The notes below the pieces were generated by a model that saw only the letters and a program-made list of their open reading frames with translations, had not been told where the DNA came from and made no database searches. Both the position numbers and the translations under genes were made by a program. Of a DNA stretch of 64,000 bases, positions 1-64,000 are shown in pieces. Positions within the stretch are counted from its first letter, which is position 1, and each line of letters opens with the position of its first letter. This DNA is from an uncultured Burkholderiales bacterium (GTDB lineage Bacteria; Pseudomonadota; Gammaproteobacteria; Burkholderiales; Burkholderiaceae_C): the NCBI GenBank assembly GCA_903838355.1, contig CAILYC010000033.1:1-64000 (forward strand). Reading direction: 5' to 3'.

Positions 1-594
1 AGAAGAAAGAAAAGTGTTGCTGCAAATAATATTACTGGCCTTAAGCGCCTGAGCGATGAGGCTTTGCTGGTCCAAATCAGGGCCATACACGCCGAGGTAC
101 GACAGGAGTATGGTTGCCCTAGGATGGCGAAAGAACTCATCACCAGCTGATATTTCTGGCCGTTGTATTGGACTTGTTCAGTAAGAGGGTGGTCGGTTGG
201 AGCATGAGCTCCAAGATGGAGGCCAGTTTGGTGGCAGATGCCCTGAAAATAGCATATTCGACATCCAGATGAGGGGTTGATTTTCCACTCAGACCGGGGC
301 ATACAGTATTGCAGTGAGGAGTTCAAGAGATTGGCTGACCAATACGGCATGAGGCGATCCATGAGGCGAAGAGCCAATTGTTGGGATAATGCACCCACTT
401 AGAGCTTCTAGGGCAGCCTAAAAGTTGGCCGGCTCTATGGTCAAAGATTTGCAACCAGACGAGACGCTATGGACGAGGTGATGAGTTGGATGAGCTTTTA
501 CAATTTCAACAGATTGCATTCCTCAATGGGGTATGTCAGTCCAATGGAGTTTGAAGATCAATGGTATCCAGCCCGCCAAAAAATGGCTGCCTAA
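1..594 (+). pseudogene. IS3-family transposase (OrfB) remnant
   Basis: Reading three frames in turn gives recognisable pieces of an IS3-type DDE transposase. Frame 1 from the window edge to about 150 has the helix-turn-helix part (EVRQEYGCPRMAKEL). After a frame change and an internal deletion, the integrase core appears from about 156 (LDLFSKRVVGWSMSSKMEA). It is followed by the catalytic-core segment FHSDRGIQYCSEEF and the C-terminal end YNFNRLHSSMGYVSP, with a stop at 592-594. Stops, frameshifts and a missing block of roughly 60 residues make it non-functional. The 5' end lies outside the window. Confidence 0.85.
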
Positions 595-700
595 TGGTGG
601 TTAAGCGGTATGTAAATCAGGAGTAAGGTCAAATCACTGTCTGTATTAACTTTCAGTGCCTAGGGGTTGACGAGTGATTTACTGGGGATACAATAAATCC

Positions 701-972
701 ATGAATCTTGAGTTCGTCCAAGTCAAAAGGGATAAAACGCTGCTTGAGCGTGGCTTGGACTTTCCCGTGCGGTTGAGGTCTTTGATGGCCTCCACTTCAC
801 TGGTCAGGACAAGAGAATGGACTACGAGGAAGACAGGTTCATCACAGTAGGTTGGTTAGATGACGACATGATTGTGATGGTCTGGTCGCCACGCGGCGAG
901 GTTCGCCGTATCATCAGTATGAGGAAAGCAAATGACCGCGAAAAAACGCTCTACGCCAGCTTTCTGGAATGA
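701..972 (+). pseudogene. brnT: BrnT-type toxin, frameshifted
   Basis: The reading frame from ATG 701 begins like a BrnT ribonuclease (RDKTLLERGLDF). It shifts by one base near 761-771 and continues in another frame as EVFDGLHFTGQDKRMDYEED, VGWLDDDMIVMVWSPRGEVR and RIISMRKANDREKTLYASF to a stop at 970-972. Everything except the single missing base looks family-like, so the damage is recent. The 3' end overlaps the antitoxin start at 932, which is the usual BrnTA arrangement. BrnT toxins cleave RNA and are neutralised by BrnA. A sequencing error at this base cannot be excluded. Confidence 0.8.
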
Positions 973-1201
973 TCCCGATGATGCTGCGGAATTGACTGCT
1001 GAGTTTTTTGAATCTGCCGACCTGTACAAGGGTAACAAGATTCAGACTCGTGGTCGCCCCAAGGCAGCTATAACCAAAGAGCCTGTCAAACTGCGCTTGG
1101 ATGCAGACGTATTGGCAGCGCTTCGTGCCAGCGGTGATGGCTGGCAGACTAGAATAAATGACACTCTTCGTGCATCACTTCGCCTAGCTGGCCGAGTCTG
1201 A
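932..1201 (+). CDS. brnA: BrnA antitoxin
   Basis: This 89-residue protein has the BrnA layout: a Lys/Arg-rich start, a central acidic helix (DPDDAAELTAEFFESADLYKG) and a C-terminal ribbon-helix-helix segment (VKLRLDADVLAALRASGDGW, then INDTLRAS). BrnA binds BrnT and, through the ribbon-helix-helix part, the operon promoter. The start codon lies inside the brnT 3' end, as in other brnTA operons. The gene is intact although its toxin partner is frameshifted, so it is probably an orphan antitoxin. Confidence 0.85.
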   Translation: MTAKKRSTPAFWNDPDDAAELTAEFFESADLYKGNKIQTRGRPKAAITKEPVKLRLDADVLAALRASGDGWQTRINDTLRASLRLAGRV

Positions 1202-1284
1202 TTTATTTCAGCTCACTGAACCAATTGCACTTGTCCCACTGGGCTTGCCGACACCATCGGCATGAACACCCCAGCCAGAGCGCA

Positions 1285-1716
1285 CTGAATCAGTTTTTGC
1301 AGCGCTTTGCGCTCGTCAACCAAAAATCCAATAGTGCGCAAACCTACGTGAGCTGCCATTTGGGCTAGATCGTCGGTTTCTACAGCTTGGCGGTTGTCAG
1401 TGTTGTGCCATCCAATGTGGCGGCGCGTGAAACCAAAAGCATTACACAACACCCCGTGCCGGTGATGATTCTGGCCCGGCTTGCCGTGGACCTTGAGCAC
1501 CAAGGCGCTGGGCTTGGCAAAGCACTGCTCAAAGATGCCTTGCTGCGAACTGTACAGGCGGCGGACATTGCCGGGATTCATGCACTGCTGGTGCATGCCA
1601 AGGACGAGCCTGCCAGATTGTGGTACCTCAATTGGGAGTTTGAACCCAGCCCGTCTGATCCGTTTCACCTTTTCCTTTTGATGAAGGACATCAGGGCTAT
1701 AGTAGGCAAAGTCTGA
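1285..1716 (+). pseudogene. GNAT acetyltransferase (TacT-like toxin) remnant
   Basis: One frame reads LNQFLQRFALVNQKSN, then a TAG stop near 1363, then IVGFYSLAVVSVVPSNVAA and the acetyl-CoA binding segment RLAVDLEHQGAGLGKALLKD, ending at 1716. The order matches GNAT toxins of the TacT type, which acetylate charged tRNAs and pair with a ribbon-helix-helix antitoxin. The first 40 or so residues are not recognisable and no antitoxin gene precedes it. A 109-residue reading frame from 1387 is open but lacks the N-terminal half of the fold. Called a pseudogene because of the in-frame stop and missing partner. Confidence 0.7.
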
Positions 1717-1869
1717 GTTAAGAGGGCTCGCTCAGATAGTAAGTGCAACATTTCCATTTAAAAAATTTGTACTTACTTTTTGAGCAAGCCATTTTTATAA
1801 TATTTTTGAAAATTTTTATCGAAGTGGTATAGGAATAAACAGACCGATTTAATTTAAAAGGGGCTTGAG

Positions 1870-2892
1870 TTGAGAAAATTAATGAAGTTAGAGACAACGA
1901 TTGGCTCGTTGAGCTCATTTTTGATGGCAGTCTTTGTATTGTGCTTTTGCACGCTCAGTCCAGTTGTGGCTCAAACGACCATCACTTCTTCCACCTATCC
2001 CTTTCGACCCATTCGTCTCGTGGTGCCCTACCCAGCCGGTACAGTACCCGACGTGATGATTCGCATCCTGACACCACCTTTATCGCAATTGTGGGATAAA
2101 CCCATCGTGGTGGACAACCGTGCTGGCGCCAACGGCAACATTGGCATGGACAATTGCGCCAAGTCTCCACCCGATGGGTACACCATTTGTCTGCCCACAG
2201 GAGTGATCATGTCACTCAACCCCTATGCCTATGCCCGCATGCCCTTCGATCCTTTGGAGCTTGTACCCGTAATTCACATTGGGACACTGGATCAAGCCAT
2301 TGCTGTCAATGCCAACGTTCCCGTCAATTCGATCAAAGAACTCGTGGACTATGCCAAATCCAAACCAGGTAGCGTTTCATGGGGCTCGTTGGGGATGGGT
2401 AGTACAGCACATTTGTATATTGAATGGTTGCATGCAAAAACTGGTGCCACGTTTTTGCACGTCCCTTACAAAAGTTCAACGGATGTCGTACTGGCCGTTG
2501 TGGCGGGTGACCTCAACGCACTCACCTTGACGCCTTCGTTGGTGGAGCCCTACATGAAATCGGGCAAGGTCAAAGTTTTGGCCGTGGTGAGTGGTAAAAA
2601 AAGGCTCTCCAGTATGCCTCAGGTGCCCACTTTGGCCGAAGCAGGTTATGAACTTGATTTTAGAAATTGGATCGCATTGTATTTCCCTCGCGGAACACCT
2701 GCCGAGCCTGTTAAGGCGTGGAACACCGAGCTCAACAAGATCATGGCCGATCCGAATTTCATTGCGAAAAACTTTGTCCCCCAGTCCATCACGCCAGCAG
2801 GGGGGACACCCGAAGACTTGCTGAGCTTTGCTCGCGCGAACCGTCAAACGGCCGCTGAGTTGGCAAAAATTGCCAATTTGAAATTCGATTGA
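1870..2892 (+). CDS. Bug-family tripartite tricarboxylate receptor (TctC-like)
   Basis: Periplasmic solute receptor of the Bug/TctC family, about 340 residues. An N-terminal signal peptide ends near VVAQ. The family landmarks follow: YPFRPIRLVVPYPAGTVPD, VDNRAGANGNIG, SPPDGYT, and the substrate loop around VSWGSLGMGSTAHLY. These proteins bind carboxylated or amphiphilic small molecules and usually work with TctAB-type permeases, which are absent here; orphan receptors are common in this group. The TTG start at 1870 is preferred over ATG 1882 because AAAAGGGG at 1856-1863 lies six bases before the TTG. The AT-rich stretch 1740-1860 probably holds its promoter. The ligand cannot be read from sequence. 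Confidence 0.88.
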   Translation: MRKLMKLETTIGSLSSFLMAVFVLCFCTLSPVVAQTTITSSTYPFRPIRLVVPYPAGTVPDVMIRILTPPLSQLWDKPIVVDNRAGANGNIGMDNCAKSPPDGYTICLPTGVIMSLNPYAYARMPFDPLELVPVIHIGTLDQAIAVNANVPVNSIKELVDYAKSKPGSVSWGSLGMGSTAHLYIEWLHAKTGATFLHVPYKSSTDVVLAVVAGDLNALTLTPSLVEPYMKSGKVKVLAVVSGKKRLSSMPQVPTLAEAGYELDFRNWIALYFPRGTPAEPVKAWNTELNKIMADPNFIAKNFVPQSITPAGGTPEDLLSFARANRQTAAELAKIANLKFD

Positions 2893-3053
2893 ATTGATCA
2901 CCCATTGCCATTTGACGAACAATTTCAAGAAACATGCCACCGTTGAATACTCTAAAAGTACAAGTATCGGAGTAGCGGCCTATTTAAGGGGCCGACGTGA
3001 CCAAATGGAGGCGCCGTATTCAATTGCTATATGCGTCTTTGCGGGAGTTAACC

Positions 3054-3176
3054 ATGTCCATCCGTGTGAACGATTTGAACATTGCAGCGCAAGTTAGAAG
3101 CGAAGGCCAGGTTCTGGTAACGAACTATATGGGGGAATTAAGTCAGGCCACACCATGCCAAACTTTTTTGCCATAA
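3054..3176 (+). other. short ORF, possible gene remnant
   Basis: An ATG at 3054 with GGGAG nine bases before it opens a 40-codon frame starting MSIRVNDLNIAAQVR. It runs into the 3' end of the SDR gene on the other strand. It has a protein-like beginning but no recognised family. It could be the surviving 5' end of a lost gene. Confidence 0.2.
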
Positions 3177-3998
3177 CTCGGTGGCCAACGCCATATCTTG
3201 GGCCAAAGCCGTGGGGATCGCCACTTTAGAGTCGCTGTAATAAAGCCCTGTCTCAGTCAGTGGTGCATCCAGCGCACAATAAAGAGTCGTCTGTGCACCC
3301 TCCTCAGGGGTTTTCAAGGCCCTCAACTTGGCAATCGGTCTAAAAAAAGCAGGCACTGTTCGCCAAAAATCACTGGCCACCACACCGGGATGCACTGCAT
3401 AGGTAGACAATCCATTGTCGGTGAGTTTCATAGACAACTCGGCACTAAAAAGAATGTTACACAGCTTGGAGACGGCGTATTCTTGGATGCCACCAAAGCT
3501 CAGCGTTGGCTGGCGCAACTTGTGCCAATCAATGCTGCGTGCAAGTCGGTGTGCACGAGAGGCAACGGTCACAATTCGGGCGGGCTTGGAGATCACAAGC
3601 CTTGGCATGAGCAAATGGGTCAATAAGAAATGTCCCAAATGATTCACTCCAAAGGCCATTTCAAAACCGTCTTGAGTCAAACCCTTGAGCCCGCCAAGAC
3701 CCGCGTTATTGATGAGCAAGTTCAAATGCAAATCGGTGGCCAAAAAAATTTCTGCACAATGGCGAACAGAAGCCAAGTCTGCCAAATCCAGCGGCAACCA
3801 AGTCGCCATAGGACGACCCGTTTCTTGGTGTATCTGATCGATCACATATTGGGTTTTTTCCTCACTCTTGCATGCCAGAAAAACTCGCACGCCTTCTCGC
3901 GCGAGTGCGAGGGCTGTGACGCGTCCTATGCCTGTGTTGGCCCCGGTGATCAAGGCAACTTGGCCATGACTCAAATGATGGTGGATGTTATCGTTCAT
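3138..3998 (-). CDS. short-chain dehydrogenase/reductase (SDR)
   Basis: Classical Rossmann-fold SDR of 286 residues. The cofactor-binding glycine motif TGANTGIG sits near residues 18-25, followed by the structural NNAG motif, a serine in the VASRA strand, and the catalytic YxxxK as YAVSK. Length and the pattern of aligned segments resemble the retinol dehydrogenase/WWOX-like branch of SDRs (LDLADLASV, VNHLGHFLLTHLL, HPGVV). It would oxidise or reduce an alcohol/carbonyl with NAD(P). It stands alone, convergent with the Bug receptor, and its substrate is unknown. Confidence 0.88.
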   Translation of the reverse strand: MNDNIHHHLSHGQVALITGANTGIGRVTALALAREGVRVFLACKSEEKTQYVIDQIHQETGRPMATWLPLDLADLASVRHCAEIFLATDLHLNLLINNAGLGGLKGLTQDGFEMAFGVNHLGHFLLTHLLMPRLVISKPARIVTVASRAHRLARSIDWHKLRQPTLSFGGIQEYAVSKLCNILFSAELSMKLTDNGLSTYAVHPGVVASDFWRTVPAFFRPIAKLRALKTPEEGAQTTLYCALDAPLTETGLYYSDSKVAIPTALAQDMALATELWQKSLAWCGLT

Positions 3999-4332
3999 GG
4001 ATAAAAAAGAAAATGCAATTCATGATTCGTGCGCATGGCCAATCAATCGCGGCACTGTTGCACAGAAACATGCTAACCTTTTAAATAGTCATGGTGATGA
4101 CCATTTTGAAATAAAACAGCCGATCCTGAAAATTTTATATAGTGAACTTCAAGAAGACTCCAACAGGATGGCACGGCTCTTGTGCATTGAAGGGTGTATT
4201 GAAGGGTGCATTCAATGCAGCAATCAACACTCACTGTGCGTTAGCGTAAGGAACACGGCATCTCTTTAGCAAACTGAGCGCGAATAAGAATCCACTCACG
4301 AAGTCCTTGGGCCCAACGCAGTCACCAAGCTG
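3999..4332. other. intergenic region with one stem-loop
   Basis: This 334-base gap lies between the SDR start and the end of the MFS gene. Apart from the inverted repeat at 4183-4219, nothing gene-like was seen. Confidence 0.5.
4183..4219. repeat. inverted repeat with 9-bp perfect arms
   Basis: TGCATTGAA at 4183-4191 pairs exactly with TTCAATGCA at 4211-4219. The loop contains a second copy of ATTGAAGGGTG. It could act as a weak terminator in front of the converging MFS operon, but no T-run follows. Confidence 0.4.
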
Positions 4333-5625
4333 TCAACCCTTTGCAGGGTGCGAACGCGAGGCAGCGTCACCTTCAGGTGCAGGGGTGAAAAAGATCATCA
4401 CATTGGCCAACACAATGGTCCCCGCCAAGAAATAAAAGGCAGCCATCAAACCATAGTGGTCTGCAACGATTCCCCCCAAAATCGGCGCCACCGCTTGCGC
4501 ACCCGATTGCATCCCAAACATGAGTCCAATGCTCGTACCGCCCATGTTTTTAGGGGTGGACTCCAAGAGCCATGCTTGCATGACGGGTCTGGCCGCGTAC
4601 AAGAAAAATCCTAGAACTGCGATCAGCACGACAAAGAGTGTCGTGCCACCTGCAAAAGTCATGACAAGCAACACGACCCCTGTCATCGCAAAGCATGACA
4701 TGAGCAAAGTTCTGCGACCCAACTGATCTGACATGTGTCCCGCTATGGGAGCTGCCACAAAGCCCGCCACTTGCAAAATGGCCATCGCTGCTCCGACCCA
4801 AAACACGTTGTAATGCATTTCCTTGGCCAAATAGAGCGGCAAAAAAGTGAGCAAGGTGCCTTGGGTCATCGAGCGAAATGAGGAGCTCATGATCAGCATG
4901 AAGAGCCCCGGCGTTCTGAGCAAGTCTTTCAGACCAGCAACATAGCTCTTTAAACTTTGCTGCTTGGGCTTGGCCGACATTTGAGTGGCCGCCTCCAATG
5001 GCCTGGGTTGTACAACCGTGGCCTTGGACTTTGGTGTAAAAGTCATGGCACCCAAAAAATACAAAATCAGCACCGACATCAAGGCACCTGGCACCACATT
5101 GATCATGACAATTTGGTGCCAGGTGAGGAAACTGAGCATACCCCCCACCGCCAAGGGAGCCAGCGCATCCCCCATATTGCCCCCCATACCATGCAGAGAC
5201 AGCGCAAGACCTTTGCGCTGAGGAAACATCTGTCCCAACAAGGGAATGGCCGTCGGATGCCACAAATTGTTGCCCATCCCCACCAACATGGCGCAAGCGA
5301 GCAGCACCCAATACGTGGAGGTAAATCCCATCAAGAAATACGGAAAACCCACCCAAAACAGTGACATGGCCATCAATTGGCCTTTCTTGCCCCAAATGTC
5401 CACCAGCATACCGCCAGGAATGTTGGAGATCGCCCCAGCCGCGTATTGACACGTCATGATCAAACCAATTTGGCTGTAAGTCAAACCCAGTTCCTGTCCA
5501 ATCAAGGGCAAGAGCATAAAAAACGTAGCCGGGTACCAATGGGTCAAGGCGTGGCCCAGGGTGATCAACCCCATGTCCCGGTAGGGTAGTGGCGCACTGG
5601 GCTCAGGCAAAGTCGCTGTATTCAT
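4333..5625 (-). CDS. MFS transporter, fosmidomycin-resistance-like branch
   Basis: Twelve-helix major facilitator protein of 430 residues. The first half has the MFS signature loop GGMLVDIWGKK after TM2, and the second half has the matching loop GHMSDQLGRR. The opening HALTHWYPATFFMLLPLIGQ resembles the FsmR/Fsr group. The ATG at 5625 is chosen because AAAGGAAG precedes it and it overlaps the upstream stop as ATGA, so it is translationally coupled to the binding-protein gene. It is the last gene of the ABC/cupin unit and may move the same compound or a product across the inner membrane. A longer frame starting at 5670 is unlikely because it would lie deep inside the upstream gene. Confidence 0.85.
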   Translation of the reverse strand: MNTATLPEPSAPLPYRDMGLITLGHALTHWYPATFFMLLPLIGQELGLTYSQIGLIMTCQYAAGAISNIPGGMLVDIWGKKGQLMAMSLFWVGFPYFLMGFTSTYWVLLACAMLVGMGNNLWHPTAIPLLGQMFPQRKGLALSLHGMGGNMGDALAPLAVGGMLSFLTWHQIVMINVVPGALMSVLILYFLGAMTFTPKSKATVVQPRPLEAATQMSAKPKQQSLKSYVAGLKDLLRTPGLFMLIMSSSFRSMTQGTLLTFLPLYLAKEMHYNVFWVGAAMAILQVAGFVAAPIAGHMSDQLGRRTLLMSCFAMTGVVLLVMTFAGGTTLFVVLIAVLGFFLYAARPVMQAWLLESTPKNMGGTSIGLMFGMQSGAQAVAPILGGIVADHYGLMAAFYFLAGTIVLANVMIFFTPAPEGDAASRSHPAKG

Positions 5626-6767
5626 GGTCGGCTTCCTTTTAGTATGAGTTCTTCGTAAAGACGTTTCCACTTGTCCCTGTGGTCCAAACTGTCGGCAGGA
5701 TCGACCAAGACCATTTTAATTTTTCGAAGCTCTGAGGGCACCTTCAGATTGGTCGGTACATAGTCAATCGTGGCATAGGTTTGCTGACCTTCACCCAACA
5801 AATAATCCATGAGCAATGCAGCACTCGCAGGGTGGGGTGCATTCTTGAGGACAGCCACCCCATTGGCCCTGGCCACTGCAGGCTGCAACACGGTCCAGTC
5901 AATCGGCGCGCCTTTCTTTTTAAAGGCCTCGGGCATGTAGTTGTACACCGTGAGCGCCATCGGCACTTCACCGGAGGCCACCATGGCCGTCAGATTGGTG
6001 TGACCCTTTCTGACCGAGATCCCATTGGTGCTGCTCAAGTCTTTGAAGAATTGCAAGCCCTTGGCTTCTCCCATACTTTTGACCACGGTCACGAACCAGT
6101 CCACATTTTCGACCTCGTAGCCGAGTTTTCCTTTGAATCGAGGGTCCAGTAAATCACTGTACGTTTTGGGTAAATCGTTTTTCGTGAAGGCTTGGGTGTT
6201 GTAGGCCTGGACCCAAAGCGACAACAAGGTACTCGCCCATTCTTTGTGCTCGGGCAGACTGCCTGGTGACAAATCGGCAAAATGGGGAGATGCGACTTTT
6301 TGCAGCAAATGCTCCCGAGACAAGGCCTCGAGCTCCACAGCGCCGGCATGAAAAACGTCCACGGTATAACGCTTGCCACGCGCTTCGGTGATGGTGCGAG
6401 CCATCACCGAGTCACCACTGGCACGCCAGACATTGACCTTGATGCCGTATTTTTTCTCAAACGGATCGAAAATGATTTTCAAGTCCCGCTCGGCTATCGA
6501 GGTGTAAAGGCTCATGGAGCCGCCTTCTGTTTTGGCGATCTCTTGTAAGCGTGCCGTGCGATCAGGAGCAGGGGTTTTCACCACATCCCAAACCGATAGA
6601 TTGGCAGGCGCAGTGGTAAGCGTTGCAGGAACGGGTGTTTGTGCCTGCGCGCTCATCCCCCCTGCAGCCATGAATCCCACGCTCCACGTGGCGAGAGCGA
6701 AAGAGCGCAATACCTTGGCCGCAGCGCTCCTGGCCTTTGGCGACCCACCGTTGTGCATATGATTCAT
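5622..6767 (-). CDS. ABC transporter substrate-binding protein (Fe3+-type fold), copy 1
   Basis: Periplasmic binding protein of 381 residues with an N-terminal signal peptide ending near MSAQAQ. The body is of the extracellular solute-binding type used by iron(III), phosphonate and related importers (YTSIAERDLKIIFDPFEKKY, then KYGIKVNVWRA). It continues with LPKTYSDLLDPRFKGKLGYE and VRKGHTNLTAMVASGEVP. It is about as long as copy 2 and clearly paralogous along its whole length. No paired tyrosines typical of ferric-binding proteins are evident, so iron should not be assumed as ligand. Probably works with the ATPase and permease at 10500-13427. Confidence 0.86.
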   Translation of the reverse strand: MNHMHNGGSPKARSAAAKVLRSFALATWSVGFMAAGGMSAQAQTPVPATLTTAPANLSVWDVVKTPAPDRTARLQEIAKTEGGSMSLYTSIAERDLKIIFDPFEKKYGIKVNVWRASGDSVMARTITEARGKRYTVDVFHAGAVELEALSREHLLQKVASPHFADLSPGSLPEHKEWASTLLSLWVQAYNTQAFTKNDLPKTYSDLLDPRFKGKLGYEVENVDWFVTVVKSMGEAKGLQFFKDLSSTNGISVRKGHTNLTAMVASGEVPMALTVYNYMPEAFKKKGAPIDWTVLQPAVARANGVAVLKNAPHPASAALLMDYLLGEGQQTYATIDYVPTNLKVPSELRKIKMVLVDPADSLDHRDKWKRLYEELILKGSRP

Positions 6768-6846
6768 GGCTTAGTCTAGAGTGTTGACCTATCTGGGGGG
6801 GGCAGTGGATAAGTTCGTTTGGACGGCCAATCCGATCACCCCTGGA

Positions 6847-7938
6847 TCAGATCCCTTTGTGGCTGAAAATTTCTTCGTACAAATGTGTCCACTTTTGATT
6901 GTCATCGAGCGTGACTTTGGGGTCGGCGAAGGTCAATGGCATTTTGTTCAATGTCGACGTCACTTTGGTGCTCGTCGGAATGAAGTCCCGTTTGCCCAAG
7001 ATTGTTTGCCCAACGGAGAGCATGAAATCTTGGAACAACACCGCCGAGTAGGGGTGTGGTGCATTCCTAGAGACCGCCACACCATTGGGTCTGGCGATGG
7101 TGGGCTCCAACGCAAACCAATCCATAGGCGCACCCGCGTTTTTCATTTGCTCGACCTTGTAATTGTAGAGCGTGAGCGCCAAAGGCACTTCGCCAGAGGC
7201 CACCAAATTGGCCAGCAGGGTGTGGCCTTTTCTCACGGTCACGGCATTTTTAGCGGCAATCTCTCTAAAAAGCGCCACCCCTTTGTCGTATCCCATTTTG
7301 GTGACGGTGCCCGCCAACCAGTCGTTGTCGTCGGCTTCGACCGCGATTTTGCCCTTCCACTTGGGGTCGAGCAAATCCGCATAGGTCTTGGGCAGATCTT
7401 CTTTTTTCAGCGCCTTGGTGTTGTAAGCGCAGGTAAATATATTGAGCCGGGTTGCAATCCATTCGCGGTGGGGCAAGATCGCCTGCGGGATCAAATCGCT
7501 TAAAAAAGGAGATTTGCACACTTGCAGCAAATGCTCACGGTGCATGGCCTCCATTTCGGGCCCATTGGTGTCAGAGACATCCATCTCAAAGTGATTGGAG
7601 CGCGCTTCAAGCACCACACGTTGCAAGAGCTTTTCCGAACCGGCTCTCCAGACTTTGACTTTGATGCCATAGCGTTTTTCAAATTCGCTCGCCAACGCCG
7701 CCATGTCATCTTGTGGCATAGACGAATAGACCGTGACAGACCCTTCTTTTTTGGCCACGTCCAAGAGTTGGGCTGTGCGCTCAGGCCCGCTCAAGGCCGA
7801 AGCCACCCCAGTGGGCAAGACCGCTTGTTGCGGTGTGGGCGTTTGTCCCTGTGCGCCCTGATAAGTCAAACCGGTGCTGCCAACCAGTGCAGTGCTTGTT
7901 TGAATCCATTGACGGCGAGAAAGTTTTGAGGTGAACAT
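6847..7938 (-). CDS. ABC transporter substrate-binding protein (Fe3+-type fold), copy 2
   Basis: Paralogue of the neighbouring binding protein, 363 residues. The N-terminus SRRQWIQTSTALVGS followed by a small-residue stretch suggests Tat export. Core segments match copy 1: VTVYSSMPQDDMAALASEFE, YGIKVKVWRAGSEKL, LPKTYADLLDPKWKGKIAVE, VRKGHTLLANLVASGEVPLA. Two receptors beside a single ATPase and permease imply either two related ligands or a recent duplication with divergence. The 80-base gap between the two copies holds no recognisable signal. Confidence 0.86.
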   Translation of the reverse strand: MFTSKLSRRQWIQTSTALVGSTGLTYQGAQGQTPTPQQAVLPTGVASALSGPERTAQLLDVAKKEGSVTVYSSMPQDDMAALASEFEKRYGIKVKVWRAGSEKLLQRVVLEARSNHFEMDVSDTNGPEMEAMHREHLLQVCKSPFLSDLIPQAILPHREWIATRLNIFTCAYNTKALKKEDLPKTYADLLDPKWKGKIAVEADDNDWLAGTVTKMGYDKGVALFREIAAKNAVTVRKGHTLLANLVASGEVPLALTLYNYKVEQMKNAGAPMDWFALEPTIARPNGVAVSRNAPHPYSAVLFQDFMLSVGQTILGKRDFIPTSTKVTSTLNKMPLTFADPKVTLDDNQKWTHLYEEIFSHKGI

Positions 7939-8089
7939 AAAAATACAGCGTCATCCAAGCAATAAAGAAAGAAGTGAGCTCAACAACAAAGGTGCTCAAA
8001 AACCACAAAGAGAAAGCGAGGGATCCATACCTGCCCTCTCCCAAATGTCTGCCTTTGCTCGAGCGCCTGCCTTTGTCTCAACACCCACC

Positions 8090-9205
8090 TTAGCTTTTGG
8101 CGGGCAAGGAGGCCAATTCCGTTTCGTAAGCCTCCTGCATTTTGGGGGCAAGTCCATGCGTGGACAAGGCCTGGGTAAAGCGATCGCGCACCAATTGACT
8201 CTCATCGGCGTAATCGATTTGATCCCCACCGATGCGACGGCTGATCCACGCCTTGGGCACACCCTGGGCATTGCGGATAGAGACCACCTCGTGCTTGAAG
8301 GCCAAGTAGCGTGCGGGGCTTGTACCCGTGTTGAAATGCTGGTGAAACCAGACATTGGGTGGAACGATCATGGAGCCCACTTGCCAGTCATATTGACGGG
8401 GCTCTTCGCCTTCAGGCCACATCAAGCTGTAACCCTCGCCACTCAAGATGATCACATGCGCACCCGGTCCATGGCAATGGGCCTTTTTATAGGTGCCCAC
8501 GGGGAACTGGGAGATGTGGCTGTTCATGGAACCGCGCGCCATGTTAAAGCGAATGTGACCACCACCTGCACCGCGCTCCTTGGCGCTGATCAAGGGCAAA
8601 TTGACCGCATCGGCCACAAAGTTGGTCTCGAGCAATAGCCCCTTTTGTTCGCCTTGGCCACTGAAGTAATCGGGCTCACCATTGAAGCGATTGGCAAAAT
8701 CGTGCTGGGTGTTGAACACAAACTCCAAGTCTTCGTACAAATTGATCACCGGTGGGCCATTGGTCACCGCCACAAACCGCGTGCTGTCTTTGCCCGAACC
8801 ATTGAAGTGCTGGTGCCAGCAGTTCAAAGGAATAGCAAACAAGGCGCCCGCTTGCCACTCAAACGTGATGCGATGTCCTTGGTCGTTCCAGACCGTGGTG
8901 GAACCCCGACCCGTGAGCACATAAATCATCTCTTCAAAAAGTTGCCGCTGGGGCTCGAGTTGCTTTCCTGGCGCAATTTCAATCACATAGCAATCATTTG
9001 AGGTTCTTGACGCCTCATGGTTGATATAGACACCCTTGCCACCGCGCCGAGCCCAGGGCTTTAAATCAACCGTGTTCAGACTGGGTACATAGTGGGCACT
9101 GATGATGTCGAGGCCCTCCGCTTTGACCCAGCGGGTGTAGGGGGTTTCTTTTTCAGTGGCGAACTTTTGCGCCAAGTCTTCAGAGACTAATGCATTTTTA
9201 CTCAT
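8090..9205 (-). CDS. bicupin protein (gentisate dioxygenase-like fold)
   Basis: Two cupin domains in 371 residues. In the N-terminal domain the usual HxH metal pair is replaced by QRQ (PQRQLFEEMIYVLTGRG), although motif 2 WHQHFNGSG is kept. The C-terminal domain has HCHGPGAHVIILSG and FHQHFNTG, a plausible 3-His site. One domain is therefore probably structural and the other metal-binding, as in bicupin ring-cleavage dioxygenases. The ATG at 9205 (MSKNALVSEDLAQ) is preferred over an upstream frame that would run into the preceding gene. It is the third of three cupin genes in a row. The reaction is unknown. Confidence 0.8.
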   Translation of the reverse strand: MSKNALVSEDLAQKFATEKETPYTRWVKAEGLDIISAHYVPSLNTVDLKPWARRGGKGVYINHEASRTSNDCYVIEIAPGKQLEPQRQLFEEMIYVLTGRGSTTVWNDQGHRITFEWQAGALFAIPLNCWHQHFNGSGKDSTRFVAVTNGPPVINLYEDLEFVFNTQHDFANRFNGEPDYFSGQGEQKGLLLETNFVADAVNLPLISAKERGAGGGHIRFNMARGSMNSHISQFPVGTYKKAHCHGPGAHVIILSGEGYSLMWPEGEEPRQYDWQVGSMIVPPNVWFHQHFNTGTSPARYLAFKHEVVSIRNAQGVPKAWISRRIGGDQIDYADESQLVRDRFTQALSTHGLAPKMQEAYETELASLPAKS

Positions 9206-9242
9206 TGACGGGACCACGACTCTTTCATTGACTGGACGGGAT

Positions 9243-9845
9243 TCAAGCGCGTTTGCGCAAAAATGGTTTGATGGTTTCAGCATTGAGCGTGACGGAGGGG
9301 TCAAACTCGGGGGCGTCCTCAATTTGTTGCAAATCGTTCAAACCGGACTTTTTAAAAATGCGGTTGATGGAAGAAATCAAACGAACCGGATGATCAGGGT
9401 CGGCATTGAAATGCTGATGGATGGTGTTGGGTGGAATGTAGATCACATCTCCCGCTTCCCAGTCATATCGCTTGATCTCGGCTTGAGGAACCCAGTGATA
9501 GGTGTCGGTGATTTCAACATCACAGTCTTGGTGCAAATCGTAGCCTTTGCCTTCCAAAACATACAAACACTCTTCGGCCAAGTGGCGGTGTTTGCCGGAG
9601 TGAGAGCCCGGGGGGATGATTTGCATGTAAGCATCCACCGTCTCAATGCGCGTGTTCATCTGCTCATTGATCAAATGCTTCAGGAGTCCTTGGCGAGACA
9701 TCTCCCAAGCCATATCTTCGGGATGAACGACCTTGTTGCGTTTGGCGTTTTTTTGTGGCGCGCTCTCTGCATCATTGAGCAGATCTTGATAATAAGCGCC
9801 TTGTGCGGAACCGGTGTTCCAAGCTTTGGTTTCGTCCCATGCCAT
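9243..9845 (-). CDS. single-domain cupin protein
   Basis: A 200-residue cupin with a complete motif 1 (KHRHLAEECLYVLEGKG) giving two His and a Glu, and motif 2 (GDVIYIPPNTIHQHFN) giving the third His. A metal-dependent dioxygenase or isomerase is likely. It begins with a very strong ribosome site (AAGGAGGA, seven bases before ATG) and starts two bases after the stop of the preceding cupin. That points to co-production and perhaps a hetero-oligomer. All three cupins share the unusual HQHFN ending of motif 2. Confidence 0.8.
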   Translation of the reverse strand: MAWDETKAWNTGSAQGAYYQDLLNDAESAPQKNAKRNKVVHPEDMAWEMSRQGLLKHLINEQMNTRIETVDAYMQIIPPGSHSGKHRHLAEECLYVLEGKGYDLHQDCDVEITDTYHWVPQAEIKRYDWEAGDVIYIPPNTIHQHFNADPDHPVRLISSINRIFKKSGLNDLQQIEDAPEFDPSVTLNAETIKPFLRKRA

Positions 9846-9846
9846 T

Positions 9847-10446
9847 TCAATATCCTCCTTCGGGGTGATTCAAATTTGTCTCGTCATTGCGTGCCTTAAA
9901 GCCTTCTCCACCAGGTGCGGGCTCAGATGGACGGGGCTCGACTTGTTGCTGAAAAAGCATGTTCATGAACATGAACATGGGCTTGGTTTTGATGACCAAT
10001 GCACGCGCAGGACGCTCGTTGGAAGCGTTGAAATGCTGGTGCACGCAGTTGTTGTGAACAATGGCCACATCCCCAGCTTTCCAGTCATAACGAATACCGT
10101 CATGCACTTCATAGCCGATACCATCCAAAATGTAGAACGCTGCTTCATTGACATGGCCATGCTTTTGTGAGCGTCCCCCTGGGCCGTACTCCTCCAAATG
10201 CAAGTGAAACAGTTGGGTGATGCCGTCTTTGGGTTCGACATAGTGACGGCTAAAGGCCTGGGGGCCATCGTTGAATTTGATGTCTTTGCCTTTTCTCACG
10301 CGCGGCATGGCGCGCAAACGGGTGAGCTCGTCCTTTAAGTTGTAGGGACCCGCGATCGCGCGAACAAAGGTTCGATCTTTTTTACTGTGGTAATGGGATT
10401 CGTTGGGCACGAATTCCAAAGTTTGCTTATCGTTGACCGTGTTCAT
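9847..10446 (-). CDS. single-domain cupin protein
   Basis: A 199-residue cupin, first of the three cupin genes. Motif 1 reads SQKHGHVNEAAFYILDG. The glutamate normally placed before the strand is an alanine here, leaving a possible 3-His site with motif 2 (GDVAIVHNNCVHQHFN). Three-His cupins include gentisate-type and thiol dioxygenases. The C-terminus (PRPSEPAPGGEG) is flexible. It follows the ABC ATPase gene and is almost fused to the next cupin gene. Specific function not recognised. Confidence 0.78.
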   Translation of the reverse strand: MNTVNDKQTLEFVPNESHYHSKKDRTFVRAIAGPYNLKDELTRLRAMPRVRKGKDIKFNDGPQAFSRHYVEPKDGITQLFHLHLEEYGPGGRSQKHGHVNEAAFYILDGIGYEVHDGIRYDWKAGDVAIVHNNCVHQHFNASNERPARALVIKTKPMFMFMNMLFQQQVEPRPSEPAPGGEGFKARNDETNLNHPEGGY

Positions 10447-10499
10447 GGCAGATGTCCTTGTCTAAGATGGAATAAAAATAAAGAAAACTAAAACCGGAT

Positions 10500-11603
10500 T
10501 TAACTCTTGAAAACAACGCAATTGCTGGGATCGAAATGAATGTAGATCGGATGACCCACAGGGGTCTTTTGATGCGGATGAACTCGCGCTAGCATGAGTT
10601 TGCCACCGATTTTGACTTGAAAATCCAAGACTTCGCCCAGGAAAATCTTCAAATGCACCACCCCCAAAAAGTGATTGGCGTGGCTGAGTTGGGGAGCTTC
10701 ATCACTCAAGTGCACATTCTCAGGGCGCACGCAAACCTGGACCTTCTCACCCACTTGAAACCCTTCGGGGTTGGGGGTTTCAATCAAACCAATTTCTGAC
10801 TCCAGCACCATGGTGTGCTCACCAGGATTGAGCGCCTTCACGGTTGCGTCAATAAAGTTGATCGCGCCAACAAAGTCCGCCACAAAGGTGCTGTTGGGTG
10901 TTTCATAGATTTGGCGTGGCGTGCCGCGCTGTACGATGCGCCCGCTCGACATCACCGCAATCTCATGCGACAAGGCCAGCGCCTCGGACTGATCGTGAGT
11001 GACATAGATGGTGGTGATATCGAGTTCGCGTTGAATTTTCTTGACCTCAAAGCGCATTTTTTCACGCAATTTGGCGTCCAAGTTGGACAAGGGTTCGTCC
11101 AAAAGCAAGAGTTGGGGCTCCATCACCAAGGCCCGCGCCAAGGCCAAGCGCTGCTGCTGACCGCCCGACAAGCGGGTGGCGTCACGGTCATGAAACTGCG
11201 CCAACTCCACCGACTCGAGCACTCGCATCACACGAGACTTGATCTCGGCGGGGCTGTATTTTTTGAGACCCACTTCCATGGGAAAGCTCGCGTTTTTAAA
11301 CACACTCATGTGCGGCCAAATCGCGTAGGACTGAAACACCATGCCAAAGCCACGTTTATTGGGGGGGGTGAACACCCCCCTGCGCGCGCTGTAAACAGCC
11401 TCACCATTGACCTCAATCAAACCGTGGGTGGGCTTTTCCAAGCCCGCGATGGAGCGCAAGGTGGTGGTTTTGCCACAACCGCTGGGCCCCAAGAGCGTGA
11501 ACAGTTTACCCTTGGGCACTTCAAAGGAGACGTCCTTGGCCGCTTGCACGACCACCCCTTTGTCGCTGACGTATTCGGTGAACAAACCTGAGACATTTAA
11601 CAC
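10500..11603 (-). CDS. ABC transporter ATP-binding protein (PotA/FbpC type)
   Basis: Import ATPase of 367 residues with a Walker A GPSGCGKTT, Q-loop, signature LSGGQQQR, Walker B LLLLDEPLSNLD and switch His (YVTHDQSEA). The last 120 residues form the OB-type regulatory domain of polyamine/iron/phosphonate importers (VRPENVHLS). The GTG start at 11603 has AAGGAA eight bases before it. It energises the permease just upstream. ABC importers of this class pair with binding proteins like the two encoded downstream. Confidence 0.9.
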   Translation of the reverse strand: MLNVSGLFTEYVSDKGVVVQAAKDVSFEVPKGKLFTLLGPSGCGKTTTLRSIAGLEKPTHGLIEVNGEAVYSARRGVFTPPNKRGFGMVFQSYAIWPHMSVFKNASFPMEVGLKKYSPAEIKSRVMRVLESVELAQFHDRDATRLSGGQQQRLALARALVMEPQLLLLDEPLSNLDAKLREKMRFEVKKIQRELDITTIYVTHDQSEALALSHEIAVMSSGRIVQRGTPRQIYETPNSTFVADFVGAINFIDATVKALNPGEHTMVLESEIGLIETPNPEGFQVGEKVQVCVRPENVHLSDEAPQLSHANHFLGVVHLKIFLGEVLDFQVKIGGKLMLARVHPHQKTPVGHPIYIHFDPSNCVVFKS

Positions 11604-11693
11604 AAGACAATTTCCTTTAATTCAACGGCACGCGAACACTGTTGGAATCGGCGAGCAGTGTCAGCGGCAAGCGCAAGCGCTGCCACTGCAACT

Positions 11694-13427
11694 TTACGCA
11701 TCCTTAACCCCAAAACGTTTGCCCACGGCCTGTGCCACCAAGACGAGTGCCAAAAGCAATAAGATGAACAGCACACTCAAGGCGGAGAGCTCAACATATT
11801 GTCCGTTTTCCCAAAGCTCCCAAATCACGATGGAGATCACCTCGTTGCCAGGACTGTAGAGCAAGATCGAGCTCGAGAGCTCCCGCACCGAGACGATCAT
11901 GACATAGATCCAGCCCGCCACCATGCCAGGCTTCAATAGCGGCAAGATGACCTTGGTAAAGACGGTGAGCCAGCCCGCGCCACTCATCCCAGCGGAGTCT
12001 TCCAAATCTTTGTGAATTTGGATCATGGACGTGGTGTTGTAGCGCAGCCCATAGGGCATGAAGCGGGTCACGTACGCGAGCAAAATGATCCAAAACGTGC
12101 CATAAATGCCGATGTCAAAGGTGAGGTAAAAAATCATGATGGACACACCGAGCACCAAGCCTGGAAAGACCATCGGCAAAGAGGCCAAGTTGTCGAGCAA
12201 CCAGCGCCCAGGAATTTTGGTTTTGACCACCACCCAACACACCACGGCCGAGAGCAGCATCACGATCGTGGCACACGCCATGCCCATCCACACACTGTTG
12301 AACAAGGCGTGAAGAATGGTGTCCGAGTCAAGCACATAGCGGTAGCCGTCAAGCGTCAAGTGCTTCAAGGCCTCGGCCGAAGGCGGGGCGTAAAACTTTT
12401 GCAAGGACGACCACAAAAGCACAAAAAAGGGCAGCACCACAATCAAAAAGAAGTAGAGCAAAAATACCCCCAAGGTGACATAGCGCCAGCCGCCCAAATC
12501 AATGCTGCGCGGCCTAAAACCTTTGCCTGTGACGGTGACGTATTTGCTGGCGGAGGAAGAAATTCGCGCTTGAATATAGATGCCCCCGGAAGTGATCACC
12601 AACAGCAGCACCGAGAACGCCGAGGCCAATCCGAGTTGACTGGGGAACTGGTGGATCGCTTGGTAAATCGCCGAGGTGAAGACCTCAATGCCCGCCGGCA
12701 GGCCCAGCAAGGCGGGCACTTCAAAGGACTCGATGGCGCGCACAAACAAGGTGAGTATGGTGGCCACAATCGCGGGCAGCGCCAACTTCAAGGTGATGCG
12801 CCACAAGGTGCGCAGGATGCTCGAGCCGCTCATCACCGCCGACTCTTCCAAGGATGGGTCCATCGCCTTGAAGGCCGCGGTCATCAACAAAAAGGCCATG
12901 GGTGAGTAGTGCAAACCATCGACCCAAATCATGCCCCCCATGGAATAGATATTAAAGGGGGGCTGCGCCAATCCAAACACCGACTGGAAGGCCATGTTGA
13001 TGATGCCAATCTTGGGGCTGAGGAGCATGATCCACGCGATCGTGAACAAAATACTCGGGATGATGAGGGGCAAAATCGACAGCGCGTAAAACAATCGGCG
13101 CATGGGTGTGTTCGTGCGCTCATTGATCCAAGCCAGTGCCGTGCCTATGGTAAAAGCCAGCAAGGAGGCTCCCACGGCAAACTCAATTGAGTTTGACAAT
13201 GTGGTGATGGTCTCCGAATCGGTATAAGCGGTGACGTAATTGGAGAGGGTAAAAACCGAAGGTTGATCGGCGGTCTCGGGCGTCAAAAAACTTTGCCAAA
13301 CCATGAAGCAAAATGGCACCAAGGCCAAAAAACCCACGACCAAGAGACAACACCCGATCACCATCCATTTGGGATCGAACTTCAACCTGACTTGATGCGC
13401 CGGTTCCACCGCGAGCGGGCTTTGCAC
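11694..13427 (-). CDS. ABC transporter permease, two fused domains (FbpB/ThiP type)
   Basis: Inner-membrane permease of about 577 residues containing two copies of the binding-protein-dependent permease fold, each with six or so helices. EAA-type loops occur at ESAVMSGSSILRTLWRITLK in the first half and EDSAGMSGAGWLTVFTKVIL in the second. Tandem permeases of this kind serve Fe3+, thiamine and phosphonate-type importers. GTG at 13427 is favoured because GGAG lies eight bases before it. An ATG at 13553 would add 42 poorly membrane-like residues and run toward the operator. First gene of the long minus-strand unit. Confidence 0.87.
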   Translation of the reverse strand: MQSPLAVEPAHQVRLKFDPKWMVIGCCLLVVGFLALVPFCFMVWQSFLTPETADQPSVFTLSNYVTAYTDSETITTLSNSIEFAVGASLLAFTIGTALAWINERTNTPMRRLFYALSILPLIIPSILFTIAWIMLLSPKIGIINMAFQSVFGLAQPPFNIYSMGGMIWVDGLHYSPMAFLLMTAAFKAMDPSLEESAVMSGSSILRTLWRITLKLALPAIVATILTLFVRAIESFEVPALLGLPAGIEVFTSAIYQAIHQFPSQLGLASAFSVLLLVITSGGIYIQARISSSASKYVTVTGKGFRPRSIDLGGWRYVTLGVFLLYFFLIVVLPFFVLLWSSLQKFYAPPSAEALKHLTLDGYRYVLDSDTILHALFNSVWMGMACATIVMLLSAVVCWVVVKTKIPGRWLLDNLASLPMVFPGLVLGVSIMIFYLTFDIGIYGTFWIILLAYVTRFMPYGLRYNTTSMIQIHKDLEDSAGMSGAGWLTVFTKVILPLLKPGMVAGWIYVMIVSVRELSSSILLYSPGNEVISIVIWELWENGQYVELSALSVLFILLLLALVLVAQAVGKRFGVKDA

Positions 13428-13717
13428 TGATGAGTCTCCAACTGAGAAAATAGACAAGAAAAGCCAAAACTGGCGCAAGGGATGCGTCGCATTGCCACAC
13501 TGGCCAAAAAACAGCCTCTCCAATGTTCCTATATGCGGAATCATGATCCACATAAAGGCACACCCAATATTAGGCTTGAAACGCTCAGGGGTGTCAAGCC
13601 TGAAACCCTCGGGTTTTCCCTAGGTCATCAACCCTAACCCTGAGAATTGAACCCTGCCACCGTCCATGGGGGACCTCAGAGGATGGCGTTCTGAGGCGTA
13701 TCGGGGCCTGCTTACTT

Positions 13718-13752
13718 TTCTTTTATGATGAACAGTGTTCAGCATAAAAGAA
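13718..13752. promoter_or_regulatory. 35-bp palindromic operator, probably for the IclR regulator
   Basis: The left arm TTCTTTTATGATGAACA and right arm TGTTCAGCATAAAAGAA are reverse complements except for one position, around a central G at 13735. It lies in the 420-base divergent region between the ABC/cupin unit and the iclR-like gene, 97 bases before the iclR start. IclR-family proteins bind such palindromes as dimers of dimers. It is placed to control both directions. Confidence 0.7.
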
Positions 13753-13848
13753 TTGAGGTAAGATAAAACTTGAAGTTCAAGGGCAACAACCGGGGCCTCA
13801 CGTTCCATCACTATAAAAACAACAACGCTTCTTATTTCGAGACTTGAC

Positions 13849-14622
13849 ATGCCCACTGCGTCTAAAAGTTCCCGCTTGTCCTCCGTTGCCGCTGCTGTGC
13901 GGGTGCTCAAGTGCTTTTCTGAGCTCGAGTCCGAGATTGGCATCAGCAGCTTGGCCAAGCGTTTGAGCATCGCCAAGAGCACCGCACACCGCCTGGCCGT
14001 GACCCTTTTGAGCGAAGGCCTGTTGGAGCAAAATCCCGAGAACGGGCGCTACCGACTCGGCATCAACCTCTTCATCATGGGGGCCTTGGTGAGGCGCCGA
14101 CTCGATGTCTCCAACATGGCGCAGCCTTTTTTGAATGTCCTAAGAGAGCGCACCGGCGAGACCATCCACTTGGCGGTTTTGAATGAGACCAACATCATTT
14201 ACCTCTACAACTTGGAGAGCAGCCAGGCCATCCGCATGAAAAACTACATCGGCACCCTGAAGCCCGCCTTTTGCACCTGTGAAGGCCGGGCGATACTGGC
14301 TTACAGCACACCGGAGCTGATTCACAAGGTGATGCACTCTGATCTCGTGGCGCGCACGCCCAGCACCTGCACCGAAAAAGGCGAGTTGCTCAAAATATTG
14401 GCCCAGGTTCGTCAGCACGGCTACGCCATTGATGACGAGGAGTCGGAATTGGGCATGCGCGGTATCTCCGCGCCCTTGCGAGACATCACGGGCCAAGTCG
14501 TCGCCTCTGTTGGGGTGGGCGGACCGAGCCAGCGCTTGACGCTTAAAAAACTGCGCGCCTTGGCCCCCATGGTCATGCAAACTGCCGAGGCCATCTCCAT
14601 CCAATTGGGCTTTCGACATTGA
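13849..14622 (+). CDS. IclR-family transcriptional regulator
   Basis: A 257-residue regulator with an N-terminal winged helix-turn-helix (AAAVRVLKCFSELES to SLAKRLSIAKSTAHRLAVTL) and a C-terminal effector-binding domain (RERTGETIHLAVLNETNIIY, GRAILAY, EESELGMRGISAPLRD). IclR proteins usually sense an aromatic or organic-acid intermediate and control the adjoining catabolic genes. It is divergent from the transporter/cupin unit and followed by the reductase gene. The palindrome at 13718-13752 is the obvious binding-site candidate. Confidence 0.92.
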   Translation: MPTASKSSRLSSVAAAVRVLKCFSELESEIGISSLAKRLSIAKSTAHRLAVTLLSEGLLEQNPENGRYRLGINLFIMGALVRRRLDVSNMAQPFLNVLRERTGETIHLAVLNETNIIYLYNLESSQAIRMKNYIGTLKPAFCTCEGRAILAYSTPELIHKVMHSDLVARTPSTCTEKGELLKILAQVRQHGYAIDDEESELGMRGISAPLRDITGQVVASVGVGGPSQRLTLKKLRALAPMVMQTAEAISIQLGFRH

Positions 14623-14719
14623 GGGCCTTGAACCTTTAGCCCATCCGCGGGTTCAACGATAACATTGACTTTTTACTTTTTACTTTTTCAAATTCCCCAC
14701 CTCAACCCCACACTGCACC

Positions 14720-15730
14720 ATGTATTCCATTGACATCGACGGCGCCAACACCCCTTTCCCTTGCGCTGAGAACGACACCGTGCTCAGAGCGGGCCTCAGA
14801 GCGGGTCTAGGCTTGCCCTATGAATGCAATGTCGGCTCCTGCGGCAACTGCAAATTTGAACTCCTGGACGGTACGGTGGACAACCTCTGGCCGCAGGCCC
14901 CCGGTTTGTCAGACAAAGACCGACAAAAAAACCGCTGGTTGGGCTGCCAAAGCCGAGCCCGAAGCGACTTGCGCATCAAGCTCAGAACCAGCGAGCACTA
15001 CCGTGCCATTCACTCCCCCACCGTCACCGCCGCGGTGCTGACTCGTCACACCGCTTTGACTCACGATATCAGTGAATTTGTCTTTGACTGCGAGAGGACT
15101 ATGGCTTTCTCGTCGGGGCAATATGCCTTGATCCAGCTCCCCGGAGTCCAAGGCCCTAGGGCTTACTCCATGAGTCAAAAAGGGGGTGCCAGCACCACCA
15201 TGGAGTTTCAAGTCAGGCGCGTACCCGAAGGCGTCGGCAGCGACGTGCTCTTTGGCTTGAAGACCGGAGAGCGCGTGCACATTGATGGCCCCTATGGCAT
15301 GGCCTATTTGCGCGAAGATGCCGAGCGTGACATTCTTTTGGTGGGCGGTGGATCGGGCTTGGCCCCGATGCTGTCCTTGGCGCGTGGCGCCTTGAGTACC
15401 CCGCAATTGGGCAGCCGCCAGGTCCATTTTCTTTATGGCGCGAGACAGCAGCGAGACCTTTGTGGCCAAGACCTTTTGGCTCAGTTGCCCGAGTGGTCCA
15501 AGCGCGGGCACTACACCGCTGTGCTCTCCAACCATCCCGAAGGGGAGGCCTTGCCCGAAGGATGTCAAAGCGGTTTTGTGCACGATGCACTCCTAGCCCG
15601 GCATGGACCACATTTGTCGAATTTTGAGATTTACTTTGCCGGCCCTCCCCTCATGGCCCAGGCCATGATCAAAGTCTTGGTTTCCCACAAAGTACCCATG
15701 ACACAGGTGCACTTTGATCAGTTTTATTGA
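14720..15730 (+). CDS. NAD(P)H:ferredoxin reductase with N-terminal 2Fe-2S domain
   Basis: A 336-residue electron-transfer protein. A plant-type 2Fe-2S domain comes first, with ligands C36, C41, C44 (ECNVGSCGNCKF) and C76. A ferredoxin-NADP reductase-type module follows: FAD motif RAYSMS and NAD motif LLVGGGSGLAPMLSLA. This order (2Fe-2S, FAD, NAD) is that of BenC and phenol/methane monooxygenase reductases. Phthalate dioxygenase reductase has the opposite order. It probably feeds electrons to the Rieske ferredoxin and oxygenase at 21945-23717, though those are 6 kb away. It lies 97 bases after the iclR-like gene with little Shine-Dalgarno signal. Confidence 0.9.
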   Translation: MYSIDIDGANTPFPCAENDTVLRAGLRAGLGLPYECNVGSCGNCKFELLDGTVDNLWPQAPGLSDKDRQKNRWLGCQSRARSDLRIKLRTSEHYRAIHSPTVTAAVLTRHTALTHDISEFVFDCERTMAFSSGQYALIQLPGVQGPRAYSMSQKGGASTTMEFQVRRVPEGVGSDVLFGLKTGERVHIDGPYGMAYLREDAERDILLVGGGSGLAPMLSLARGALSTPQLGSRQVHFLYGARQQRDLCGQDLLAQLPEWSKRGHYTAVLSNHPEGEALPEGCQSGFVHDALLARHGPHLSNFEIYFAGPPLMAQAMIKVLVSHKVPMTQVHFDQFY

Positions 15731-15776
15731 AAATTTCCCAACCCTGAGCCCAACCCCTTGGGTCAGTGGATAGGCC

Positions 15777-15816
15777 CACCTACCCACACACCCACACACC
15801 CACCCACACACACACA
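15777..15816. repeat. CA-rich short tandem repeat
   Basis: Imperfect repetition of ACCCAC and CACACC units in the gap between the reductase and the EutA-like gene. One of many microsatellite-like tracts in this window. Confidence 0.8.
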
Positions 15817-15860
15817 TTCATACCGCCCTACATTGCCGCAACCCCTGTGAGCCTTTGCCC

Positions 15861-17648
15861 ATGACCACTTTTGACCGCACCCCAACTCCAGTCACCGACC
15901 CTTCGGGCCTTGACGAGCAAGCTCAGGCCCAACGCCACACCTTGCGCGACCATCAATATGGCGCCGAGTACGAGCACGAGCATGGAGACGATGCCGACCA
16001 TGACCACGATCACGACAACTTCTCGGGTGACGATGCGTCACAAGAGTCCTTGTGGCGACAAGACAATGTGATTCTTCACAGCGTTGGCATTGATGTGGGG
16101 TCGTCTGGCACACAGGTGGTGTTTTCTAAAATACACCTGCGTCGCATTGCCGAGGATCTCTCAAGCCGCTACACCGTGGTAGACCGCCAACCGGTGTACC
16201 AGTCACCGATCTCGCTCACCCCTTACACCAGCGAGACCACCATGGACGCGCAGGCCTTGGGGCAGATCATTGAGCGGGCTTACCAAGCAGCGGGATTGCA
16301 CCCCGATCAAATCGACGCGGGCGCCGTGATTTTGACAGGCGAGGCCTTGCGCCGTGAAAACAGCGAGTCCATCGCCGCGGTGCTCGCTGAGCAAGGCGGT
16401 GAGTTCGTTTGTGCCGCCGCCGGTCACCACATGGAGTCCATGCTGGCGGTCTATGGCTCGGGAGCGGCCAAACGTTCCTATGACGACAAATTGCGCATTT
16501 TGAACATCGACATCGGCGGGGGTACCACCAAACTCGGTTTGGTCGAAGGCGGCAAACTCATTGCCACGGCCGCCGTTCATTTAGGGGGGCGTCTGTTGGT
16601 GGTGGACGAATCCAACACCATCACCCGACTCGACCCAGCCGGCCAATACCTGGCCGCCCAAGCGGGTTTTGACTGGGCTTTGGGCGCACGCATCTCTCGC
16701 CAAGACATGGCAAGCGTGGCCCAATGGATGGCCCTGGCCTTGATGCGCATTTTGAATCAACGCTTTAACAAAGAGGACTTGACCCATTTGTTCCTCACCG
16801 ACCCAGTCGAAGATTGGGGTGCGATCGATGGCGTGATGTTCTCTGGAGGCGTTGCCGAATACGTCTACGAGCGCGAGATGCGCGACTTTGGGGACCTCGG
16901 TAAACTCTTTGGCCAAGCCGTCAGGATGCGCTTGAACGCCGGCGACCTGGCGGTCCCCTTGTTGCCGGCCGGTGAATGCATTCGTGCCACCGTCTTGGGA
17001 GCTTCCGAGTACAGCGTGCAGCTGAGCGGCAACACCACCTTCATCAGCGACCCAGCCACCTTGCTGCCTCGAAAAAACTTGCAGGTTGTTCCCTTGCCGA
17101 CAATCCTCGGGCCGGTCATCAACGAGCACGTGATCACCAAGGACTTGATCCTCTCCTTTGTCCGGCACGACCTCAAAGAGGGCGAGCAAGATGTGGCCGT
17201 CTCCCTCAGATGGCTGGGCGCTCCTTCCTTTGACCGCTTGTCGGCCTTGGCCCGCGGCATCTTGGCCGCCTTGCCCAAAACCTTGGCCCAGCAACGCCCC
17301 CTTTACCTCGTCACCGATGGCGACATTGCCCACAATTTGGGACACATCCTCAAAGAGGACGACCGTGTCAAAAGCGAGCTCTTGGTAATCGATGGGGTCA
17401 CCCTTTGGGGCTTTGACTTCATCGATTTGGGCCGCATCCGCATGCCGTCTTATACCGTGCCTGTGACGGTCAAATCCTTGGTCTTCAATGAAGACCCACA
17501 CGCCCACGGCAAGTCCAGCACCGCCGACTGGCACGACCATGGGGACGGTCAACTGCACCACCACGGCAGCCACCAGCACGGACACCGCCATGACCATCCC
17601 CACACCCATGGCAAATCCAAGGGTGGTGAGAGCGCTTCAAAACCCTAA
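15861..17648 (+). CDS. EutA-like ATPase with His-rich N- and C-terminal tails
   Basis: About 595 residues. The central part (roughly 70-540) belongs to the EutA family, ATPases with an actin/Hsp70/sugar-kinase fold that release damaged cobalamin from ethanolamine ammonia-lyase. Visible motifs are phosphate-1 GIDVGSSGT near 76-84, phosphate-2 NIDIGGGTTKLGLV and adenosine MFSGGVAEYVYE. Unusual additions are an acidic/His segment near residues 38-52 (EHEHGDDADHDHDHD) and a C-terminal tail of about 50 residues with some 17 histidines. No eutBC genes are in the window; instead it is followed by a nickel/cobalt permease, NikR and a CobW GTPase. A metal-binding chaperone or enzyme-reactivating role is an inference. 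ATG 15861 is preferred to TTG 15855. Confidence 0.82.
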   Translation: MTTFDRTPTPVTDPSGLDEQAQAQRHTLRDHQYGAEYEHEHGDDADHDHDHDNFSGDDASQESLWRQDNVILHSVGIDVGSSGTQVVFSKIHLRRIAEDLSSRYTVVDRQPVYQSPISLTPYTSETTMDAQALGQIIERAYQAAGLHPDQIDAGAVILTGEALRRENSESIAAVLAEQGGEFVCAAAGHHMESMLAVYGSGAAKRSYDDKLRILNIDIGGGTTKLGLVEGGKLIATAAVHLGGRLLVVDESNTITRLDPAGQYLAAQAGFDWALGARISRQDMASVAQWMALALMRILNQRFNKEDLTHLFLTDPVEDWGAIDGVMFSGGVAEYVYEREMRDFGDLGKLFGQAVRMRLNAGDLAVPLLPAGECIRATVLGASEYSVQLSGNTTFISDPATLLPRKNLQVVPLPTILGPVINEHVITKDLILSFVRHDLKEGEQDVAVSLRWLGAPSFDRLSALARGILAALPKTLAQQRPLYLVTDGDIAHNLGHILKEDDRVKSELLVIDGVTLWGFDFIDLGRIRMPSYTVPVTVKSLVFNEDPHAHGKSSTADWHDHGDGQLHHHGSHQHGHRHDHPHTHGKSKGGESASKP

Positions 17649-17746
17649 ATTCAGAGAATTCACGCTCAGGGCCTGCACCACGTCTTAGAAACCTTGGGGT
17701 TTGACCTTCTTGCAACACCTCTTCATACTATTTTAGAATTCGTCCT

Positions 17747-18682
17747 ATGCATGAACTGAACACTTCTTCTCTTTTTGCCACCTTGGGGCTTTTGTTGGCG
17801 CTGGGCTTTCGCCATGGCTTGGACCCCGACCACATTGCCGCCGTGGATGGGCTTACACGGTTGCGTTTTTCGACGCAAAACTACTGGACCTCAAGATTGA
17901 CGGGGTTTCAATTTGCACTGGGTCACAGCTTGATGGTGTTTTTGACAACCCTCTTGCTCTTTTGCCAAGGGTTCACACTGCCGGCTTGGCTCGATGACCT
18001 GGGGGTGTGGATCTCCAGTGGATTTTTGTTGATCCTCGGACTCATCAATTTGCGACACTCCTTGGGCAGCAGTCTCAACTGCTGGCTTGGTGTCAAGGTC
18101 AAAGGTTCGGATCACAGTCACCACCACAGCCACGAACACTCCCCCCTTCACGGCCACGCCCGTCTTCCTCTCGCTCGGGCCAACGCCCACCACGGCCCTC
18201 AGGGCTTGATCCAACCCCTGATCATGAAGATCATGGGGCCCCTCGCCCACCCGATGGGTGTGGGTTTTGCTTTTGCCCTCTCGTTTGATACCTTGGCCCA
18301 AGCGGGCCTCATGGCCGCCAAGGGCCATGAAATGGGAGGATACGCCTTGATCGTGGTCTTTGCCATGAGTTTTGGCTTAGGGATGCTGCTGGCCGACTCG
18401 CTCAATGGCCTGGTCGTGCATTGGATGGTGAGACAAAGCGAGCAACTGGCCCAAAACACCACCCGCGTCATGAGTGGGCTCATTGCCGCACTCTCGCTCA
18501 CGATTGTTTTTTTCAGCGTCAGCAAAACGCACTGGGGTCAACTCAACTTGTGGTGGGAACACTGGGGCGTGGCGTGTGCTTTGATGCTGCCCTTGATTTT
18601 TTTGCTTTGGATGGGTGCCCAACGTCTGCGCCAAGGCGCGTTGAAATTCGATGGACTCAAGAGCCAGGCTCCAAGCCTTTGA
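17747..18682 (+). CDS. nickel/cobalt permease, NiCoT (HoxN/NixA) family
   Basis: Eight-helix secondary transporter of 311 residues. The family's metal-recognition signature in TM2 is RHGLDPDHIAAVD (HX4DH kept), followed by FALGHSLMVF and, in the second half, FALSFDTLAQ. A cytoplasmic loop is His-rich (SDHSHHHSHEHSPLHGHA). NiCoT permeases import Ni2+ and/or Co2+ with high affinity; the exact preference cannot be read here. Position between the His-rich EutA-like gene and nikR supports nickel or cobalt supply to a local enzyme. It is convergent with nikR. Confidence 0.9.
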   Translation: MHELNTSSLFATLGLLLALGFRHGLDPDHIAAVDGLTRLRFSTQNYWTSRLTGFQFALGHSLMVFLTTLLLFCQGFTLPAWLDDLGVWISSGFLLILGLINLRHSLGSSLNCWLGVKVKGSDHSHHHSHEHSPLHGHARLPLARANAHHGPQGLIQPLIMKIMGPLAHPMGVGFAFALSFDTLAQAGLMAAKGHEMGGYALIVVFAMSFGLGMLLADSLNGLVVHWMVRQSEQLAQNTTRVMSGLIAALSLTIVFFSVSKTHWGQLNLWWEHWGVACALMLPLIFLLWMGAQRLRQGALKFDGLKSQAPSL

Positions 18683-18756
18683 CCCCGTGGATGGTGTGGA
18701 GGGTGTGGGCGGCTTGAGGGCCAAAAAACGGTGCATGCTCGAGTCTCAGACCCCAC

Positions 18757-19227
18757 TCAGCTCGAAGGCTGCAAGTGCAAATGGGGCATGCCCGAGGCGT
18801 GATCATGGCCCTCAATGTGGCCCAACACCTTGACGGGAACAAACTGCACCGAGCCGTGTCTGACCCCACGCTGCGACATGAGCCGGTGTGCCAAGGCCCT
18901 CACCTCAAGGGTTGGCCCACGCAAAAAACTCACCTCCAAACAGTTGTCATGGTCCATGTGCACTTGCATGCTCGAGACCGTCAAGTGGTGGTGCTCGTGC
19001 TGAATGCGCGAGAGCCTTTCCGTCAATGTTCGGTCATGGTGATCAAACACATAGCCCAAATAGGCCACGCAATGCTCGCTTTGATTGGTCTTCATGACCT
19101 CTTGCGAGTGCCAGCCTCGTATCAAGTCACGCACCGCTTCACTGCGTGACGCATAGCCGTGCTGCTGACCCAATTGGTCGAGCATGGCTACCAACTCCGG
19201 CTCCAAAGAAATGGTGATTCTCTCCAT
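18757..19227 (-). CDS. NikR-like nickel-responsive regulator with altered ligand and His-rich tail
   Basis: A 156-residue protein: an N-terminal ribbon-helix-helix DNA-binding domain (MERITISLEPELVAMLDQL, RSEAVRDLIRG) and a C-terminal ACT-like metal-binding domain. Aligned to E. coli NikR, H76 and H89 and C95 are present as H77, H90 and C96, but H87 is replaced by Q88 (SSMQVHMDHDNCLEV). After the normal end (RGVRHGSVQFVPVK) there is a 20-residue extension with five histidines. The start at 19227 has GAGGAGGAG six bases upstream. It is divergent from the CobW GTPase gene and should regulate nickel uptake, but metal selectivity may differ. Confidence 0.85.
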   Translation of the reverse strand: MERITISLEPELVAMLDQLGQQHGYASRSEAVRDLIRGWHSQEVMKTNQSEHCVAYLGYVFDHHDRTLTERLSRIQHEHHHLTVSSMQVHMDHDNCLEVSFLRGPTLEVRALAHRLMSQRGVRHGSVQFVPVKVLGHIEGHDHASGMPHLHLQPSS

Positions 19228-19396
19228 GACTGACTCCTCCTCAAAACCCTTGGCCAGGGGTGGACTGTAAACGTTAAACTCCAAAGTCTATACAAAGGCT
19301 TGGGGTCCTGTGGGTGCAGTATAGCCAAGCTCACCTCGGGCCCCAACTGCGCCATGTCACCTCTTTTCGTTTTCATTGAACCAAATCCCTCACGCC

Positions 19397-20518
19397 ATGA
19401 CGCCTCAACGCATTCCCATTTACTTGCTCACCGGTTTTTTGGGCAGTGGCAAAACCACCTTGCTCAAGGCCTGGCTTCAAGAAGAGCCCTTGACCCGTGC
19501 CGCGCTCATCATCAATGAGCTAGGTGAAGTGGGACTCGACAACCAGTTGCTCACCGCATCCACGGAGTCCTCGTCCTTGCTGGCCAATGCCTGTGTTTGC
19601 TGCTCGGGGCTCTTGGGTTTGTCACAAGCCTTGGAGGAGCTCTTTTGGGCGCGACTGGAGCGACGCGTGCCGCGTTTCCCCAATTTGGTGATTGAAACGA
19701 CCGGCTTGGCCAACCCTGAGCCGATTTTGCAAACGCTCGAGAGCAACGCCCTGTTGAAAGAGCGCTACACCTGGGGCGGTACCATCACTTGCTTGAGTGC
19801 CCCGACGGCACATGCCGTGCTCAGTGCCCACCCCGAGGCCAGAGCACAATTGAACAAAGCCGATGTGTGCATCATCACCAAAACAGACCAAGTCACTGTG
19901 AGCGCACGAGAAGACTTGCGACTTCAACTCCATCAACATGTGCTCGAGCACAACCGCGATTGTCTTTTCTTGACCTCGGCCCAGGCCAGTTTGGGTGCCT
20001 CTGAAGTACTCGCTGCATTGCAGATTTCAGCCAAGCGCAGGTCTGCGCAGGTCGACCCCCCAAGCCATCGCAACGAATCGATCGGCTCTGTGCCGTCAGG
20101 CGCTTTGGGTGTAGGAGACAATCACCCTGAACATGAACATGAACATGAGCGTGATCACGAACACCGACACCATGCCCAAGCCTTGTGGTGGCCTCTCACC
20201 CAGAGTGACACGCAAGCGTTGAATGAAGCGGGTTTGATGGGTCAGATCCAACAACTCCAAGCCTTACTGGGCACCACGCTTTTGCGCTTAAAGGGTCGAG
20301 TCAAAACCACGGAGGGACCGCGTTTGGTGCAAATGGCGCCCTTTGATCCCGTGCCCACGGTGAGCGTGGACACGCTCGAGACCCCACCCGGCGCAAAAGG
20401 GGGGGATTCGCCAGCCCCTTGGGGCTTGACGGTGATTGTGGGACCTCTTGGCAAGGCGCAAGAAGCGGCGTTGTTCGAGCGAATTGGGATGGGGCCCAAC
20501 AAGGAGCCGGCGCAGTGA
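19397..20518 (+). CDS. CobW/COG0523-family GTPase with His-rich segment
   Basis: G3E-family GTPase of about 373 residues. Walker A GFLGSGKTT at residues 13-21, metal-binding CxCC at C66-V-C68-C69 (ANACVCCSG), ETTG switch region, and a guanine-specificity-like TKTD. Near residue 250 a HEHEHERDHEHRHH stretch precedes the C-terminal CobW domain. This family contains metallochaperones for Zn, Co or Ni-dependent enzymes. ATG 19397 is chosen over TTG 19376 since the fold begins right after it. Its place in the Ni/Co module suggests metal insertion, possibly into the cupin or dehydrogenase enzymes nearby; which target is unknown. Confidence 0.87.
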   Translation: MTPQRIPIYLLTGFLGSGKTTLLKAWLQEEPLTRAALIINELGEVGLDNQLLTASTESSSLLANACVCCSGLLGLSQALEELFWARLERRVPRFPNLVIETTGLANPEPILQTLESNALLKERYTWGGTITCLSAPTAHAVLSAHPEARAQLNKADVCIITKTDQVTVSAREDLRLQLHQHVLEHNRDCLFLTSAQASLGASEVLAALQISAKRRSAQVDPPSHRNESIGSVPSGALGVGDNHPEHEHEHERDHEHRHHAQALWWPLTQSDTQALNEAGLMGQIQQLQALLGTTLLRLKGRVKTTEGPRLVQMAPFDPVPTVSVDTLETPPGAKGGDSPAPWGLTVIVGPLGKAQEAALFERIGMGPNKEPAQ

Positions 20519-20541
20519 GCGATCACAATCCACCTAAATGA

Positions 20542-20594
20542 GGTCTAAACGGCGTCTAAACGGCGTCTAAAAGGTGTCTAAAAGGCGTCTAAAA
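20542..20594. repeat. 11-bp tandem repeat
   Basis: Four and a half copies of a GGCGTCTAAAA-like unit (20551-20561, 20562-20572, 20573-20583, 20584-20594, and a partial copy from 20542). It occupies the short gap between the convergent CobW and alcohol dehydrogenase genes. Confidence 0.9.
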
Positions 20595-20603
20595 AATTTC
20601 TTA

Positions 20604-21731
20604 TCACGCCCAAGGATCAATGGTCATGTGAATGGCGTCGCTCGCCCCTTGGCCCACCAAGGTCTTCAAGGCGTACTCGGTTTGCGCCAAGCCAAAGCGG
20701 TGGGTGCTCATGTCTTGAACACCATGGCGGTTTTGTGCGATCAAGTCCAAGGCGAGCTCAACCGATTCAAAACTGTGACCGCGCATGCCCTTGACCGTCA
20801 AAAACCGCGCGATGATCATGTCGCTGTCAAAATGTGGGACCTTGGAGCTCTTCAAGCCGCCCAGGATCACCCGTCCGCGTTTTCTGGCCAACTGAATGGC
20901 GCTCACAACCGAGTCGGTCCCGCCGGATGCGCAATCGATCACCAAGTCGGCCATCAAGCCCCCGGTCAAATCGGCCACGGTCTCGAGCAGGTCTTGCTCA
21001 CCGATTGCGACGGTGTGGTGTGCACCCAAGCGCTTGGCCATGTCCAATCGCTTCAAATCGGTGGGGTTGTTGAGTCCGGTCACAATGATTTTTTGCGCAC
21101 CCGCTTCAACCGCGGCGATGACACAAGAGAGCCCTTGCTGACCCGGTCCCTGAATCACCACGCATTGCCCAGGACCGATACCGCCTTGCAAATAGGTCCA
21201 CTCAATACCATTGGACATGGGCAAAGCGAGGGCCGCGTAACGCGGCTCCAAGCCACTGGGCACCGCATGAAAAACGGTGTTGATGTCGAGCTCCATGTAT
21301 TGGCTATAGCCCCCCCAGAGTCCCGAGCCCACGTTGAGGCCCGTGGCACCGTAGCGGTGACCGCCCAGGCGCCAATCGGTGGCGTTGCACAAGCGAAAGT
21401 CTCCACTGCGGCAAAAGTGACAATGCCCGCAGGGCAAGTACTCCTCCAAGGCGACCAGGTCCCCCTCTTTGACACCAAATTTTTTCGCAGCCACTCGCCC
21501 CATCGACTCCACACGCCCGACCACCTCGTGCCCCAAAATCACCGGGCCCCGGGTCTTGGGCAAGTTCTGAAAGTATGCCCAGTCGCTGCCGCACACACCC
21601 GTGATGTCGATGCGCATGAGTCCCGCGTCCTCGCGAGGGGCGGGCGTCTCAAAGGACTGGATCTCGATGTGCCCATTGGGCATGGCCACGGCGGCTTGGA
21701 AGGTTTTGGACACGGTGACGTTTGCTTTCAA
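20604..21731 (-). CDS. zinc-binding alcohol dehydrogenase (MDR superfamily)
   Basis: Medium-chain dehydrogenase of 375 residues. Catalytic-zinc region GVCGSDWAYF and GHEVVGRVE; structural-zinc cysteines CGHCHFCRSGDFRLC; Rossmann segment VVIQGPGQQGLSCVIAAVEA; nucleotide-binding part follows. It oxidises an alcohol or polyol with NAD(P). It lies upstream on the minus strand of nothing else in the cluster, and the Rieske oxygenase gene precedes it in the same direction with a 213-base gap. It could dehydrogenate a diol or alcohol intermediate. The start is TTG at 21731, with no good Shine-Dalgarno sequence. Confidence 0.87.
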   Translation of the reverse strand: MKANVTVSKTFQAAVAMPNGHIEIQSFETPAPREDAGLMRIDITGVCGSDWAYFQNLPKTRGPVILGHEVVGRVESMGRVAAKKFGVKEGDLVALEEYLPCGHCHFCRSGDFRLCNATDWRLGGHRYGATGLNVGSGLWGGYSQYMELDINTVFHAVPSGLEPRYAALALPMSNGIEWTYLQGGIGPGQCVVIQGPGQQGLSCVIAAVEAGAQKIIVTGLNNPTDLKRLDMAKRLGAHHTVAIGEQDLLETVADLTGGLMADLVIDCASGGTDSVVSAIQLARKRGRVILGGLKSSKVPHFDSDMIIARFLTVKGMRGHSFESVELALDLIAQNRHGVQDMSTHRFGLAQTEYALKTLVGQGASDAIHMTIDPWA

Positions 21732-21835
21732 ATCAAGGAGATGGACCCATCAGCCGCCAAGACCCCAAGTCCACTGAACTCAAGCCAACCCGACTCGATT
21801 TGAGAAAAGGCTCGTCGCGACTTGGAGACGTTGGC

Positions 21836-21911
21836 TGGCGCACGCTGGTTTGCGCACGCTGGCTAGGGGGAGGTGCTAGTGGAAGGTGCTAGGGGAGGTG
21901 CTAGGGGAAGG
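21836..21911. repeat. tandem short repeats upstream of the alcohol dehydrogenase
   Basis: Two copies of a GCGCACGCTGGTTT-like unit are followed by about four copies of a GGTGCTAGGGGA-like unit. They fill the gap between the Rieske oxygenase and dehydrogenase genes. Confidence 0.8.
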
Positions 21912-21944
21912 TTTTGTTTGCAGCGGATTCAAGCCTCAGGTGCC

Positions 21945-23231
21945 TCAAACGCTCGCGTGGGGCTTGCCAGGAGAGGCCCGCAACTCTTCTCGCGCAGCGT
22001 CTTTGAAGGCCTGGTCGCGCTTGAGCAAAATCGCCACCGACCTCACCTTTTGGTGCTCCGGGTCAAGCCCAGGCAACGCAATGCTGGGGTCGGCCTCCAG
22101 GGCTTTCAAGGTCTTGAGCATGCGCTGGCGTGCCATGATGATGCCGTTGTCGGTGGAGACCAAATTCTCACGGGTGCGGTCAATGATCGGGCCCATGCTC
22201 TCTTGCAAAGAGGCGTCTTGCATGCCAATGCCTCGAATGCCGCTGTAGTAAGTGCCCGACTTCTGGGCTTCACGGTCCATCATGTAGTCGTTGGATTTTC
22301 TCTGAAGCGGCACATAGTCCTTGTCCACCAAAACATGGATGCCATGCCCTTCGATCATGGCCTGTCTCTCAGAGGCACTCAAGGCGCGGTTGGGATGGTA
22401 GTCAAAACTCCAAGCCCAGCAACTGTGGTCATCGATGGGCACCCAAAAGTGGCCATGCACAGGGTGGTCGGCTCTGGGGGGCACCATCGTGAAGGTGGGC
22501 ATGATCCAAGGGGTGATGCGCCAGTAGTATTGGTCGTCCTCGGCATTTCTGCGGGCTCCAACAAAGAGGCCGCCTTGGGTATCCACCACTTCAAAGACCG
22601 GCTTGAAATCGTTTTGGTTGTACTGGTTGCCCTTGGAGCCTTTGAACAAGGGGTCGCTGTTCAAGCTGCCGCCATGCAGGAAAGAGACGTGGCTCGAATC
22701 GATGCCGCCCTCCATCGCTTGCAACCAGTTGCACTCTTGGAGTCTCTTGGACATGTAGGAGTTTTCCAAAGGCACGGTGGCAAATTCCCACTCAGGCAAA
22801 GGCGGCTGGAGCTCAGGCGGCCCCATGTAGACCCAAATCACCCCGCCACGCTCGACCATTGGGTAGCCCTTGAGCGCCACCTTCTCGCAGTAGCCGCTGT
22901 TGGGGTCCTCGGAGGGGACCTCCACGCACTGGCCATGAATGTCGTATTTCCAGCCGTGGTAGGGGCACCGTATGCCATTTTCTTCATTGCGCCCAAACCA
23001 GAGTGAGACGCCGCGGTGGGCACAAAACTCATCAATCAACCCCAACTCGCCACTGGTGTTGCGAAAGGCCAGCAGCTTCTCACCCATGAGTTGCAAGCGC
23101 ACCGGTGGGCCATCGCAGGCCACCAACTCTTCGGACAAAAGGGCAGGCAGCCAGTAGCGACGAAACATTTTGCCAAGCGGCGTGCCGGCACTGGTTTGGG
23201 TGAGCAAATCGTTTTGTTCTTTTTTCAACAT
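21945..23231 (-). CDS. Rieske non-heme iron oxygenase, phthalate 4,5-dioxygenase-like
   Basis: Oxygenase component of 428 residues. The Rieske 2Fe-2S ligands are C70/H72 (FCAHRGVSLWFGRNEE) and C89/H92 (RCPYHGWKYD). The mononuclear iron site has the family pattern around GIDSSHVSFLHGG, giving H181 and H186. The opening QTSAGTPLGKMFRRYWLPAL is typical of phthalate-type oxygenases acting on aromatic acids. Electron donors in the region are the adjoining Rieske ferredoxin and the reductase at 14720. ATG 23231 is preferred to TTG 23237. Substrate not determinable, but an aromatic acid or ether is the best family-based guess. Confidence 0.9.
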   Translation of the reverse strand: MLKKEQNDLLTQTSAGTPLGKMFRRYWLPALLSEELVACDGPPVRLQLMGEKLLAFRNTSGELGLIDEFCAHRGVSLWFGRNEENGIRCPYHGWKYDIHGQCVEVPSEDPNSGYCEKVALKGYPMVERGGVIWVYMGPPELQPPLPEWEFATVPLENSYMSKRLQECNWLQAMEGGIDSSHVSFLHGGSLNSDPLFKGSKGNQYNQNDFKPVFEVVDTQGGLFVGARRNAEDDQYYWRITPWIMPTFTMVPPRADHPVHGHFWVPIDDHSCWAWSFDYHPNRALSASERQAMIEGHGIHVLVDKDYVPLQRKSNDYMMDREAQKSGTYYSGIRGIGMQDASLQESMGPIIDRTRENLVSTDNGIIMARQRMLKTLKALEADPSIALPGLDPEHQKVRSVAILLKRDQAFKDAAREELRASPGKPHASV

Positions 23232-23396
23232 ATCCAAGGGCTTTCACAAAAAAATGATCCAACACAGCGCCCTTGATCAGGCCTGAATTGGAGGAAAAAA
23301 ACACGAAATTTTATCGTTCCTCATGAAGGAACATGGTTCTTGTATCAGAAACGAGGTTATCATTGGGGAGTTGTTTTTGTCAACTGGAGAATTCAA

Positions 23397-23717
23397 ATGT
23401 CGGCAGCGTGCCCCCACCTTTCTTTGTGCAATAAATCCGATGTGTCCGTCGGGAAAGCCATCAAAATCGAAAAAAATGGACTGACCTTGGCGGTTTTCAA
23501 CATCGCCGGAGAGTACTACGTCACCGATGATTTGTGCACCCACGGACCTGGCTCCTTGTCCGAAGGCGACATCACTGACGACGTGGTGGAGTGTGACTTT
23601 CACAACGGATCCTTCAACATCAAAACCGGTGAACCGGTGGCGGCCCCGTGCATGATTCCTTTAAAGACTTATGCCGCCTCGATCCAAAACGACGAGATCT
23701 GCATCGACCTGCCCTGA
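23397..23717 (+). CDS. Rieske-type 2Fe-2S ferredoxin
   Basis: A 106-residue soluble ferredoxin of the BphF/NirD-like type. Cluster ligands are C47-T-H49 (DLCTHGPGSL) and C66-x2-H69 (ECDFHNGSF). It shuttles electrons between a reductase and a Rieske oxygenase. ATG 23397 has GGAGA seven bases upstream. A frame starting at 23340 would add a stretch without family similarity. It is divergent from the Rieske oxygenase, so the 165-base gap must hold both promoters. Confidence 0.9.
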   Translation: MSAACPHLSLCNKSDVSVGKAIKIEKNGLTLAVFNIAGEYYVTDDLCTHGPGSLSEGDITDDVVECDFHNGSFNIKTGEPVAAPCMIPLKTYAASIQNDEICIDLP

Positions 23718-23787
23718 ACCAAAAAGGACCCGGTGTAAGTCTCTTTGAGGAGCGACTGGCAAAACGCCCCAAGCCATTCTTGGACGA

Positions 23788-24774
23788 TCATTCCTCGTCT
23801 TTGAGCGCACTCACCATCGGCGCCCAGCGTTTGATCTCCTCCATGAAAAATTGATTGAACTTGGGCACATCCCAGTCAAACGTCTCCATCGAGCTTTTGT
23901 TCAATTGCTCCTGCGCGGCGGGGCTTTTCATGATTTGCCGCACCACCGCGTTGAGCTTGGTCACGAGTGCAGCGGGCATGCCAGCCGGTCCTGACAAAGA
24001 GAACCAAGTCACCGAGGTCAATTTGGGAAAACCCAACTCTGCAAAGGTGGGCACGTGCGGGAAGTCCTTGAGCCGCTTGCTCGATGACACCGCCAAGGCC
24101 TTCAAACGACCGGCCTGGATGTGCACACTGGCGGTGGACAAGGTGGTGAAAGAGGCGGGAATTTGACCTGCGACCAAATCGGCCATGGCCGGTGACGCCC
24201 CCTTGTAGCCCACGTGCACCATGTTGACCTTGGTCATGCGTTGGAACTCTTCGCCAATCAAATAACCGTGCGTGCCTTTGCCGGGCGAGCCCCAACTCAC
24301 GCCATTGGGCATTTTGTTGGCGTACTCAATAAAGCCCTTCACATCGTTGACCGGCAGTTGGGCATTGATGGCCAAGACCAAAGGCGGCCCGCCCAAAATC
24401 GCAATGTGCGTAAAGTCCTTCATCGGATCAAAGGCCTTGGCGTTTCCCGCGGGCGCAATCACATGTGAGCCAATGCCCGAGACCACCAAGTTGTAGCCAT
24501 CGGGCGCACTGTTGGCGACAAACTGCGAACCGATGATGCCACCCGCCCCACCTTTGTTGTCGATCACAAAAGGCTGTTTGAAATACTCGCTCAGCCCCAA
24601 GGTCACCGTGCGACCCAATGTATCGGCACTGCCTCCTGGTGAATAGGGGACGACGACCTTGACCGCGCGCTGAGGCCAATCGCTGCCTTGTGCCTGCGCA
24701 TCTTCCATACCTGTCCAGCCCAAAGCACCCAGCAAAGGGGCAGCGGAGAATTCCAATAATTGACGACGGCGCAC
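23788..24774 (-). CDS. Bug-family tripartite tricarboxylate receptor (TctC-like)
   Basis: Second Bug receptor, 328 residues. The GTG at 24774 is chosen because GGAAGGA lies seven bases upstream. It gives an N-terminus of MRRRQLLEFSAAPLLGALG, a Tat-type signal, cleaved near AQAQG. Landmarks: WPQRAVKVVVPYSPGGSADT, VIDNKGGAGGIIGSQFVA, SAPDGYNL, VSWGSPGKGTHGY. It probably binds a carboxylate related to the Rieske oxygenase pathway. It converges with the ferredoxin gene. No TctAB permease is nearby. Confidence 0.88.
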   Translation of the reverse strand: MRRRQLLEFSAAPLLGALGWTGMEDAQAQGSDWPQRAVKVVVPYSPGGSADTLGRTVTLGLSEYFKQPFVIDNKGGAGGIIGSQFVANSAPDGYNLVVSGIGSHVIAPAGNAKAFDPMKDFTHIAILGGPPLVLAINAQLPVNDVKGFIEYANKMPNGVSWGSPGKGTHGYLIGEEFQRMTKVNMVHVGYKGASPAMADLVAGQIPASFTTLSTASVHIQAGRLKALAVSSSKRLKDFPHVPTFAELGFPKLTSVTWFSLSGPAGMPAALVTKLNAVVRQIMKSPAAQEQLNKSSMETFDWDVPKFNQFFMEEIKRWAPMVSALKDEE

Positions 24775-24833
24775 GTTGAATTCCTTCCGAAAAATCAAAC
24801 CTCAAAGACCCAATGGGTGCGTGCCATGCCCAT

Positions 24834-24946
24834 TTCGACAAAAGCGCGCTCAGTTGAGACTTGCAAAGAGACCGATTGTAGAGGACTGCGCGGGTGTGAA
24901 CCCTCGCCAGAGGTGCAAAGACCCTAAAGAAAAACCGGTCCTCGGG
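24834..24946. repeat. left copy of 113-bp direct repeat, potential structured RNA
   Basis: Matches 31776-31888 with only about five or six differences in 113 bases, in the same orientation. It contains a possible outer stem (GAGGAC at 24881-24886 with GTCCTC at 24938-24943) enclosing a hairpin GCGCGGGT/ACCCTCGC at 24888-24907. It marks the left edge of an accessory island and lies 60 bases upstream of the Bug receptor gene. Not recognised as any known RNA. Confidence 0.85.
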
Positions 24947-25268
24947 CAAGCCGTTCGCTTAATCTGTTTACAGGGACTCACCACCGAGTCAACCACTGAC
25001 TGTAGTTTTTTCTTTCCTAATTAACGGTTTTCTTGTTCAACGCTTACCCAAGACATCACTCAACAAGAATTAGACTGCAAATTTACAGACGGGTTTGTTG
25101 CACTCAAGTGCGACCCAAGATAAGAACCGCTCGGCTGGACTCCATTTGAATTTCGGGTATTCGCAATTGCATCCCCAACAGCTTATCGAGTTTACCCACC
25201 GCCGGTCTAACCTGTGAAATTTATCTTTGTTTTACGTCTTGCAAGAAAATTGTTAATCAACCACTTTT
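24947..25268. other. AT-richer island edge without recognisable genes
   Basis: This 322-base stretch follows the left repeat. Only short open frames are present and none resembles a known family. Base composition is visibly lower in GC than the flanking catabolic genes. Confidence 0.5.
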
Positions 25269-25545
25269 TTACATCGCCATTGCTGGTGATATTTCACCGG
25301 TTGGCTTCAGGCTCACATGCCGCGGATCAAAGGCAGTGCCTTTGGTCATCACGGCCCATAAGATTCTGGCATTCTTGTTGGCCATGACAACCTCAGCCTT
25401 TTGCCAGCCCGCTTTTTCTTTTAGCTCGAATAACCATTTGACTGCGTTTTATTTGTTTCTTGGTGACCACGTTCTCGAACGCATCAATGACGTGAATTTG
25501 AAAAACAGATTTTGCCAAATCGATGCCAATTACTTTATGATCCAT
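25269..25545 (-). pseudogene. IS110-family transposase remnant
   Basis: From ATG 25545 the minus strand reads MDHKVIGIDLAKSVFQIHV, the start of an IS110 transposase with its first catalytic Asp. After a large internal deletion and frame change it resumes as VVMANKNARILWAVM and FDPRHVSLKP, the C-terminal end, with a stop at 25269-25271. About three quarters of the gene is missing. A 17-bp palindrome (TGACACAA, centre A, TTGTGTCA) lies upstream at 25590-25606. Confidence 0.75.
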
Positions 25546-25771
25546 GTTGAACGCTCCTGTCTTATTTAGTGTTGAGGGAAACTACACTATGACACAAATT
25601 GTGTCACTTAAGGTGGGGGTGTTCATCCCATTGGTTACACATCCTCTACCACCAAGAGCCGTTTTTCGCACATAGCACGCAACAAATTTTCGTTGACTCA
25701 TGATTGACCGCGCTTTACTTGTTCACTGCTCAACCGTTAGGTTCGAGCAAACATACAATGCAGTTGCTCTA

Positions 25772-26875
25772 TTATTTATAAACTTCAAACTGATTGGTAT
25801 CGCGACTTAAGAGCTTCATCAGTTTTGGATGTATGAAAATCTTTTCTTTCCCCACGCTGATCTCATTCAGAACGCCAACATCGACGAGACTTTTTAGATA
25901 CCGAGAGGCCGCTTGACGCTTTGCCACCCCCTTGGTAACCAAGTCTGAAATTCGACAATAAGGCTGCTCAAAAATGACATCCACTAATTCACGGGTATAA
26001 ATTTTCGGCAGATTGCTACGAACGAATTCTGTGGTGTGGTCCGAGAGACTCCTTATCGCCGCGATCTTGTCTGTTGTCCACCGGGATGTTTCTTCAACTG
26101 CCTTGAGCATAAAAAGTATCCACGGCTCCCAAGCTTCATCGCGAGTTACATCGAGCAGAAGCTTGTAGTAGTCGTTTTTGTTTGCAATGATGTGTCGGCT
26201 AAGATACAAAATGGGCAATTGCAATAAGTCTTGCTGGATCAAATACAAGATGTTGATCACTCGGCCAGTGCGTCCATTGCCATCAATAAAGGGATGTACC
26301 GCTTCAAATTGGTAATGTCCAACAGCCATGCGAATGAGGGGGTCAATCTCTTCCTCATTATGAATAAAGCGTTCCCAGTTGGCCAACATATCGCGCAGAG
26401 TTTTTTCACCCTCTGGCGGCGTATAAATGACCTCACCAGTTCTATCATTGATCAACTGGGTCCCTGGTGTTTTTCTGATGTCCATGTCCACACCTTTGAG
26501 GGTGCGACAGATTTCAACTGCAGTCGCTGTGCAAAGTGGGCGGTCTTTTAATGATTGATATCCCTTATGCAGTGCGGATCGATAACGCAGCGCCTCTTTT
26601 GTTGCTGGATCCGCCTGACTTTCCCACTGTGCATGTTGGAAAAGCTTGTCTGTCGTGGTAACGATGTTCTCAATTTCTGAGCTGTCCTTTGCCTCTAGCA
26701 AAGGGATCGTATTGATGATCATGGTTTGATTGGGTATCAACCCTGCAGCCTGTTTGAGCTCAGCCAGAGCTGTCCGCGCATTGATACACGCCTTCAAAAC
26801 AGCTCGACTTTCCAGATTTTGAGCTGGGGGCAGTGGAGGAAGACTGTTGTGTGGTTTTTCGGGGGTCCAGGACAT
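25772..26875 (-). CDS. Fic-family protein, class II with internal inhibitory helix
   Basis: A 367-residue Fic protein. The catalytic motif HPFIDGNGRTGR is at about 194-205, and the N-terminal inhibitory motif SSEIEN at 65-70 fits the S/TxxxE(G/N) consensus, so the protein carries its own antitoxin helix. A C-terminal winged-helix part (DLVTKGVAKRQAASRYLKSL) follows. Fic enzymes transfer AMP from ATP onto target proteins. The ATG at 26875 has GAGG nine bases upstream and is preferred to ATG 26890. An array of inverted repeats lies directly upstream, suggesting autoregulation via the C-terminal DNA-binding-like domain. It resides in the accessory island. Confidence 0.9.
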   Translation of the reverse strand: MSWTPEKPHNSLPPLPPAQNLESRAVLKACINARTALAELKQAAGLIPNQTMIINTIPLLEAKDSSEIENIVTTTDKLFQHAQWESQADPATKEALRYRSALHKGYQSLKDRPLCTATAVEICRTLKGVDMDIRKTPGTQLINDRTGEVIYTPPEGEKTLRDMLANWERFIHNEEEIDPLIRMAVGHYQFEAVHPFIDGNGRTGRVINILYLIQQDLLQLPILYLSRHIIANKNDYYKLLLDVTRDEAWEPWILFMLKAVEETSRWTTDKIAAIRSLSDHTTEFVRSNLPKIYTRELVDVIFEQPYCRISDLVTKGVAKRQAASRYLKSLVDVGVLNEISVGKEKIFIHPKLMKLLSRDTNQFEVYK

Positions 26876-26910
26876 ATCAGTATTCCTCATGGTTCAAAAA
26901 GTCATTTTTA

Positions 26911-27069
26911 TCGACATGTTCTGATGATATAGCGATACGAGCGACATGTCCAGATAATGTGTCGACATTTTTGAAATCTAACGACACGTCTTGGGTTCGT
27001 GTCGTCGCAAACGACACACTCAGAAAACGTGTCGTCGAAATTTAAATCCATCGACATGATGGTTGTCGA
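26911..27069. promoter_or_regulatory. array of inverted repeats upstream of fic
   Basis: Repeated half-sites CGACA and TGTCG form at least four inverted repeats: 26942-26964, 26981-27005 (8-bp perfect arms ACGACACG/CGTGTCGT), 27011-27035 (7-bp arms) and 27051-27069 (6-bp arms TCGACA/TGTCGA). A further half-site is at 26911. They sit immediately upstream of fic on the minus strand, consistent with a multi-site operator. The rest of 27070-27331 shows nothing gene-like. Confidence 0.65.
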
Positions 27070-27331
27070 GGCTGGTTTCTGAAATTGGATGAACTCAAGC
27101 AAGCTCCAGCTTACTCGGCAACGATTTGATTGAAATAATCTCTAAAAATCACATTTAAGGCTAACTATCGCAAATATTTCAAACATCCGGTCTGGGTTTT
27201 CTCATTCACTATGCGCAACCCACGCGCTAATCATTGACTTTCTCGCCTGCCTTGTCATGACCGGTTTTACACAATGCGGGTGCTTTTCAACGAAATTGTG
27301 CATTAGTTAGTGTTTTTGCGCGGGGATCACG

Positions 27332-27369
27332 GTTTTGTCCGAAAAATATATGTAAATATCAGACAAAAC
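27332..27369. promoter_or_regulatory. orphan AbiEi-type inverted repeat
   Basis: GTTTTGTC at 27332-27339 is the reverse complement of GACAAAAC at 27362-27369. The half-sites (TTTGTCCGAAA and TTTGTCTGA on the other strand) match those of the repeat at 30699-30735 in front of an AbiE-type operon. No gene follows it now, so it is probably the promoter scar of a lost toxin-antitoxin unit. Confidence 0.5.
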
Positions 27370-27428
27370 GGGATCCAACAGAAGCTCAAAAGTGACTGTG
27401 GGCTTTTGCATCACGTTAAAACTCACTG

Positions 27429-27480
27429 TCCGCCCTGAGTGGGATGCCGGAATATGCACCCGATTAGACCGGAATAGGCG
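27429..27480. repeat. IS21-type terminal repeat fragment
   Basis: Two CCGGAATA units spaced 22 bases apart (27447-27454 and 27469-27476), with a GTCC upstream, resemble the multiple terminal repeats of IS21 elements. The same 22-23-base period is seen at 28705-28857. The adjoining integrase fragment appears cut here. Confidence 0.5.
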
Positions 27481-27518
27481 CTTTATCACGCAGCCAAATA
27501 AGAATCTTCGTAACCAAT

Positions 27519-27875
27519 GTGAACCTTGAAAAGCGCATTGCCTTTTTAAAAGTCACCAAGAACGGTGACGCGCGCGCTGTGCCACTATCGGGGCGCGCAA
27601 TTGAATTGCTTCAATCAATCCCTCGCGCCGATGGGAACAGAGTCCTCCTGGTTCAAAAACAAGGCCTGCATTCGGTTTTCAAAACGGCTTGCAAACGGGC
27701 AAAGATTGAAGACTTCACATGGCACGACTTGAGACAAGAATCAATTTCAAGGTATGCCGAACGTGGCGATTTTTCGATTCTTGAGCTCGTATCCATCTCC
27801 GGCCACAAAACACTGCAAATGCTGAATAAATACACCCACCTAAAGGCGGAGAAATTGGCTGCGAAGATGGGCTAG
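27519..27875 (+). pseudogene. tyrosine recombinase (integrase), C-terminal fragment
   Basis: A 118-residue frame carrying the C-terminal catalytic half of a phage-type integrase: KNGDARAVPLS, the HxxR box WHDLRQESISR, GHKTLQMLNKYTHL with the active tyrosine, and a Lys-rich end. The N-terminal DNA-binding domain and the first catalytic Arg are missing, and IS21-end-like sequence abuts its start. It is evidence that the region was once an integrated element. Confidence 0.82.
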
Positions 27876-27885
27876 CGACCAGAGG

Positions 27886-28720
27886 CTACGCCTGCCCAGC
27901 ATTGCCGACTTCAGCGGTACCGGTTGGTTTCGAAACTGAAGAACGGCTCAGGGCGGCTTCATCTTGCGCCATGGTTGACCACTGCAGTTCGCCATCAGCA
28001 CCCATCCAGGCAGTAGGCCGGTTCATGATCTTGTCGTAATACCCTGCATTGTTATAAAACTGCAAATACGGCCTGCCATGGTGGCGTGATAGCGATCGGC
28101 GCACTAGCAATGTGTACGCCCCATCGGGTAAAACGTCATGGGCGCCACAATTTGGTCGCTGTTTAATGGGCAATTTTGCGCCCGTATCAGGTAGTCGAGC
28201 GGCGAAAACAGGTTGAAGAAATACACCGAGTTCACAAAGGCACCCAAGTCAAAGCCAGCACCCGCCAAATACAAGTCAAAACGCACCGGTTGGGTGTGAC
28301 CAGCGTTGGCAACATGGGCGCCTTTGCTGATCAAGTCGTCCGCAGACTTCGGCTTATCGGCATCATGACCCTGCTCCAGGGTGAACAAGTGCACCGGGTG
28401 AACTGTATCGCTGGGTAAAGCCAAACTGCTGTCCACCAAGTTTCGGTAACCGGTGACAGCCTTGAGATGCACCTTGGGGGCTTTGTCGCCAGCACTGCCA
28501 CCGTGGTAGGTGAACTCGACACCGCTGCGTATTACCTCAATGCCCGGGTCACTAGGTTTGTCCTGGGACACGCGAGCAACGCGCGTGCCGTAGGGAATGA
28601 TTTTGAGCTGGGCGTGCCGCACGGCAGCAACACGAGTCTGCTCGTCTTTCACCACCAACTGCAGCAACTTGCGACCGTGCTGATTAACAAGGTACAGGCG
28701 CTTACGCGATACCGGAATAC
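27886..28720 (-). pseudogene. unidentified frameshifted coding region
   Basis: Two overlapping minus-strand frames (28720 down to 28104, and 28173 down to 27886) look like one protein split by a frameshift near 28140-28173. The first part contains VSRKRLYLVNQHGRKLLQLV and FDLGAFVNSVYFFNLFSPLD, the second HDVLPDGAYTLLVRRSL. The LPDGAYTL pattern is reminiscent of C-terminal beta-domains of secreted proteases, but this is weak. Upstream the frame simply enters the IS21-type repeats, so the true N-terminus has been lost. Confidence 0.35.
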
Positions 28721-28857
28721 GCACAAGTTGGCCTGGAACGATGTCCAAGTACTCCCGGAACACTGTCCAAGTGTTACTGGAATCGCGTTCGAGTGTTAGC
28801 CGGAATGCTGTCCAAGTGTTGCTGGAATCAGTGTCCAAGTGCTACCGGAATACGCAC
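28705..28857. repeat. IS21-type multiple terminal repeats
   Basis: About six to seven imperfect copies of a 22-23-base unit of the form GTCCAAGTGTTACTGGAATC, with alternating GTCCA and CCGGAAT cores. This is the usual appearance of IS21-family ends. No istA or istB gene remains nearby. The following gap to 29028 shows nothing recognisable. Confidence 0.65.
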
Positions 28858-29028
28858 ATTGATCCAACATCTGCAGTCCGCCATTTTGTAAACGGGATTC
28901 TGGCGTGAAGAAGTCATTGATGGATTGTGTGATTGGCAAGGCGTTCTTCTAAGTGGTTGTTGGTTGTCCGGTGAACCTTTTCGAGCACGGCAAAAAGATC
29001 AGACATGCCTTGTGGCTATCGCTCAAAA

Positions 29029-30057
29029 CTAAGCATTGATGGCGTTTTCAGCACTCTGTAGTTCTCGCAGCAACACGTCAAAGCTCGGTGGCTCGGTCAT
29101 GAACATGGGGCGCATCGTCGCGTAATCGCGCGCCAATTCAGCCTGCCGTGCCGCAGGCGGCACCAACCGAAACGTGCCATGGCAGGCCAGATCGTAACGC
29201 GCCCAGCCTCGGGCAAACACGCGGCTTTTCCAGTCCACCACGCGCGCGCATTGCGCCTTGTCCGCTAAAAATTGCTGTGCATCGGCGTGCGCCAACAACC
29301 TGACCATGTCGAAATAGTGCCGTGCATACCGGTCTGGTGTGGGTGAATCATGTGGCCGGTGGTACTCCGCATGCAGTATGGTCGCTTTCTCCCAAAAAGT
29401 GCGCTGCAACTCCAACGCCACCACTTCACATTGCCAGTCGCTAAAAAGCGGCACAAACACACTGGACACCATCGGCGCAATGGGGTACCGCCCGGTGGGT
29501 TGTTGGTCGGTCAGCGTACCCAGTTCCAGTTTGACTTCGCGGCGCACGTAGTCAATGCCATGCCCCTGCGACGTTGGATAGCGAAAGTACAGAATGGGCG
29601 ACTTGGCATCCACATCCAGCTCGTAATGCAGCCATTTACCTGCATGCGCGGTGCCCAAGGCATCGATGATCGCCCCCTCCAGCAAAGGCAAAAGCACCTG
29701 CTGCACCTTGTCGGCACACAGGCGCTGCATCTCCAGCACGGCGGCATCGCGCTTCACACGGCTGGTCAGGGCATCAAAACCCAATGCATCGGCGCCCACA
29801 AACTCCGGCACCAAGCACAGGTCAATGTCCTCCGAGAACCGGTCAATCACCTCAAATACTTTGGACAAGGACGTGCCACCCTTGAACACCAAAAACGGTG
29901 CCAACTCTGGCTGTGCGAACAACAAGCCCAGCAACCACGACACCCAGAAATCCTTTTCCAGAATCACGGCGTGCCCCGCCAAGCCTGCAGCAGCCTGCTC
30001 AAACACAAGCCCACGCCGCTCGGGAGAGAGAGATAGAAACTTGGCTGCCAGTGTCAT
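29029..30057 (-). CDS. AbiEii-type nucleotidyltransferase toxin
   Basis: A 342-residue protein of the AbiEii/AbiGii family, the toxin of type IV toxin-antitoxin systems. Visible motifs: ILEKDFWVSWLL, the nucleotidyltransferase strand LVFKGGTSLSKVFE, and the catalytic acidic pair RFSEDIDLCL. These enzymes add nucleotides to tRNA 3' ends or similar targets, stopping growth, and some protect against phage. Its ATG overlaps the antitoxin stop as ATGA, so the two are translated together. The gene appears intact. Confidence 0.87.
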   Translation of the reverse strand: MTLAAKFLSLSPERRGLVFEQAAAGLAGHAVILEKDFWVSWLLGLLFAQPELAPFLVFKGGTSLSKVFEVIDRFSEDIDLCLVPEFVGADALGFDALTSRVKRDAAVLEMQRLCADKVQQVLLPLLEGAIIDALGTAHAGKWLHYELDVDAKSPILYFRYPTSQGHGIDYVRREVKLELGTLTDQQPTGRYPIAPMVSSVFVPLFSDWQCEVVALELQRTFWEKATILHAEYHRPHDSPTPDRYARHYFDMVRLLAHADAQQFLADKAQCARVVDWKSRVFARGWARYDLACHGTFRLVPPAARQAELARDYATMRPMFMTEPPSFDVLLRELQSAENAINA

Positions 30058-30677
30058 GGTTCTTGCCTTGCTACTTCACGCAAAAATGGGCGCATCCAGG
30101 CAGGCGCAAGCGCAATATCCTGTAGTACCTGTGCCCGCTCTGCAGCGGGTACCTGCTGACGCAGGCGCTCAATGCGTCCCGGGGTAATGTGCGGCGCACC
30201 CAAACTCTTGAAAGCCTGAATAAGCAGCCCACTCAGCCGCCCGGCGGCTGCCATCTGGCGCGGCGTCGTGCGTTTGAAACTGATTTGCATGGGGCCAGCC
30301 TTGACCGTGCGACTGATGCCGTCGGTGAGCAGCACAACCTTGGCGGGCACTTGCTCTGATAGCCCCAGCATATTGGCTGCGTACACACCCGCTGGCTGCA
30401 TGCGCAGCTTGTCCTTGCCTGCGAGCGCCTGAACCACTGCATCCACTGACGGCCATAGCAGGCCCAGCAATTCGTCATGTCGCGGCTTGTCATACAGCCC
30501 ACGCGACAGTCGCCGCAACTCCCCGCGTGCCACCAACCGTTGTAGTGCCTTATCAATCGAAGCGCGGCTACCCATCAATGCAAAGGCATCGGGGGTAAAC
30601 ACCGTGCCAGGGTGACTGTGTTGCACTTGAAGTGCAATTTGTGAGTCAACGCTTTGGGGTGAGGCAGCTCGGGGCAT
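30054..30677 (-). CDS. AbiEi-like/DUF6088 antitoxin
   Basis: A 207-residue protein with an N-terminal winged helix (FALMGSRASIDKALQRLVARGE, then LRRLSRGLYDKP) and a C-terminal AbiEi-like part (ANMLGLSEQVPAKVVLLTDG, LGAPHITPGRIERLRQQV). AbiEi proteins neutralise AbiEii and repress their own promoter by binding inverted repeats. Such a repeat lies at 30699-30735, just upstream. The ATG at 30677 is chosen because a start at 30719 would put the first codons inside that operator. Confidence 0.82.
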   Translation of the reverse strand: MPRAASPQSVDSQIALQVQHSHPGTVFTPDAFALMGSRASIDKALQRLVARGELRRLSRGLYDKPRHDELLGLLWPSVDAVVQALAGKDKLRMQPAGVYAANMLGLSEQVPAKVVLLTDGISRTVKAGPMQISFKRTTPRQMAAAGRLSGLLIQAFKSLGAPHITPGRIERLRQQVPAAERAQVLQDIALAPAWMRPFLREVARQEP

Positions 30678-30698
30678 GGGGTATAGGCTACAAGATTC

Positions 30699-30735
30699 TA
30701 TTTGTCCGAAATATAGCATGTTTTTCAGACAAATA
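30699..30735. promoter_or_regulatory. AbiEi-type operator between divergent toxin-antitoxin units
   Basis: TATTTGTC at 30699-30706 is the exact reverse complement of GACAAATA at 30728-30735. Half-sites read TTTGTCCGAAA and, on the other strand, TTTGTCTGAAA. It covers the likely promoter of the minus-strand AbiE operon and the 5' end of the broken plus-strand one. It is related to the orphan site at 27332-27369. Confidence 0.6.
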
Positions 30736-31149
30736 ATAGGTGCTTTTTCAGGTGATTACTGCAGGGTGGCAAAAGGTATTTATCTCAACCCTTATGCTTC
30801 GTCGCGAAACAGTTGGGCTATTGAAGAAGTTGCCAAAGCATTGAGGCCTGATAGCTTTTCATACATCAGCCTTGAATCTATTCTTTCTGAATACGGCGTC
30901 ATTTCCCAAATTCCAATTGGTCGGATCACTATTATGACCACGGGGGCAAGAGGTGTATTCGAAACCCCGCTGGGAATCATTGAGTTCACCCACACCAAGC
31001 GATCGCCAGAATCTTTGATTGAACGCACACTTCATGATAAGAGGCGCCCTCTCAGAATTGCAAAGAAAATGGCTGCGGTGCAAGATTTGTATCGGGTCGG
31101 AAGAAATACAAACATGATCGACCAAGAAGAATTAGATGAGGGGCTTTAA
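30718..31149 (+). pseudogene. second AbiEi-like antitoxin, N-terminally truncated
   Basis: The frame reads GDYCRVAKGIYLNPYASSRN, then SFSYISLESILSEYGVISQI and TTGARGVFETPLGIIEFTHT, ending ...EELDEGL at 31149. This is the C-terminal two thirds of an AbiEi-type antitoxin. The normal N-terminal winged helix is absent; the frame instead starts within the operator of the other AbiE unit. It is coupled (TAATG) to the broken toxin downstream. Confidence 0.7.
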
Positions 31150-31775
31150 TGAGTAAGAAAGACTTTGATGAATTAGTTGAAAAGGTGATTAAACAACGAG
31201 CGTCTTTGTCCGCCATGCGCCCCGTGGTGGAAAAGGAAATTCTTCACTATGATATTTTCAAGGCGTTGAGCGGAGAAGGGCTCCTTAATTGATTGACATT
31301 TCAAGGAGGAACGTCATTGCGACTATTCAGAGGCGTAAACAGGTTCAGCGAAGATTTGGACTTTGTAGGAGGCAAAGAATTCAACTTGGAAAGCATGGTG
31401 AAAATCAAAAAATGCATCAAAATGCACATTGGCGAGCGCTATGGCCTCCACGTATTGGTCAAAAAACGAAGGTGAGACCCGCAGCAGATTCAAATGGGGA
31501 AACAGTGCACGTGGACAGGTGGGTGGTGACGATTCAAACAAGTCCCGGCAAGCCCGACCTTCCAAGTCAGAAGATCAAAGTTGAAATTGCAAATACCAAT
31601 GCCTATACCAAAGAGCCAGTGGCTTTAAAGAGCAACTGCGATTTTCTGGAATATCCTAGTCAGATTATCGTTCCGACTGAATCATTGTCAGAGGTCCTCG
31701 CCGATAAAATCGTTGCATTTTCACGATCGCTTTTCGATCAGCATGGCAAGCCCGCGCAAGCAGATTCAACTTTAA
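31149..31775 (+). pseudogene. second AbiEii-type toxin, broken and truncated
   Basis: From ATG 31149 the frame begins MSKKDFDELVEKVIKQRASL. It meets TGA at 31290-31292, then resumes with LTFQGGTSLRLFRGVNRFSE and DLDFVGGKEF, the nucleotidyltransferase core. A one-base shift near 31470 changes frame to VDRWVVTIQTSPGKPDLPSQ and EVLADKIVAFSRSLFDQHG. The similarity ends at 31775, exactly where the 113-bp repeat starts. Two inactivating changes plus truncation make it a pseudogene. Confidence 0.8.
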
Positions 31776-31888
31776 TTCGACAAAAGCGCGCTCAGTTGAG
31801 ACTTGCAAAAACACCGACTGTAGAGGACTGCGCGGGTGTGAACCCTCGCCAGAGGTGCAAAGACACTCAAGAAAAACCGGTCCTCGGG
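31776..31888. repeat. right copy of 113-bp direct repeat
   Basis: Second copy of the repeat at 24834-24946, same orientation, about 95% identical, with both potential stems conserved. It closes the accessory island and lies 50 bases upstream of the hypothetical gene at 31939. Recombination between the two copies would remove the whole 6.9-kb island. Confidence 0.85.
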
Positions 31889-31938
31889 GTGCTTTTGAGC
31901 ACACCCTTTGAAGGGCACTTTCGTGCACAATAGGAGGC

Positions 31939-32352
31939 ATGTCCTCCTCGCACGAACTCCATCAAATCCATTTGCCCTCCACGTTCACGGATCTTTACAG
32001 GGATCCCACGCGCCCCTACGCCAAACCGCTCTTGCCCTTTGAAAAAATTTGTCAGCGCTACGACTGGTGCGAAGACATGGCGCAAATCCTCTCTGAGCCA
32101 AGCCTGAACCAAATGGCCACCTTGCACATCACCGAACTCGATGTGATCGAGCGCACCTACCGTGGCCTCTTGAGCAGCCCCGAGGTGATGAGCCCCAAAG
32201 AGTGCACGTGGGTGATGCAACGCTTGTGTGAACTGCTCAACTGGTCCATCGAGGACTTGCCAGCGCAATTGGATGCACTTCAGGTGGCCCACGAGGCCAC
32301 CAACTCGCCCAACTCGCCCAACACCCCCAACCTCCCCTCACCAACACCATGA
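31939..32352 (+). CDS. hypothetical protein preceding pilD
   Basis: A 137-residue cytoplasmic-looking protein not assigned to a family. It is rich in Leu, Glu and Trp-containing helices (LPFEKICQRYDWCEDMAQIL, ITELDVIERTYRGLLSSPEV, LCELLNWSIEDLPAQLDAL). It ends in a low-complexity Pro/Asn/Ser tail from a short tandem repeat. Its stop overlaps the pilD start by four bases (ATGA), so the two are probably co-translated. In related bacteria pilB and pilC often occupy this position; this protein is not either of them. Confidence 0.65.
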   Translation: MSSSHELHQIHLPSTFTDLYRDPTRPYAKPLLPFEKICQRYDWCEDMAQILSEPSLNQMATLHITELDVIERTYRGLLSSPEVMSPKECTWVMQRLCELLNWSIEDLPAQLDALQVAHEATNSPNSPNTPNLPSPTP

Positions 32353-33335
32353 CGGCGCCGCTGGACTTTTGGAGCAACGCGGGCGCGCTCAGCTCTGGGG
32401 TGCTGGTGTTGTGGGTGCTTTTGGGCTTGGTCACGGGCAGCGCCATGAACGCCATCGTGCACCGACTGCCCAAGATGCTGCTCACGCCTGACACAGCTCA
32501 AGACCAAACCACTGCATCACCACAGAGCGACCCCGCTTGTCCACCAGGCCTCTCGTTGTGGTGGCCACGCTCACATTGTCCACTTTGCCTACACCCCTTG
32601 GGCTGGCGCCAACTCATCCCGGTGCTCAGTTTTTTACACCAAAATGGTCGTTGCAGTTTTTGCAAAGGCGCGATCGCGTCTCGCTACCTTTGGATTGAAA
32701 TCCTCAGTGCCCTGTGGTGGTGTTGGTGTGCTTGGCGCTTTTCCCAGCCCCTGGGACCAGCCGGGGGGCTTGCAACGGGCCTGGGCGGATTCACAGGATG
32801 GGGCGTGGTGATGGGTGCGGGTGGGCTCGCGGGTGTGACCGGCACGCTGTGGCTTCAACTGGGGGCCTGTGCGCTGTGGTCACTCTTGGGCTCGATCTTG
32901 ATCGCCTTGGCCTACATTGACTGGGAGCACCAATTGCTCCCAGACGCGCTCACCGCCACGCTGCTGTGGGGGGGATTGATCGCATCGGGCAGTGGGCTGC
33001 TCAGCATTGAGCTGCACGCCTCGCTGTGGGGGGCGGTGCTGGGCTATGGCAGTTTTGCTGGGGTGGCCGGCGTCTACCTGGCCTTCACCCACCGAGAAGG
33101 CCTGGGACAAGGTGACTTTAAACTGCTCGCCGCCTTGGGCGCTTGGCTGGGCCCGTGGAGCCTCATTCCCATCGTCTTGATCGCCTCTTTCTCGGGATTG
33201 TTGCTCGGTCTTTGGCAACTCAAGTCTCACGGCCTCTCAGCGCTTGAGCGCCCCATGCCCTTTGGTCCGTTTTTGGTGCTGGGAGCGTTTCTCACCATGG
33301 TCTGGGGACCCCAGGCTTGGCTCAGGTGGCTCTAG
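32349..33335 (+). CDS. pilD: prepilin peptidase / N-methyltransferase
   Basis: Bifunctional membrane enzyme of 328 residues that cleaves type IV prepilin leaders and methylates the new N-terminus. The cytoplasmic zinc-binding loop has CPLC and CSFC cysteine pairs. The aspartyl peptidase core has LAYIDWEHQLLPDALT and GLGQGDFKLLAALGAW (the conserved GxGD). About eight membrane helices. There is an extra glycine-rich segment in the middle (LGPAGGLATGLGGFTGWG to MGAGGLAGVTG). It also serves type II secretion pseudopilins. No pilin assembly genes are adjacent. Confidence 0.92.
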   Translation: MTAPLDFWSNAGALSSGVLVLWVLLGLVTGSAMNAIVHRLPKMLLTPDTAQDQTTASPQSDPACPPGLSLWWPRSHCPLCLHPLGWRQLIPVLSFLHQNGRCSFCKGAIASRYLWIEILSALWWCWCAWRFSQPLGPAGGLATGLGGFTGWGVVMGAGGLAGVTGTLWLQLGACALWSLLGSILIALAYIDWEHQLLPDALTATLLWGGLIASGSGLLSIELHASLWGAVLGYGSFAGVAGVYLAFTHREGLGQGDFKLLAALGAWLGPWSLIPIVLIASFSGLLLGLWQLKSHGLSALERPMPFGPFLVLGAFLTMVWGPQAWLRWL

Positions 33336-33408
33336 CTCACAACGCCCCCGAACGTTTTACACTTCGGCCCATCACCCCCAATCCCGCGCTCACGCTGGCA
33401 TTCATCCC

Positions 33409-34077
33409 ATGAGACACATCGGCATCACCGGCGGCATTGGCAGCGGCAAAAGCACTGTCACCCAGATGTGGGTGCGCTGTGGAGCGCAGGCCATCGACGC
33501 TGATCAACTCTCACGAGACCTCACCCGCGCAGGCGGTGCGGCCATTCCACTCATCCAAGCGGCGTTTGGCGAATCGGCCATTGGCAGCGACGGCGCCTTG
33601 GACCGCGCCCGCATGCGCGAGAGGGTGTTTGGCGACCCGAGTGCCAAGGCCCGTCTTGAGGGGATCCTTCACCCCATGATCCGGCAAGCCTCCAGCCGTT
33701 TGGTTGAACTTGCCCGATTAAGCGGCACCCCAGTGTTGGTCCACGACATTCCGTTGCTGGTGGAGTCGGGGCGCCACAAGAGTGACAAAAGTGACAAGGG
33801 TAACGAGGGTGACAAAGATCACCAGCATCACAACGAGAACCTCAGCCCATTTGACCGCATTTTGGTGGTCGACTGCAGCCCCGAGACGCAAGTCAGCCGC
33901 GTCATGGCCCGCTCTGGCATGGCCCGCTCGGAGGTGCTTCGCATCATGCAGGCCCAGGCCAACCGAGAGGCGCGACTCGCCGCGGCCGACTGGGTGCTGC
34001 TCAATGAAGGCAAAACCTTGGCCGAGCTCGAGCGCGAGGTTCAAGCCCTTTACCAACGGGCAGTAGAGGAAGCCTAG
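33409..34077 (+). CDS. coaE: dephospho-CoA kinase
   Basis: Last step of coenzyme A synthesis, 222 residues against about 200 in most relatives. The P-loop GGIGSGKST is at 8-16 and the CoA-binding region IDADQLSRDL follows. Conserved HPMIR and DIPLLVESG are present. The extra length is a low-complexity insertion after LLVESG (HKSDKSDKGNEGDKDHQHH), encoded by repeated 9-base units. It falls in a surface loop, so activity is probably kept. The ATG at 33409 is the only start that places the P-loop normally. Core pil-coaE-zapD-yacG order. Confidence 0.92.
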   Translation: MRHIGITGGIGSGKSTVTQMWVRCGAQAIDADQLSRDLTRAGGAAIPLIQAAFGESAIGSDGALDRARMRERVFGDPSAKARLEGILHPMIRQASSRLVELARLSGTPVLVHDIPLLVESGRHKSDKSDKGNEGDKDHQHHNENLSPFDRILVVDCSPETQVSRVMARSGMARSEVLRIMQAQANREARLAAADWVLLNEGKTLAELEREVQALYQRAVEEA

Positions 34078-34273
34078 GGATTCATGGGGCCAAGGGGCTG
34101 AGGGCTTGACACGACATGGGCTCGTGCTCATCCCAATGAGGCTTCACGCCATTCCAGGGCTTGCGACAAAAACGCTCACCCTGCACGCCTTCGCGTGACA
34201 AATTAAGTCTGGCCTTCATTAAAATTGGGCCCAGTCGAGAGTATGATTTGACCAATTTGACTTGATACTGCCT

Positions 34274-35026
34274 GTGATCCTTTTTGAACACCCTTTTAAT
34301 GAGCGAGTCCGCACTTATTTGCGGCTTGAGCATTTGTTTGATCGCTTTGAGCATCTCATTGGGCGAGATCAGGCCTTGGATCACCATTTTTGCTTCACCA
34401 CACTCTTTGAAATCATTGAGGTGGGCGGTCGCACCGATCTCAAGACCGACATGCTCAAAGATCTCGACCGCCATCGCCTTCACCTGATGACGTTTCGCAC
34501 GAACGCCAGTGTTGACCAACAGGTTTTAGAAAACGTGCTCACCCGCATTGAAAGTGCCTTTGAGCATTTGAACGGCCTGGGCTCCAAAATCAACCAACTC
34601 GTGGGAGAAAATGATTTTCTCTCAAGCCTGAGAAACCGCATCTCCATCCCCGGCGGCACCTGTGGATTTGATTTGCCTTATTACCACGCCTGGCAGCAAA
34701 AACCCGCCGGTCTTCGGCAAGACAATTTAAAGCATTGGACCGAGCCACTCGAGCCCCTCAAAGCCGCGGTCGACATCCTCTTGGGACTCATGCGCGACAA
34801 CGCCAGCGCACAAAAGGTGTCGGCCTCTGGCGGTGTCTTTCAGCAAAACCTCCCCCAAGGTAAGTTCCAGTTGCTGCGCCTTTATATCGACCCGTCTTTG
34901 AATTTGATTCCCGAAATCAGCGGCAACCGCATGATGGTCTCCATTCGCTTGATGCAGCAAGACGAGGACGGGCGACTTCAAGCGAGCAACGCTGACGCGA
35001 CACTTGAGCTCGCTTTGTGCAGTTGA
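34274..35026 (+). CDS. zapD: cell division protein ZapD
   Basis: A 250-residue cytosolic protein that bundles FtsZ filaments at the division ring. The family start (ILFEHPFNERVRTYLRLEHL) and the conserved QLVGENDFLSSLRNRISIPG and GTCGFDLPYYHAWQ segments are present. The GTG at 34274 best matches the usual M-I-L-Y/F-E-x-P start; TTG at 34262 is an alternative. Typical neighbours are coaE before and yacG after. Confidence 0.92.
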   Translation: MILFEHPFNERVRTYLRLEHLFDRFEHLIGRDQALDHHFCFTTLFEIIEVGGRTDLKTDMLKDLDRHRLHLMTFRTNASVDQQVLENVLTRIESAFEHLNGLGSKINQLVGENDFLSSLRNRISIPGGTCGFDLPYYHAWQQKPAGLRQDNLKHWTEPLEPLKAAVDILLGLMRDNASAQKVSASGGVFQQNLPQGKFQLLRLYIDPSLNLIPEISGNRMMVSIRLMQQDEDGRLQASNADATLELALCS

Positions 35027-35089
35027 GCCACCCACGCAAGCCCACGACCTCACGACACCACGACACCAAGCCAACAGGAACCGTTCGTC

Positions 35090-35446
35090 TTGACCACCGC
35101 ACGCACCGTCACTTGTCCGGCTTGCCAAGGCCCCAGTGTTTACGCCCCCGAGAATGCCTATCGGCCATTTTGTTCGCGCCGTTGCAAAGAGCATGATTTT
35201 GGCGCTTGGGCCAATGAGGAACATCGACTCCCCCAGGCACCTTCTAGCGATGAGCTCGACCCCGATCAGGACCCGGATCGCGAGCTTGGGGCCGATGCCC
35301 GTTCGAGTCTTGGTCTTGGTCTGGTGTTTGGGCCCAGTCTTGGTGGGCTCGGTGCTGACGATTTGCCTGAGCTCCCCAGCGAGACAGACGCGCAAGAGCC
35401 GGAGCCGGAGCCGGCCCATTTGCTGCCCCCCAAAAGGCTTCAATAG
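35090..35446 (+). CDS. yacG: YacG-family DNA gyrase inhibitor with acidic extension
   Basis: Small zinc protein that binds GyrB. The zinc ligands are CPAC and, after YRPFCSRRCKEHDFGAWA, two more cysteines. At 118 residues it is nearly twice the usual length: the last 60 residues are acidic and repetitive (DELDPDQDPDRELGADA, EPEPEPAHLLPP). The start is a TTG at 35090. The canonical domain ends near residue 50, so the tail is an addition of unknown purpose. Confidence 0.87.
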   Translation: MTTARTVTCPACQGPSVYAPENAYRPFCSRRCKEHDFGAWANEEHRLPQAPSSDELDPDQDPDRELGADARSSLGLGLVFGPSLGGLGADDLPELPSETDAQEPEPEPAHLLPPKRLQ

Positions 35447-35487
35447 CCGCCTCCTAGTGAGGCCTGGATCCCACTGAACTCTTCAGG

Positions 35488-35573
35488 TTTCGGTCTCAGT
35501 CTCTGTCTCAGTCTCAGTCTCTGTCTCTGTCTCGATCTCAGTCTCGATCTCAGTCTCGATCTCAGTCTCTGGC
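35488..35573. repeat. 6-bp tandem repeat
   Basis: About fourteen units of TCTCAG, TCTCTG or TCTCGA in a row. The tract runs into the 3' end of the mutT-like gene on the minus strand, encoding part of its C-terminus. Confidence 0.95.
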
Positions 35574-36161
35574 CAGTCGATCAAGCACCGGATAAGCACC
35601 CGGCAGGACCGGACTCACGCTCAAAGGCAGGGTCTGCCAAGCCGCCTCTTGGCCTTCTCGCATTTGCAATTCACCGGCCCACTGGGTGACGCGGCAAAAA
35701 TGCAACTCCACCAAGGCATGGGGATAGAGCACACACTCAACGCACCAAGGCTCAAACGCCAAGACCTCGACCCCCAACTCCTCTTGAATCTCGCGCCCCA
35801 AGGCTTGCCCCAAGTTCTCAGCTCCTTCAAACTTCCCACCAGGGAACTCCCAGTACCCAGCGTAGACTTTGCCAGGCGGGCGGGAGGTCATCAAAAATGA
35901 GCCCGAGGGTTGAATCAACAGGGCCACTGCCACTTGGACAAGCGGCTGCGACAACAAGGCGGTGCGGTCTAGGAGCGAGTCACACGCTAGGGGCTCGGAG
36001 CCATCAGAGCAGCCATAGGGCTTTGCCGACAGGGCCTTCCACACGAGCCGGTCTTGACCATGCAGGCTCACCAGGCCGAGTTTAACCAGCCCTGGGTAGA
36101 CGAGGTCAGGGCTTGGGCAAGAGTGGCGTGCAATTGGTGCAGGCGGCAGGGTAGGCGACAT
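35562..36161 (-). CDS. NUDIX hydrolase, MutT-like
   Basis: Pyrophosphohydrolase of about 199 residues. The Nudix box fits GGKFEGAENLGQALGREI followed by QEELGV, after MTSRPPGKVYAGYWEFPGG, as in 8-oxo-dGTP sanitising MutT. Roughly 75 residues precede the Nudix domain with no clear family match, so the true start may be further in. The gene commonly follows yacG (convergent here) in Burkholderiales. The C-terminus touches the 6-bp repeat tract. Confidence 0.82.
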   Translation of the reverse strand: MSPTLPPAPIARHSCPSPDLVYPGLVKLGLVSLHGQDRLVWKALSAKPYGCSDGSEPLACDSLLDRTALLSQPLVQVAVALLIQPSGSFLMTSRPPGKVYAGYWEFPGGKFEGAENLGQALGREIQEELGVEVLAFEPWCVECVLYPHALVELHFCRVTQWAGELQMREGQEAAWQTLPLSVSPVLPGAYPVLDRLARD

Positions 36162-36252
36162 GGTAGGGGCCCTTGGTATTCATCAACTCAAAAGTGAGAG
36201 GACAGGTTTTAGTGCTTGTGCTTGTGCTTGTGCTTACGCTTACCCAAACCAC

Positions 36253-37287
36253 TCAATCGAGAGACGCATTGTCATCGTCGAGGTCGACGCCCTGGTCAGC
36301 AATGGCGCCAAGCTGGCTTGACTCGACGCCACCCCCCAAGAGCATGCGGGCCGAATAGTCCTTGGCAAATTGGTAGGCCACCCGACCGGAGCGAGAACCT
36401 CGCTCGAGCGCCCAAAGGAGTGCCGGGGGCTTGGCGCTTTCGAGCGCCGCGTGCGGCACTTTCATGTACACCAACCACTGCTGCACGATGGTCCAGTACT
36501 CCTCTTGAGAGAAAGGATAAAAACTGATCCATAAACCAAAACGCTCGGACAAAGAAATTTTTTCCTCCACACCCTCGCCTGGATGAATTTCCCCCGTTTG
36601 GCTCGAGGAGTGAGAAAGGTTTTCTTGCATGTATTCGGGCAGCAAGTGGCGCCGGTTGCTGGTGGCGTAGATGAGCACATTGGCGCTGCTGGCTGAGACG
36701 GTGCCATCCAAAATCGATTTCAAGGCCTTGTAACTCGCCTCGCCTTCTTCAAAACTCAAGTCGTCACAAAACACGATGAACTTCTCCGAACGCGCACTCA
36801 CCAAGTCCATCAAATCGGGCAAGTCCACCAAATCGGACTTGTCGACCTCGATCAGTCTCAGACCCAGGTGGGCGTATTCGTTCAAACAGGCCTTGATCAG
36901 CGACGATTTGCCCGTTCCTCTGGAACCACTCAACAGCACGTTGTTGGCGCCCAGACCTTGGACAAACTGCAAGGTGTTGCGCGCCAACTTCTGCGTTTGT
37001 GCATCAATCTCCTTGAGGTCTGCAAACCGCAAAGGGGCGAGATGGCGCACGGGCTCCAGCACGCCATGCCCACTCGAGCGCACCCGGTAGCGATAGGCCA
37101 CACTGGCAGACCAATCGGGCTCACCCAAGGGCTTGGGCAGCACCGCCTCGATGCGCTCCATGAGTTCCAACGCACGCTCGAGCAGCACCTCAAGCTTGGG
37201 GCTCAGACCGCTCGCCTCGGGCGAGCCAGCCTGGGCTTGGGGTGCTTTGAAAGGGGTGGGCGTGGGCGTGGGTAAAGAGTGATTCAT
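36253..37287 (-). CDS. DUF815 AAA-type ATPase
   Basis: A 344-residue ATPase of the DUF815 family. Walker A LLSGSRGTGKSSLIKAC; Walker B FIVFCDDLSFEE; sensor region LIYATSNRRHLLPEYM; then a C-terminal lid domain. Cellular role of the family is not established. It is followed in the same direction by mutT and preceded by argJ, a common Burkholderiales arrangement. A short repeat (GTGCTT units, 36209-36242) lies just beyond its stop. Confidence 0.88.
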   Translation of the reverse strand: MNHSLPTPTPTPFKAPQAQAGSPEASGLSPKLEVLLERALELMERIEAVLPKPLGEPDWSASVAYRYRVRSSGHGVLEPVRHLAPLRFADLKEIDAQTQKLARNTLQFVQGLGANNVLLSGSRGTGKSSLIKACLNEYAHLGLRLIEVDKSDLVDLPDLMDLVSARSEKFIVFCDDLSFEEGEASYKALKSILDGTVSASSANVLIYATSNRRHLLPEYMQENLSHSSSQTGEIHPGEGVEEKISLSERFGLWISFYPFSQEEYWTIVQQWLVYMKVPHAALESAKPPALLWALERGSRSGRVAYQFAKDYSARMLLGGGVESSQLGAIADQGVDLDDDNASLD

Positions 37288-37413
37288 GGTTTAAAAAAAA
37301 GCGATTAAAAAAATGACGGCTGCATCAAAGGTGGCTCAAAGAAGAAGCACACCAAGACAGCGAGCCCAACACATCGAGAAAAACTACAAAAAACCGAGCT
37401 GGATCTGCCGCGC

Positions 37414-38655
37414 TCAACTGCGGTAATCCGCATTGATGCTCACGTACTCGTGCGAGAGGTCACACGTCCAAACACTCTGCGCATGGGTGCCTCGGCCCAA
37501 GAGCACTCGCACAACAATCTCGGACTGGGCCATCACGGCTTGGCCCTGGGACTCCAGGTAGTCGGGATGACGCCCACCGCAGCTGACCACATGCACATCG
37601 TCCAAAAAGAGTTCGATCTGGCTTTGATCCAAATCGCCAACCCCGGCATAGCCCACCGCCGCCAAAATGCGGCCCAAATTGGGGTCGCTTGCGAAAAATG
37701 CGGTTTTGACCAAAGGCGAATGCGCGATGGCGTAAGCCACTAGCAAACACTCGGCATCGCTCGCACCTTGCTCGACCCTCACCGTGATGAATTTGCTCGC
37801 CCCTTCGGCGTCGCGGATGATGGCGTGTGCGAGTTGCGTGCCCACCTGGCACAAGGCCTCAAAAAGGGCCTTGGCCTGGGGTTCGTGCCAACTTTTGATC
37901 ACCGGGTGCTGGGCTTGGTGGGTCGCCATCACCACAAAGGAGTCGTTGGTTGAGGTGTCACCATCGACCGTGATGCGGTTAAAACTGCGCCGGGCAATCT
38001 CCTCGGCCAAGGCCGGCATCAAGGCCGCATCAATGCAGGCATCGGTTGCCAAAAATCCCAGCATGGTGGCCATATTGGGCCTGATCATGCCAGCCCCCTT
38101 TGCCACTCCGGTGATGGCAACACGCACGCCATGCACCATCAGCCCATGGCTATAGGCCTTGGGCTGGGTGTCGGTGGTCATGATGGCATTGGCCGCATCG
38201 AGCCAGGAACTCTGGCCCAAGGCGCTCACAGCCTGCGGCAAAACAGCCAGGATTTTTTCGACCGGCAGGGCTTCCATGATCACCCCTGTGGAAAAGGGCA
38301 AGACCTGATCAGCCTCGATCCCCAAAAGTCTCGCCACTTCCTCGCAAGTGTGCTGAGCGTGAGCCAAACCGCTCTCACCCGTGCCGGCATTGGCGTTGCC
38401 CGTGTTGATGACCAAGGCGCGCACCGCGCAGTGCTTGTGGGCCACGAGACTCAAATGCGCGCGACACACTTGCACGGGGGCTGCGCAAAAGCGGTTTTGA
38501 GTGAACACCGCCCCCACCACGCTCTCGGGCGCCAAACGCATCAGCGTGACATCACGCCGACCCACCTTTTTGATGCCCGCACTCACCACCGACAAGGCCA
38601 GTCCAGCAATGGGGCGCAACTCTTGGAGGATGGGCAAAGGCAAATTGACAGGCAT
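37414..38655 (-). CDS. argJ: glutamate N-acetyltransferase / amino-acid acetyltransferase
   Basis: Bifunctional ornithine acetyltransferase of the arginine pathway, 413 residues. It recycles the acetyl group between acetylornithine and glutamate. The autocleavage site PNMATMLGFLATDA, with the nucleophilic Thr, is intact, and the KGAGMI and DGDTSTNDS segments are typical. It lies between secA and the DUF815 ATPase. A strong stem-loop at 38695-38726 separates it from secA. Confidence 0.95.
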   Translation of the reverse strand: MPVNLPLPILQELRPIAGLALSVVSAGIKKVGRRDVTLMRLAPESVVGAVFTQNRFCAAPVQVCRAHLSLVAHKHCAVRALVINTGNANAGTGESGLAHAQHTCEEVARLLGIEADQVLPFSTGVIMEALPVEKILAVLPQAVSALGQSSWLDAANAIMTTDTQPKAYSHGLMVHGVRVAITGVAKGAGMIRPNMATMLGFLATDACIDAALMPALAEEIARRSFNRITVDGDTSTNDSFVVMATHQAQHPVIKSWHEPQAKALFEALCQVGTQLAHAIIRDAEGASKFITVRVEQGASDAECLLVAYAIAHSPLVKTAFFASDPNLGRILAAVGYAGVGDLDQSQIELFLDDVHVVSCGGRHPDYLESQGQAVMAQSEIVVRVLLGRGTHAQSVWTCDLSHEYVSINADYRS

Positions 38656-38694
38656 GGCCGTGTGCTTTCAAAAGAAGTGTATATATCAACCCCA

Positions 38695-38726
38695 GACCTT
38701 GGCTCGCCCATGGGCGCGCCAAGGTC
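38695..38726. terminator. intergenic stem-loop between secA and argJ
   Basis: Perfect 9-bp arms GACCTTGGC and GCCAAGGTC enclose an inner palindrome GCCCATGGGC. No T-run follows on the minus strand, so it may be a secA terminator, an attenuator or an RNA-stability element. Confidence 0.5.
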
Positions 38727-38735
38727 GTCGTGTCA

Positions 38736-41489
38736 TCACGCGAGCTTGCCGTGACAGAACTTGTACTTTTTACCGCTCCCACACGGACACGGCTCATTGC
38801 GGCCCACTGGCATGATGGGGAGATGGGCTTGGCCAACCGTCCCGAGATCGGTCGTGACCTGCACTTGACCGCTCTCATCGGAGGCACTGTAGGTGACGTT
38901 TTGGATGGCCTCGGCCTCTTTCTCCAAGGTCTGGGCCGCCGCTTCAATCTGGTCTCGGGACTGGATTTGCACCGTCATCAAGCTCTTGGTCACTTCGTTC
39001 TTCACGGAGTCAAGGAGTTGGCCAAAGAGCTCAAAGGCTTCGCGCTTGTACTCTTGCTTGGGCTGCTTTTGTGCGTATCCTCGCAAATGAATGCCTTGGC
39101 GCAAATAGTCAAGGGCCGAGAGGTGGTCGCGCCAATGGGAATCAATGCTTTGCAAGAGCACCACGCGCATGAAGGGGGTGAATTGCTCAAAGCCCACTTG
39201 CGAGACCTTGGCCTCAAAGGCATCGTGGGCGGCCTTGACCACCCGCGCTTTGACGTCCTCGTCGTCCACCGCCGTTTGCTCTTTCACCCAAGCCTCAAGC
39301 GCCATGGGCATCAACCACTCCTGCGCCAAGGCCCGCTCCAAGCCCACCAAGTCCCACTGCTCTTCCATGCTCTCACTGGGCAAATGGTGAGCCACCAAGT
39401 CGCTGAAACAGCCCTCGCGCAGGGACTCAATTTGTGCACTCAAGTCTTGGGCGTCCAAGATGTCGTTGCGCTGCTGGTAAATCACCCGGCGCTGATCGTT
39501 GGAGACGTCGTCGTACTCGAGGAGTTGCTTTCTCATGTCAAAGTTACGGGCTTCGACTTTGCGCTGGGCGCTCTCAATGCTGCGGCTCACCATGCCCGCT
39601 TCGATCGCTTCGCCCTCGGGCATTTTGAGGCGGTCCATGATGGATTTGACCCGTTCACCGGCAAAAATGCGCATGAGCGGATCGTCCAGGCTCAAATAAA
39701 AGCGCGAGGAGCCCGGGTCGCCTTGGCGACCTGACCTGCCGCGCAATTGGTTGTCAATGCGCCTGGACTCGTGGCGCTCGGTGGCGATGATGCGCAGACC
39801 CCCAAGGCTCTTGACCTTCTCGTGCTCGAGCTTCCAGGCTTGGCGCAAGGTGTGGATGCGCGCCTCTTTGTCGCCTGGGCTCAGCGTCTCGTCACCCTCG
39901 ACCACGGCAATGTCTCGCTCCACGTTGCCCCCGAGCACAATGTCGGTACCACGCCCTGCCATGTTGGTGGCGATGGTGATGGTGCCAGCGCTCCCAGCCT
40001 GCGCAATGATGTCGGCCTCACGGGCATGCTGCTTGGCATTCAACACTTGGTGAGGCAAATGGGCCGTCTCCAACAAGTTGGCAATGAGCTCCGAGTTCTC
40101 GATCGAGGTCGTGCCCACCAACACCGGCTGCCCCCGTTCGTGACACTCTTTGATGTCGGCAATGGCAGCGGTGTACTTCTCTTGGGTGGTTTTGTAGACC
40201 CGGTCAAGTTGGTCCTCTCGGTGTGAGGGCCGATTGGGTGGGATCACCACCGTCTCCAAGCCGTAAATTTCTTGGAACTCATAGGCCTCGGTGTCGGCGG
40301 TGCCCGTCATCCCTGAGAGTTTGCTGTACAAGCGGAAATAGTTCTGAAACGTGATCGAGGCCATGGTTTGGTTCTCGGCCTGGATGGGCACCCCCTCCTT
40401 GGCCTCCACCGCTTGGTGCAGCCCCTCACTCCAACGCCTGCCCGACATCAAGCGCCCGGTGAACTCGTCCACGATCACGATCTCGCCGTCTTGGTTGACA
40501 TAGTGCTGATCGCGGAAATAAAGGTGGTGGGCTCTGAGGCCGGCGTACAAGTGGTGCATCAAAGAGATGTTGGCCGGGTCGTAGAGGGAAGTGCCTGGGG
40601 TCAAGAGTCCAATCTCGGCCAGCAAGCCTTCGGCCTTTTCGTGGCCAGATTCGGTGAGATAGACCTGGCGAGACTTCTCATCCAAGGTGAAGTCTCCAGG
40701 CGTGATGATGCCCTCGCCGGTTCTGGGGTCTTCTTCACCGATTTGTTGGGTGAGCTTGGGCACAATCGTGTTGATGGCCAGGTACTCGGCGGTGTGGTCA
40801 TCGGCTTGTCCGCTGATGATGAGAGGCGTTCTCGCCTCGTCAATCAAGATCGAGTCGACCTCGTCGACAATGGCGTACTGAAGTTTGCGCTGCACCCGCT
40901 CGGCGGCCTCGTAGACCATGTTGTCGCGCAAATAATCAAAGCCGTATTCGTTGTTGGTGCCGTAGGTGATGTCTGAGCGGTAGGCCGCTTGTTTTTCAGC
41001 TCGGGACAATTGTGACAAATTCACCCCGACGGTGAGGCCCAGGAAGTTGTACAAACGAGACATCCACTGGGCGTCGCGCTGCGCCAAGTAGTCGTTGACG
41101 GTGACCACGTGCACGCCCTGACCCGCCAAGGCATTGAGGTAAACCGCCAAGGTGGCCGTGAGGGTCTTGCCCTCGCCTGTGCGCATCTCGGCAATCTTGC
41201 CTTGGTGCAGCGCCATGCCGCCCACCATTTGGACATCGAAGTGGCGCATTTTCATGGAGCGCACCGACGCTTCTCGCACCAAGGCGAAGGCCTCGGGGAG
41301 CAAATCGTCCAAGGGCTCGCCCGCACTCACGCGCGCCTTGAAGGCCTCGGTTTTAAGGGGGAAATCCGTGTCCCGGAGCGCCTGGCACGAAGCCTCAAGC
41401 GCATGGATGCGCTCCAAGGTCTTGCGGTACTGTTTGAGCAGCCGCTCGTTGCGAGTGCCAAAGATGGAGGTGAGTAAATTGAAAGCCAT
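38736..41489 (-). CDS. secA: preprotein translocase ATPase SecA
   Basis: Motor of the Sec pathway, 917 residues. Walker [12 protein letters not shown], Walker [17 protein letters not shown]-type and helicase motifs ([27 protein letters not shown]) are all present. The C-terminal zinc domain [15 protein letters not shown] that binds SecB is complete. ATG 41489 ([11 protein letters not shown]) is the family start; an upstream frame to 41543 is not. About 160 residues of the usual length pattern separate each motif. Transcribed away from the dciA-like gene. Confidence 0.97.
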
Positions 41490-41829
41490 GACGACGGGTT
41501 CGAACACGCCAAGGCACCCAGGGCAAAACCACCCTTGGTGCACGACGTGTCACACTTTCCTATGAGTAATCCAAGGATTTTAACGCCCAAACAAGTCTGG
41601 TTTGCCGCTCAAGGCGAGTGAAAAGCGCACAGCAGGCTTGACGCCCTGGCCCCCGAAGCGCGCCCATCTTGGCCCGACTCCGAGTCAACGCTCAGCCAGG
41701 CTGGTTTTTCAACAACTGAAACAATTTCAACAACTTCTATGACCTCAACCGCCTTGCCCCCGATTCGCCCCCGAAGCGCTTCACCCTGCCCTCTCCCCTT
41801 TGCTGGCCAAAGGCGAGGATAATCCCACC
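41490..41829. other. divergent promoter region secA / dciA-like
   Basis: A 340-base gap between divergent genes that must contain both promoters. I could not place -35/-10 pairs with confidence and saw no inverted repeats. Confidence 0.4.
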
Positions 41830-42360
41830 ATGTCTGTGACCAAGCCCCATGCCAACCCAAGTCCTGCTGGGTCATTCTCGAGCCTTCAAGATGCCGTGGG
41901 TGCCGATCTAGACCCCCACAATGACCTGAAGGCCCAAACCCAAGACCTGGCCCAAGGAGCGCCAACGCCCGCACCTGCGTCAAATTCAGTCAAGCCCTCC
42001 ACCTTGCTGGCGTTTGCGTCTTTGGGATTTGGGAAAAAACCCAGAACGGCCCCCCGCTATACGAATGAGCCCCAAGCGGTCATGAACGCGGCCGAGCGCG
42101 CCCCGGGCTTGGGGTCCTTGATGGCCACCGCGCAAAGGAATCAAAAACGCCTCACCCTCCTCAAAGGGGTGGTCCCGCCCATCATCTTGACCCAACTGAG
42201 CGCGGGCAATTTGGAGCAGGGGGTGTGGTGCTTGATGCTCAAAAGCCCAGCGGCCGCTGGCAAACTGCGCCAACTCGTGCCCGCCATGTGCGCTCACTTG
42301 CGGACCAAGGGGGAACTGGTCCACGACATCACGGTCAAAGTCATCCAACACCAGGGCTGA
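41830..42360 (+). CDS. DUF721/DciA-like protein
   Basis: A 176-residue protein whose C-terminal 90 residues resemble the DUF721 domain of DciA, which helps load the replicative helicase. The pattern includes LKGVVPPIILTQLSAGNLEQ, GKLRQLVPAMCAHLRTKGEL and a final short beta segment. The N-terminal 75 residues are Pro/Ala-rich and disordered-looking. In Burkholderiales a DUF721 gene is regularly found divergent from secA. ATG 41830 lies in a CCACC context with no strong Shine-Dalgarno. Confidence 0.72.
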   Translation: MSVTKPHANPSPAGSFSSLQDAVGADLDPHNDLKAQTQDLAQGAPTPAPASNSVKPSTLLAFASLGFGKKPRTAPRYTNEPQAVMNAAERAPGLGSLMATAQRNQKRLTLLKGVVPPIILTQLSAGNLEQGVWCLMLKSPAAAGKLRQLVPAMCAHLRTKGELVHDITVKVIQHQG

Positions 42361-42460
42361 ACTTGGTGCCTCTGGTCTCAGACTCCAAGCGAAAAGTGCA
42401 ATGCACAAAGTGCGAAGCACTGAGTGCTGAGCTTTGCAGGCCTTCACGCGAAAGATTTTC

Positions 42461-42928
42461 ATGAATTTACTCCCCCACCAGCTCACCATGACCGAGCTCA
42501 TGACGCCGCAAACGGCCAACTTTTCGGGCAATGTCCACGGCGGCACGGTCTTGAAATTATTGGATGAGGTGGCCTATGCGTGTGCGAGCCGCTACGCCAA
42601 GTCCTATGTGGTGACCATGAGTGTCGACCAAGTCACCTTCAAGCAACCCATCCATGTGGGCGAGTTGGTGCATTTTTTGGCGAGTGTGAACTTCACCGGT
42701 CGCACCTCGATGGAGATCGGCATCAAAGTCATTGCCGAGAACATTCGCTCGCAAGAGGTGCGGCATGTGAACAGTTGTTTTTTCACCATGGTGGCGGTGA
42801 ACGATGAGGGCCAATCCATCCCCGTCACACCGTTTGAGCCAAGCACGCCAGACGAGAGAAGGCGATACGCGGGCGCCTTGGGCAGGCGCGCCGCACGCGA
42901 GACGACTGCAGGCTCAAGGTTGACGTGA
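42461..42928 (+). CDS. acyl-CoA thioesterase (hotdog fold, YciA-like)
   Basis: A 155-residue hotdog-fold hydrolase of acyl-CoAs. The N-terminal LMTPQTANFSGNVHGG and LKLLDEVAYACASRYAK carry the conserved Asn-x3-His-Gly-Gly and the catalytic acidic residue. VDQVTFKQPIHVGELV and later a Ser-rich strand complete the domain. The C-terminal tail is Arg-rich. The start is ATG 42461. Function in fatty-acyl recycling is likely. A terminator-like hairpin lies 190 bases downstream. Confidence 0.87.
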   Translation: MNLLPHQLTMTELMTPQTANFSGNVHGGTVLKLLDEVAYACASRYAKSYVVTMSVDQVTFKQPIHVGELVHFLASVNFTGRTSMEIGIKVIAENIRSQEVRHVNSCFFTMVAVNDEGQSIPVTPFEPSTPDERRRYAGALGRRAARETTAGSRLT

Positions 42929-43117
42929 GTCGAGCTTGGGCTTTGGGCTTTGGGGCCTGGGTGAACCCCTAACCCTAAGCCGCGCACCCCCCCGTTCTCA
43001 TGCGAAAAGACGGCGGGCTGCCTGGACGATGGGATCCCATCGCGCACCTTGGGTGGCCGCTTTGGAGCATGCGTGCTTTCCGATGGCGCCTTGTGAGTAC
43101 TCCACAAAACCAAAAGA

Positions 43118-43162
43118 CCAAAAAAAAACACAGGCCTGCTTGAACAGTCTGTGTTTTTTTGG
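43118..43162. terminator. bidirectional terminator, thioesterase / tRNA-Thr
   Basis: A-rich arm CCAAAAAAAAACACAG (43118-43133) pairs with CTGTGTTTTTTTGG (43149-43162). It gives a T-run in both directions and lies seven bases after the tRNA 3' end, so it ends tRNA-Thr transcription and can also end the thioesterase transcript. Confidence 0.75.
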
Positions 43163-43168
43163 TTTTCT

Positions 43169-43244
43169 TGGTGCCCCCACTACGATTCGAACGCAGGACC
43201 TACTGATTACAAATCAGTTGCTCTACCAACTGAGCTATAAGGGC
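43169..43244 (-). tRNA. tRNA-Thr (UGU anticodon)
   Basis: The minus strand folds into a complete cloverleaf: 5' GCCCTTA acceptor (with G-U pairs), D arm GCTCAGTTGGTAGAGC, anticodon stem-loop CTGATTTGTAATCAG with TGT anticodon, T arm with GTTCGAATC, and an encoded CCA end at 43169-43171. A -10-like TAAAAT lies 11 bases upstream (43255-43260). No good -35 was found. Confidence 0.95.
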
Positions 43245-43315
43245 AACGGGTCGTATTTTACACGACTTCTTCTCAACGCGGCACGGACCTGGTGCTTTTT
43301 AACACCCAGACCACA

Positions 43316-44056
43316 CTATTTGATTCTTTTGAGGTGAGAGGCACCTGGGCCTGCACCTGTCGGTGCTGGGCCTTGGGGCAAAGACGATGCTGTCGGCACT
43401 GTCGGCAGCCTGCGCTCGTGTGCATCGGCGGCGCGGCTCGACGACGCCTCACTGCTTTGATCGGCACTGGGCACGCTTTCTTGAGCAAGCGTGCTTTCTT
43501 GTGCAAGCGCGCTTTCTTGATCGAGCTCAGCATTTGGCGGCACCGACTTCAAACCCACTTGGCTGAGCATCTTGGACCAAGCGCTCGGGGCACTCGTCTC
43601 ATGCGGTGCGAAAGGCGATGATGATGAAGGCTCTGCACCCACGATGGACAGGCCCGCTCCAGCGGCGGATGACTTGGGCTTGGGCTTGACACGGTCTTGA
43701 CCCTTACCGTTGGCATTGGCATTGGCATTGGCATTGGGCCTGGGAAAGGCCATCCCTTGGGCATTTTCTTTGGCATAAATCGCCACCACTTGCTCGACCG
43801 GCACAAAGATCTCACGCGCCACGCCACCAAAACGGGCCTTGAACTCGATCCACTCGTTGCCAAGTTGCAAACCCCCGGTCGCCTCGGGGCTGATGTTGAG
43901 CACAATTTCGCCGTTCTTGATGAACTCCTTGGGCACGCGCACGTTCTCATTGACCACCACCAACAAGTAGGGGGTCAAGCCCTGGTCCACACACCATTCG
44001 AACAGGGCTCGAATGAGGTAGGGGCGCGTGGAAGTGCTGTCGTTATCGAAGTTCAT
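43316..44056 (-). CDS. sspB: ClpXP specificity-enhancing factor SspB
   Basis: Adaptor that delivers ssrA-tagged proteins to ClpXP, 246 residues. The substrate-binding domain occupies residues 1-105 (TSTRPYLIRALFEWCVDQGL, TPYLLVVVN, VLNISPEATGGLQLGNEWIE, RFGGVAREIFVPVEQVVAIY). The long linker is low-complexity, including a repeated Asn-Ala stretch encoded by TTGGCA units at 43706-43737. It is longer than usual (about 165). The C-terminal ClpX-binding tail (ASHLKRIK) is recognisable. It follows sspA in the usual operon. Confidence 0.92.
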   Translation of the reverse strand: MNFDNDSTSTRPYLIRALFEWCVDQGLTPYLLVVVNENVRVPKEFIKNGEIVLNISPEATGGLQLGNEWIEFKARFGGVAREIFVPVEQVVAIYAKENAQGMAFPRPNANANANANGKGQDRVKPKPKSSAAGAGLSIVGAEPSSSSPFAPHETSAPSAWSKMLSQVGLKSVPPNAELDQESALAQESTLAQESVPSADQSSEASSSRAADAHERRLPTVPTASSLPQGPAPTGAGPGASHLKRIK

Positions 44057-44097
44057 GGTTCACCAAAGACTGCAGGGCCAAACTAGCCGGCTTAAGT

Positions 44098-44709
44098 TTA
44101 CTTGCGCATGACCTTCTCAGACGGGGTCAAGGCCTCGATGTAGGCGGGTCTTGAGAAAATGCGCTCGGCGTATTTGAGCAGCGGTGCGGCATTTTTAGAC
44201 AACTCGATGGCGTAATGGTCCAAGCGCCACAGCAACGGGGCGATGGCCACATCGAGCATCGAGAAGTTGTCGCCAAGCATGAATTTGTTCTTGAGAAAGA
44301 CCGGGGCCAACTGCGTCAAGCGGTCGCGAATGTGCGAGCGCGCTTTCTCCAGCACTTTGTCTTGGGGCTTGACTTGGCGCGACTCCAAGGTGGTCACATG
44401 GGTGAACAACTCTTTCTCAAAATTGAGCAAAAACAGCCGCACACGTGCGCGGTCCACCGGGTCCCCAGGCATCAATTGCGGATGGGGGAAGCGCTCATCG
44501 ATGTACTCATTGATGATGTTCGATTCATACAAAATCAAATCGCGCTCGACCAAAATCGGCACTTGACCATAAGGATTCATCACGTTGATGTCTTCGGGCT
44601 TGTTGTACAAATCAACATCTCGGATCTCAAAATCCATGCCTTTTTCAAACAGCACAAAGCGGCAGCGGTGGGAAAAGGGACACGTCGTCCCAGAGTACAA
44701 CACCATCAT
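44098..44709 (-). CDS. sspA: stringent starvation protein A
   Basis: GST-fold RNA polymerase-associated protein of 203 residues, needed for acid and starvation responses. Thioredoxin-like N-terminus MMVLYSGTTCPFSHRCRFVL and the GST landmark NPYGQVPILVERDLILYES are present, with an all-alpha C-terminal domain (FMLGDNFSMLDVAIAPLLWR). Operon with sspB, downstream of petABC as in other betaproteobacteria. Confidence 0.95.
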   Translation of the reverse strand: MMVLYSGTTCPFSHRCRFVLFEKGMDFEIRDVDLYNKPEDINVMNPYGQVPILVERDLILYESNIINEYIDERFPHPQLMPGDPVDRARVRLFLLNFEKELFTHVTTLESRQVKPQDKVLEKARSHIRDRLTQLAPVFLKNKFMLGDNFSMLDVAIAPLLWRLDHYAIELSKNAAPLLKYAERIFSRPAYIEALTPSEKVMRK

Positions 44710-44774
44710 AATTAGAGCTCCCTTGAATCAAAAAAGAGTGACCAGTCTCACACTGCGTCACTCTAAAAACGCTG

Positions 44775-44819
44775 TTTGGGAGGACCTTGGGCTTCATGGT
44801 TCAGCCCAAGTCTCCCAAA
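44775..44819 (-). terminator. rho-independent-type terminator after petC
   Basis: Two nested stems, TTTGGGAG with CTCCCAAA outside and TTGGGCT with AGCCCAA inside, lie 11 bases after the petC stop. A short T-run (GTTTTTAG) follows on the minus strand. Confidence 0.75.
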
Positions 44820-44829
44820 GAGCTGCATC

Positions 44830-45585
44830 TCAGCGAATGTCTTTCCAGTACGCGGCGTTGAGCCTCCAAGCGCACAGGGTGAAGACCAACAAAAACAGCA
44901 AGACCCAAACGCCCACTTGAACGCGGGTGTTTTGCGCGGGCTCGCCCATCCACTGCAAATACGCCACCAAGTCACCCATGGCTTGGTCGTACTGCAATGA
45001 GCTGAGGCTGCCCGGTGTCACTTGGGTCCAGCCTTTGAACTCATGGATTTCCTCATCGTGCTCGGTTTTGGTCTCAAAGACGGGGGTACGAACCCCTTGG
45101 AGTTGCCACAGCACGTGGGGCATGGCCACATTGGGGTAGACCAAATTGTTCCAACCGGTGAGCTTGGTGTCGTCTTTGTAGAAGGTGCGCATGTAGGTGT
45201 ACAAATAGTCTGCACCCGTGCCACCGCGCCCTGCACGAGACCTGGCAATCACCGTCAAATCAGGGGGCACGCCGCCAAACCAGGCCTTGGCCTCTTTGGG
45301 GTCCATGGACACTTTCATGGTGTCGCCCACTTTTTCGGTGGTGAAGAGCAAATTGTCTTTGATTTGCTTTTCCGTCAAGCCAATGTCTTTCAATCGGTTA
45401 AAGCGCATGTAAGCGGCGTTGTGGCAATTCAAGCAATAGTTGACAAAAATCTGCGCGCCATGCTGCAGGGCCACCACATCGTTGAGCTTGTCAGGGGCTT
45501 TGTCCAGCGGATAGCCCCCCTCCTCGGCTTGCACCTGAGTCAACCCCAAGAGGGCGAATAGACAAGTGATTAGGATTTTTTTCAT
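44830..45585 (-). CDS. petC: cytochrome c1 of the bc1 complex
   Basis: A 251-residue membrane-anchored cytochrome. A signal peptide (MKKILITCLFALLGLTQVQA) is followed by the heme c site CLNCHNAAYMRFNRL. The distal Met region and C-terminal anchor (VLLFLLVFTLCAWRLNAAYW) are present. It passes electrons from the Rieske protein to soluble cytochrome c. Third gene of petABC. Confidence 0.95.
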   Translation of the reverse strand: MKKILITCLFALLGLTQVQAEEGGYPLDKAPDKLNDVVALQHGAQIFVNYCLNCHNAAYMRFNRLKDIGLTEKQIKDNLLFTTEKVGDTMKVSMDPKEAKAWFGGVPPDLTVIARSRAGRGGTGADYLYTYMRTFYKDDTKLTGWNNLVYPNVAMPHVLWQLQGVRTPVFETKTEHDEEIHEFKGWTQVTPGSLSSLQYDQAMGDLVAYLQWMGEPAQNTRVQVGVWVLLFLLVFTLCAWRLNAAYWKDIR

Positions 45586-45654
45586 CGGTTTTAACCTTTG
45601 GCAGTTCTTTTTGGGTTCAAGAGTTTCTCAGTGGGGTGCAGGGTGGCACGAGGC

Positions 45655-47055
45655 TCAATGGGCGTGAAAAATCACGCGCTCGGGCACGGGCTTGGTCTGA
45701 CCCATTTTGCTCCACCAAGGCATCAACAAGAAAAATCCAAAGTAAAACAAAGTGCCCACTTGGGAGATGCGCTCACCCATGTGTGAGGGCGGCTGGGTGC
45801 CCAAGTAGCCGAGCACAAAGAAGACCACCACAAAGATGGCATAAATGTACCAATGCCAATCGGGTTTGTAGCGGATCGATTTGACGCTGCAGTGGTCAAG
45901 CCAAGGCAAGAAAAACAAAATGACCACTGCACCACCCATCACCACAACGCCCCAAAACTTGGCGTCGACAGAGTACATCATGACGGCCAACCCCAAGGTC
46001 GCGAGCGCCACCACGGCTTTCAAAAAGCCCGAGAAATTGGCCTTGGTAATGGTGAGCGCGCCGGAGGCCAATACGATCAAGATCAAGACATTGACCATCT
46101 CGCCCGTGATGGCGCGAAGCATGGAGTAGTAAGGGGTGAAGTACCACACCGGCGCAATGTGCAAGGGGGTCTTCAAGGGGTCGGCGGGGATGAAGTTGTT
46201 GGCTTCCAAGAAGTAGCCTCCAAGCTCAGGGGCAAAGAAAATGATGCCCGCAAAGATCATCAAAAATACACCCACGCCCATGATGTCGTGAACCGAGTAA
46301 TAGGGGTGGAAAGGGATGCCATCCAAAGGAATGCCTTGGGCGTCTTTTTTCGCTTTGATCTCAACACCGTCTGGGTTGTTGGAGCCCACTTCGTGCAAGG
46401 CAATGATGTGCGCTGCCACCAAGCCCACCAACACCAAAGGCACGGCAATCACGTGAAAGCTGAAGAATCGGTTGAGGGTGGCATCGCCCACCACATAGTC
46501 ACCGCGGATCAAGAGAGCCAAATCCGGTCCAATCACTGGCACAGCAGAAAAGAGGTTCACAATCACTTGCGCGCCCCAATATGACATCTGTCCCCAGGGC
46601 AGCAAATAGCCCATGAAGGCCTCGGCCATCAGGCACAAAAAGATCGTGCAACCAAAGATCCACACGAGTTCGCGCGGCTGGCGATAGGAGCCGTAAATGA
46701 GGCCCCGAAACATGTGCAAATACACCACCACAAAAAACGCCGAAGCACCCGTGGAATGCATGTAGCGAATGAGCCAGCCCCATGGCACGTCGCGCATGAT
46801 GTACTCCACAGAGGCAAACGCCGTGCTGGCATCCGCCTTGTAGTGCATCGTGAGAAAGATGCCCGTGACAATTTGTAGCACCAAGACCAACAATGACAAA
46901 GAGCCAAAAAAGTACCAGAAATTGAAATTTTTCGGCGCATAGTATTTGGACAAATGCTCTTCCCACAGCTTCGTAGCGGGGAAACGGTTGTCCACCCAAT
47001 TCATGAACTTTTCGCCAGTCGAGGCATTGGGCGAAATTTCTTTAAAGTTTGCCAT
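45655..47055 (-). CDS. petB: cytochrome b of the bc1 complex
   Basis: Large eight-helix quinol-oxidising subunit, 466 residues. Heme-ligating histidines lie in the helix pair ending in YMHSTGASAFFVVVYLHMFR and in FSFHVIAVPLVLVGLVAAH. The Qo-site PEW-like region and the loop GDPLKTPLHIAP-type (PADPLKTPLHIAPVWYFTPY) are present. The extended C-terminus (beyond 400) with extra helices is normal for betaproteobacteria. Coupled to petA by a 19-base gap. Confidence 0.96.
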   Translation of the reverse strand: MANFKEISPNASTGEKFMNWVDNRFPATKLWEEHLSKYYAPKNFNFWYFFGSLSLLVLVLQIVTGIFLTMHYKADASTAFASVEYIMRDVPWGWLIRYMHSTGASAFFVVVYLHMFRGLIYGSYRQPRELVWIFGCTIFLCLMAEAFMGYLLPWGQMSYWGAQVIVNLFSAVPVIGPDLALLIRGDYVVGDATLNRFFSFHVIAVPLVLVGLVAAHIIALHEVGSNNPDGVEIKAKKDAQGIPLDGIPFHPYYSVHDIMGVGVFLMIFAGIIFFAPELGGYFLEANNFIPADPLKTPLHIAPVWYFTPYYSMLRAITGEMVNVLILIVLASGALTITKANFSGFLKAVVALATLGLAVMMYSVDAKFWGVVVMGGAVVILFFLPWLDHCSVKSIRYKPDWHWYIYAIFVVVFFVLGYLGTQPPSHMGERISQVGTLFYFGFFLLMPWWSKMGQTKPVPERVIFHAH

Positions 47056-47073
47056 GTTCGTGATCCCTTAAAT

Positions 47074-47673
47074 TCAAGCTTTTTTGTCTTCGCCAATGAT
47101 CAACTTGTTATCCGACAAGTACATGTGGGGAGGAATCTCTAAATTGTCAGGTGCGGGCTTGTTCTTAAAGACCCGTCCGGCCATGTCAAAAGTGGATCCA
47201 TGGCAGGGGCACAAAAAACCACCCGGCCAGTCATTGGGCAAGGAGGGTTGTGCGCCAGGCGCAAATTTGTCGCTGGGTGAGCAACCCAAGTGGGTACAAA
47301 TGCCCACGGCCACAAACAAATCAGGCTTGATTGAGCGGCCTTGGTTGCGGGCGTATTCGGGGGTGAGCTCAGAGGGCTTGCGCTCGGACTTGGGGTCGGC
47401 GAGTTCGTCCTCGACGCTGCTCAAAGCGGCGATTTGCTCAGGCGTTCTGCGGATGATCCACACTGGCTTGCCACGCCACTCGATGGTGATTTTTTCACCA
47501 GGCTTGACCGCAGAGATATCGACCTCGACCGACGCACCCGCGGCCTTGGCACGCTCAGACGGCTCAATGGAACTGGCAAAAGGAACGGCAGTGGCCGCAA
47601 CGCCCACTGCACCCACGCACGAGGTGGCAATCAGCCATGTGCGTTTGCTTGAATCAACGGTATTGTCACTCAT
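47074..47673 (-). CDS. petA: Rieske iron-sulfur subunit of the bc1 complex
   Basis: A 199-residue protein with a Tat-type twin-residue start (SSKRTWLIATSCVGAVGVAA), one membrane helix and the Rieske cluster boxes CTHLGCSPSDK and CPCHGSTFDMAGRV. The ATG at 47673 has GAGGA five bases upstream. First gene of petABC, behind the promoter at 47715-47744. Confidence 0.96.
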   Translation of the reverse strand: MSDNTVDSSKRTWLIATSCVGAVGVAATAVPFASSIEPSERAKAAGASVEVDISAVKPGEKITIEWRGKPVWIIRRTPEQIAALSSVEDELADPKSERKPSELTPEYARNQGRSIKPDLFVAVGICTHLGCSPSDKFAPGAQPSLPNDWPGGFLCPCHGSTFDMAGRVFKNKPAPDNLEIPPHMYLSDNKLIIGEDKKA

Positions 47674-47714
47674 GAAAGTCCTCAATGATGCCCCAACGCT
47701 AGGGTTAACCATCT

Positions 47715-47744
47715 ATTGTATCTGACTGCGCCCAAGAGATTCAA
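47715..47744 (-). promoter_or_regulatory. sigma-70-type promoter of petABC
   Basis: On the minus strand TTGAAT (-35, 47744-47739) and TACAAT (-10, 47720-47715) are 18 bases apart. The expected transcription start is about 35 bases before the petA ATG. It lies just beyond the pdxA 3' end. Confidence 0.6.
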
Positions 47745-47764
47745 GCCCAAGCCAATTTCCCCTT

Positions 47765-48979
47765 TTAGGACCCTCCAATGCTTTGCCCGGGCTCGGTGGC
47801 CAGTTGGCCACGCTTGAAACTCATCGCCTGGGCGACAAGGATAGCCGCGAGCAGACTGTTGGCACGCGCTTGACCCTTGCCCGCCAAATCAAAAGCGGTG
47901 CCATGGTCTGGGCTGGTTCTCACCACGGGCAGCCCCAAGGTGACGTTGACCCCCTGGTCGAGTCCCAAATACTTGATGGGGATGAGGCCCTGGTCATGGT
48001 AGAGCGCCACCACCGCATCGAATTCACCCGCATGCCCTGGGCTGCGCCTGGCCCGCATGAACACCGTGTCCGGAGAAAACGGCCCTTGAACATCCAAGCC
48101 GGCCGCGCGTGCCAGGGTCAAGGCGGGCGCCAAAATGTCAATTTCTTCACGGCCCATCAAGCCGCCTTCCCCCCCGTGGGGGTTGAGCCCACTCAAAGCC
48201 AAGCGAGGACGGCGCCCCAAGCTTGAACTCAAAGCCTGGTGGGTGATTTGCAAGGTTTCGAGCACCCCTTGGGCGGTCAAACTCGTGATGGCGTCTTTTA
48301 AAGAGATGTGAATACTCACCAACACCACCGTCAACTCGTCGTGGGTGAGCATCATGCGAACCGGCAGTTGTGCCGGGTTGAGTCCCAGATGGCGCGCACA
48401 CTCGTGCTGCAGCATCTCGGTGTGGCCCGGATAAGGCCAGCCTGCTTGGGCCAAGGCTGCCTTGTGGATGGGGGCGGTGACCACCGCCCTCACCTGGCCG
48501 AGCAAAGCGGCTTGGGTGGCGCGCACGATGCTTTGCGCCGCCATCTCACCCGACAAGGCCTGAACACGGCCAATCTCGGGCAAGGACTGGCGTTGGAGAG
48601 CCTCGGCCACATCCCCTCGAATCGTTCGGTGGTGATTCAAACTGGGGTCAAGACGGTCTCCAGCGCTTGGCGCTGAGCGGTGCTCGAGATGGACCACCTT
48701 GACACGCAAGGTGCTGCCCTGCCCCCCTCTGCCCTGAGCCCCTGAAGGCCCTGGGTCCAACGCTTCCTCCAGGCCCCCAGGCCCCCAGGTGATTCGGCGC
48801 AAAAGAATCTGCTGCAAAGGGTCCACCCAAGCCAGGGCTCGCTCGAGCACGCCCCAGTGGCCAAAGATCACCGCGTCCTCACAAAGGCTGGGTTGAGCCA
48901 AAAAACACTGGAGCACAATCTCAGGACCAATGCCTGAGGGGTCGCCTTGGGTGATGGCCAAAGGGGGCTTGAGCGTCAT
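47765..48979 (-). CDS. pdxA: 4-hydroxythreonine-4-phosphate dehydrogenase
   Basis: Vitamin B6 biosynthesis enzyme, 404 residues against about 330 normally. Family landmarks: LAITQGDPSGIGPEIVLQ, APIHKAALAQAGWPYPGHTE, HISLKDAITSLT, LSGLNPHGGEGGLMGREE, and ALYHDQGLIPIKYLG. The added length is mostly a Gly/Pro-rich insertion near residues 60-95 (GPGGLEEALDPGPSG, QGRGGQGS) and a short C-terminal extension. Metal-binding His residues are kept, so it is probably active. Converges toward nothing; the petABC promoter follows its stop. Confidence 0.9.
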   Translation of the reverse strand: MTLKPPLAITQGDPSGIGPEIVLQCFLAQPSLCEDAVIFGHWGVLERALAWVDPLQQILLRRITWGPGGLEEALDPGPSGAQGRGGQGSTLRVKVVHLEHRSAPSAGDRLDPSLNHHRTIRGDVAEALQRQSLPEIGRVQALSGEMAAQSIVRATQAALLGQVRAVVTAPIHKAALAQAGWPYPGHTEMLQHECARHLGLNPAQLPVRMMLTHDELTVVLVSIHISLKDAITSLTAQGVLETLQITHQALSSSLGRRPRLALSGLNPHGGEGGLMGREEIDILAPALTLARAAGLDVQGPFSPDTVFMRARRSPGHAGEFDAVVALYHDQGLIPIKYLGLDQGVNVTLGLPVVRTSPDHGTAFDLAGKGQARANSLLAAILVAQAMSFKRGQLATEPGQSIGGS

Positions 48980-48994
48980 GTCAGTGAAGGCAAT

Positions 48995-49072
48995 GAGGGC
49001 AATGGTGACATGGGTGACATGGGTGACATGGGTGGCATTGTTGGCATTGTTGGCATTGTTGGCATTGGGTCA
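48995..49072. repeat. two adjacent 9-bp tandem repeats
   Basis: About four copies of GTGACATGG are followed by about five copies of TTGGCATTG. They lie between pdxA and the Nif3-family gene. Confidence 0.95.
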
Positions 49073-49084
49073 ACTCAATGGGCC

Positions 49085-49894
49085 CTAGGCGGGGTTGTCG
49101 ATGTCAACAAATTCAGACTCGAGTGCGAAACGCTCGCCCAAGTGCACCCCCAGTGCTCTGGCGCCTCCTCGCTCGGTGGCGTGGTGGCCACAGGCCACAA
49201 ACACGACACCGCACTCCCGGGCCAAATGCGTTTGGGGCTCGGAGATCTCACCCGTGAGAAAGACGCTAGCCCCAGTCTCCATGGCCGACTCGAAATAGCC
49301 CTGAGCGCCGCCAGTGCACCAGGCCACCGCCCCCAAGGGTGCACCCGGCTCAAAGCCCGCGGGCTCAATCACCAAGGGCTTGCGATTCAATTGCCGCTCA
49401 ATGCGGTGCAGCAAGGTGTTCAGACTCAAGACCTCCGGTGCAAAGCCCTCGGGGTGGGCACCGGCTTGCATGGCTTGCGTGGGTTTCATCTGCCCCCAAA
49501 GCCCCAAGTTTTGTTCACCAAAACTGCCCTTGACCTCGAGCCCCAGAGACAGGCCCAACTGCGCATTGTTGCCATACACAGGATGGGCATCCAAGGGCAA
49601 GTGGTAGGCCAACAAATTGATATCGTGCGCCAACAAGGCGGCCAGGCGTTTTTTCATCCAACCGGTGACGCAGCCACTTTGGTTGCGCCAAAACAGACCA
49701 TGGTGGACCAACAGGGCATGGGCTTGGGTGTCAATGGCATAGTCAATGAGGGCCAAACTTGCGCTCACACCACTCACCAAGCGACCAATCTGCAACGCCC
49801 CTTCGACCTGCAGTCCATTGGGACCATAGTCCTTGAACCGCTCGGGCGACAAAAGCCCATTGACGTAGGAGACCAAGGCCTCACGCTCGATCAT
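49085..49894 (-). CDS. Nif3-like dinuclear metal center protein
   Basis: A 269-residue member of the YbgI/Nif3 family, which forms hexameric rings with a two-metal site. Metal ligands are visible in HALLVHHGLFWRNQ, LLAYHLPLDAHP and FLTGEISEPQTHLARECG plus FVACGHHATERGG. The biochemical role of the family is unsettled (annotated variously as GTP cyclohydrolase-like or hydrolase). Its start overlaps the protease stop by four bases (ATGA). Confidence 0.9.
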   Translation of the reverse strand: MIEREALVSYVNGLLSPERFKDYGPNGLQVEGALQIGRLVSGVSASLALIDYAIDTQAHALLVHHGLFWRNQSGCVTGWMKKRLAALLAHDINLLAYHLPLDAHPVYGNNAQLGLSLGLEVKGSFGEQNLGLWGQMKPTQAMQAGAHPEGFAPEVLSLNTLLHRIERQLNRKPLVIEPAGFEPGAPLGAVAWCTGGAQGYFESAMETGASVFLTGEISEPQTHLARECGVVFVACGHHATERGGARALGVHLGERFALESEFVDIDNPA

Positions 49895-51066
49895 TGATCG
49901 GCCTGCTCGCGCGGCTGAGGCTTCATTTTGGGCCGCTGCGCCGGGGTGACCGAGAGTTTGATCTCTTGGTCTTTGCGCTTGACTTTGAACTCCACCGTCG
50001 AATTGGGTTTGAGGCCTGCCACAGCACTCAAGAGCTCGGCCACGTGGGCCACGGGTTGACTTCCCACTTGCTCGATCACGTCGCCGGGTTTCAAACCCGC
50101 CTTGGCCGCAGGTGCGTTTTGCAAGACGCCCGTGACGGCCACACCCTGGGTCGAGGGGTCCTTCACGCCAAAGGTCAGCATGAGCTCAGGGGTCAATTCA
50201 TTGGGCTCGACGCCAATCCAGCCGCGCGTGACCTGCCCGTTCTTGATGATGCCCTCCAGCACTTGTTGGGCCGTGGACACAGGAATGGCAAAGCCAATGC
50301 CCATAGAGCCGCCAGAGCGTGAAAAAATCGCCGTGTTGATGCCCATCAAATTGCCCGCGACATCCACCAAGGCGCCCCCAGAGTTGCCCGGATTGATCGC
50401 AGCATCGGTTTGAATGAAATTCTCAAAGGTGTTGATCCCCAGCTGATTGCGCCCCAGTGCCGAGACGATGCCGCTCGTCACGGTTTGCCCTACCCCAAAG
50501 GGGTTGCCAATGGCGAGGACTTGGTCGCCAACGAGCAGCCGCTCGGAGTTGCCCATGACAATCACAGGCAAACGCTCGAGTTTGATTTTGAGGACCGCCA
50601 AATCCGAATCGGGGTCCACACCAATGACTTGGCCCTTGGCTTTTCTGCCGTCGTTCAAAACGACCTCGATCTCATCTGCCCCTTCGACCACGTGGTAATT
50701 GGTCAAGACAAAGCCCTGCTCACTCACGATCACGCCAGAACCCAAGCCCACTTGCGGGCCACTGTCCTCAGGTTGCCCAAAAAAATGCTTGAACCAAGGG
50801 TCCATGGGAGAGGGTCTTTTCTCGGGTGCTTTGCTCGTGTTGATGCTCACCACCGCGGGGGCGGCTTTTTTGGCCGCCGCACTAAAACTCCCCGGGGAGG
50901 GCAAACCGGCGTCATTCGAGGGCGCCGTGTCCCTGGCCATTTGCAGCCCCAGGCTCGAGAGCGAGGGGCGCTGATTGAGCCACTCGGGCTTCAAGGTGAC
51001 CAAGACAAACCACACGGCCAAAAGGGTCGTGACCACTTGCGAAAACAGCAACCACAGTCGTTTCAT
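49891..51066 (-). CDS. HtrA/DegS-like periplasmic serine protease
   Basis: A 391-residue trypsin-like protease with a single N-terminal membrane anchor (LWLLFSQVVTTLLAVWFVL) and one PDZ domain, the DegS layout. The catalytic triad is seen in LTNYHVVEGADEIEV (His), DPDSDLAVLKI (Asp) and NPGNSGGALVDVAGN (Ser). The PDZ domain contains GVAVTGVLQNAPAAKAGLKP. The start is ATG 51066. It commonly sits beside tatC in Burkholderiales. Likely role is periplasmic protein quality control. Confidence 0.92.
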   Translation of the reverse strand: MKRLWLLFSQVVTTLLAVWFVLVTLKPEWLNQRPSLSSLGLQMARDTAPSNDAGLPSPGSFSAAAKKAAPAVVSINTSKAPEKRPSPMDPWFKHFFGQPEDSGPQVGLGSGVIVSEQGFVLTNYHVVEGADEIEVVLNDGRKAKGQVIGVDPDSDLAVLKIKLERLPVIVMGNSERLLVGDQVLAIGNPFGVGQTVTSGIVSALGRNQLGINTFENFIQTDAAINPGNSGGALVDVAGNLMGINTAIFSRSGGSMGIGFAIPVSTAQQVLEGIIKNGQVTRGWIGVEPNELTPELMLTFGVKDPSTQGVAVTGVLQNAPAAKAGLKPGDVIEQVGSQPVAHVAELLSAVAGLKPNSTVEFKVKRKDQEIKLSVTPAQRPKMKPQPREQADQ

Positions 51067-51120
51067 AAAGAAAAAAACCTTGATAAAAAGAAACACGAAT
51101 CCAATAATTTACAAATCTTT

Positions 51121-51924
51121 TCAATCCTCACTGGGTGCCTGTGTGGTTTTGATGAAAATCTGCGCGGCCCAAATCCCCACTTCATAGAGCAAGCACATCG
51201 GGATGGCCAGCGCCAACTGGGAGACCACATCGGGAGGCGTCACGATGGCCGCCACAATGAAGGCCAGCACCACAAAGTAAGAACGAAAAGATTTTAGTTT
51301 TTCGATGGAAAAAATCCCCATCCGCGCCAACACCACCACCACAATGGGCACCTCAAAGGCCATGCCGAAGGCCAAAAACATCGTGAGCACAAAGCTCAAA
51401 TAGGCCTCAATGTCGGGAGCGGCCGTGATGCTTTTGGGCGCAAACGATTGGATGAACTTGAAGACTCGCCCAAAGACAAAGAAGTAACAAAACGCAACCC
51501 CCAAAAAAAACAGCAATGTGCTCGAGATCACCAAGGGCAAAACCAGTCGCTTTTCATGCGAGTAAAGCCCCGGGGCCACAAACGCCCAAATTTGGTAGAG
51601 CACGATGGGCAAGGCCAATAAAAAGGCTGCCATGAGCATGATTTTCAGGGGCACCATGAACGGTGAAATCACCGAGGTCGCAATGAGGGTCGTGCCCGCG
51701 GGCAAATTGGCCACCAAGGGGGCGGCGAGTAAATCGTACAACTCCGAGGGTCCGGGATAAATGCTCAGGACCACCGCCATCACCGCAATGGCCGCAACCG
51801 CCTTGACCAATCGGTCGCGCAACTCCACCAAATGCTGCACAAAGGGCTGCTCGGTGCCCGCGAGTTCGTCCTCAGGCGTCGATTTGTCGTGGGAGCTGGA
51901 CTTGGAGGAGTTGGAGTCAGACAT
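51121..51924 (-). CDS. tatC: Tat translocase subunit TatC
   Basis: Six-helix receptor for twin-arginine signals, 267 residues. The N-terminal PFVQHLVELRDRLVKAV, the loop FVAPGLYSHEKRLVLPL and FGMAFEVPIVVVVLAR are diagnostic. Third gene of tatABC; several proteins encoded in this window (PetA, the second binding protein, the second Bug receptor) appear to be Tat clients. Confidence 0.96.
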   Translation of the reverse strand: MSDSNSSKSSSHDKSTPEDELAGTEQPFVQHLVELRDRLVKAVAAIAVMAVVLSIYPGPSELYDLLAAPLVANLPAGTTLIATSVISPFMVPLKIMLMAAFLLALPIVLYQIWAFVAPGLYSHEKRLVLPLVISSTLLFFLGVAFCYFFVFGRVFKFIQSFAPKSITAAPDIEAYLSFVLTMFLAFGMAFEVPIVVVVLARMGIFSIEKLKSFRSYFVVLAFIVAAIVTPPDVVSQLALAIPMCLLYEVGIWAAQIFIKTTQAPSED

Positions 51925-52059
51925 GCGGTAAGGGTAAGGGGGGTGGGCAAACAGTCGAATCGATTTCAGCTCAAGGCGCTAGCGGTGAAACAAGGACAGC
52001 TCTTAGGTGGGGGCTTGGGGGTGAAAAAAAAGGGGCAAGGCTAGGGGCGTTGAGGTCCC

Positions 52060-52554
52060 TCAGGCACGCGGCCTAAAGCGAGCCACCCGGGCCGCACCCG
52101 ACAAGGCCTTGGTGCGCACGCCTTGGCGCGCCTTGTACCACTGGGGCGTGGCCGCACGCTTTAAGCGCCAGTTCTTGCCCGGGTGGCGGTATTGCGGCAT
52201 GAACAAGGGGGGTAAAAAATCCGAAGAGGAACTGGCCGTCATGGGATCGTGGGCAGCAGCGCTGCCGTCAAGCCCCGCTGTCGCGTCTTTCCAATCTTTC
52301 TCAAACTGGTGGGTGCCTTCATGAAAGCTTTGCTCCACGCTTTGCGCAGCCGACTCCATCGTTTGCTTCATTTTTTTGAGCTCATCGAGCTCCATGGCGC
52401 GGTTGACCTCGGCCTTGACGTCGGAGACGTATTTTTGTGCTTTGCCAATCAAGGTGCCCACGGTGCGCGCGACCCGGGGGAGCTTCTCAGGCCCGATCAC
52501 AATCAGGGCCACAGCACCAATCAGGGCCAATTTGGAGATGCCAAGGTCTATCAT
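52060..52554 (-). CDS. tatB: Tat translocase subunit TatB
   Basis: A 164-residue protein: one N-terminal membrane helix ([20 protein letters not shown]), the [13 protein letters not shown] hinge and an amphipathic helix, then a flexible C-terminal tail. It forms the signal-binding complex with TatC. The 135-base gap to tatC shows only T/G-rich sequence. Confidence 0.93.
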
Positions 52555-52667
52555 GGCGCGGGGGAATGGGCAAAAGACATCATGGAACGCGTCAACCTTT
52601 CAACACATCGGCACCAAGCCCCAAAACGCTGGCGGCCAAACGCCAGAGAATGGGCCCATGCAGAGCA

Positions 52668-52916
52668 TTAGATTTTTTGCTTGGCCTCGACGTCGATCGT
52701 GGTTTTATCGGCTTGGTGAGCAACGCCTTGGGCCCCCACATGGGGATGGGCCTCGGCCTCAGGGTTGGGTGGTGTTTGGCCGTCTTTCATGCCTTCTTTA
52801 AAGCCCTTGACGGCGCCGCCCAAATCAGAACCGATGTTCTTGAGCTTTTTGGTCCCGAACACCAAAACGATGATCAACAACACGATCAGCCAATGCCAAA
52901 TTGAAAATGAACCCAT
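52668..52916 (-). CDS. tatA: Tat translocase subunit TatA
   Basis: An 82-residue pore-forming subunit. It has the membrane helix [20 protein letters not shown], the hinge [20 protein letters not shown] and a charged tail. First gene of tatABC, downstream of the his operon and HIT gene. Confidence 0.95.
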
Positions 52917-53059
52917 GTCTCAGTCTCCTAAGCGATAAATCACTGCCCATCACTGTCCATCAATGCCCATCACTGTCTCAAAGGGCGAATGGTCTGGGTC
53001 CCATTGTATTACCCCCAAGGCGGGCGGCTTGCCCATCCCCCTAAATATACCTTTGGACT

Positions 53060-53092
53060 TAGGCTTAGGGCTTAGGGCTTAGGGCTTAGGAC
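53060..53092. repeat. 7-bp tandem repeat
   Basis: Four to five copies of GGGCTTA in the gap between tatA and the HIT-family gene. Confidence 0.85.
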
Positions 53093-53107
53093 TTTGGCCA
53101 TGAAAGC

Positions 53108-53467
53108 TCAGCCCTTGGCCCAAGGCCTTGGGCCACCCATCACGTGCAAGTGCAAGTGGTGCACCTCCTGACCACCGTGTTGGCCCGTATTGACCATCAA
53201 ACGGTAGCCCCCTTGAGGATAGGGCAAACAGCCCTCTTGGCGGGCCAGCACGTCGACCTTGACCATCATGCGCCCGAGCAAGGCTGTGTGCTCGGCGCTC
53301 AACTGCGCCATGCTGGCGATGTGGGTTTTGGGGATGATCAAAAAATGCACCGGCGCCCAGGGAGCGATGTCGTGAAAGGCCATCATCTCCTCGTCTTCAT
53401 AAACCAGTTTTGAGGGAATTTGGCGTTGAACGATTTTGCAAAAGATGCAGTGTTCGTCGTGTTGCAT
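53108..53467 (-). CDS. HIT-family nucleotide hydrolase (HinT-like)
   Basis: A 119-residue histidine-triad protein. The triad HHLHLHVMGG is near the C-terminus, and the N-terminus CIFCKIVQRQIPSKLVYED is typical of HinT, which hydrolyses AMP-lysine/AMP-amidates. ATG 53467 (MQHDEHCIFC) is used; an upstream start at 53512 adds no conserved residues. Usual position between hisE and tatA in this order of bacteria. Confidence 0.93.
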   Translation of the reverse strand: MQHDEHCIFCKIVQRQIPSKLVYEDEEMMAFHDIAPWAPVHFLIIPKTHIASMAQLSAEHTALLGRMMVKVDVLARQEGCLPYPQGGYRLMVNTGQHGGQEVHHLHLHVMGGPRPWAKG

Positions 53468-53546
53468 GATCAGACCGACCTCTTCAAAAACGTTGTGGTG
53501 ACGCCGTCCCAAGCCGCTTGCACTAGGACAGCGCTAAAAAAAGAAT

Positions 53547-53999
53547 TCATTCCCCTTGAGCCTCACGGGTTTGGGCTTTGCGCAGGGCTTTTTCTTCCAA
53601 GCCACTCAGACCCTCTCGCCGCTCGAGTTCTTCGAGCACGGCCTGAGGGCTCAAATCAAAATAAGACAGGGCGACCAAGGCGTGAAACCACAAATCCGCC
53701 ATTTCACCCACCAAGCTTTGTGCCTTTGCACTCAAGGGATCCGCTCTTGTCGCTCTTGTCGCTCTAGGGGTGCTAGGGGTGCTAGGTGCGTCCTTGAGGT
53801 TCTGATCTCGCTCGGCTTGCAAATCCTTGGCGGCCATGACCACTTCCGTGGCCTCTTCCCCAATTTTCTTCAAAAAGGCATCGGGCCCGCGGGCCAGCAG
53901 TCGCGCCACATAGCTTTTGTCGGGATCCCCACCGTGCTCGGGCTTGCGGGTCTCGATCACTTGGGCCAGGCGGCTCAAGGTGTCTGTGGTGCTGTTCAT
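53547..53999 (-). CDS. hisE: phosphoribosyl-ATP diphosphatase
   Basis: Second step of histidine synthesis, 150 residues against about 110. The catalytic helices [35 protein letters not shown] and [19 protein letters not shown] carry the Glu/Asp metal ligands. Between them is an insertion ([20 protein letters not shown]) encoded by 9-base repeats, located in a loop. ATG at 53999. It follows hisI. Confidence 0.92.
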
Positions 54000-54012
54000 G
54001 GCGGCGATCTTT

Positions 54013-54474
54013 TTAAGGGTTGTGGGCAGTGGGGCTTGCGTAGATGGCCTCGGGATCTTTGAGCACGGGGGCCGTGGCCACCCACTGGTGATGCTCATCG
54101 AGGCTCCAAGAAAAGCAACTGTGGCGCCCGGTGTGGCAGGCAATGGAGGGGCTGTGGCCTTCTTGGGTGACGGTGAGCAGCAGCACATCGGCATCGCAAT
54201 CGAGTCGCATGCTGTGCACGACTTGAACATGGCCCGACTCTTCGCCTTTGAACCACAGTTTGCCTCTGGAGCGACTGAAGTAAACCGCACGCTGAGTCTG
54301 GGCGGTTTTTTCCAGCGCCTCGCGATTCATCCAGGCCATCATCAGCACATCGCCCGTTTCTTGCTCCTGCGCAATCACCGGCAACAAGCCTTTGTCATCA
54401 AAGCGAACGCGGTCAAGCCAAGAGGGAGTGGATTTTTCGTTCACGCTGGCCTCTAAAGGGGTTGGTAAAGTCAT
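54013..54474 (-). CDS. hisI: phosphoribosyl-AMP cyclohydrolase
   Basis: Third step of histidine synthesis, 153 residues. The diagnostic [32 protein letters not shown] and zinc-binding CHTGRHSCF are present. ATG 54474 is preferred; ATG 54510 is possible. The C-terminal tail is slightly extended. A 207-base gap to hisF contains AT-rich sequence and a short repeat of CTCTAGGGCTGC (54655-54681). Confidence 0.93.
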
Positions 54475-54681
54475 CAAAGTTGACAAAGCACAAGTCCTGT
54501 CATGGGTCATATCGAATTTTAATTTTTTCTTCAGACAGATTCTGACAGTCTAAAAACAAATTTACGCCCGGGGCATCTTGTTTTTTACTTTTTAATTATT
54601 TTTTATGGAAAAAATGACAGCTTTAACCTCAGCCCAAGGCGAGGAGAGAAGTACCTCTCTAGGGCTGCCTCTAGGGCTGCC

Positions 54682-55482
54682 TCAAGGCCTGACAGGAATG
54701 CCACGCAACCTCAAACACGCCTTGGCCTCTTGAATGGTGTGCTCGCCGTAATGGAAAATACTGGCCGCGAGCACCGCATCGGCGCCGCCAATCGCAATCC
54801 CATCGGCCAAGTCTTCCAGAGACCCGACACCGCCTGAAGCGATCACGGGCACGCTCACCGCTTGGCTCACGGCCCGCGTGAGCGCCAAATCAAAGCCACT
54901 TTTGGTGCCATCTTTGTCCATGCTGGTGAGGAGAATTTCCCCCGCTCCGAGGTGCGTCATGCGCTTGGCCCACTGCACAGCATCAAGCCCGGTGTCGCGC
55001 CGCCCCCCATGGCTGTAGACGTCCCAGCCTGGGCCCATCACCCCACCATCCTCACCCCTGCGGGCTTCTTGTTCAGGGCTTCTTTTTTTGGCATCGATGG
55101 CCAACACAATGCACTGCGAGCCGTATTTGTTGGCGGCGTCACGGATCACTTGTGGGTTGGCAATGGCGGCCGAATTGAAGCTCGTCTTGTCAGCGCCCGC
55201 ATTCAAAAGACGCCTCACATCCTCCACCGTTCTCACCCCTCCCCCCACCGTCAAAGGGATGAACACCTTGGCGGCAACAGCTTCAATGATGTGCAGCATC
55301 ATGTCTCGCTCGTCCGAGGTCGCGGTGATGTCCAAAAACGTGAGCTCGTCGGCCCCTTGCTCGTTGTAGCGTGCGGCAATCTCAACCGGGTCGCCCGCAT
55401 CCCTCAGCGACACAAAATTCACCCCCTTGACCACGCGCCCGGCCGTGACATCCAGGCACGGGATGATGCGCTTGGCCAGCAT
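54682..55482 (-). CDS. hisF: imidazole glycerol phosphate synthase, cyclase subunit
   Basis: TIM-barrel subunit of 266 residues that uses ammonia from HisH to make IGP and AICAR. Catalytic Asp is in [16 protein letters not shown], the second in VLAIDAKKR. An extra stretch after [20 protein letters not shown] is slightly longer than the family average. The start overlaps hisA's end. Confidence 0.95.
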
Positions 55483-56225
55483 CAGGCGGCGTCCAACTCG
55501 TCGGCGCGCGTTTGGGCCTTTTCGAAATCCAAGTCGCCGCTATAAACCGCCCGACCACAAATCACCCCTTCAATGCCCTCGTTTTGCACGGCGCACAAGT
55601 CCTCAATGTCCTTCATGCCCGACAAGCCTCCACTGGCGATCACGGGAATGGAGAGCGCCTGGGCCAAACGCACCGTCGCCTCCACATTGATCCCTGAGAG
55701 CATGCCGTCGCGGCCAATGTCGGTGTAGATGATGGACTCCACCCCGTGGTCTTCAAATTTCTTGGCCAAGTCCACCACCTCGTGGCCGGTGAGCTTGCTC
55801 CAGCCGTCGGTGGCGACTTTGCCGTCCTTGGCGTCAAGCCCCACAATGATGTGACCACCAAAGGCCGAGCACGCGTCCTTTAAGAATCCTGGGTTCTTGA
55901 CCGCGGCTGTGCCCACAATGATGTAGCGCATGCCGCCATCGATGTATTTCTCAATCGTGTCCAAGTCACGAATGCCGCCACCGAGTTGCACTGGGATATC
56001 GTCCCCCACCGCTTTGAGGATGGCGCGTATCGCATTGTAGTTCTGCGGCTTACCCGCAAAGGCACCATTCAAATCCACCAAATGCAGCCGCCTGGCCCCT
56101 TTTTTTACCCAAGACAGCGCCATCTCGGTGGGGTCCTCCCCAAAGGTGGTGGCTTGGTCCATGTCTCCTTGAATAAGGCGCACGCAGTGGCCGTCTTTTA
56201 AATCAATGGCGGGGATCAGTAGCAT
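55482..56225 (-). CDS. hisA: ProFAR isomerase
   Basis: TIM-barrel isomerase of 247 residues, fourth step of histidine synthesis. Catalytic Asp in [20 protein letters not shown] and the second in [18 protein letters not shown]. The phosphate-binding loops ([20 protein letters not shown]) are intact. Overlaps hisF by one base. Confidence 0.95.
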
Positions 56226-56377
56226 GGTGTCAACAATGAAGAGTTCGGATGGGGACTGTTGAATGGACTTTTAAACAAGGGCAGGCGAGCGACAAAAGGG
56301 GCATTTTGAGGGGCCAGGAGCTTTGCTTGAAAGGGCGTGGGCTTGTGACGGGTAAAAAAATGGACCGGGCTTTAGGT

Positions 56378-57100
56378 TTAGGGTGACCAGCGCAAGAAGT
56401 TACGGTACAACTGCAAACCGTTGTCAGCGCTTTTTTCCGGATGAAACTGGGTGGCAAAAATATTATCTCGCGCAATGGCCGAGGTAAAGGGTGCACCGTA
56501 GTCGGTTTCCCCTACAGTGTGGCGCGCTTGAGACGCTTGTGCGTAATAACTGTGCACAAAATAGAAATAACTGTCCTGGGCCACACCGGCCCAAATCGGA
56601 TGGTCTTGGGTTTGGCGCACCGCATTCCAGCCCATTTGCGGCACCTTGAACGGGTGCCCATCGGCTTGCAAGCGACCGCCCAATTCAAACTTCACGACTT
56701 CGCCAGGAAAGAGTCCCAAGCAAGGCGTGTTCATCGCCGGGCTCTCCAGTTCATGCACGGGCTCGCCTGAAGTGAGCCCTTCACCGTCGGGCGCGTCCAC
56801 AGGGTGAGCGACTTCTGCCGAGGACTCGAGCAGCATTTGCATGCCCACACACACGCCAAAAAGAGGTTTGTTCTTCGCGCCTTCGAGCACGGCGTCAAGC
56901 AGTCCAGAGGCTTTGAGTTCTTGCATGCAGTCGGGCATGGCGCCTTGGCCCGGCAAGACCAGGCGCCCGGCTTTTCTCACCGCGTCTGCGTCTTGGGTCA
57001 CCTCGACCGTGAGGCCAAGCGGCTCGGCCACAAACCGCAAAGCTTGGAGGACGGAGCGCAAATTGCCCATGCCGTAATCGATCACTGCCACGTCGCTCAT
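56378..57100 (-). CDS. hisH: imidazole glycerol phosphate synthase, glutaminase subunit
   Basis: Class I amidotransferase of 240 residues. The nucleophile is in [16 protein letters not shown], the His/Glu pair in [15 protein letters not shown]. There is a moderate insertion after the nucleophile region ([17 protein letters not shown]). A 152-base gap to hisA shows no clear signal. Confidence 0.95.
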
Positions 57101-57171
57101 GATGTTTACTTGATGTTTGCTTGATGTTGGATTGGCTCAACGCTTGGGATGGCGGTTTTAACGCTCGAACC

Positions 57172-57768
57172 TCACAAAGAGCCCTTGGTCGAGGGCACTT
57201 GCCCAAGGGCCCGCGGATCCCACTCGAGCGCCGCACGCAGTGCCCGGCCAAAAGCCTTGAACACGGTCTCGGCTTGGTGGTGGGCGTTCACGCCTTTGAT
57301 ATTGTCAATGTGCAAGGTGATGAAGGCGTGGTTGACCAAGCCTTGAAAGAATTCATAAGTGAGCTGGGTGTCAAACTCGCCAATTTGGCCGCTGGAAAAG
57401 GGCAGGTGCATCTCCAGCCCCGGACGACCCGAGAAATCCACCACCACACGACTCAAGGCTTCATCCAGCGGCACATAGGCGTGCCCGTAGCGGCGAATCC
57501 CCCGCTTGTCACCCACGGCTTGGGCAATCGCTTGGCCCAAGGTGATGCCCACATCCTCCACGGTGTGGTGCCCATCGATGTGCAAGTCGCCTGTGGCTTC
57601 TATCTCCAAATCGATCAGGCCGTGGCGCGCAATTTGATCGAGCATGTGATCAAAAAATCCAATGCCTGTGGCGAGCTTGGACACCCCCGTGCCGTCCAAA
57701 TTGAGTTTGACTTTGATTTGCGTCTCCGCCGTTTGACGACTGACTTCAGCGGTGCGGGGTTGGGTCAT
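57172..57768 (-). CDS. hisB: imidazoleglycerol-phosphate dehydratase
   Basis: Monofunctional dehydratase of 198 residues with the two metal-binding histidine boxes [15 protein letters not shown] and [18 protein letters not shown]. The start [20 protein letters not shown] at 57768 matches the family; ATG 57804 is an alternative. Sixth step of the pathway. Confidence 0.95.
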
Positions 57769-57822
57769 GGGCAAAGGGTTTTGTTCAAAAATAAGGGCGG
57801 GCATTGGCGCTCAACGCCGCTC

Positions 57823-58992
57823 TCAGGGTTGAGGGTGGGTCTGCACAATGGATTCAAAGGCGGCGGTGAGGGCGTTGTTCTCCTCGGGTGTCCCCACGGT
57901 CACTCTCAAACAGCCTTTGAGCAATGGGTGCATTGTAGAGACGTTCTTGATCAACACACCTTGAATTTTCAGGGCCTTGAAGGCATGGGCGGCCACCGCA
58001 TGCCCCACATCGGGGTCGCTTGACTTGGCCGAACAAAGCGGCGCCCAGACGTGAGGATCCAAGCGGATCAGCAGCATATTGGCAGAACTCTCAAAAACGG
58101 TCAAGCCCAAGCCCCGTGACAAGGTGCTCTGGAGCCTCGCACGCTCGGCCACAATTTGCTCGGCTTGGCCCTTGAAAACCTCTTCATGCTCGAGGGCAAA
58201 CAGCGCACATTCGGCATTGAGCACACTCACGTTGTAGGGCGGGCGCACTTTCTCCAGCGCCCCTATCCAAGCCGCATGGGCGACCAAATACCCCAGGCGT
58301 GCCCCCGCGAGGCCAAACTTGGAGAGCGTGCGCATCAAGAGCACTTGGGCGTTTTTGTCGGGCTCAGCGCGCATGCGCTCGAGCCACGTGTCACTGGAAA
58401 ACGGCTGGTAAGCCTCGTCCATCACCACCACACCGTGATAGGAGGACACCTGCGCGATGATGGCCTCGATATCCTGGGGTTGCCACAAATTGGCCGTCGG
58501 GTTGTTGGGATAGGCCAGGTACACAATGGCCGGGCGATGCGTTTGAATGGCCGCTTGCATGGCCGGCAAATCGAGTTCAAAGTCCGCCTGCAAAGGCACC
58601 CCGACATAGGTGAGACCCAAGAGCTTGGCGCTCATGGCGTACATGACAAACCCAGGCTCTGGCGCCAACACCACAGCGCCAGGCTTGGCGCAGGCCAAGT
58701 CCAACAAACCAATGAGCTCGTCAGATCCGTTGCCGAGCATCAATTCAAAACCCGCGGGGACCTGGGCGTGAGACATCAAAGCGCGCTTCAAGTCTTGGAC
58801 CCTGGGGCCTGGGTAGCGGTTGACCTCGACCTGGGCGAGTCGCGCCGCCAAAGCCGCGCGCATCTCAGGCGCCAAGGTGTAGGGATTCTCCATCGCATCG
58901 AGTTTAATGAAGCCCTGGGCATCTTGTACCGCATAAGCGTTCAGGGCCTGGATGTCGTCTCGGATGACGTGCAAGGATGGGGTTGCGGACAT
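57823..58992 (-). CDS. hisC: histidinol-phosphate aminotransferase
   Basis: PLP-dependent aminotransferase of 389 residues. The PLP-binding lysine is in LMRTLSKFGLAGARLGYLVA, the Asp/Tyr pair in VVMDEAYQPFSSD, and the substrate Asn in AYPNNPTAN. It transaminates imidazole acetol phosphate with glutamate. Encoded between hisD and hisB. Confidence 0.95.
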   Translation of the reverse strand: MSATPSLHVIRDDIQALNAYAVQDAQGFIKLDAMENPYTLAPEMRAALAARLAQVEVNRYPGPRVQDLKRALMSHAQVPAGFELMLGNGSDELIGLLDLACAKPGAVVLAPEPGFVMYAMSAKLLGLTYVGVPLQADFELDLPAMQAAIQTHRPAIVYLAYPNNPTANLWQPQDIEAIIAQVSSYHGVVVMDEAYQPFSSDTWLERMRAEPDKNAQVLLMRTLSKFGLAGARLGYLVAHAAWIGALEKVRPPYNVSVLNAECALFALEHEEVFKGQAEQIVAERARLQSTLSRGLGLTVFESSANMLLIRLDPHVWAPLCSAKSSDPDVGHAVAAHAFKALKIQGVLIKNVSTMHPLLKGCLRVTVGTPEENNALTAAFESIVQTHPQP

Positions 58993-59061
58993 GGTGTTGG
59001 GGGTTTAGAAAAAAATCAAAGAGCCGTGAATCACCACAAAAGGATCCCTTGGCCGTGCAGT

Positions 59062-60498
59062 TTAAGGTTTTCTCGCGGACTCGCGCGTTTGAGTTGAAGC
59101 TGCCGAAGCATCCGAACTATCCAAACTATCCAAACTATCCGGCTCACCCGCGCTCAGGTGTTGGCGGTCCGACACCAGCCTCATCTCGGCCGCTCTTGCG
59201 TGGGCCGTCAAGCCCTCGCCATGGGCGAGCACACTGGCCACTGCCCCCAGCTTTTGAGCGCCAGTCTCACTCACCTCGATCAAGCTCGTGCGTTTCTGAA
59301 AATCATAGACCCCAAGCGGGGAGCTGAACCGCGCCGTGCCCGAGGTTGGTAAAACATGGTTGGGGCCGGCGCAATAGTCGCCCAAGGCTTCGCTGGTATA
59401 GGCTCCGAGAAAGATGGCCCCGGCGTGTTTCAAATGGGGCTCCCACGCCTGCGGCGTCTTGGAGGAGATCTCCAAGTGCTCGGGCGCCACGCGGTTGCTG
59501 ATCTCGCACGCTTCGAGCATACTTCCCGTCTGAATCAATGCGCCGCGCTCATTGATGGACTTCAAAATGATCTCCGCACGAGGCATCTCGGGCAGGAGTC
59601 GCTCCATCGCCATCAGCACCTCCTCAATGTATGGGGCATCTGGGCAGAGCAAAATGCTTTGTGCCAAGGCGTCGTGCTCGGCTTGGGAGAACAAATCCAT
59701 GGCCACCCAATGGGCCGGGGTGCTGCCATCGGCCAGCACCAAAATCTCGCTCGGGCCCGCAATCATATCGATGCCCACTTGACCAAAGACTTGGCGCTTG
59801 GCGCTTGCCACATAGGCGTTGCCCGGGCCTGTGATCTTGTCCACCCGCGGCACCGTGGCCGTGCCATAGGCCAAGGCCGCGATGGCCTGGGCGCCACCCA
59901 GCGTGAACACCCGGTGCACGCCACAGACATGGGCGGCGGCCAGCACCAACGCGTTCTTGGCGCCATGCGGTGTGGGCACCACCATCACCACTTCCCCCAC
60001 CCCAGCGACTTGCGCGGGGATGGCGTTCATGATGACACTTGAGGGATAGGCTGCCAAGCCGCCGGGCACATAAATGCCCACGCGCTCCAAGGGGGTCACT
60101 TTTTGCCCCAAGCGCGTGCCGTCCTCTTCCACATAACTCCAAGACAAGCCACAGGCCTTGAGTTGTGCTTCGTGGTAGTGACGGACCCGCTCTGCGGCCG
60201 TTTGCAGGGCTGCTTTTTGCGCCAAAGGCAAGCCCTCAAAGGCGGCTTTGAGCTCTGCGCGCGAGATTTCCAGCTCGGCCAGGCTTTGGGCGCTTGAACC
60301 ATCGAGCTCACGGGTGAGCGCCAAGACGGCCGCATCGCCTTGCAACCTCACGCGCTCCAAGATCCCTTTGACTCGGGCATGAATGGCGTCGTCTTGGGCG
60401 CTGGACCAGTGCAGCCGCGCTTTGAATTGCCCCTCAAAGTCCGCTTGGCCCGTGTGCAGCCGCAAGGGGTGAAGACGCTTCAAGGCTTCGCGCATCAT
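59062..60498 (-). CDS. hisD: histidinol dehydrogenase
   Basis: Zinc enzyme of 478 residues, last two steps of histidine synthesis. Family blocks: [62 protein letters not shown] and [12 protein letters not shown]. The C-terminal 35 residues are a Ser/Asp-rich tail ([15 protein letters not shown]) from a short tandem repeat. Coupled to hisG by ATGA. Confidence 0.95.
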
Positions 60499-61130
60499 GA
60501 CACCGCCCGCTCAAACGCATCCATCAACTCGCGCATGGCTTGGCGCTTCAAGACCAAGGCGCCTTGGTTGACCACGAGCCTGGAGCTCACCTCCATGATG
60601 CGCTCGACCTCGATCAGGTCATTGGCCAAGAGCGTGCTCCCCGTCGAGACCAGGTCAACAATGGCCTGGGCCAGGCCGGTCAAGGGGGCCAACTCCATGC
60701 TGCCGTAGAGTTTGACCAAATCAACGTGCACGCCTTTGGTCGCGAAGAAATCCTTGGCAATGCTCAAATACTTGGTCGCCACTTTGAGTCTTGAGCCCTG
60801 GCGCACGGCGCCTTCGTAATCAAAGCCCTTGGGAACGGCCACACTCATGCGGCAGCGTGCGATCTTGAGGTCCAAGGGTTGGTAAAGGCCCGCTCCCCCG
60901 TGCTCGATCAAGGTGTCAAGACCCGTGACCCCAAGGTCAGCCCCACCATACTGCACATAGGTGGGAACATCTGACGCCCGCACCAAGACCACGCGAACAC
61001 TGGGCTGGTTGGTGGGGAGGATGAGTTTTCTGGAGGTGCTGGGGTCTTCCAAGACCTCGATGCCCGCCGATCTCAAGAGCGGCAAGGTTTCATCAAAAAT
61101 TCGACCTTTGGACAGGGCCAGTGTGATCAT
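60495..61130 (-). CDS. hisG: ATP phosphoribosyltransferase, short form
   Basis: First and regulated step of histidine synthesis. At 211 residues it is the short form, which lacks the ACT regulatory domain and needs HisZ; hisZ is not in this window. The PRPP-binding stretch [20 protein letters not shown] and the opening [17 protein letters not shown] are typical. Overlaps murA and hisD by four bases each. Confidence 0.95.
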
Positions 61131-62404
61131 TTCACTCTTTCAATGTGTGCGCCAAGGCTGGCGAGTTTGGACTCCATTTTCTCGTAACCGCGGTCCAAAT
61201 GGTAAATGCGCTGAACCCGGGTCTGGCCCTGGGCGACCAGACCGGCGATCACCAAACTGGCCGACGCCCTCAAATCGGTGGCCATCACGTCCGCACCCGA
61301 GAGCGCCGCAACCCCTTGCGTCAAAGCGACTTTGCCATCGATGTCGATGTGGGCCCCGAGCCTCACCAACTCATTGACGTGCATGAAGCGGTTTTCAAAA
61401 ATGGTCTCGGTGGCCATGGCCGAACCGCTTGACACCGCATTGAGCACCATGAACTGCGCTTGCATGTCCGTGGGGAAACCTGGGTACTCGCTGGTTCTGA
61501 AACTTTGCGCACGCAAATGGGTGTAAGAGTCCCTTGAGGCCTGCACCCCAATGCCGTCATGAACCACGTCGATCTTCACGCCAGCGCTCATGAGTTTTTC
61601 AATCACCGCTTCCAAGTGCTCGGCGCGGGCCCCCTTTAAGAAGACTCGCCCGCCCGTGCAGGCCACCGCACAAAGGAAGGTCCCCGCCTCAATGCGATCG
61701 GCCACCACCTCATGGCTCACCCCATGCAAGGCGCTCACGCCCTGGATGCGCAGTCGAGATGTTCCCACCCCTTCAATGTGCGCACCCATCTTGATGAGCA
61801 TTTGAGCCAAGTCGGTGACCTCGGGCTCTTGGGCGGCGTTTTCAAGAACGGTCTCGCCCGTGGCCAAACAAGCGGCCATCATCAAATTTTCCGTGCCCGT
61901 CACCGTCACCATGTCGGTGGTGATGCGCGCGCCTTTGAGACGCGTTTGGCCCTCAGCCAAACTCGCAATCATGTAGCCGTGCTCGACTTGGATGTGGGCC
62001 CCCATGGCTTGCAGGCCCTTGATGTGCTGGTCAACGGGTCGAGAACCAATGGCGCAGCCGCCAGGCAGCGACACGCGGGCTCTTCCAAAGCGCGCCACAA
62101 GTGGTCCCAGGGCCAAAATGGAGGCGCGCATGGTTTTGACCAACTCATAGGGGGCGACGGGCTCAATGGCATGTCCTGAGGTCAGGGTCACGGCGTGTCC
62201 TGGGTGACGCTCGATGTGCACGCCCATGTTGGTGAGCAACTTCACCATCGTGGCCACGTCTTGGAGTTGCGGCACGTTGTGAAGCGCCACGGGCGCATCG
62301 GTCAGGAGGGCTGCGCAAAGCTCAGGCAGGGCTGCGTTTTTGGCGCCGGAGATGCTCACCTCCCCATTCAAGGATTGGCCGCCGTGGATGAGAAGTGAGT
62401 CCAT
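61127..62404 (-). CDS. murA: UDP-N-acetylglucosamine 1-carboxyvinyltransferase
   Basis: First committed step of peptidoglycan synthesis, 425 residues. The fosfomycin-target cysteine is in [35 protein letters not shown] and the C-terminal [19 protein letters not shown] are standard. Leads the his operon in the usual betaproteobacterial arrangement. Confidence 0.97.
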
Positions 62405-62421
62405 GTGGAGGGTCCTCTGGA

Positions 62422-62691
62422 TTAGCCTTGGACACCGGGGTCACGACCCTCAAGGGATTGTTGCTCCCACTCTTGGGGCGTGAAGGTCTTCATCGACAAG
62501 GCGTGCACCTCATCGGTTTGCATCCGTGTGCCCAGGGTTTTGTAGACACGCTGGTGCCGGGCAATGGGTCGCATGCCTTGAAATTCGCTCGACACGATGG
62601 TGGCAAACCAATGCCTGCCGTCACCCTCAAGCGCAAGATGGGTACAAGCCAGTGAGCTGGCGATCAGATTTTTGAGCTCGTCTTCGGTCAT
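62422..62691 (-). CDS. BolA/IbaG-family protein
   Basis: An 89-residue BolA-like protein, partner of monothiol glutaredoxins in iron handling. The conserved core [20 protein letters not shown] and [13 protein letters not shown]-type segment ([16 protein letters not shown]) and final [13 protein letters not shown] are present. Seventeen bases before murA, as is normal for ibaG. Confidence 0.9.
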
Positions 62692-62778
62692 GTTGGTGCC
62701 GCTTAAAAAAACAAAGCCTTGCCGGCTTCAAGAGAAAAAAAGGCGCTTTGAGCGTGGCATGGCGGATGAAATTCCCAA

Positions 62779-63534
62779 TCAACCCCGGATTTTGTAGCCG
62801 GTTTTGAGCAAATAAAGCGTGAGGGTGGACACGGCCGCCAAGGCCATTGCCACCAAGGAAAAACTCAGCCACGGCGAGACATCGCTTTGCCCGAAAAAGC
62901 CAAATCGGAAACCATCGATCATGTAAAAAAATGGATTCAAGTGACTCACCTGCTGCCAAAAGGGCGGCAGCGAGTGGATGGAGTAAAACACCCCGCTTAA
63001 AAACGTCATGGGCACAATGACAAAGTTTTGAAAGGCGGCCATTTGGTCAAACTTCTCCGCCCACAACCCGGCGATCAGCCCCAAGGTGCCGAGCATGGCC
63101 GAACCCAACAGGGCAAACGCCAAAATCCACAAGGGATTGTAAAACGTCAAGGGAATGAAGCCCGCGGTCACCAAGAGGACGCCGAGTCCCACCGCCATGC
63201 CCCGCACCATGGCCGAGAGCACATAGGCAAAAAACCAACTCCAGTAGCCCAAGGGGGTGAGCAAAATGAACACCAAATTGCCCATGATCTTGCTTTGCAC
63301 CATGGACGAAGAGCTGTTGGCAAAGGCGTTTTGCAAAACACTCATCATCACCAGTCCAGGCAACAAAAAGGAGGTGTAGCCCACCGTCTCATAGACCTTC
63401 ACGTGGTTTTCAAGAACGTGGCCAAAAATCACCAAATAAAGCACTGCGGTGAGCACCGGGGCGGCCACGGTTTGGAAGGACACCTTCCAAAACCTCAGCA
63501 CCTCTTTGTAAAACAGCGCGCTCCAGCCCCTCAT
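62779..63534 (-). CDS. ABC-2 type exporter permease
   Basis: Six-helix membrane protein of 251 residues of the ABC-2 class. The family region FLSGVFYSIHSLPPFWQQVS and LNPFFYMIDGFRFGFFG is clear. It makes an exporter with the ATPase just upstream (ATGA overlap). This pair regularly precedes ibaG-murA in betaproteobacteria; the transported molecule is unknown. Confidence 0.93.
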   Translation of the reverse strand: MRGWSALFYKEVLRFWKVSFQTVAAPVLTAVLYLVIFGHVLENHVKVYETVGYTSFLLPGLVMMSVLQNAFANSSSSMVQSKIMGNLVFILLTPLGYWSWFFAYVLSAMVRGMAVGLGVLLVTAGFIPLTFYNPLWILAFALLGSAMLGTLGLIAGLWAEKFDQMAAFQNFVIVPMTFLSGVFYSIHSLPPFWQQVSHLNPFFYMIDGFRFGFFGQSDVSPWLSFSLVAMALAAVSTLTLYLLKTGYKIRG

Positions 63535-64000
63535 GCGGCTTCTCCTTGAGAGTGTTGGTGCATCACGTCAATGAAAACATCCTCCAAATCGGCTTTGCGA
63601 ATCTCCATGTCCTCGGGCACAAGCCCCGCAAGTCGCAACGCGGCCAAATGCGCCTCAACTTCGAGGGCGGTGTGCGCGGGCAGTTGAACGATGCGACCCG
63701 TGACCCGGGCTTTGGCCTGCAGGGCGGCAGGCAGCTCGGCGTCGAGCTTAAAACGCAGCACATTGCTTGCCGACGCCTTCAAGAGCTCACTCGTGGTGTC
63801 GAGCGCCACCACCCGACCGGCTTTGAGCATGGCAATGCGCGAGCAAAGCGCCTCGGCCTCTTCCAGGTAATGGGTGGTGAGCAACACGGTGTGGCCTTGC
63901 TTGTTGAGCTTGGCAATAAAATGCCACAAGGTTTGCCTGAGCTCCACATCAACGCCTGCGGTGGGTTCGTCAAGGACAATGACGGGGGGCTTGTGCACCA
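63531..64000 (-). CDS. ABC-2 exporter ATP-binding protein, partial
   Basis: C-terminal half of an ATPase that runs off the window end. Walker B PPVIVLDEPTAGVDVELRQT, then switch His in LLTTHYLEEAEALCSRIAML, and a 75-residue C-terminal domain. The Walker A part lies beyond position 64000. It pairs with the permease that follows. Confidence 0.92.
   Translation of the reverse strand, partial: VHKPPVIVLDEPTAGVDVELRQTLWHFIAKLNKQGHTVLLTTHYLEEAEALCSRIAMLKAGRVVALDTTSELLKASASNVLRFKLDAELPAALQAKARVTGRIVQLPAHTALEVEAHLAALRLAGLVPEDMEIRKADLEDVFIDVMHQHSQGEAA

Follow-up and report, generated by a model that had tools for sequence, protein, structure and literature searches.

The stretch of DNA analysed here, 64,000 nucleotides long and hereafter called the window, belongs to an assembly of 72 contigs and 2.74 Mb that is 87.6% complete. 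A Pfam search of the window revealed that the genes for an EutA-like protein, a NicO/NiCoT-type permease, a NikR protein and a CobW-type GTPase adjoin one another, and the families that a first-pass annotation had assigned to these four genes are confirmed by Pfam and NCBIfam matches. Since the NikR gene lies on the opposite strand with respect to the other three, the four genes are neighbours and not a single operon. The genes of the locus are the following, with the evidence for their assignment in parentheses:

5622..6767, minus strand: ABC solute-binding protein
6847..7938, minus strand: second ABC solute-binding protein
8090..9322, minus strand: large bicupin of class A, the proposed partner of the EutA-like protein (Cupin_2, metal-site His, co-occurrence, fold)
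9243..9845, minus strand: single-domain cupin with a 3-His/1-Glu motif (Cupin_2)
9847..10446, minus strand: second single-domain cupin with a 3-His/1-Glu motif (Cupin_2)
10500..11603, minus strand: ABC importer ATPase
11694..13553, minus strand: ABC importer permease
13849..14622, plus strand: IclR-type regulator (Pfam)
14720..15730, plus strand: 2Fe-2S ferredoxin/flavin reductase (Pfam)
15861..17648, plus strand: EutA-like ASKHA ATPase of the long class, with His-rich N- and C-terminal tails (PF06277, ATP-site motifs, fold)
17747..18682, plus strand: NicO/NiCoT-type Ni or Co permease (PF03824)
18757..19284, minus strand: NikR-type metal sensor (NikR_C and RHH_1; NF002815)
19376..20518, plus strand: CobW/COG0523-type GTPase with a His-rich stretch (PF02492)
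20604..21731, minus strand: zinc-type alcohol dehydrogenase (Pfam)
21945..23237, minus strand: Rieske oxygenase with a LigXa-like C-terminal domain (Pfam)
23340..23717, plus strand: Rieske-type ferredoxin (Pfam)

Close to the end of this catabolic region, a Fic protein with a SoFic-like C-terminal domain is encoded at 25772-26890 (minus strand). The window also holds an AbiEii-type toxin gene with an AbiEi-like/DUF6088 partner (29029-30057 and 30054-30719, both minus strand) and, on the opposite strand to this pair, a second AbiEii-like fragment (31289-31933, plus strand).

The EutA-like ATPase and its histidine-rich tails

The EutA-like reading frame (15855-17648, plus strand) opens with a TTG at 15855, from which it encodes 597 residues, and has an ATG at 15861 as an alternative start. 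It matches PF06277 along its full length (E 7e-111, profile positions 3-475 of 475), and it shares with EutA, the reactivase of ethanolamine ammonia-lyase, both this family and the ASKHA ATP-site motifs (G78, D80, G82, D219-T224 and S330-V333), which are common to cupin-linked and eutBC-linked EutAs. Nevertheless, none of the cut-offs of four NCBIfam EutA equivalog models was reached (309, 232, 206 and 179 bits against 598, 769, 952 and 799, hence 309 vs 598 for the best), whereas a eutBC-linked control (L136) passed two of the four (977 vs 769). The window type differs from EutA also in having its own clade, His tails, a cupin partner and no EutB, and two alignment columns distinguish the groups: column 226 is K in the cupin-linked group and N in 10/10 eutBC-linked EutAs, and column 514 is G in the former and E in all ten of the latter. 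The closest folds include both sugar kinases and activators, and no convincing sequence relative was found in the PDB (best E 0.18; EutJ, 0.35). When compared to the activators of 2-hydroxyacyl-CoA dehydratase and benzoyl-CoA reductase (BcrAD/BadFG, HgdC), the EutA-like protein is about 200 residues longer, with a C-terminal domain, and no dehydratase or reductase was seen in its locus.

In a FastTree phylogeny of 137 sequences, which omits L001 to L004 and L091 to L125 (short copies or FtsA-like weak matches), the 127 cupin-type EutAs formed a single clade (support 0.988) apart from the ten eutBC-linked ones. EutB was not found in the window's own genome (87.6% complete), in any of the 80 EutA-like loci studied (the best 80 of 125 relatives) or in any of 14 genomes carrying a cupin-linked EutA together with a bicupin. 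This bears out the earlier statement that the EutA-like gene comes without eutBC, and on these grounds a role here as reactivase of ethanolamine ammonia-lyase is rejected. In nine contigs with other EutAs (L136 to L144) and in a haloarchaeal plasmid (L156), EutB was near EutA in all cases, six of the nine contigs having a Pfam-confirmed EutB. The RefSeq label 'ethanolamine ammonia-lyase reactivating factor EutA', given to such proteins in Phyllobacterium, is misleading because the enzyme is absent from the genomes searched (0/14), and it runs through alphaproteobacterial, betaproteobacterial and acidobacterial records.

The EutA-like protein might instead serve a B12 enzyme encoded elsewhere, with cobalt import supporting that enzyme. 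Its family is that of EutA, NiCoT carriers can move cobalt, and an HbpS-like gene, of a family related to a PduO domain, lies beside the EutA-bicupin pair in L060 and L079. However, EutB, the B12 enzyme covered by our search, is absent from 14/14 genomes, columns that are fixed in eutBC-linked EutA are altered (N226 to K, E514 to G), and no cobalamin riboswitch was detected, since no riboswitch matched Rfam at gathering scores in window positions 1-30000. We consider a corrinoid role very improbable.

Extra histidine-rich segments had been read in all four genes, an observation that is confirmed. By maximum His content per 30 residues, EutA, NicO, NikR and CobW occupy ranks 1 to 4 of the 63 non-overlapping reading frames of the window, the top four counts being 12, 10, 8 and 7, with 10 for NicO. 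The observed His clustering was equalled in 0/2000 residue shuffles for EutA, 1/2000 for NicO and 0/2000 for CobW, but in 671/2000 for NikR, which is His-rich throughout and not clustered. The EutA tails are kept, with at least five His in each tail in 79/80 loci (the best 80 of 125 relatives), a count that is biased because the His tails supplied two of the six peptides with which these loci were found; the long forms L089, L148 and L134, found by Pfam alone, likewise have His tails. Short-class EutAs lack the tails (0 or 1 His per tail in the four examined, L145, L146, L147 and L085), one third-class EutA has five His at its N-terminus, and eutBC-linked EutAs have 0 to 3 His in the tails (5/5). 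The CobW stretch is also retained (at least 8 His per 30 residues in 11/12), and NikR ends in a short His-rich C-terminus, GHDHxxGxxHxHL, in 13/13. A conserved His loop in NicO, on the other hand, is ruled out by the 2 to 6 His per 30 residues of 20 relatives, vs 10 in the window.

Pairing with a two-domain cupin

Neighbours within 10 kb of EutA were counted in the best 80 of 125 relatives. The neighbour clusters and HMM labels were self-made, clusters 7 and 5 mixing several solute-binding proteins and cupins, and some contigs are present twice (L009 and L149 agree in their gene coordinates, as do L013 and L150; L146 includes L090, and L151 includes L127). Of these 80 loci, 59 have a bicupin and 62 a cupin of any kind near the EutA-like gene. 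An ABC permease is encoded there in 44 loci, an IclR regulator in 35, and the redox proteins ferredoxin reductase and Rieske oxygenase in 31 and 24, respectively. Of the metal genes, NicO is near in 21 loci, CobW in 14 and NikR in 12, the latter being beside EutA only in the 12 closest loci (L005 to L016). Where at least 8 kb of flank was available on each side, a cupin was present in 31/33 loci, with L035 and L052 as exceptions. The co-occurrence expected by the first-pass annotation was thus found between the EutA-like gene and cupins, with EutB in 0/80 loci, but each of NicO, NikR and CobW is near it in a minority of these loci only, and the four-gene Ni/Co set is ruled out as a conserved unit beyond the closest relatives. 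The core is the EutA-like gene with a two-domain metal cupin, and not the four genes. Within the genus, neither of the two outcomes named as contradicting the module was found: the four genes are not unlinked in relatives and the EutA-like gene is not beside eutBC.

The same partnership is seen across genomes. Among 84 genomes of the genus, the EutA-like gene occurs in 11, in two or three copies apiece, one of them long, and the bicupin occurs in the same 11. At the level of the order (250 genomes), EutA matches above 100 bits were obtained in six genomes, and the bicupin is present exactly in the three whose EutAs are not eutBC-linked (G000, G143 and G180, as opposed to G157, G118 and G075); weaker matches covering positions 132-268 are presumably due to resemblance to FtsA. 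One of the three, G180, holds only a short-class EutA, so that the EutA classes need not co-occur outside the genus. Any EutA was found in 3/200 genomes of the family and 6/398 of the phylum, which indicates that the system is rare and patchy. Among plasmids, 25 records have EutA matches. Four of these, and no other plasmid records, match the bicupin, and each of the four contains two places for EutA and two for the bicupin.

By tree distance, and with some contigs present twice, the EutAs were divided into a long (86), a short (36) and a third class (5), and the bicupins into classes A (57), B (32) and C (4). With a bicupin no more than 600 bp away, short EutAs pair with B (23/23) and third-class EutAs with C (4/4), while long EutAs have A in 16 cases and B in 9. 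In these nine loci a short-class set is encoded as well, or the locus is truncated close to one. Irrespective of distance, long EutAs have a class A bicupin as the nearest one in 44/60. With one pair per locus, and after dropping L090, L126 to L131, L134, L135, L149 and L150, the tree distances of EutAs and bicupins are correlated, with r 0.71 over 49 pairs and 0.65 over 21 pairs (0/999 permutations each), shared ancestry being uncontrolled.

Regarding the cupins themselves, the protein encoded at 8090..9322 has a bicupin fold, and its metal-site His 282, 284, 327 and 329 are kept in 42/42 aligned rows. In place of the N-terminal HxH the window protein has QRQ, the His site being that of the C-terminal cupin. 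This distinguishes the protein from the salicylate, gentisate and 5-aminosalicylate 1,2-dioxygenases, bicupins whose metal His are N-terminal, and so does its score of 36 bits (cut-off 650). The motif of the 9243..9845 cupin is highly conserved (H86 62/63, H88 61/63, E91 60/63, H143 62/63 and H145 63/63), and that of the 9847..10446 cupin comprises H96, H98, E101, H136 and H138.

The main rival to a reactivase acting on the cupin is a single ATP-dependent enzyme with the EutA-like protein and the bicupin as its two subunits, in which the ASKHA part would phosphorylate the substrate and the cupin would transform it. A similar two-part action has been proposed for ASKHA-containing enzymes of the hydantoinase/acetone carboxylase type. 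This possibility explains the near one-to-one pairing and the matched paralogue classes nearly as well, and the closest folds take in sugar kinases beside activators. However, the sequence family is that of EutA, whose characterised members are reactivases, and no Pfam match to hydantoinase families was above the cut-off; we regard a two-subunit enzyme as rather unlikely.

Metal genes of the locus

The NicO gene starts 98 bases past the EutA-like gene, and its product passes PF03824 (E 3e-13, 50 bits, cut-off 27.7), does not reach the TIGR00802 subfamily (53 bits, cut-off 333) and has no sequence relatives in the PDB. The NikR protein passes NF002815 (170 bits, cut-off 83) and remains under the cut-off of TIGR02793 (145 bits, cut-off 175). 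The Ni ligands of E. coli NikR are His76, His87, His89 and Cys95 (PMC7055735). Aligned on these numbers, the window NikR keeps three of the four and has Gln at position 87, as do 10/13 sequences including that of the window, with His in L011, L014 and L015. By its family, the protein likely senses Ni, although this is not secure because of the Gln at position 87. With regard to a possible control of EutA by NikR, no match to an E. coli-type NikR operator was obtained. A GTATAGC element, which could be a promoter element, is present in the gap between NikR and CobW in the window and in 8/12 close loci; in L007 it falls within the annotated NikR frame, and L011, L014 and L015 have none. The CobW-type GTPase matches PF02492 (123 bits), and CVCC can be read in its translation, CxCC being a motif of the cobW N-terminal GTPase domain. 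It does not reach TIGR02475, the CobW equivalog of cobalamin biosynthesis (93 bits, cut-off 332), it falls under the CobW, YjiA and ZigA cut-offs, and its nearest solved relative is YjiA. In comparison with the known Ni supply set of NiCoT permease, NikR and COG0523 GTPase, the family assignments are the same; the NikR ligand, the GTPase scores and the restriction of the set to EutA-cupin loci in this genus are different.

In the genus, NikR is present in the same 11/84 genomes as the EutA-like gene, on the same contig and within 1.5 kb of the long EutA, and NicO in 10 of these 11 (it was missed in G870) as well as in G879, which has no EutA. Urease alpha was found in 62/84 genomes, all 11 EutA-like genomes included, and 51 urease genomes have no NikR. 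Since NikR occurs only beside the EutA-like gene despite the wide presence of urease, the metal genes track the EutA-cupin system, and the tie between NikR and the EutA-like gene holds throughout the genus. These are counts of linked genes and not of independent events; they show that NikR accompanies this locus. Alternatively, the metal genes may merely travel with the EutA-cupin pair, serving general Ni/Co needs such as urease, and the His tails may store or detoxify metal. The low frequencies of NikR (12/80) and CobW (14/80) among the best 80 of 125 relatives are consistent with this, as is the finding that every one of the 11 genus members with EutA has urease. Nevertheless, NikR was found in 0/73 genomes of the genus without the EutA-like gene, though 51 of them have urease, and the tails are retained in lineages without an adjacent NicO, which makes mere co-travel unlikely.

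A possible cupin reactivase

EutA spends ATP to free its enzyme of a damaged cofactor (PMC5821096). By analogy, we hypothesize that the EutA-family ATPase and the metal bicupin constitute the core of a catabolic system, with its main locus in the window, in which the ATPase reactivates or loads its cognate cupin, a reading to which we give somewhat less than an even chance. The ABC importer would take in the substrate, for which aromatic acids are our guess; the Rieske oxygenase, with ferredoxin and reductase, would oxidise it, and the cupins would act downstream, at least one of them probably as a dioxygenase. The EutA-like ATPase would contact its cognate cupin physically, open it by ATP hydrolysis and replace an inactive metal centre with an active one, by analogy with the action of EutA on ethanolamine ammonia-lyase. 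The long-class His tails would hold the metal, possibly Ni or Co, and in the genus a built-in supply would be provided by the NicO importer, the NikR-type sensor and the CobW-type GTPase.

On a broader scale, and more tentatively, EutA-family ATPases may have left vitamin B12 to become dedicated cupin reactivases or metal loaders, with at least three paralogous pairs and a Ni/Co supply in one lineage, which would be the first ATP-dependent system for cupin repair or metallation. To our knowledge, no ATP-driven chaperone is known for cupins, a very large enzyme superfamily, and no description of an EutA-cupin system was found in open-licence PMC papers; the ATPase family is a known one, and the kind of partner is what is new. 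If true, this would reveal the way in which cupins are repaired or given their correct metal, and it would connect the uptake of nickel or cobalt with aerobic catabolism. The existence of minimal two-gene EutA-bicupin versions, for instance in L076 and L079 with the genes back to back, makes the question open to direct testing.

Other features of the related loci deserve mention. Two contigs of alphaproteobacteria carry an HbpS-like gene (PF03928; L079:13002-13469 and L060:13127-13594) that adjoins a minimal EutA-bicupin pair. Xanthobacteraceae contigs L035, L041, L042 and L052 carry a long-class EutA with no cupin in the available flanks. An Nramp-family metal transporter is encoded in a rhizobial EutA-cupin locus without NicO (L031:20791-21558), and a Phyllobacterium plasmid (L154:12647-15449), the one annotated record covered, has a third-class pair, with the EutA annotated as ethanolamine ammonia-lyase reactivating factor, the bicupin as hypothetical protein and a YjbE-type metal transporter close by. 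Finally, TPP-dependent enzymes recur in EutA-cupin loci (L020:11899-13854, L017:14666-16564 and L055:14561-16315) together with hydroxyisobutyrate-dehydrogenase-like and class II aldolase genes, neighbours that offer hints of a pathway.
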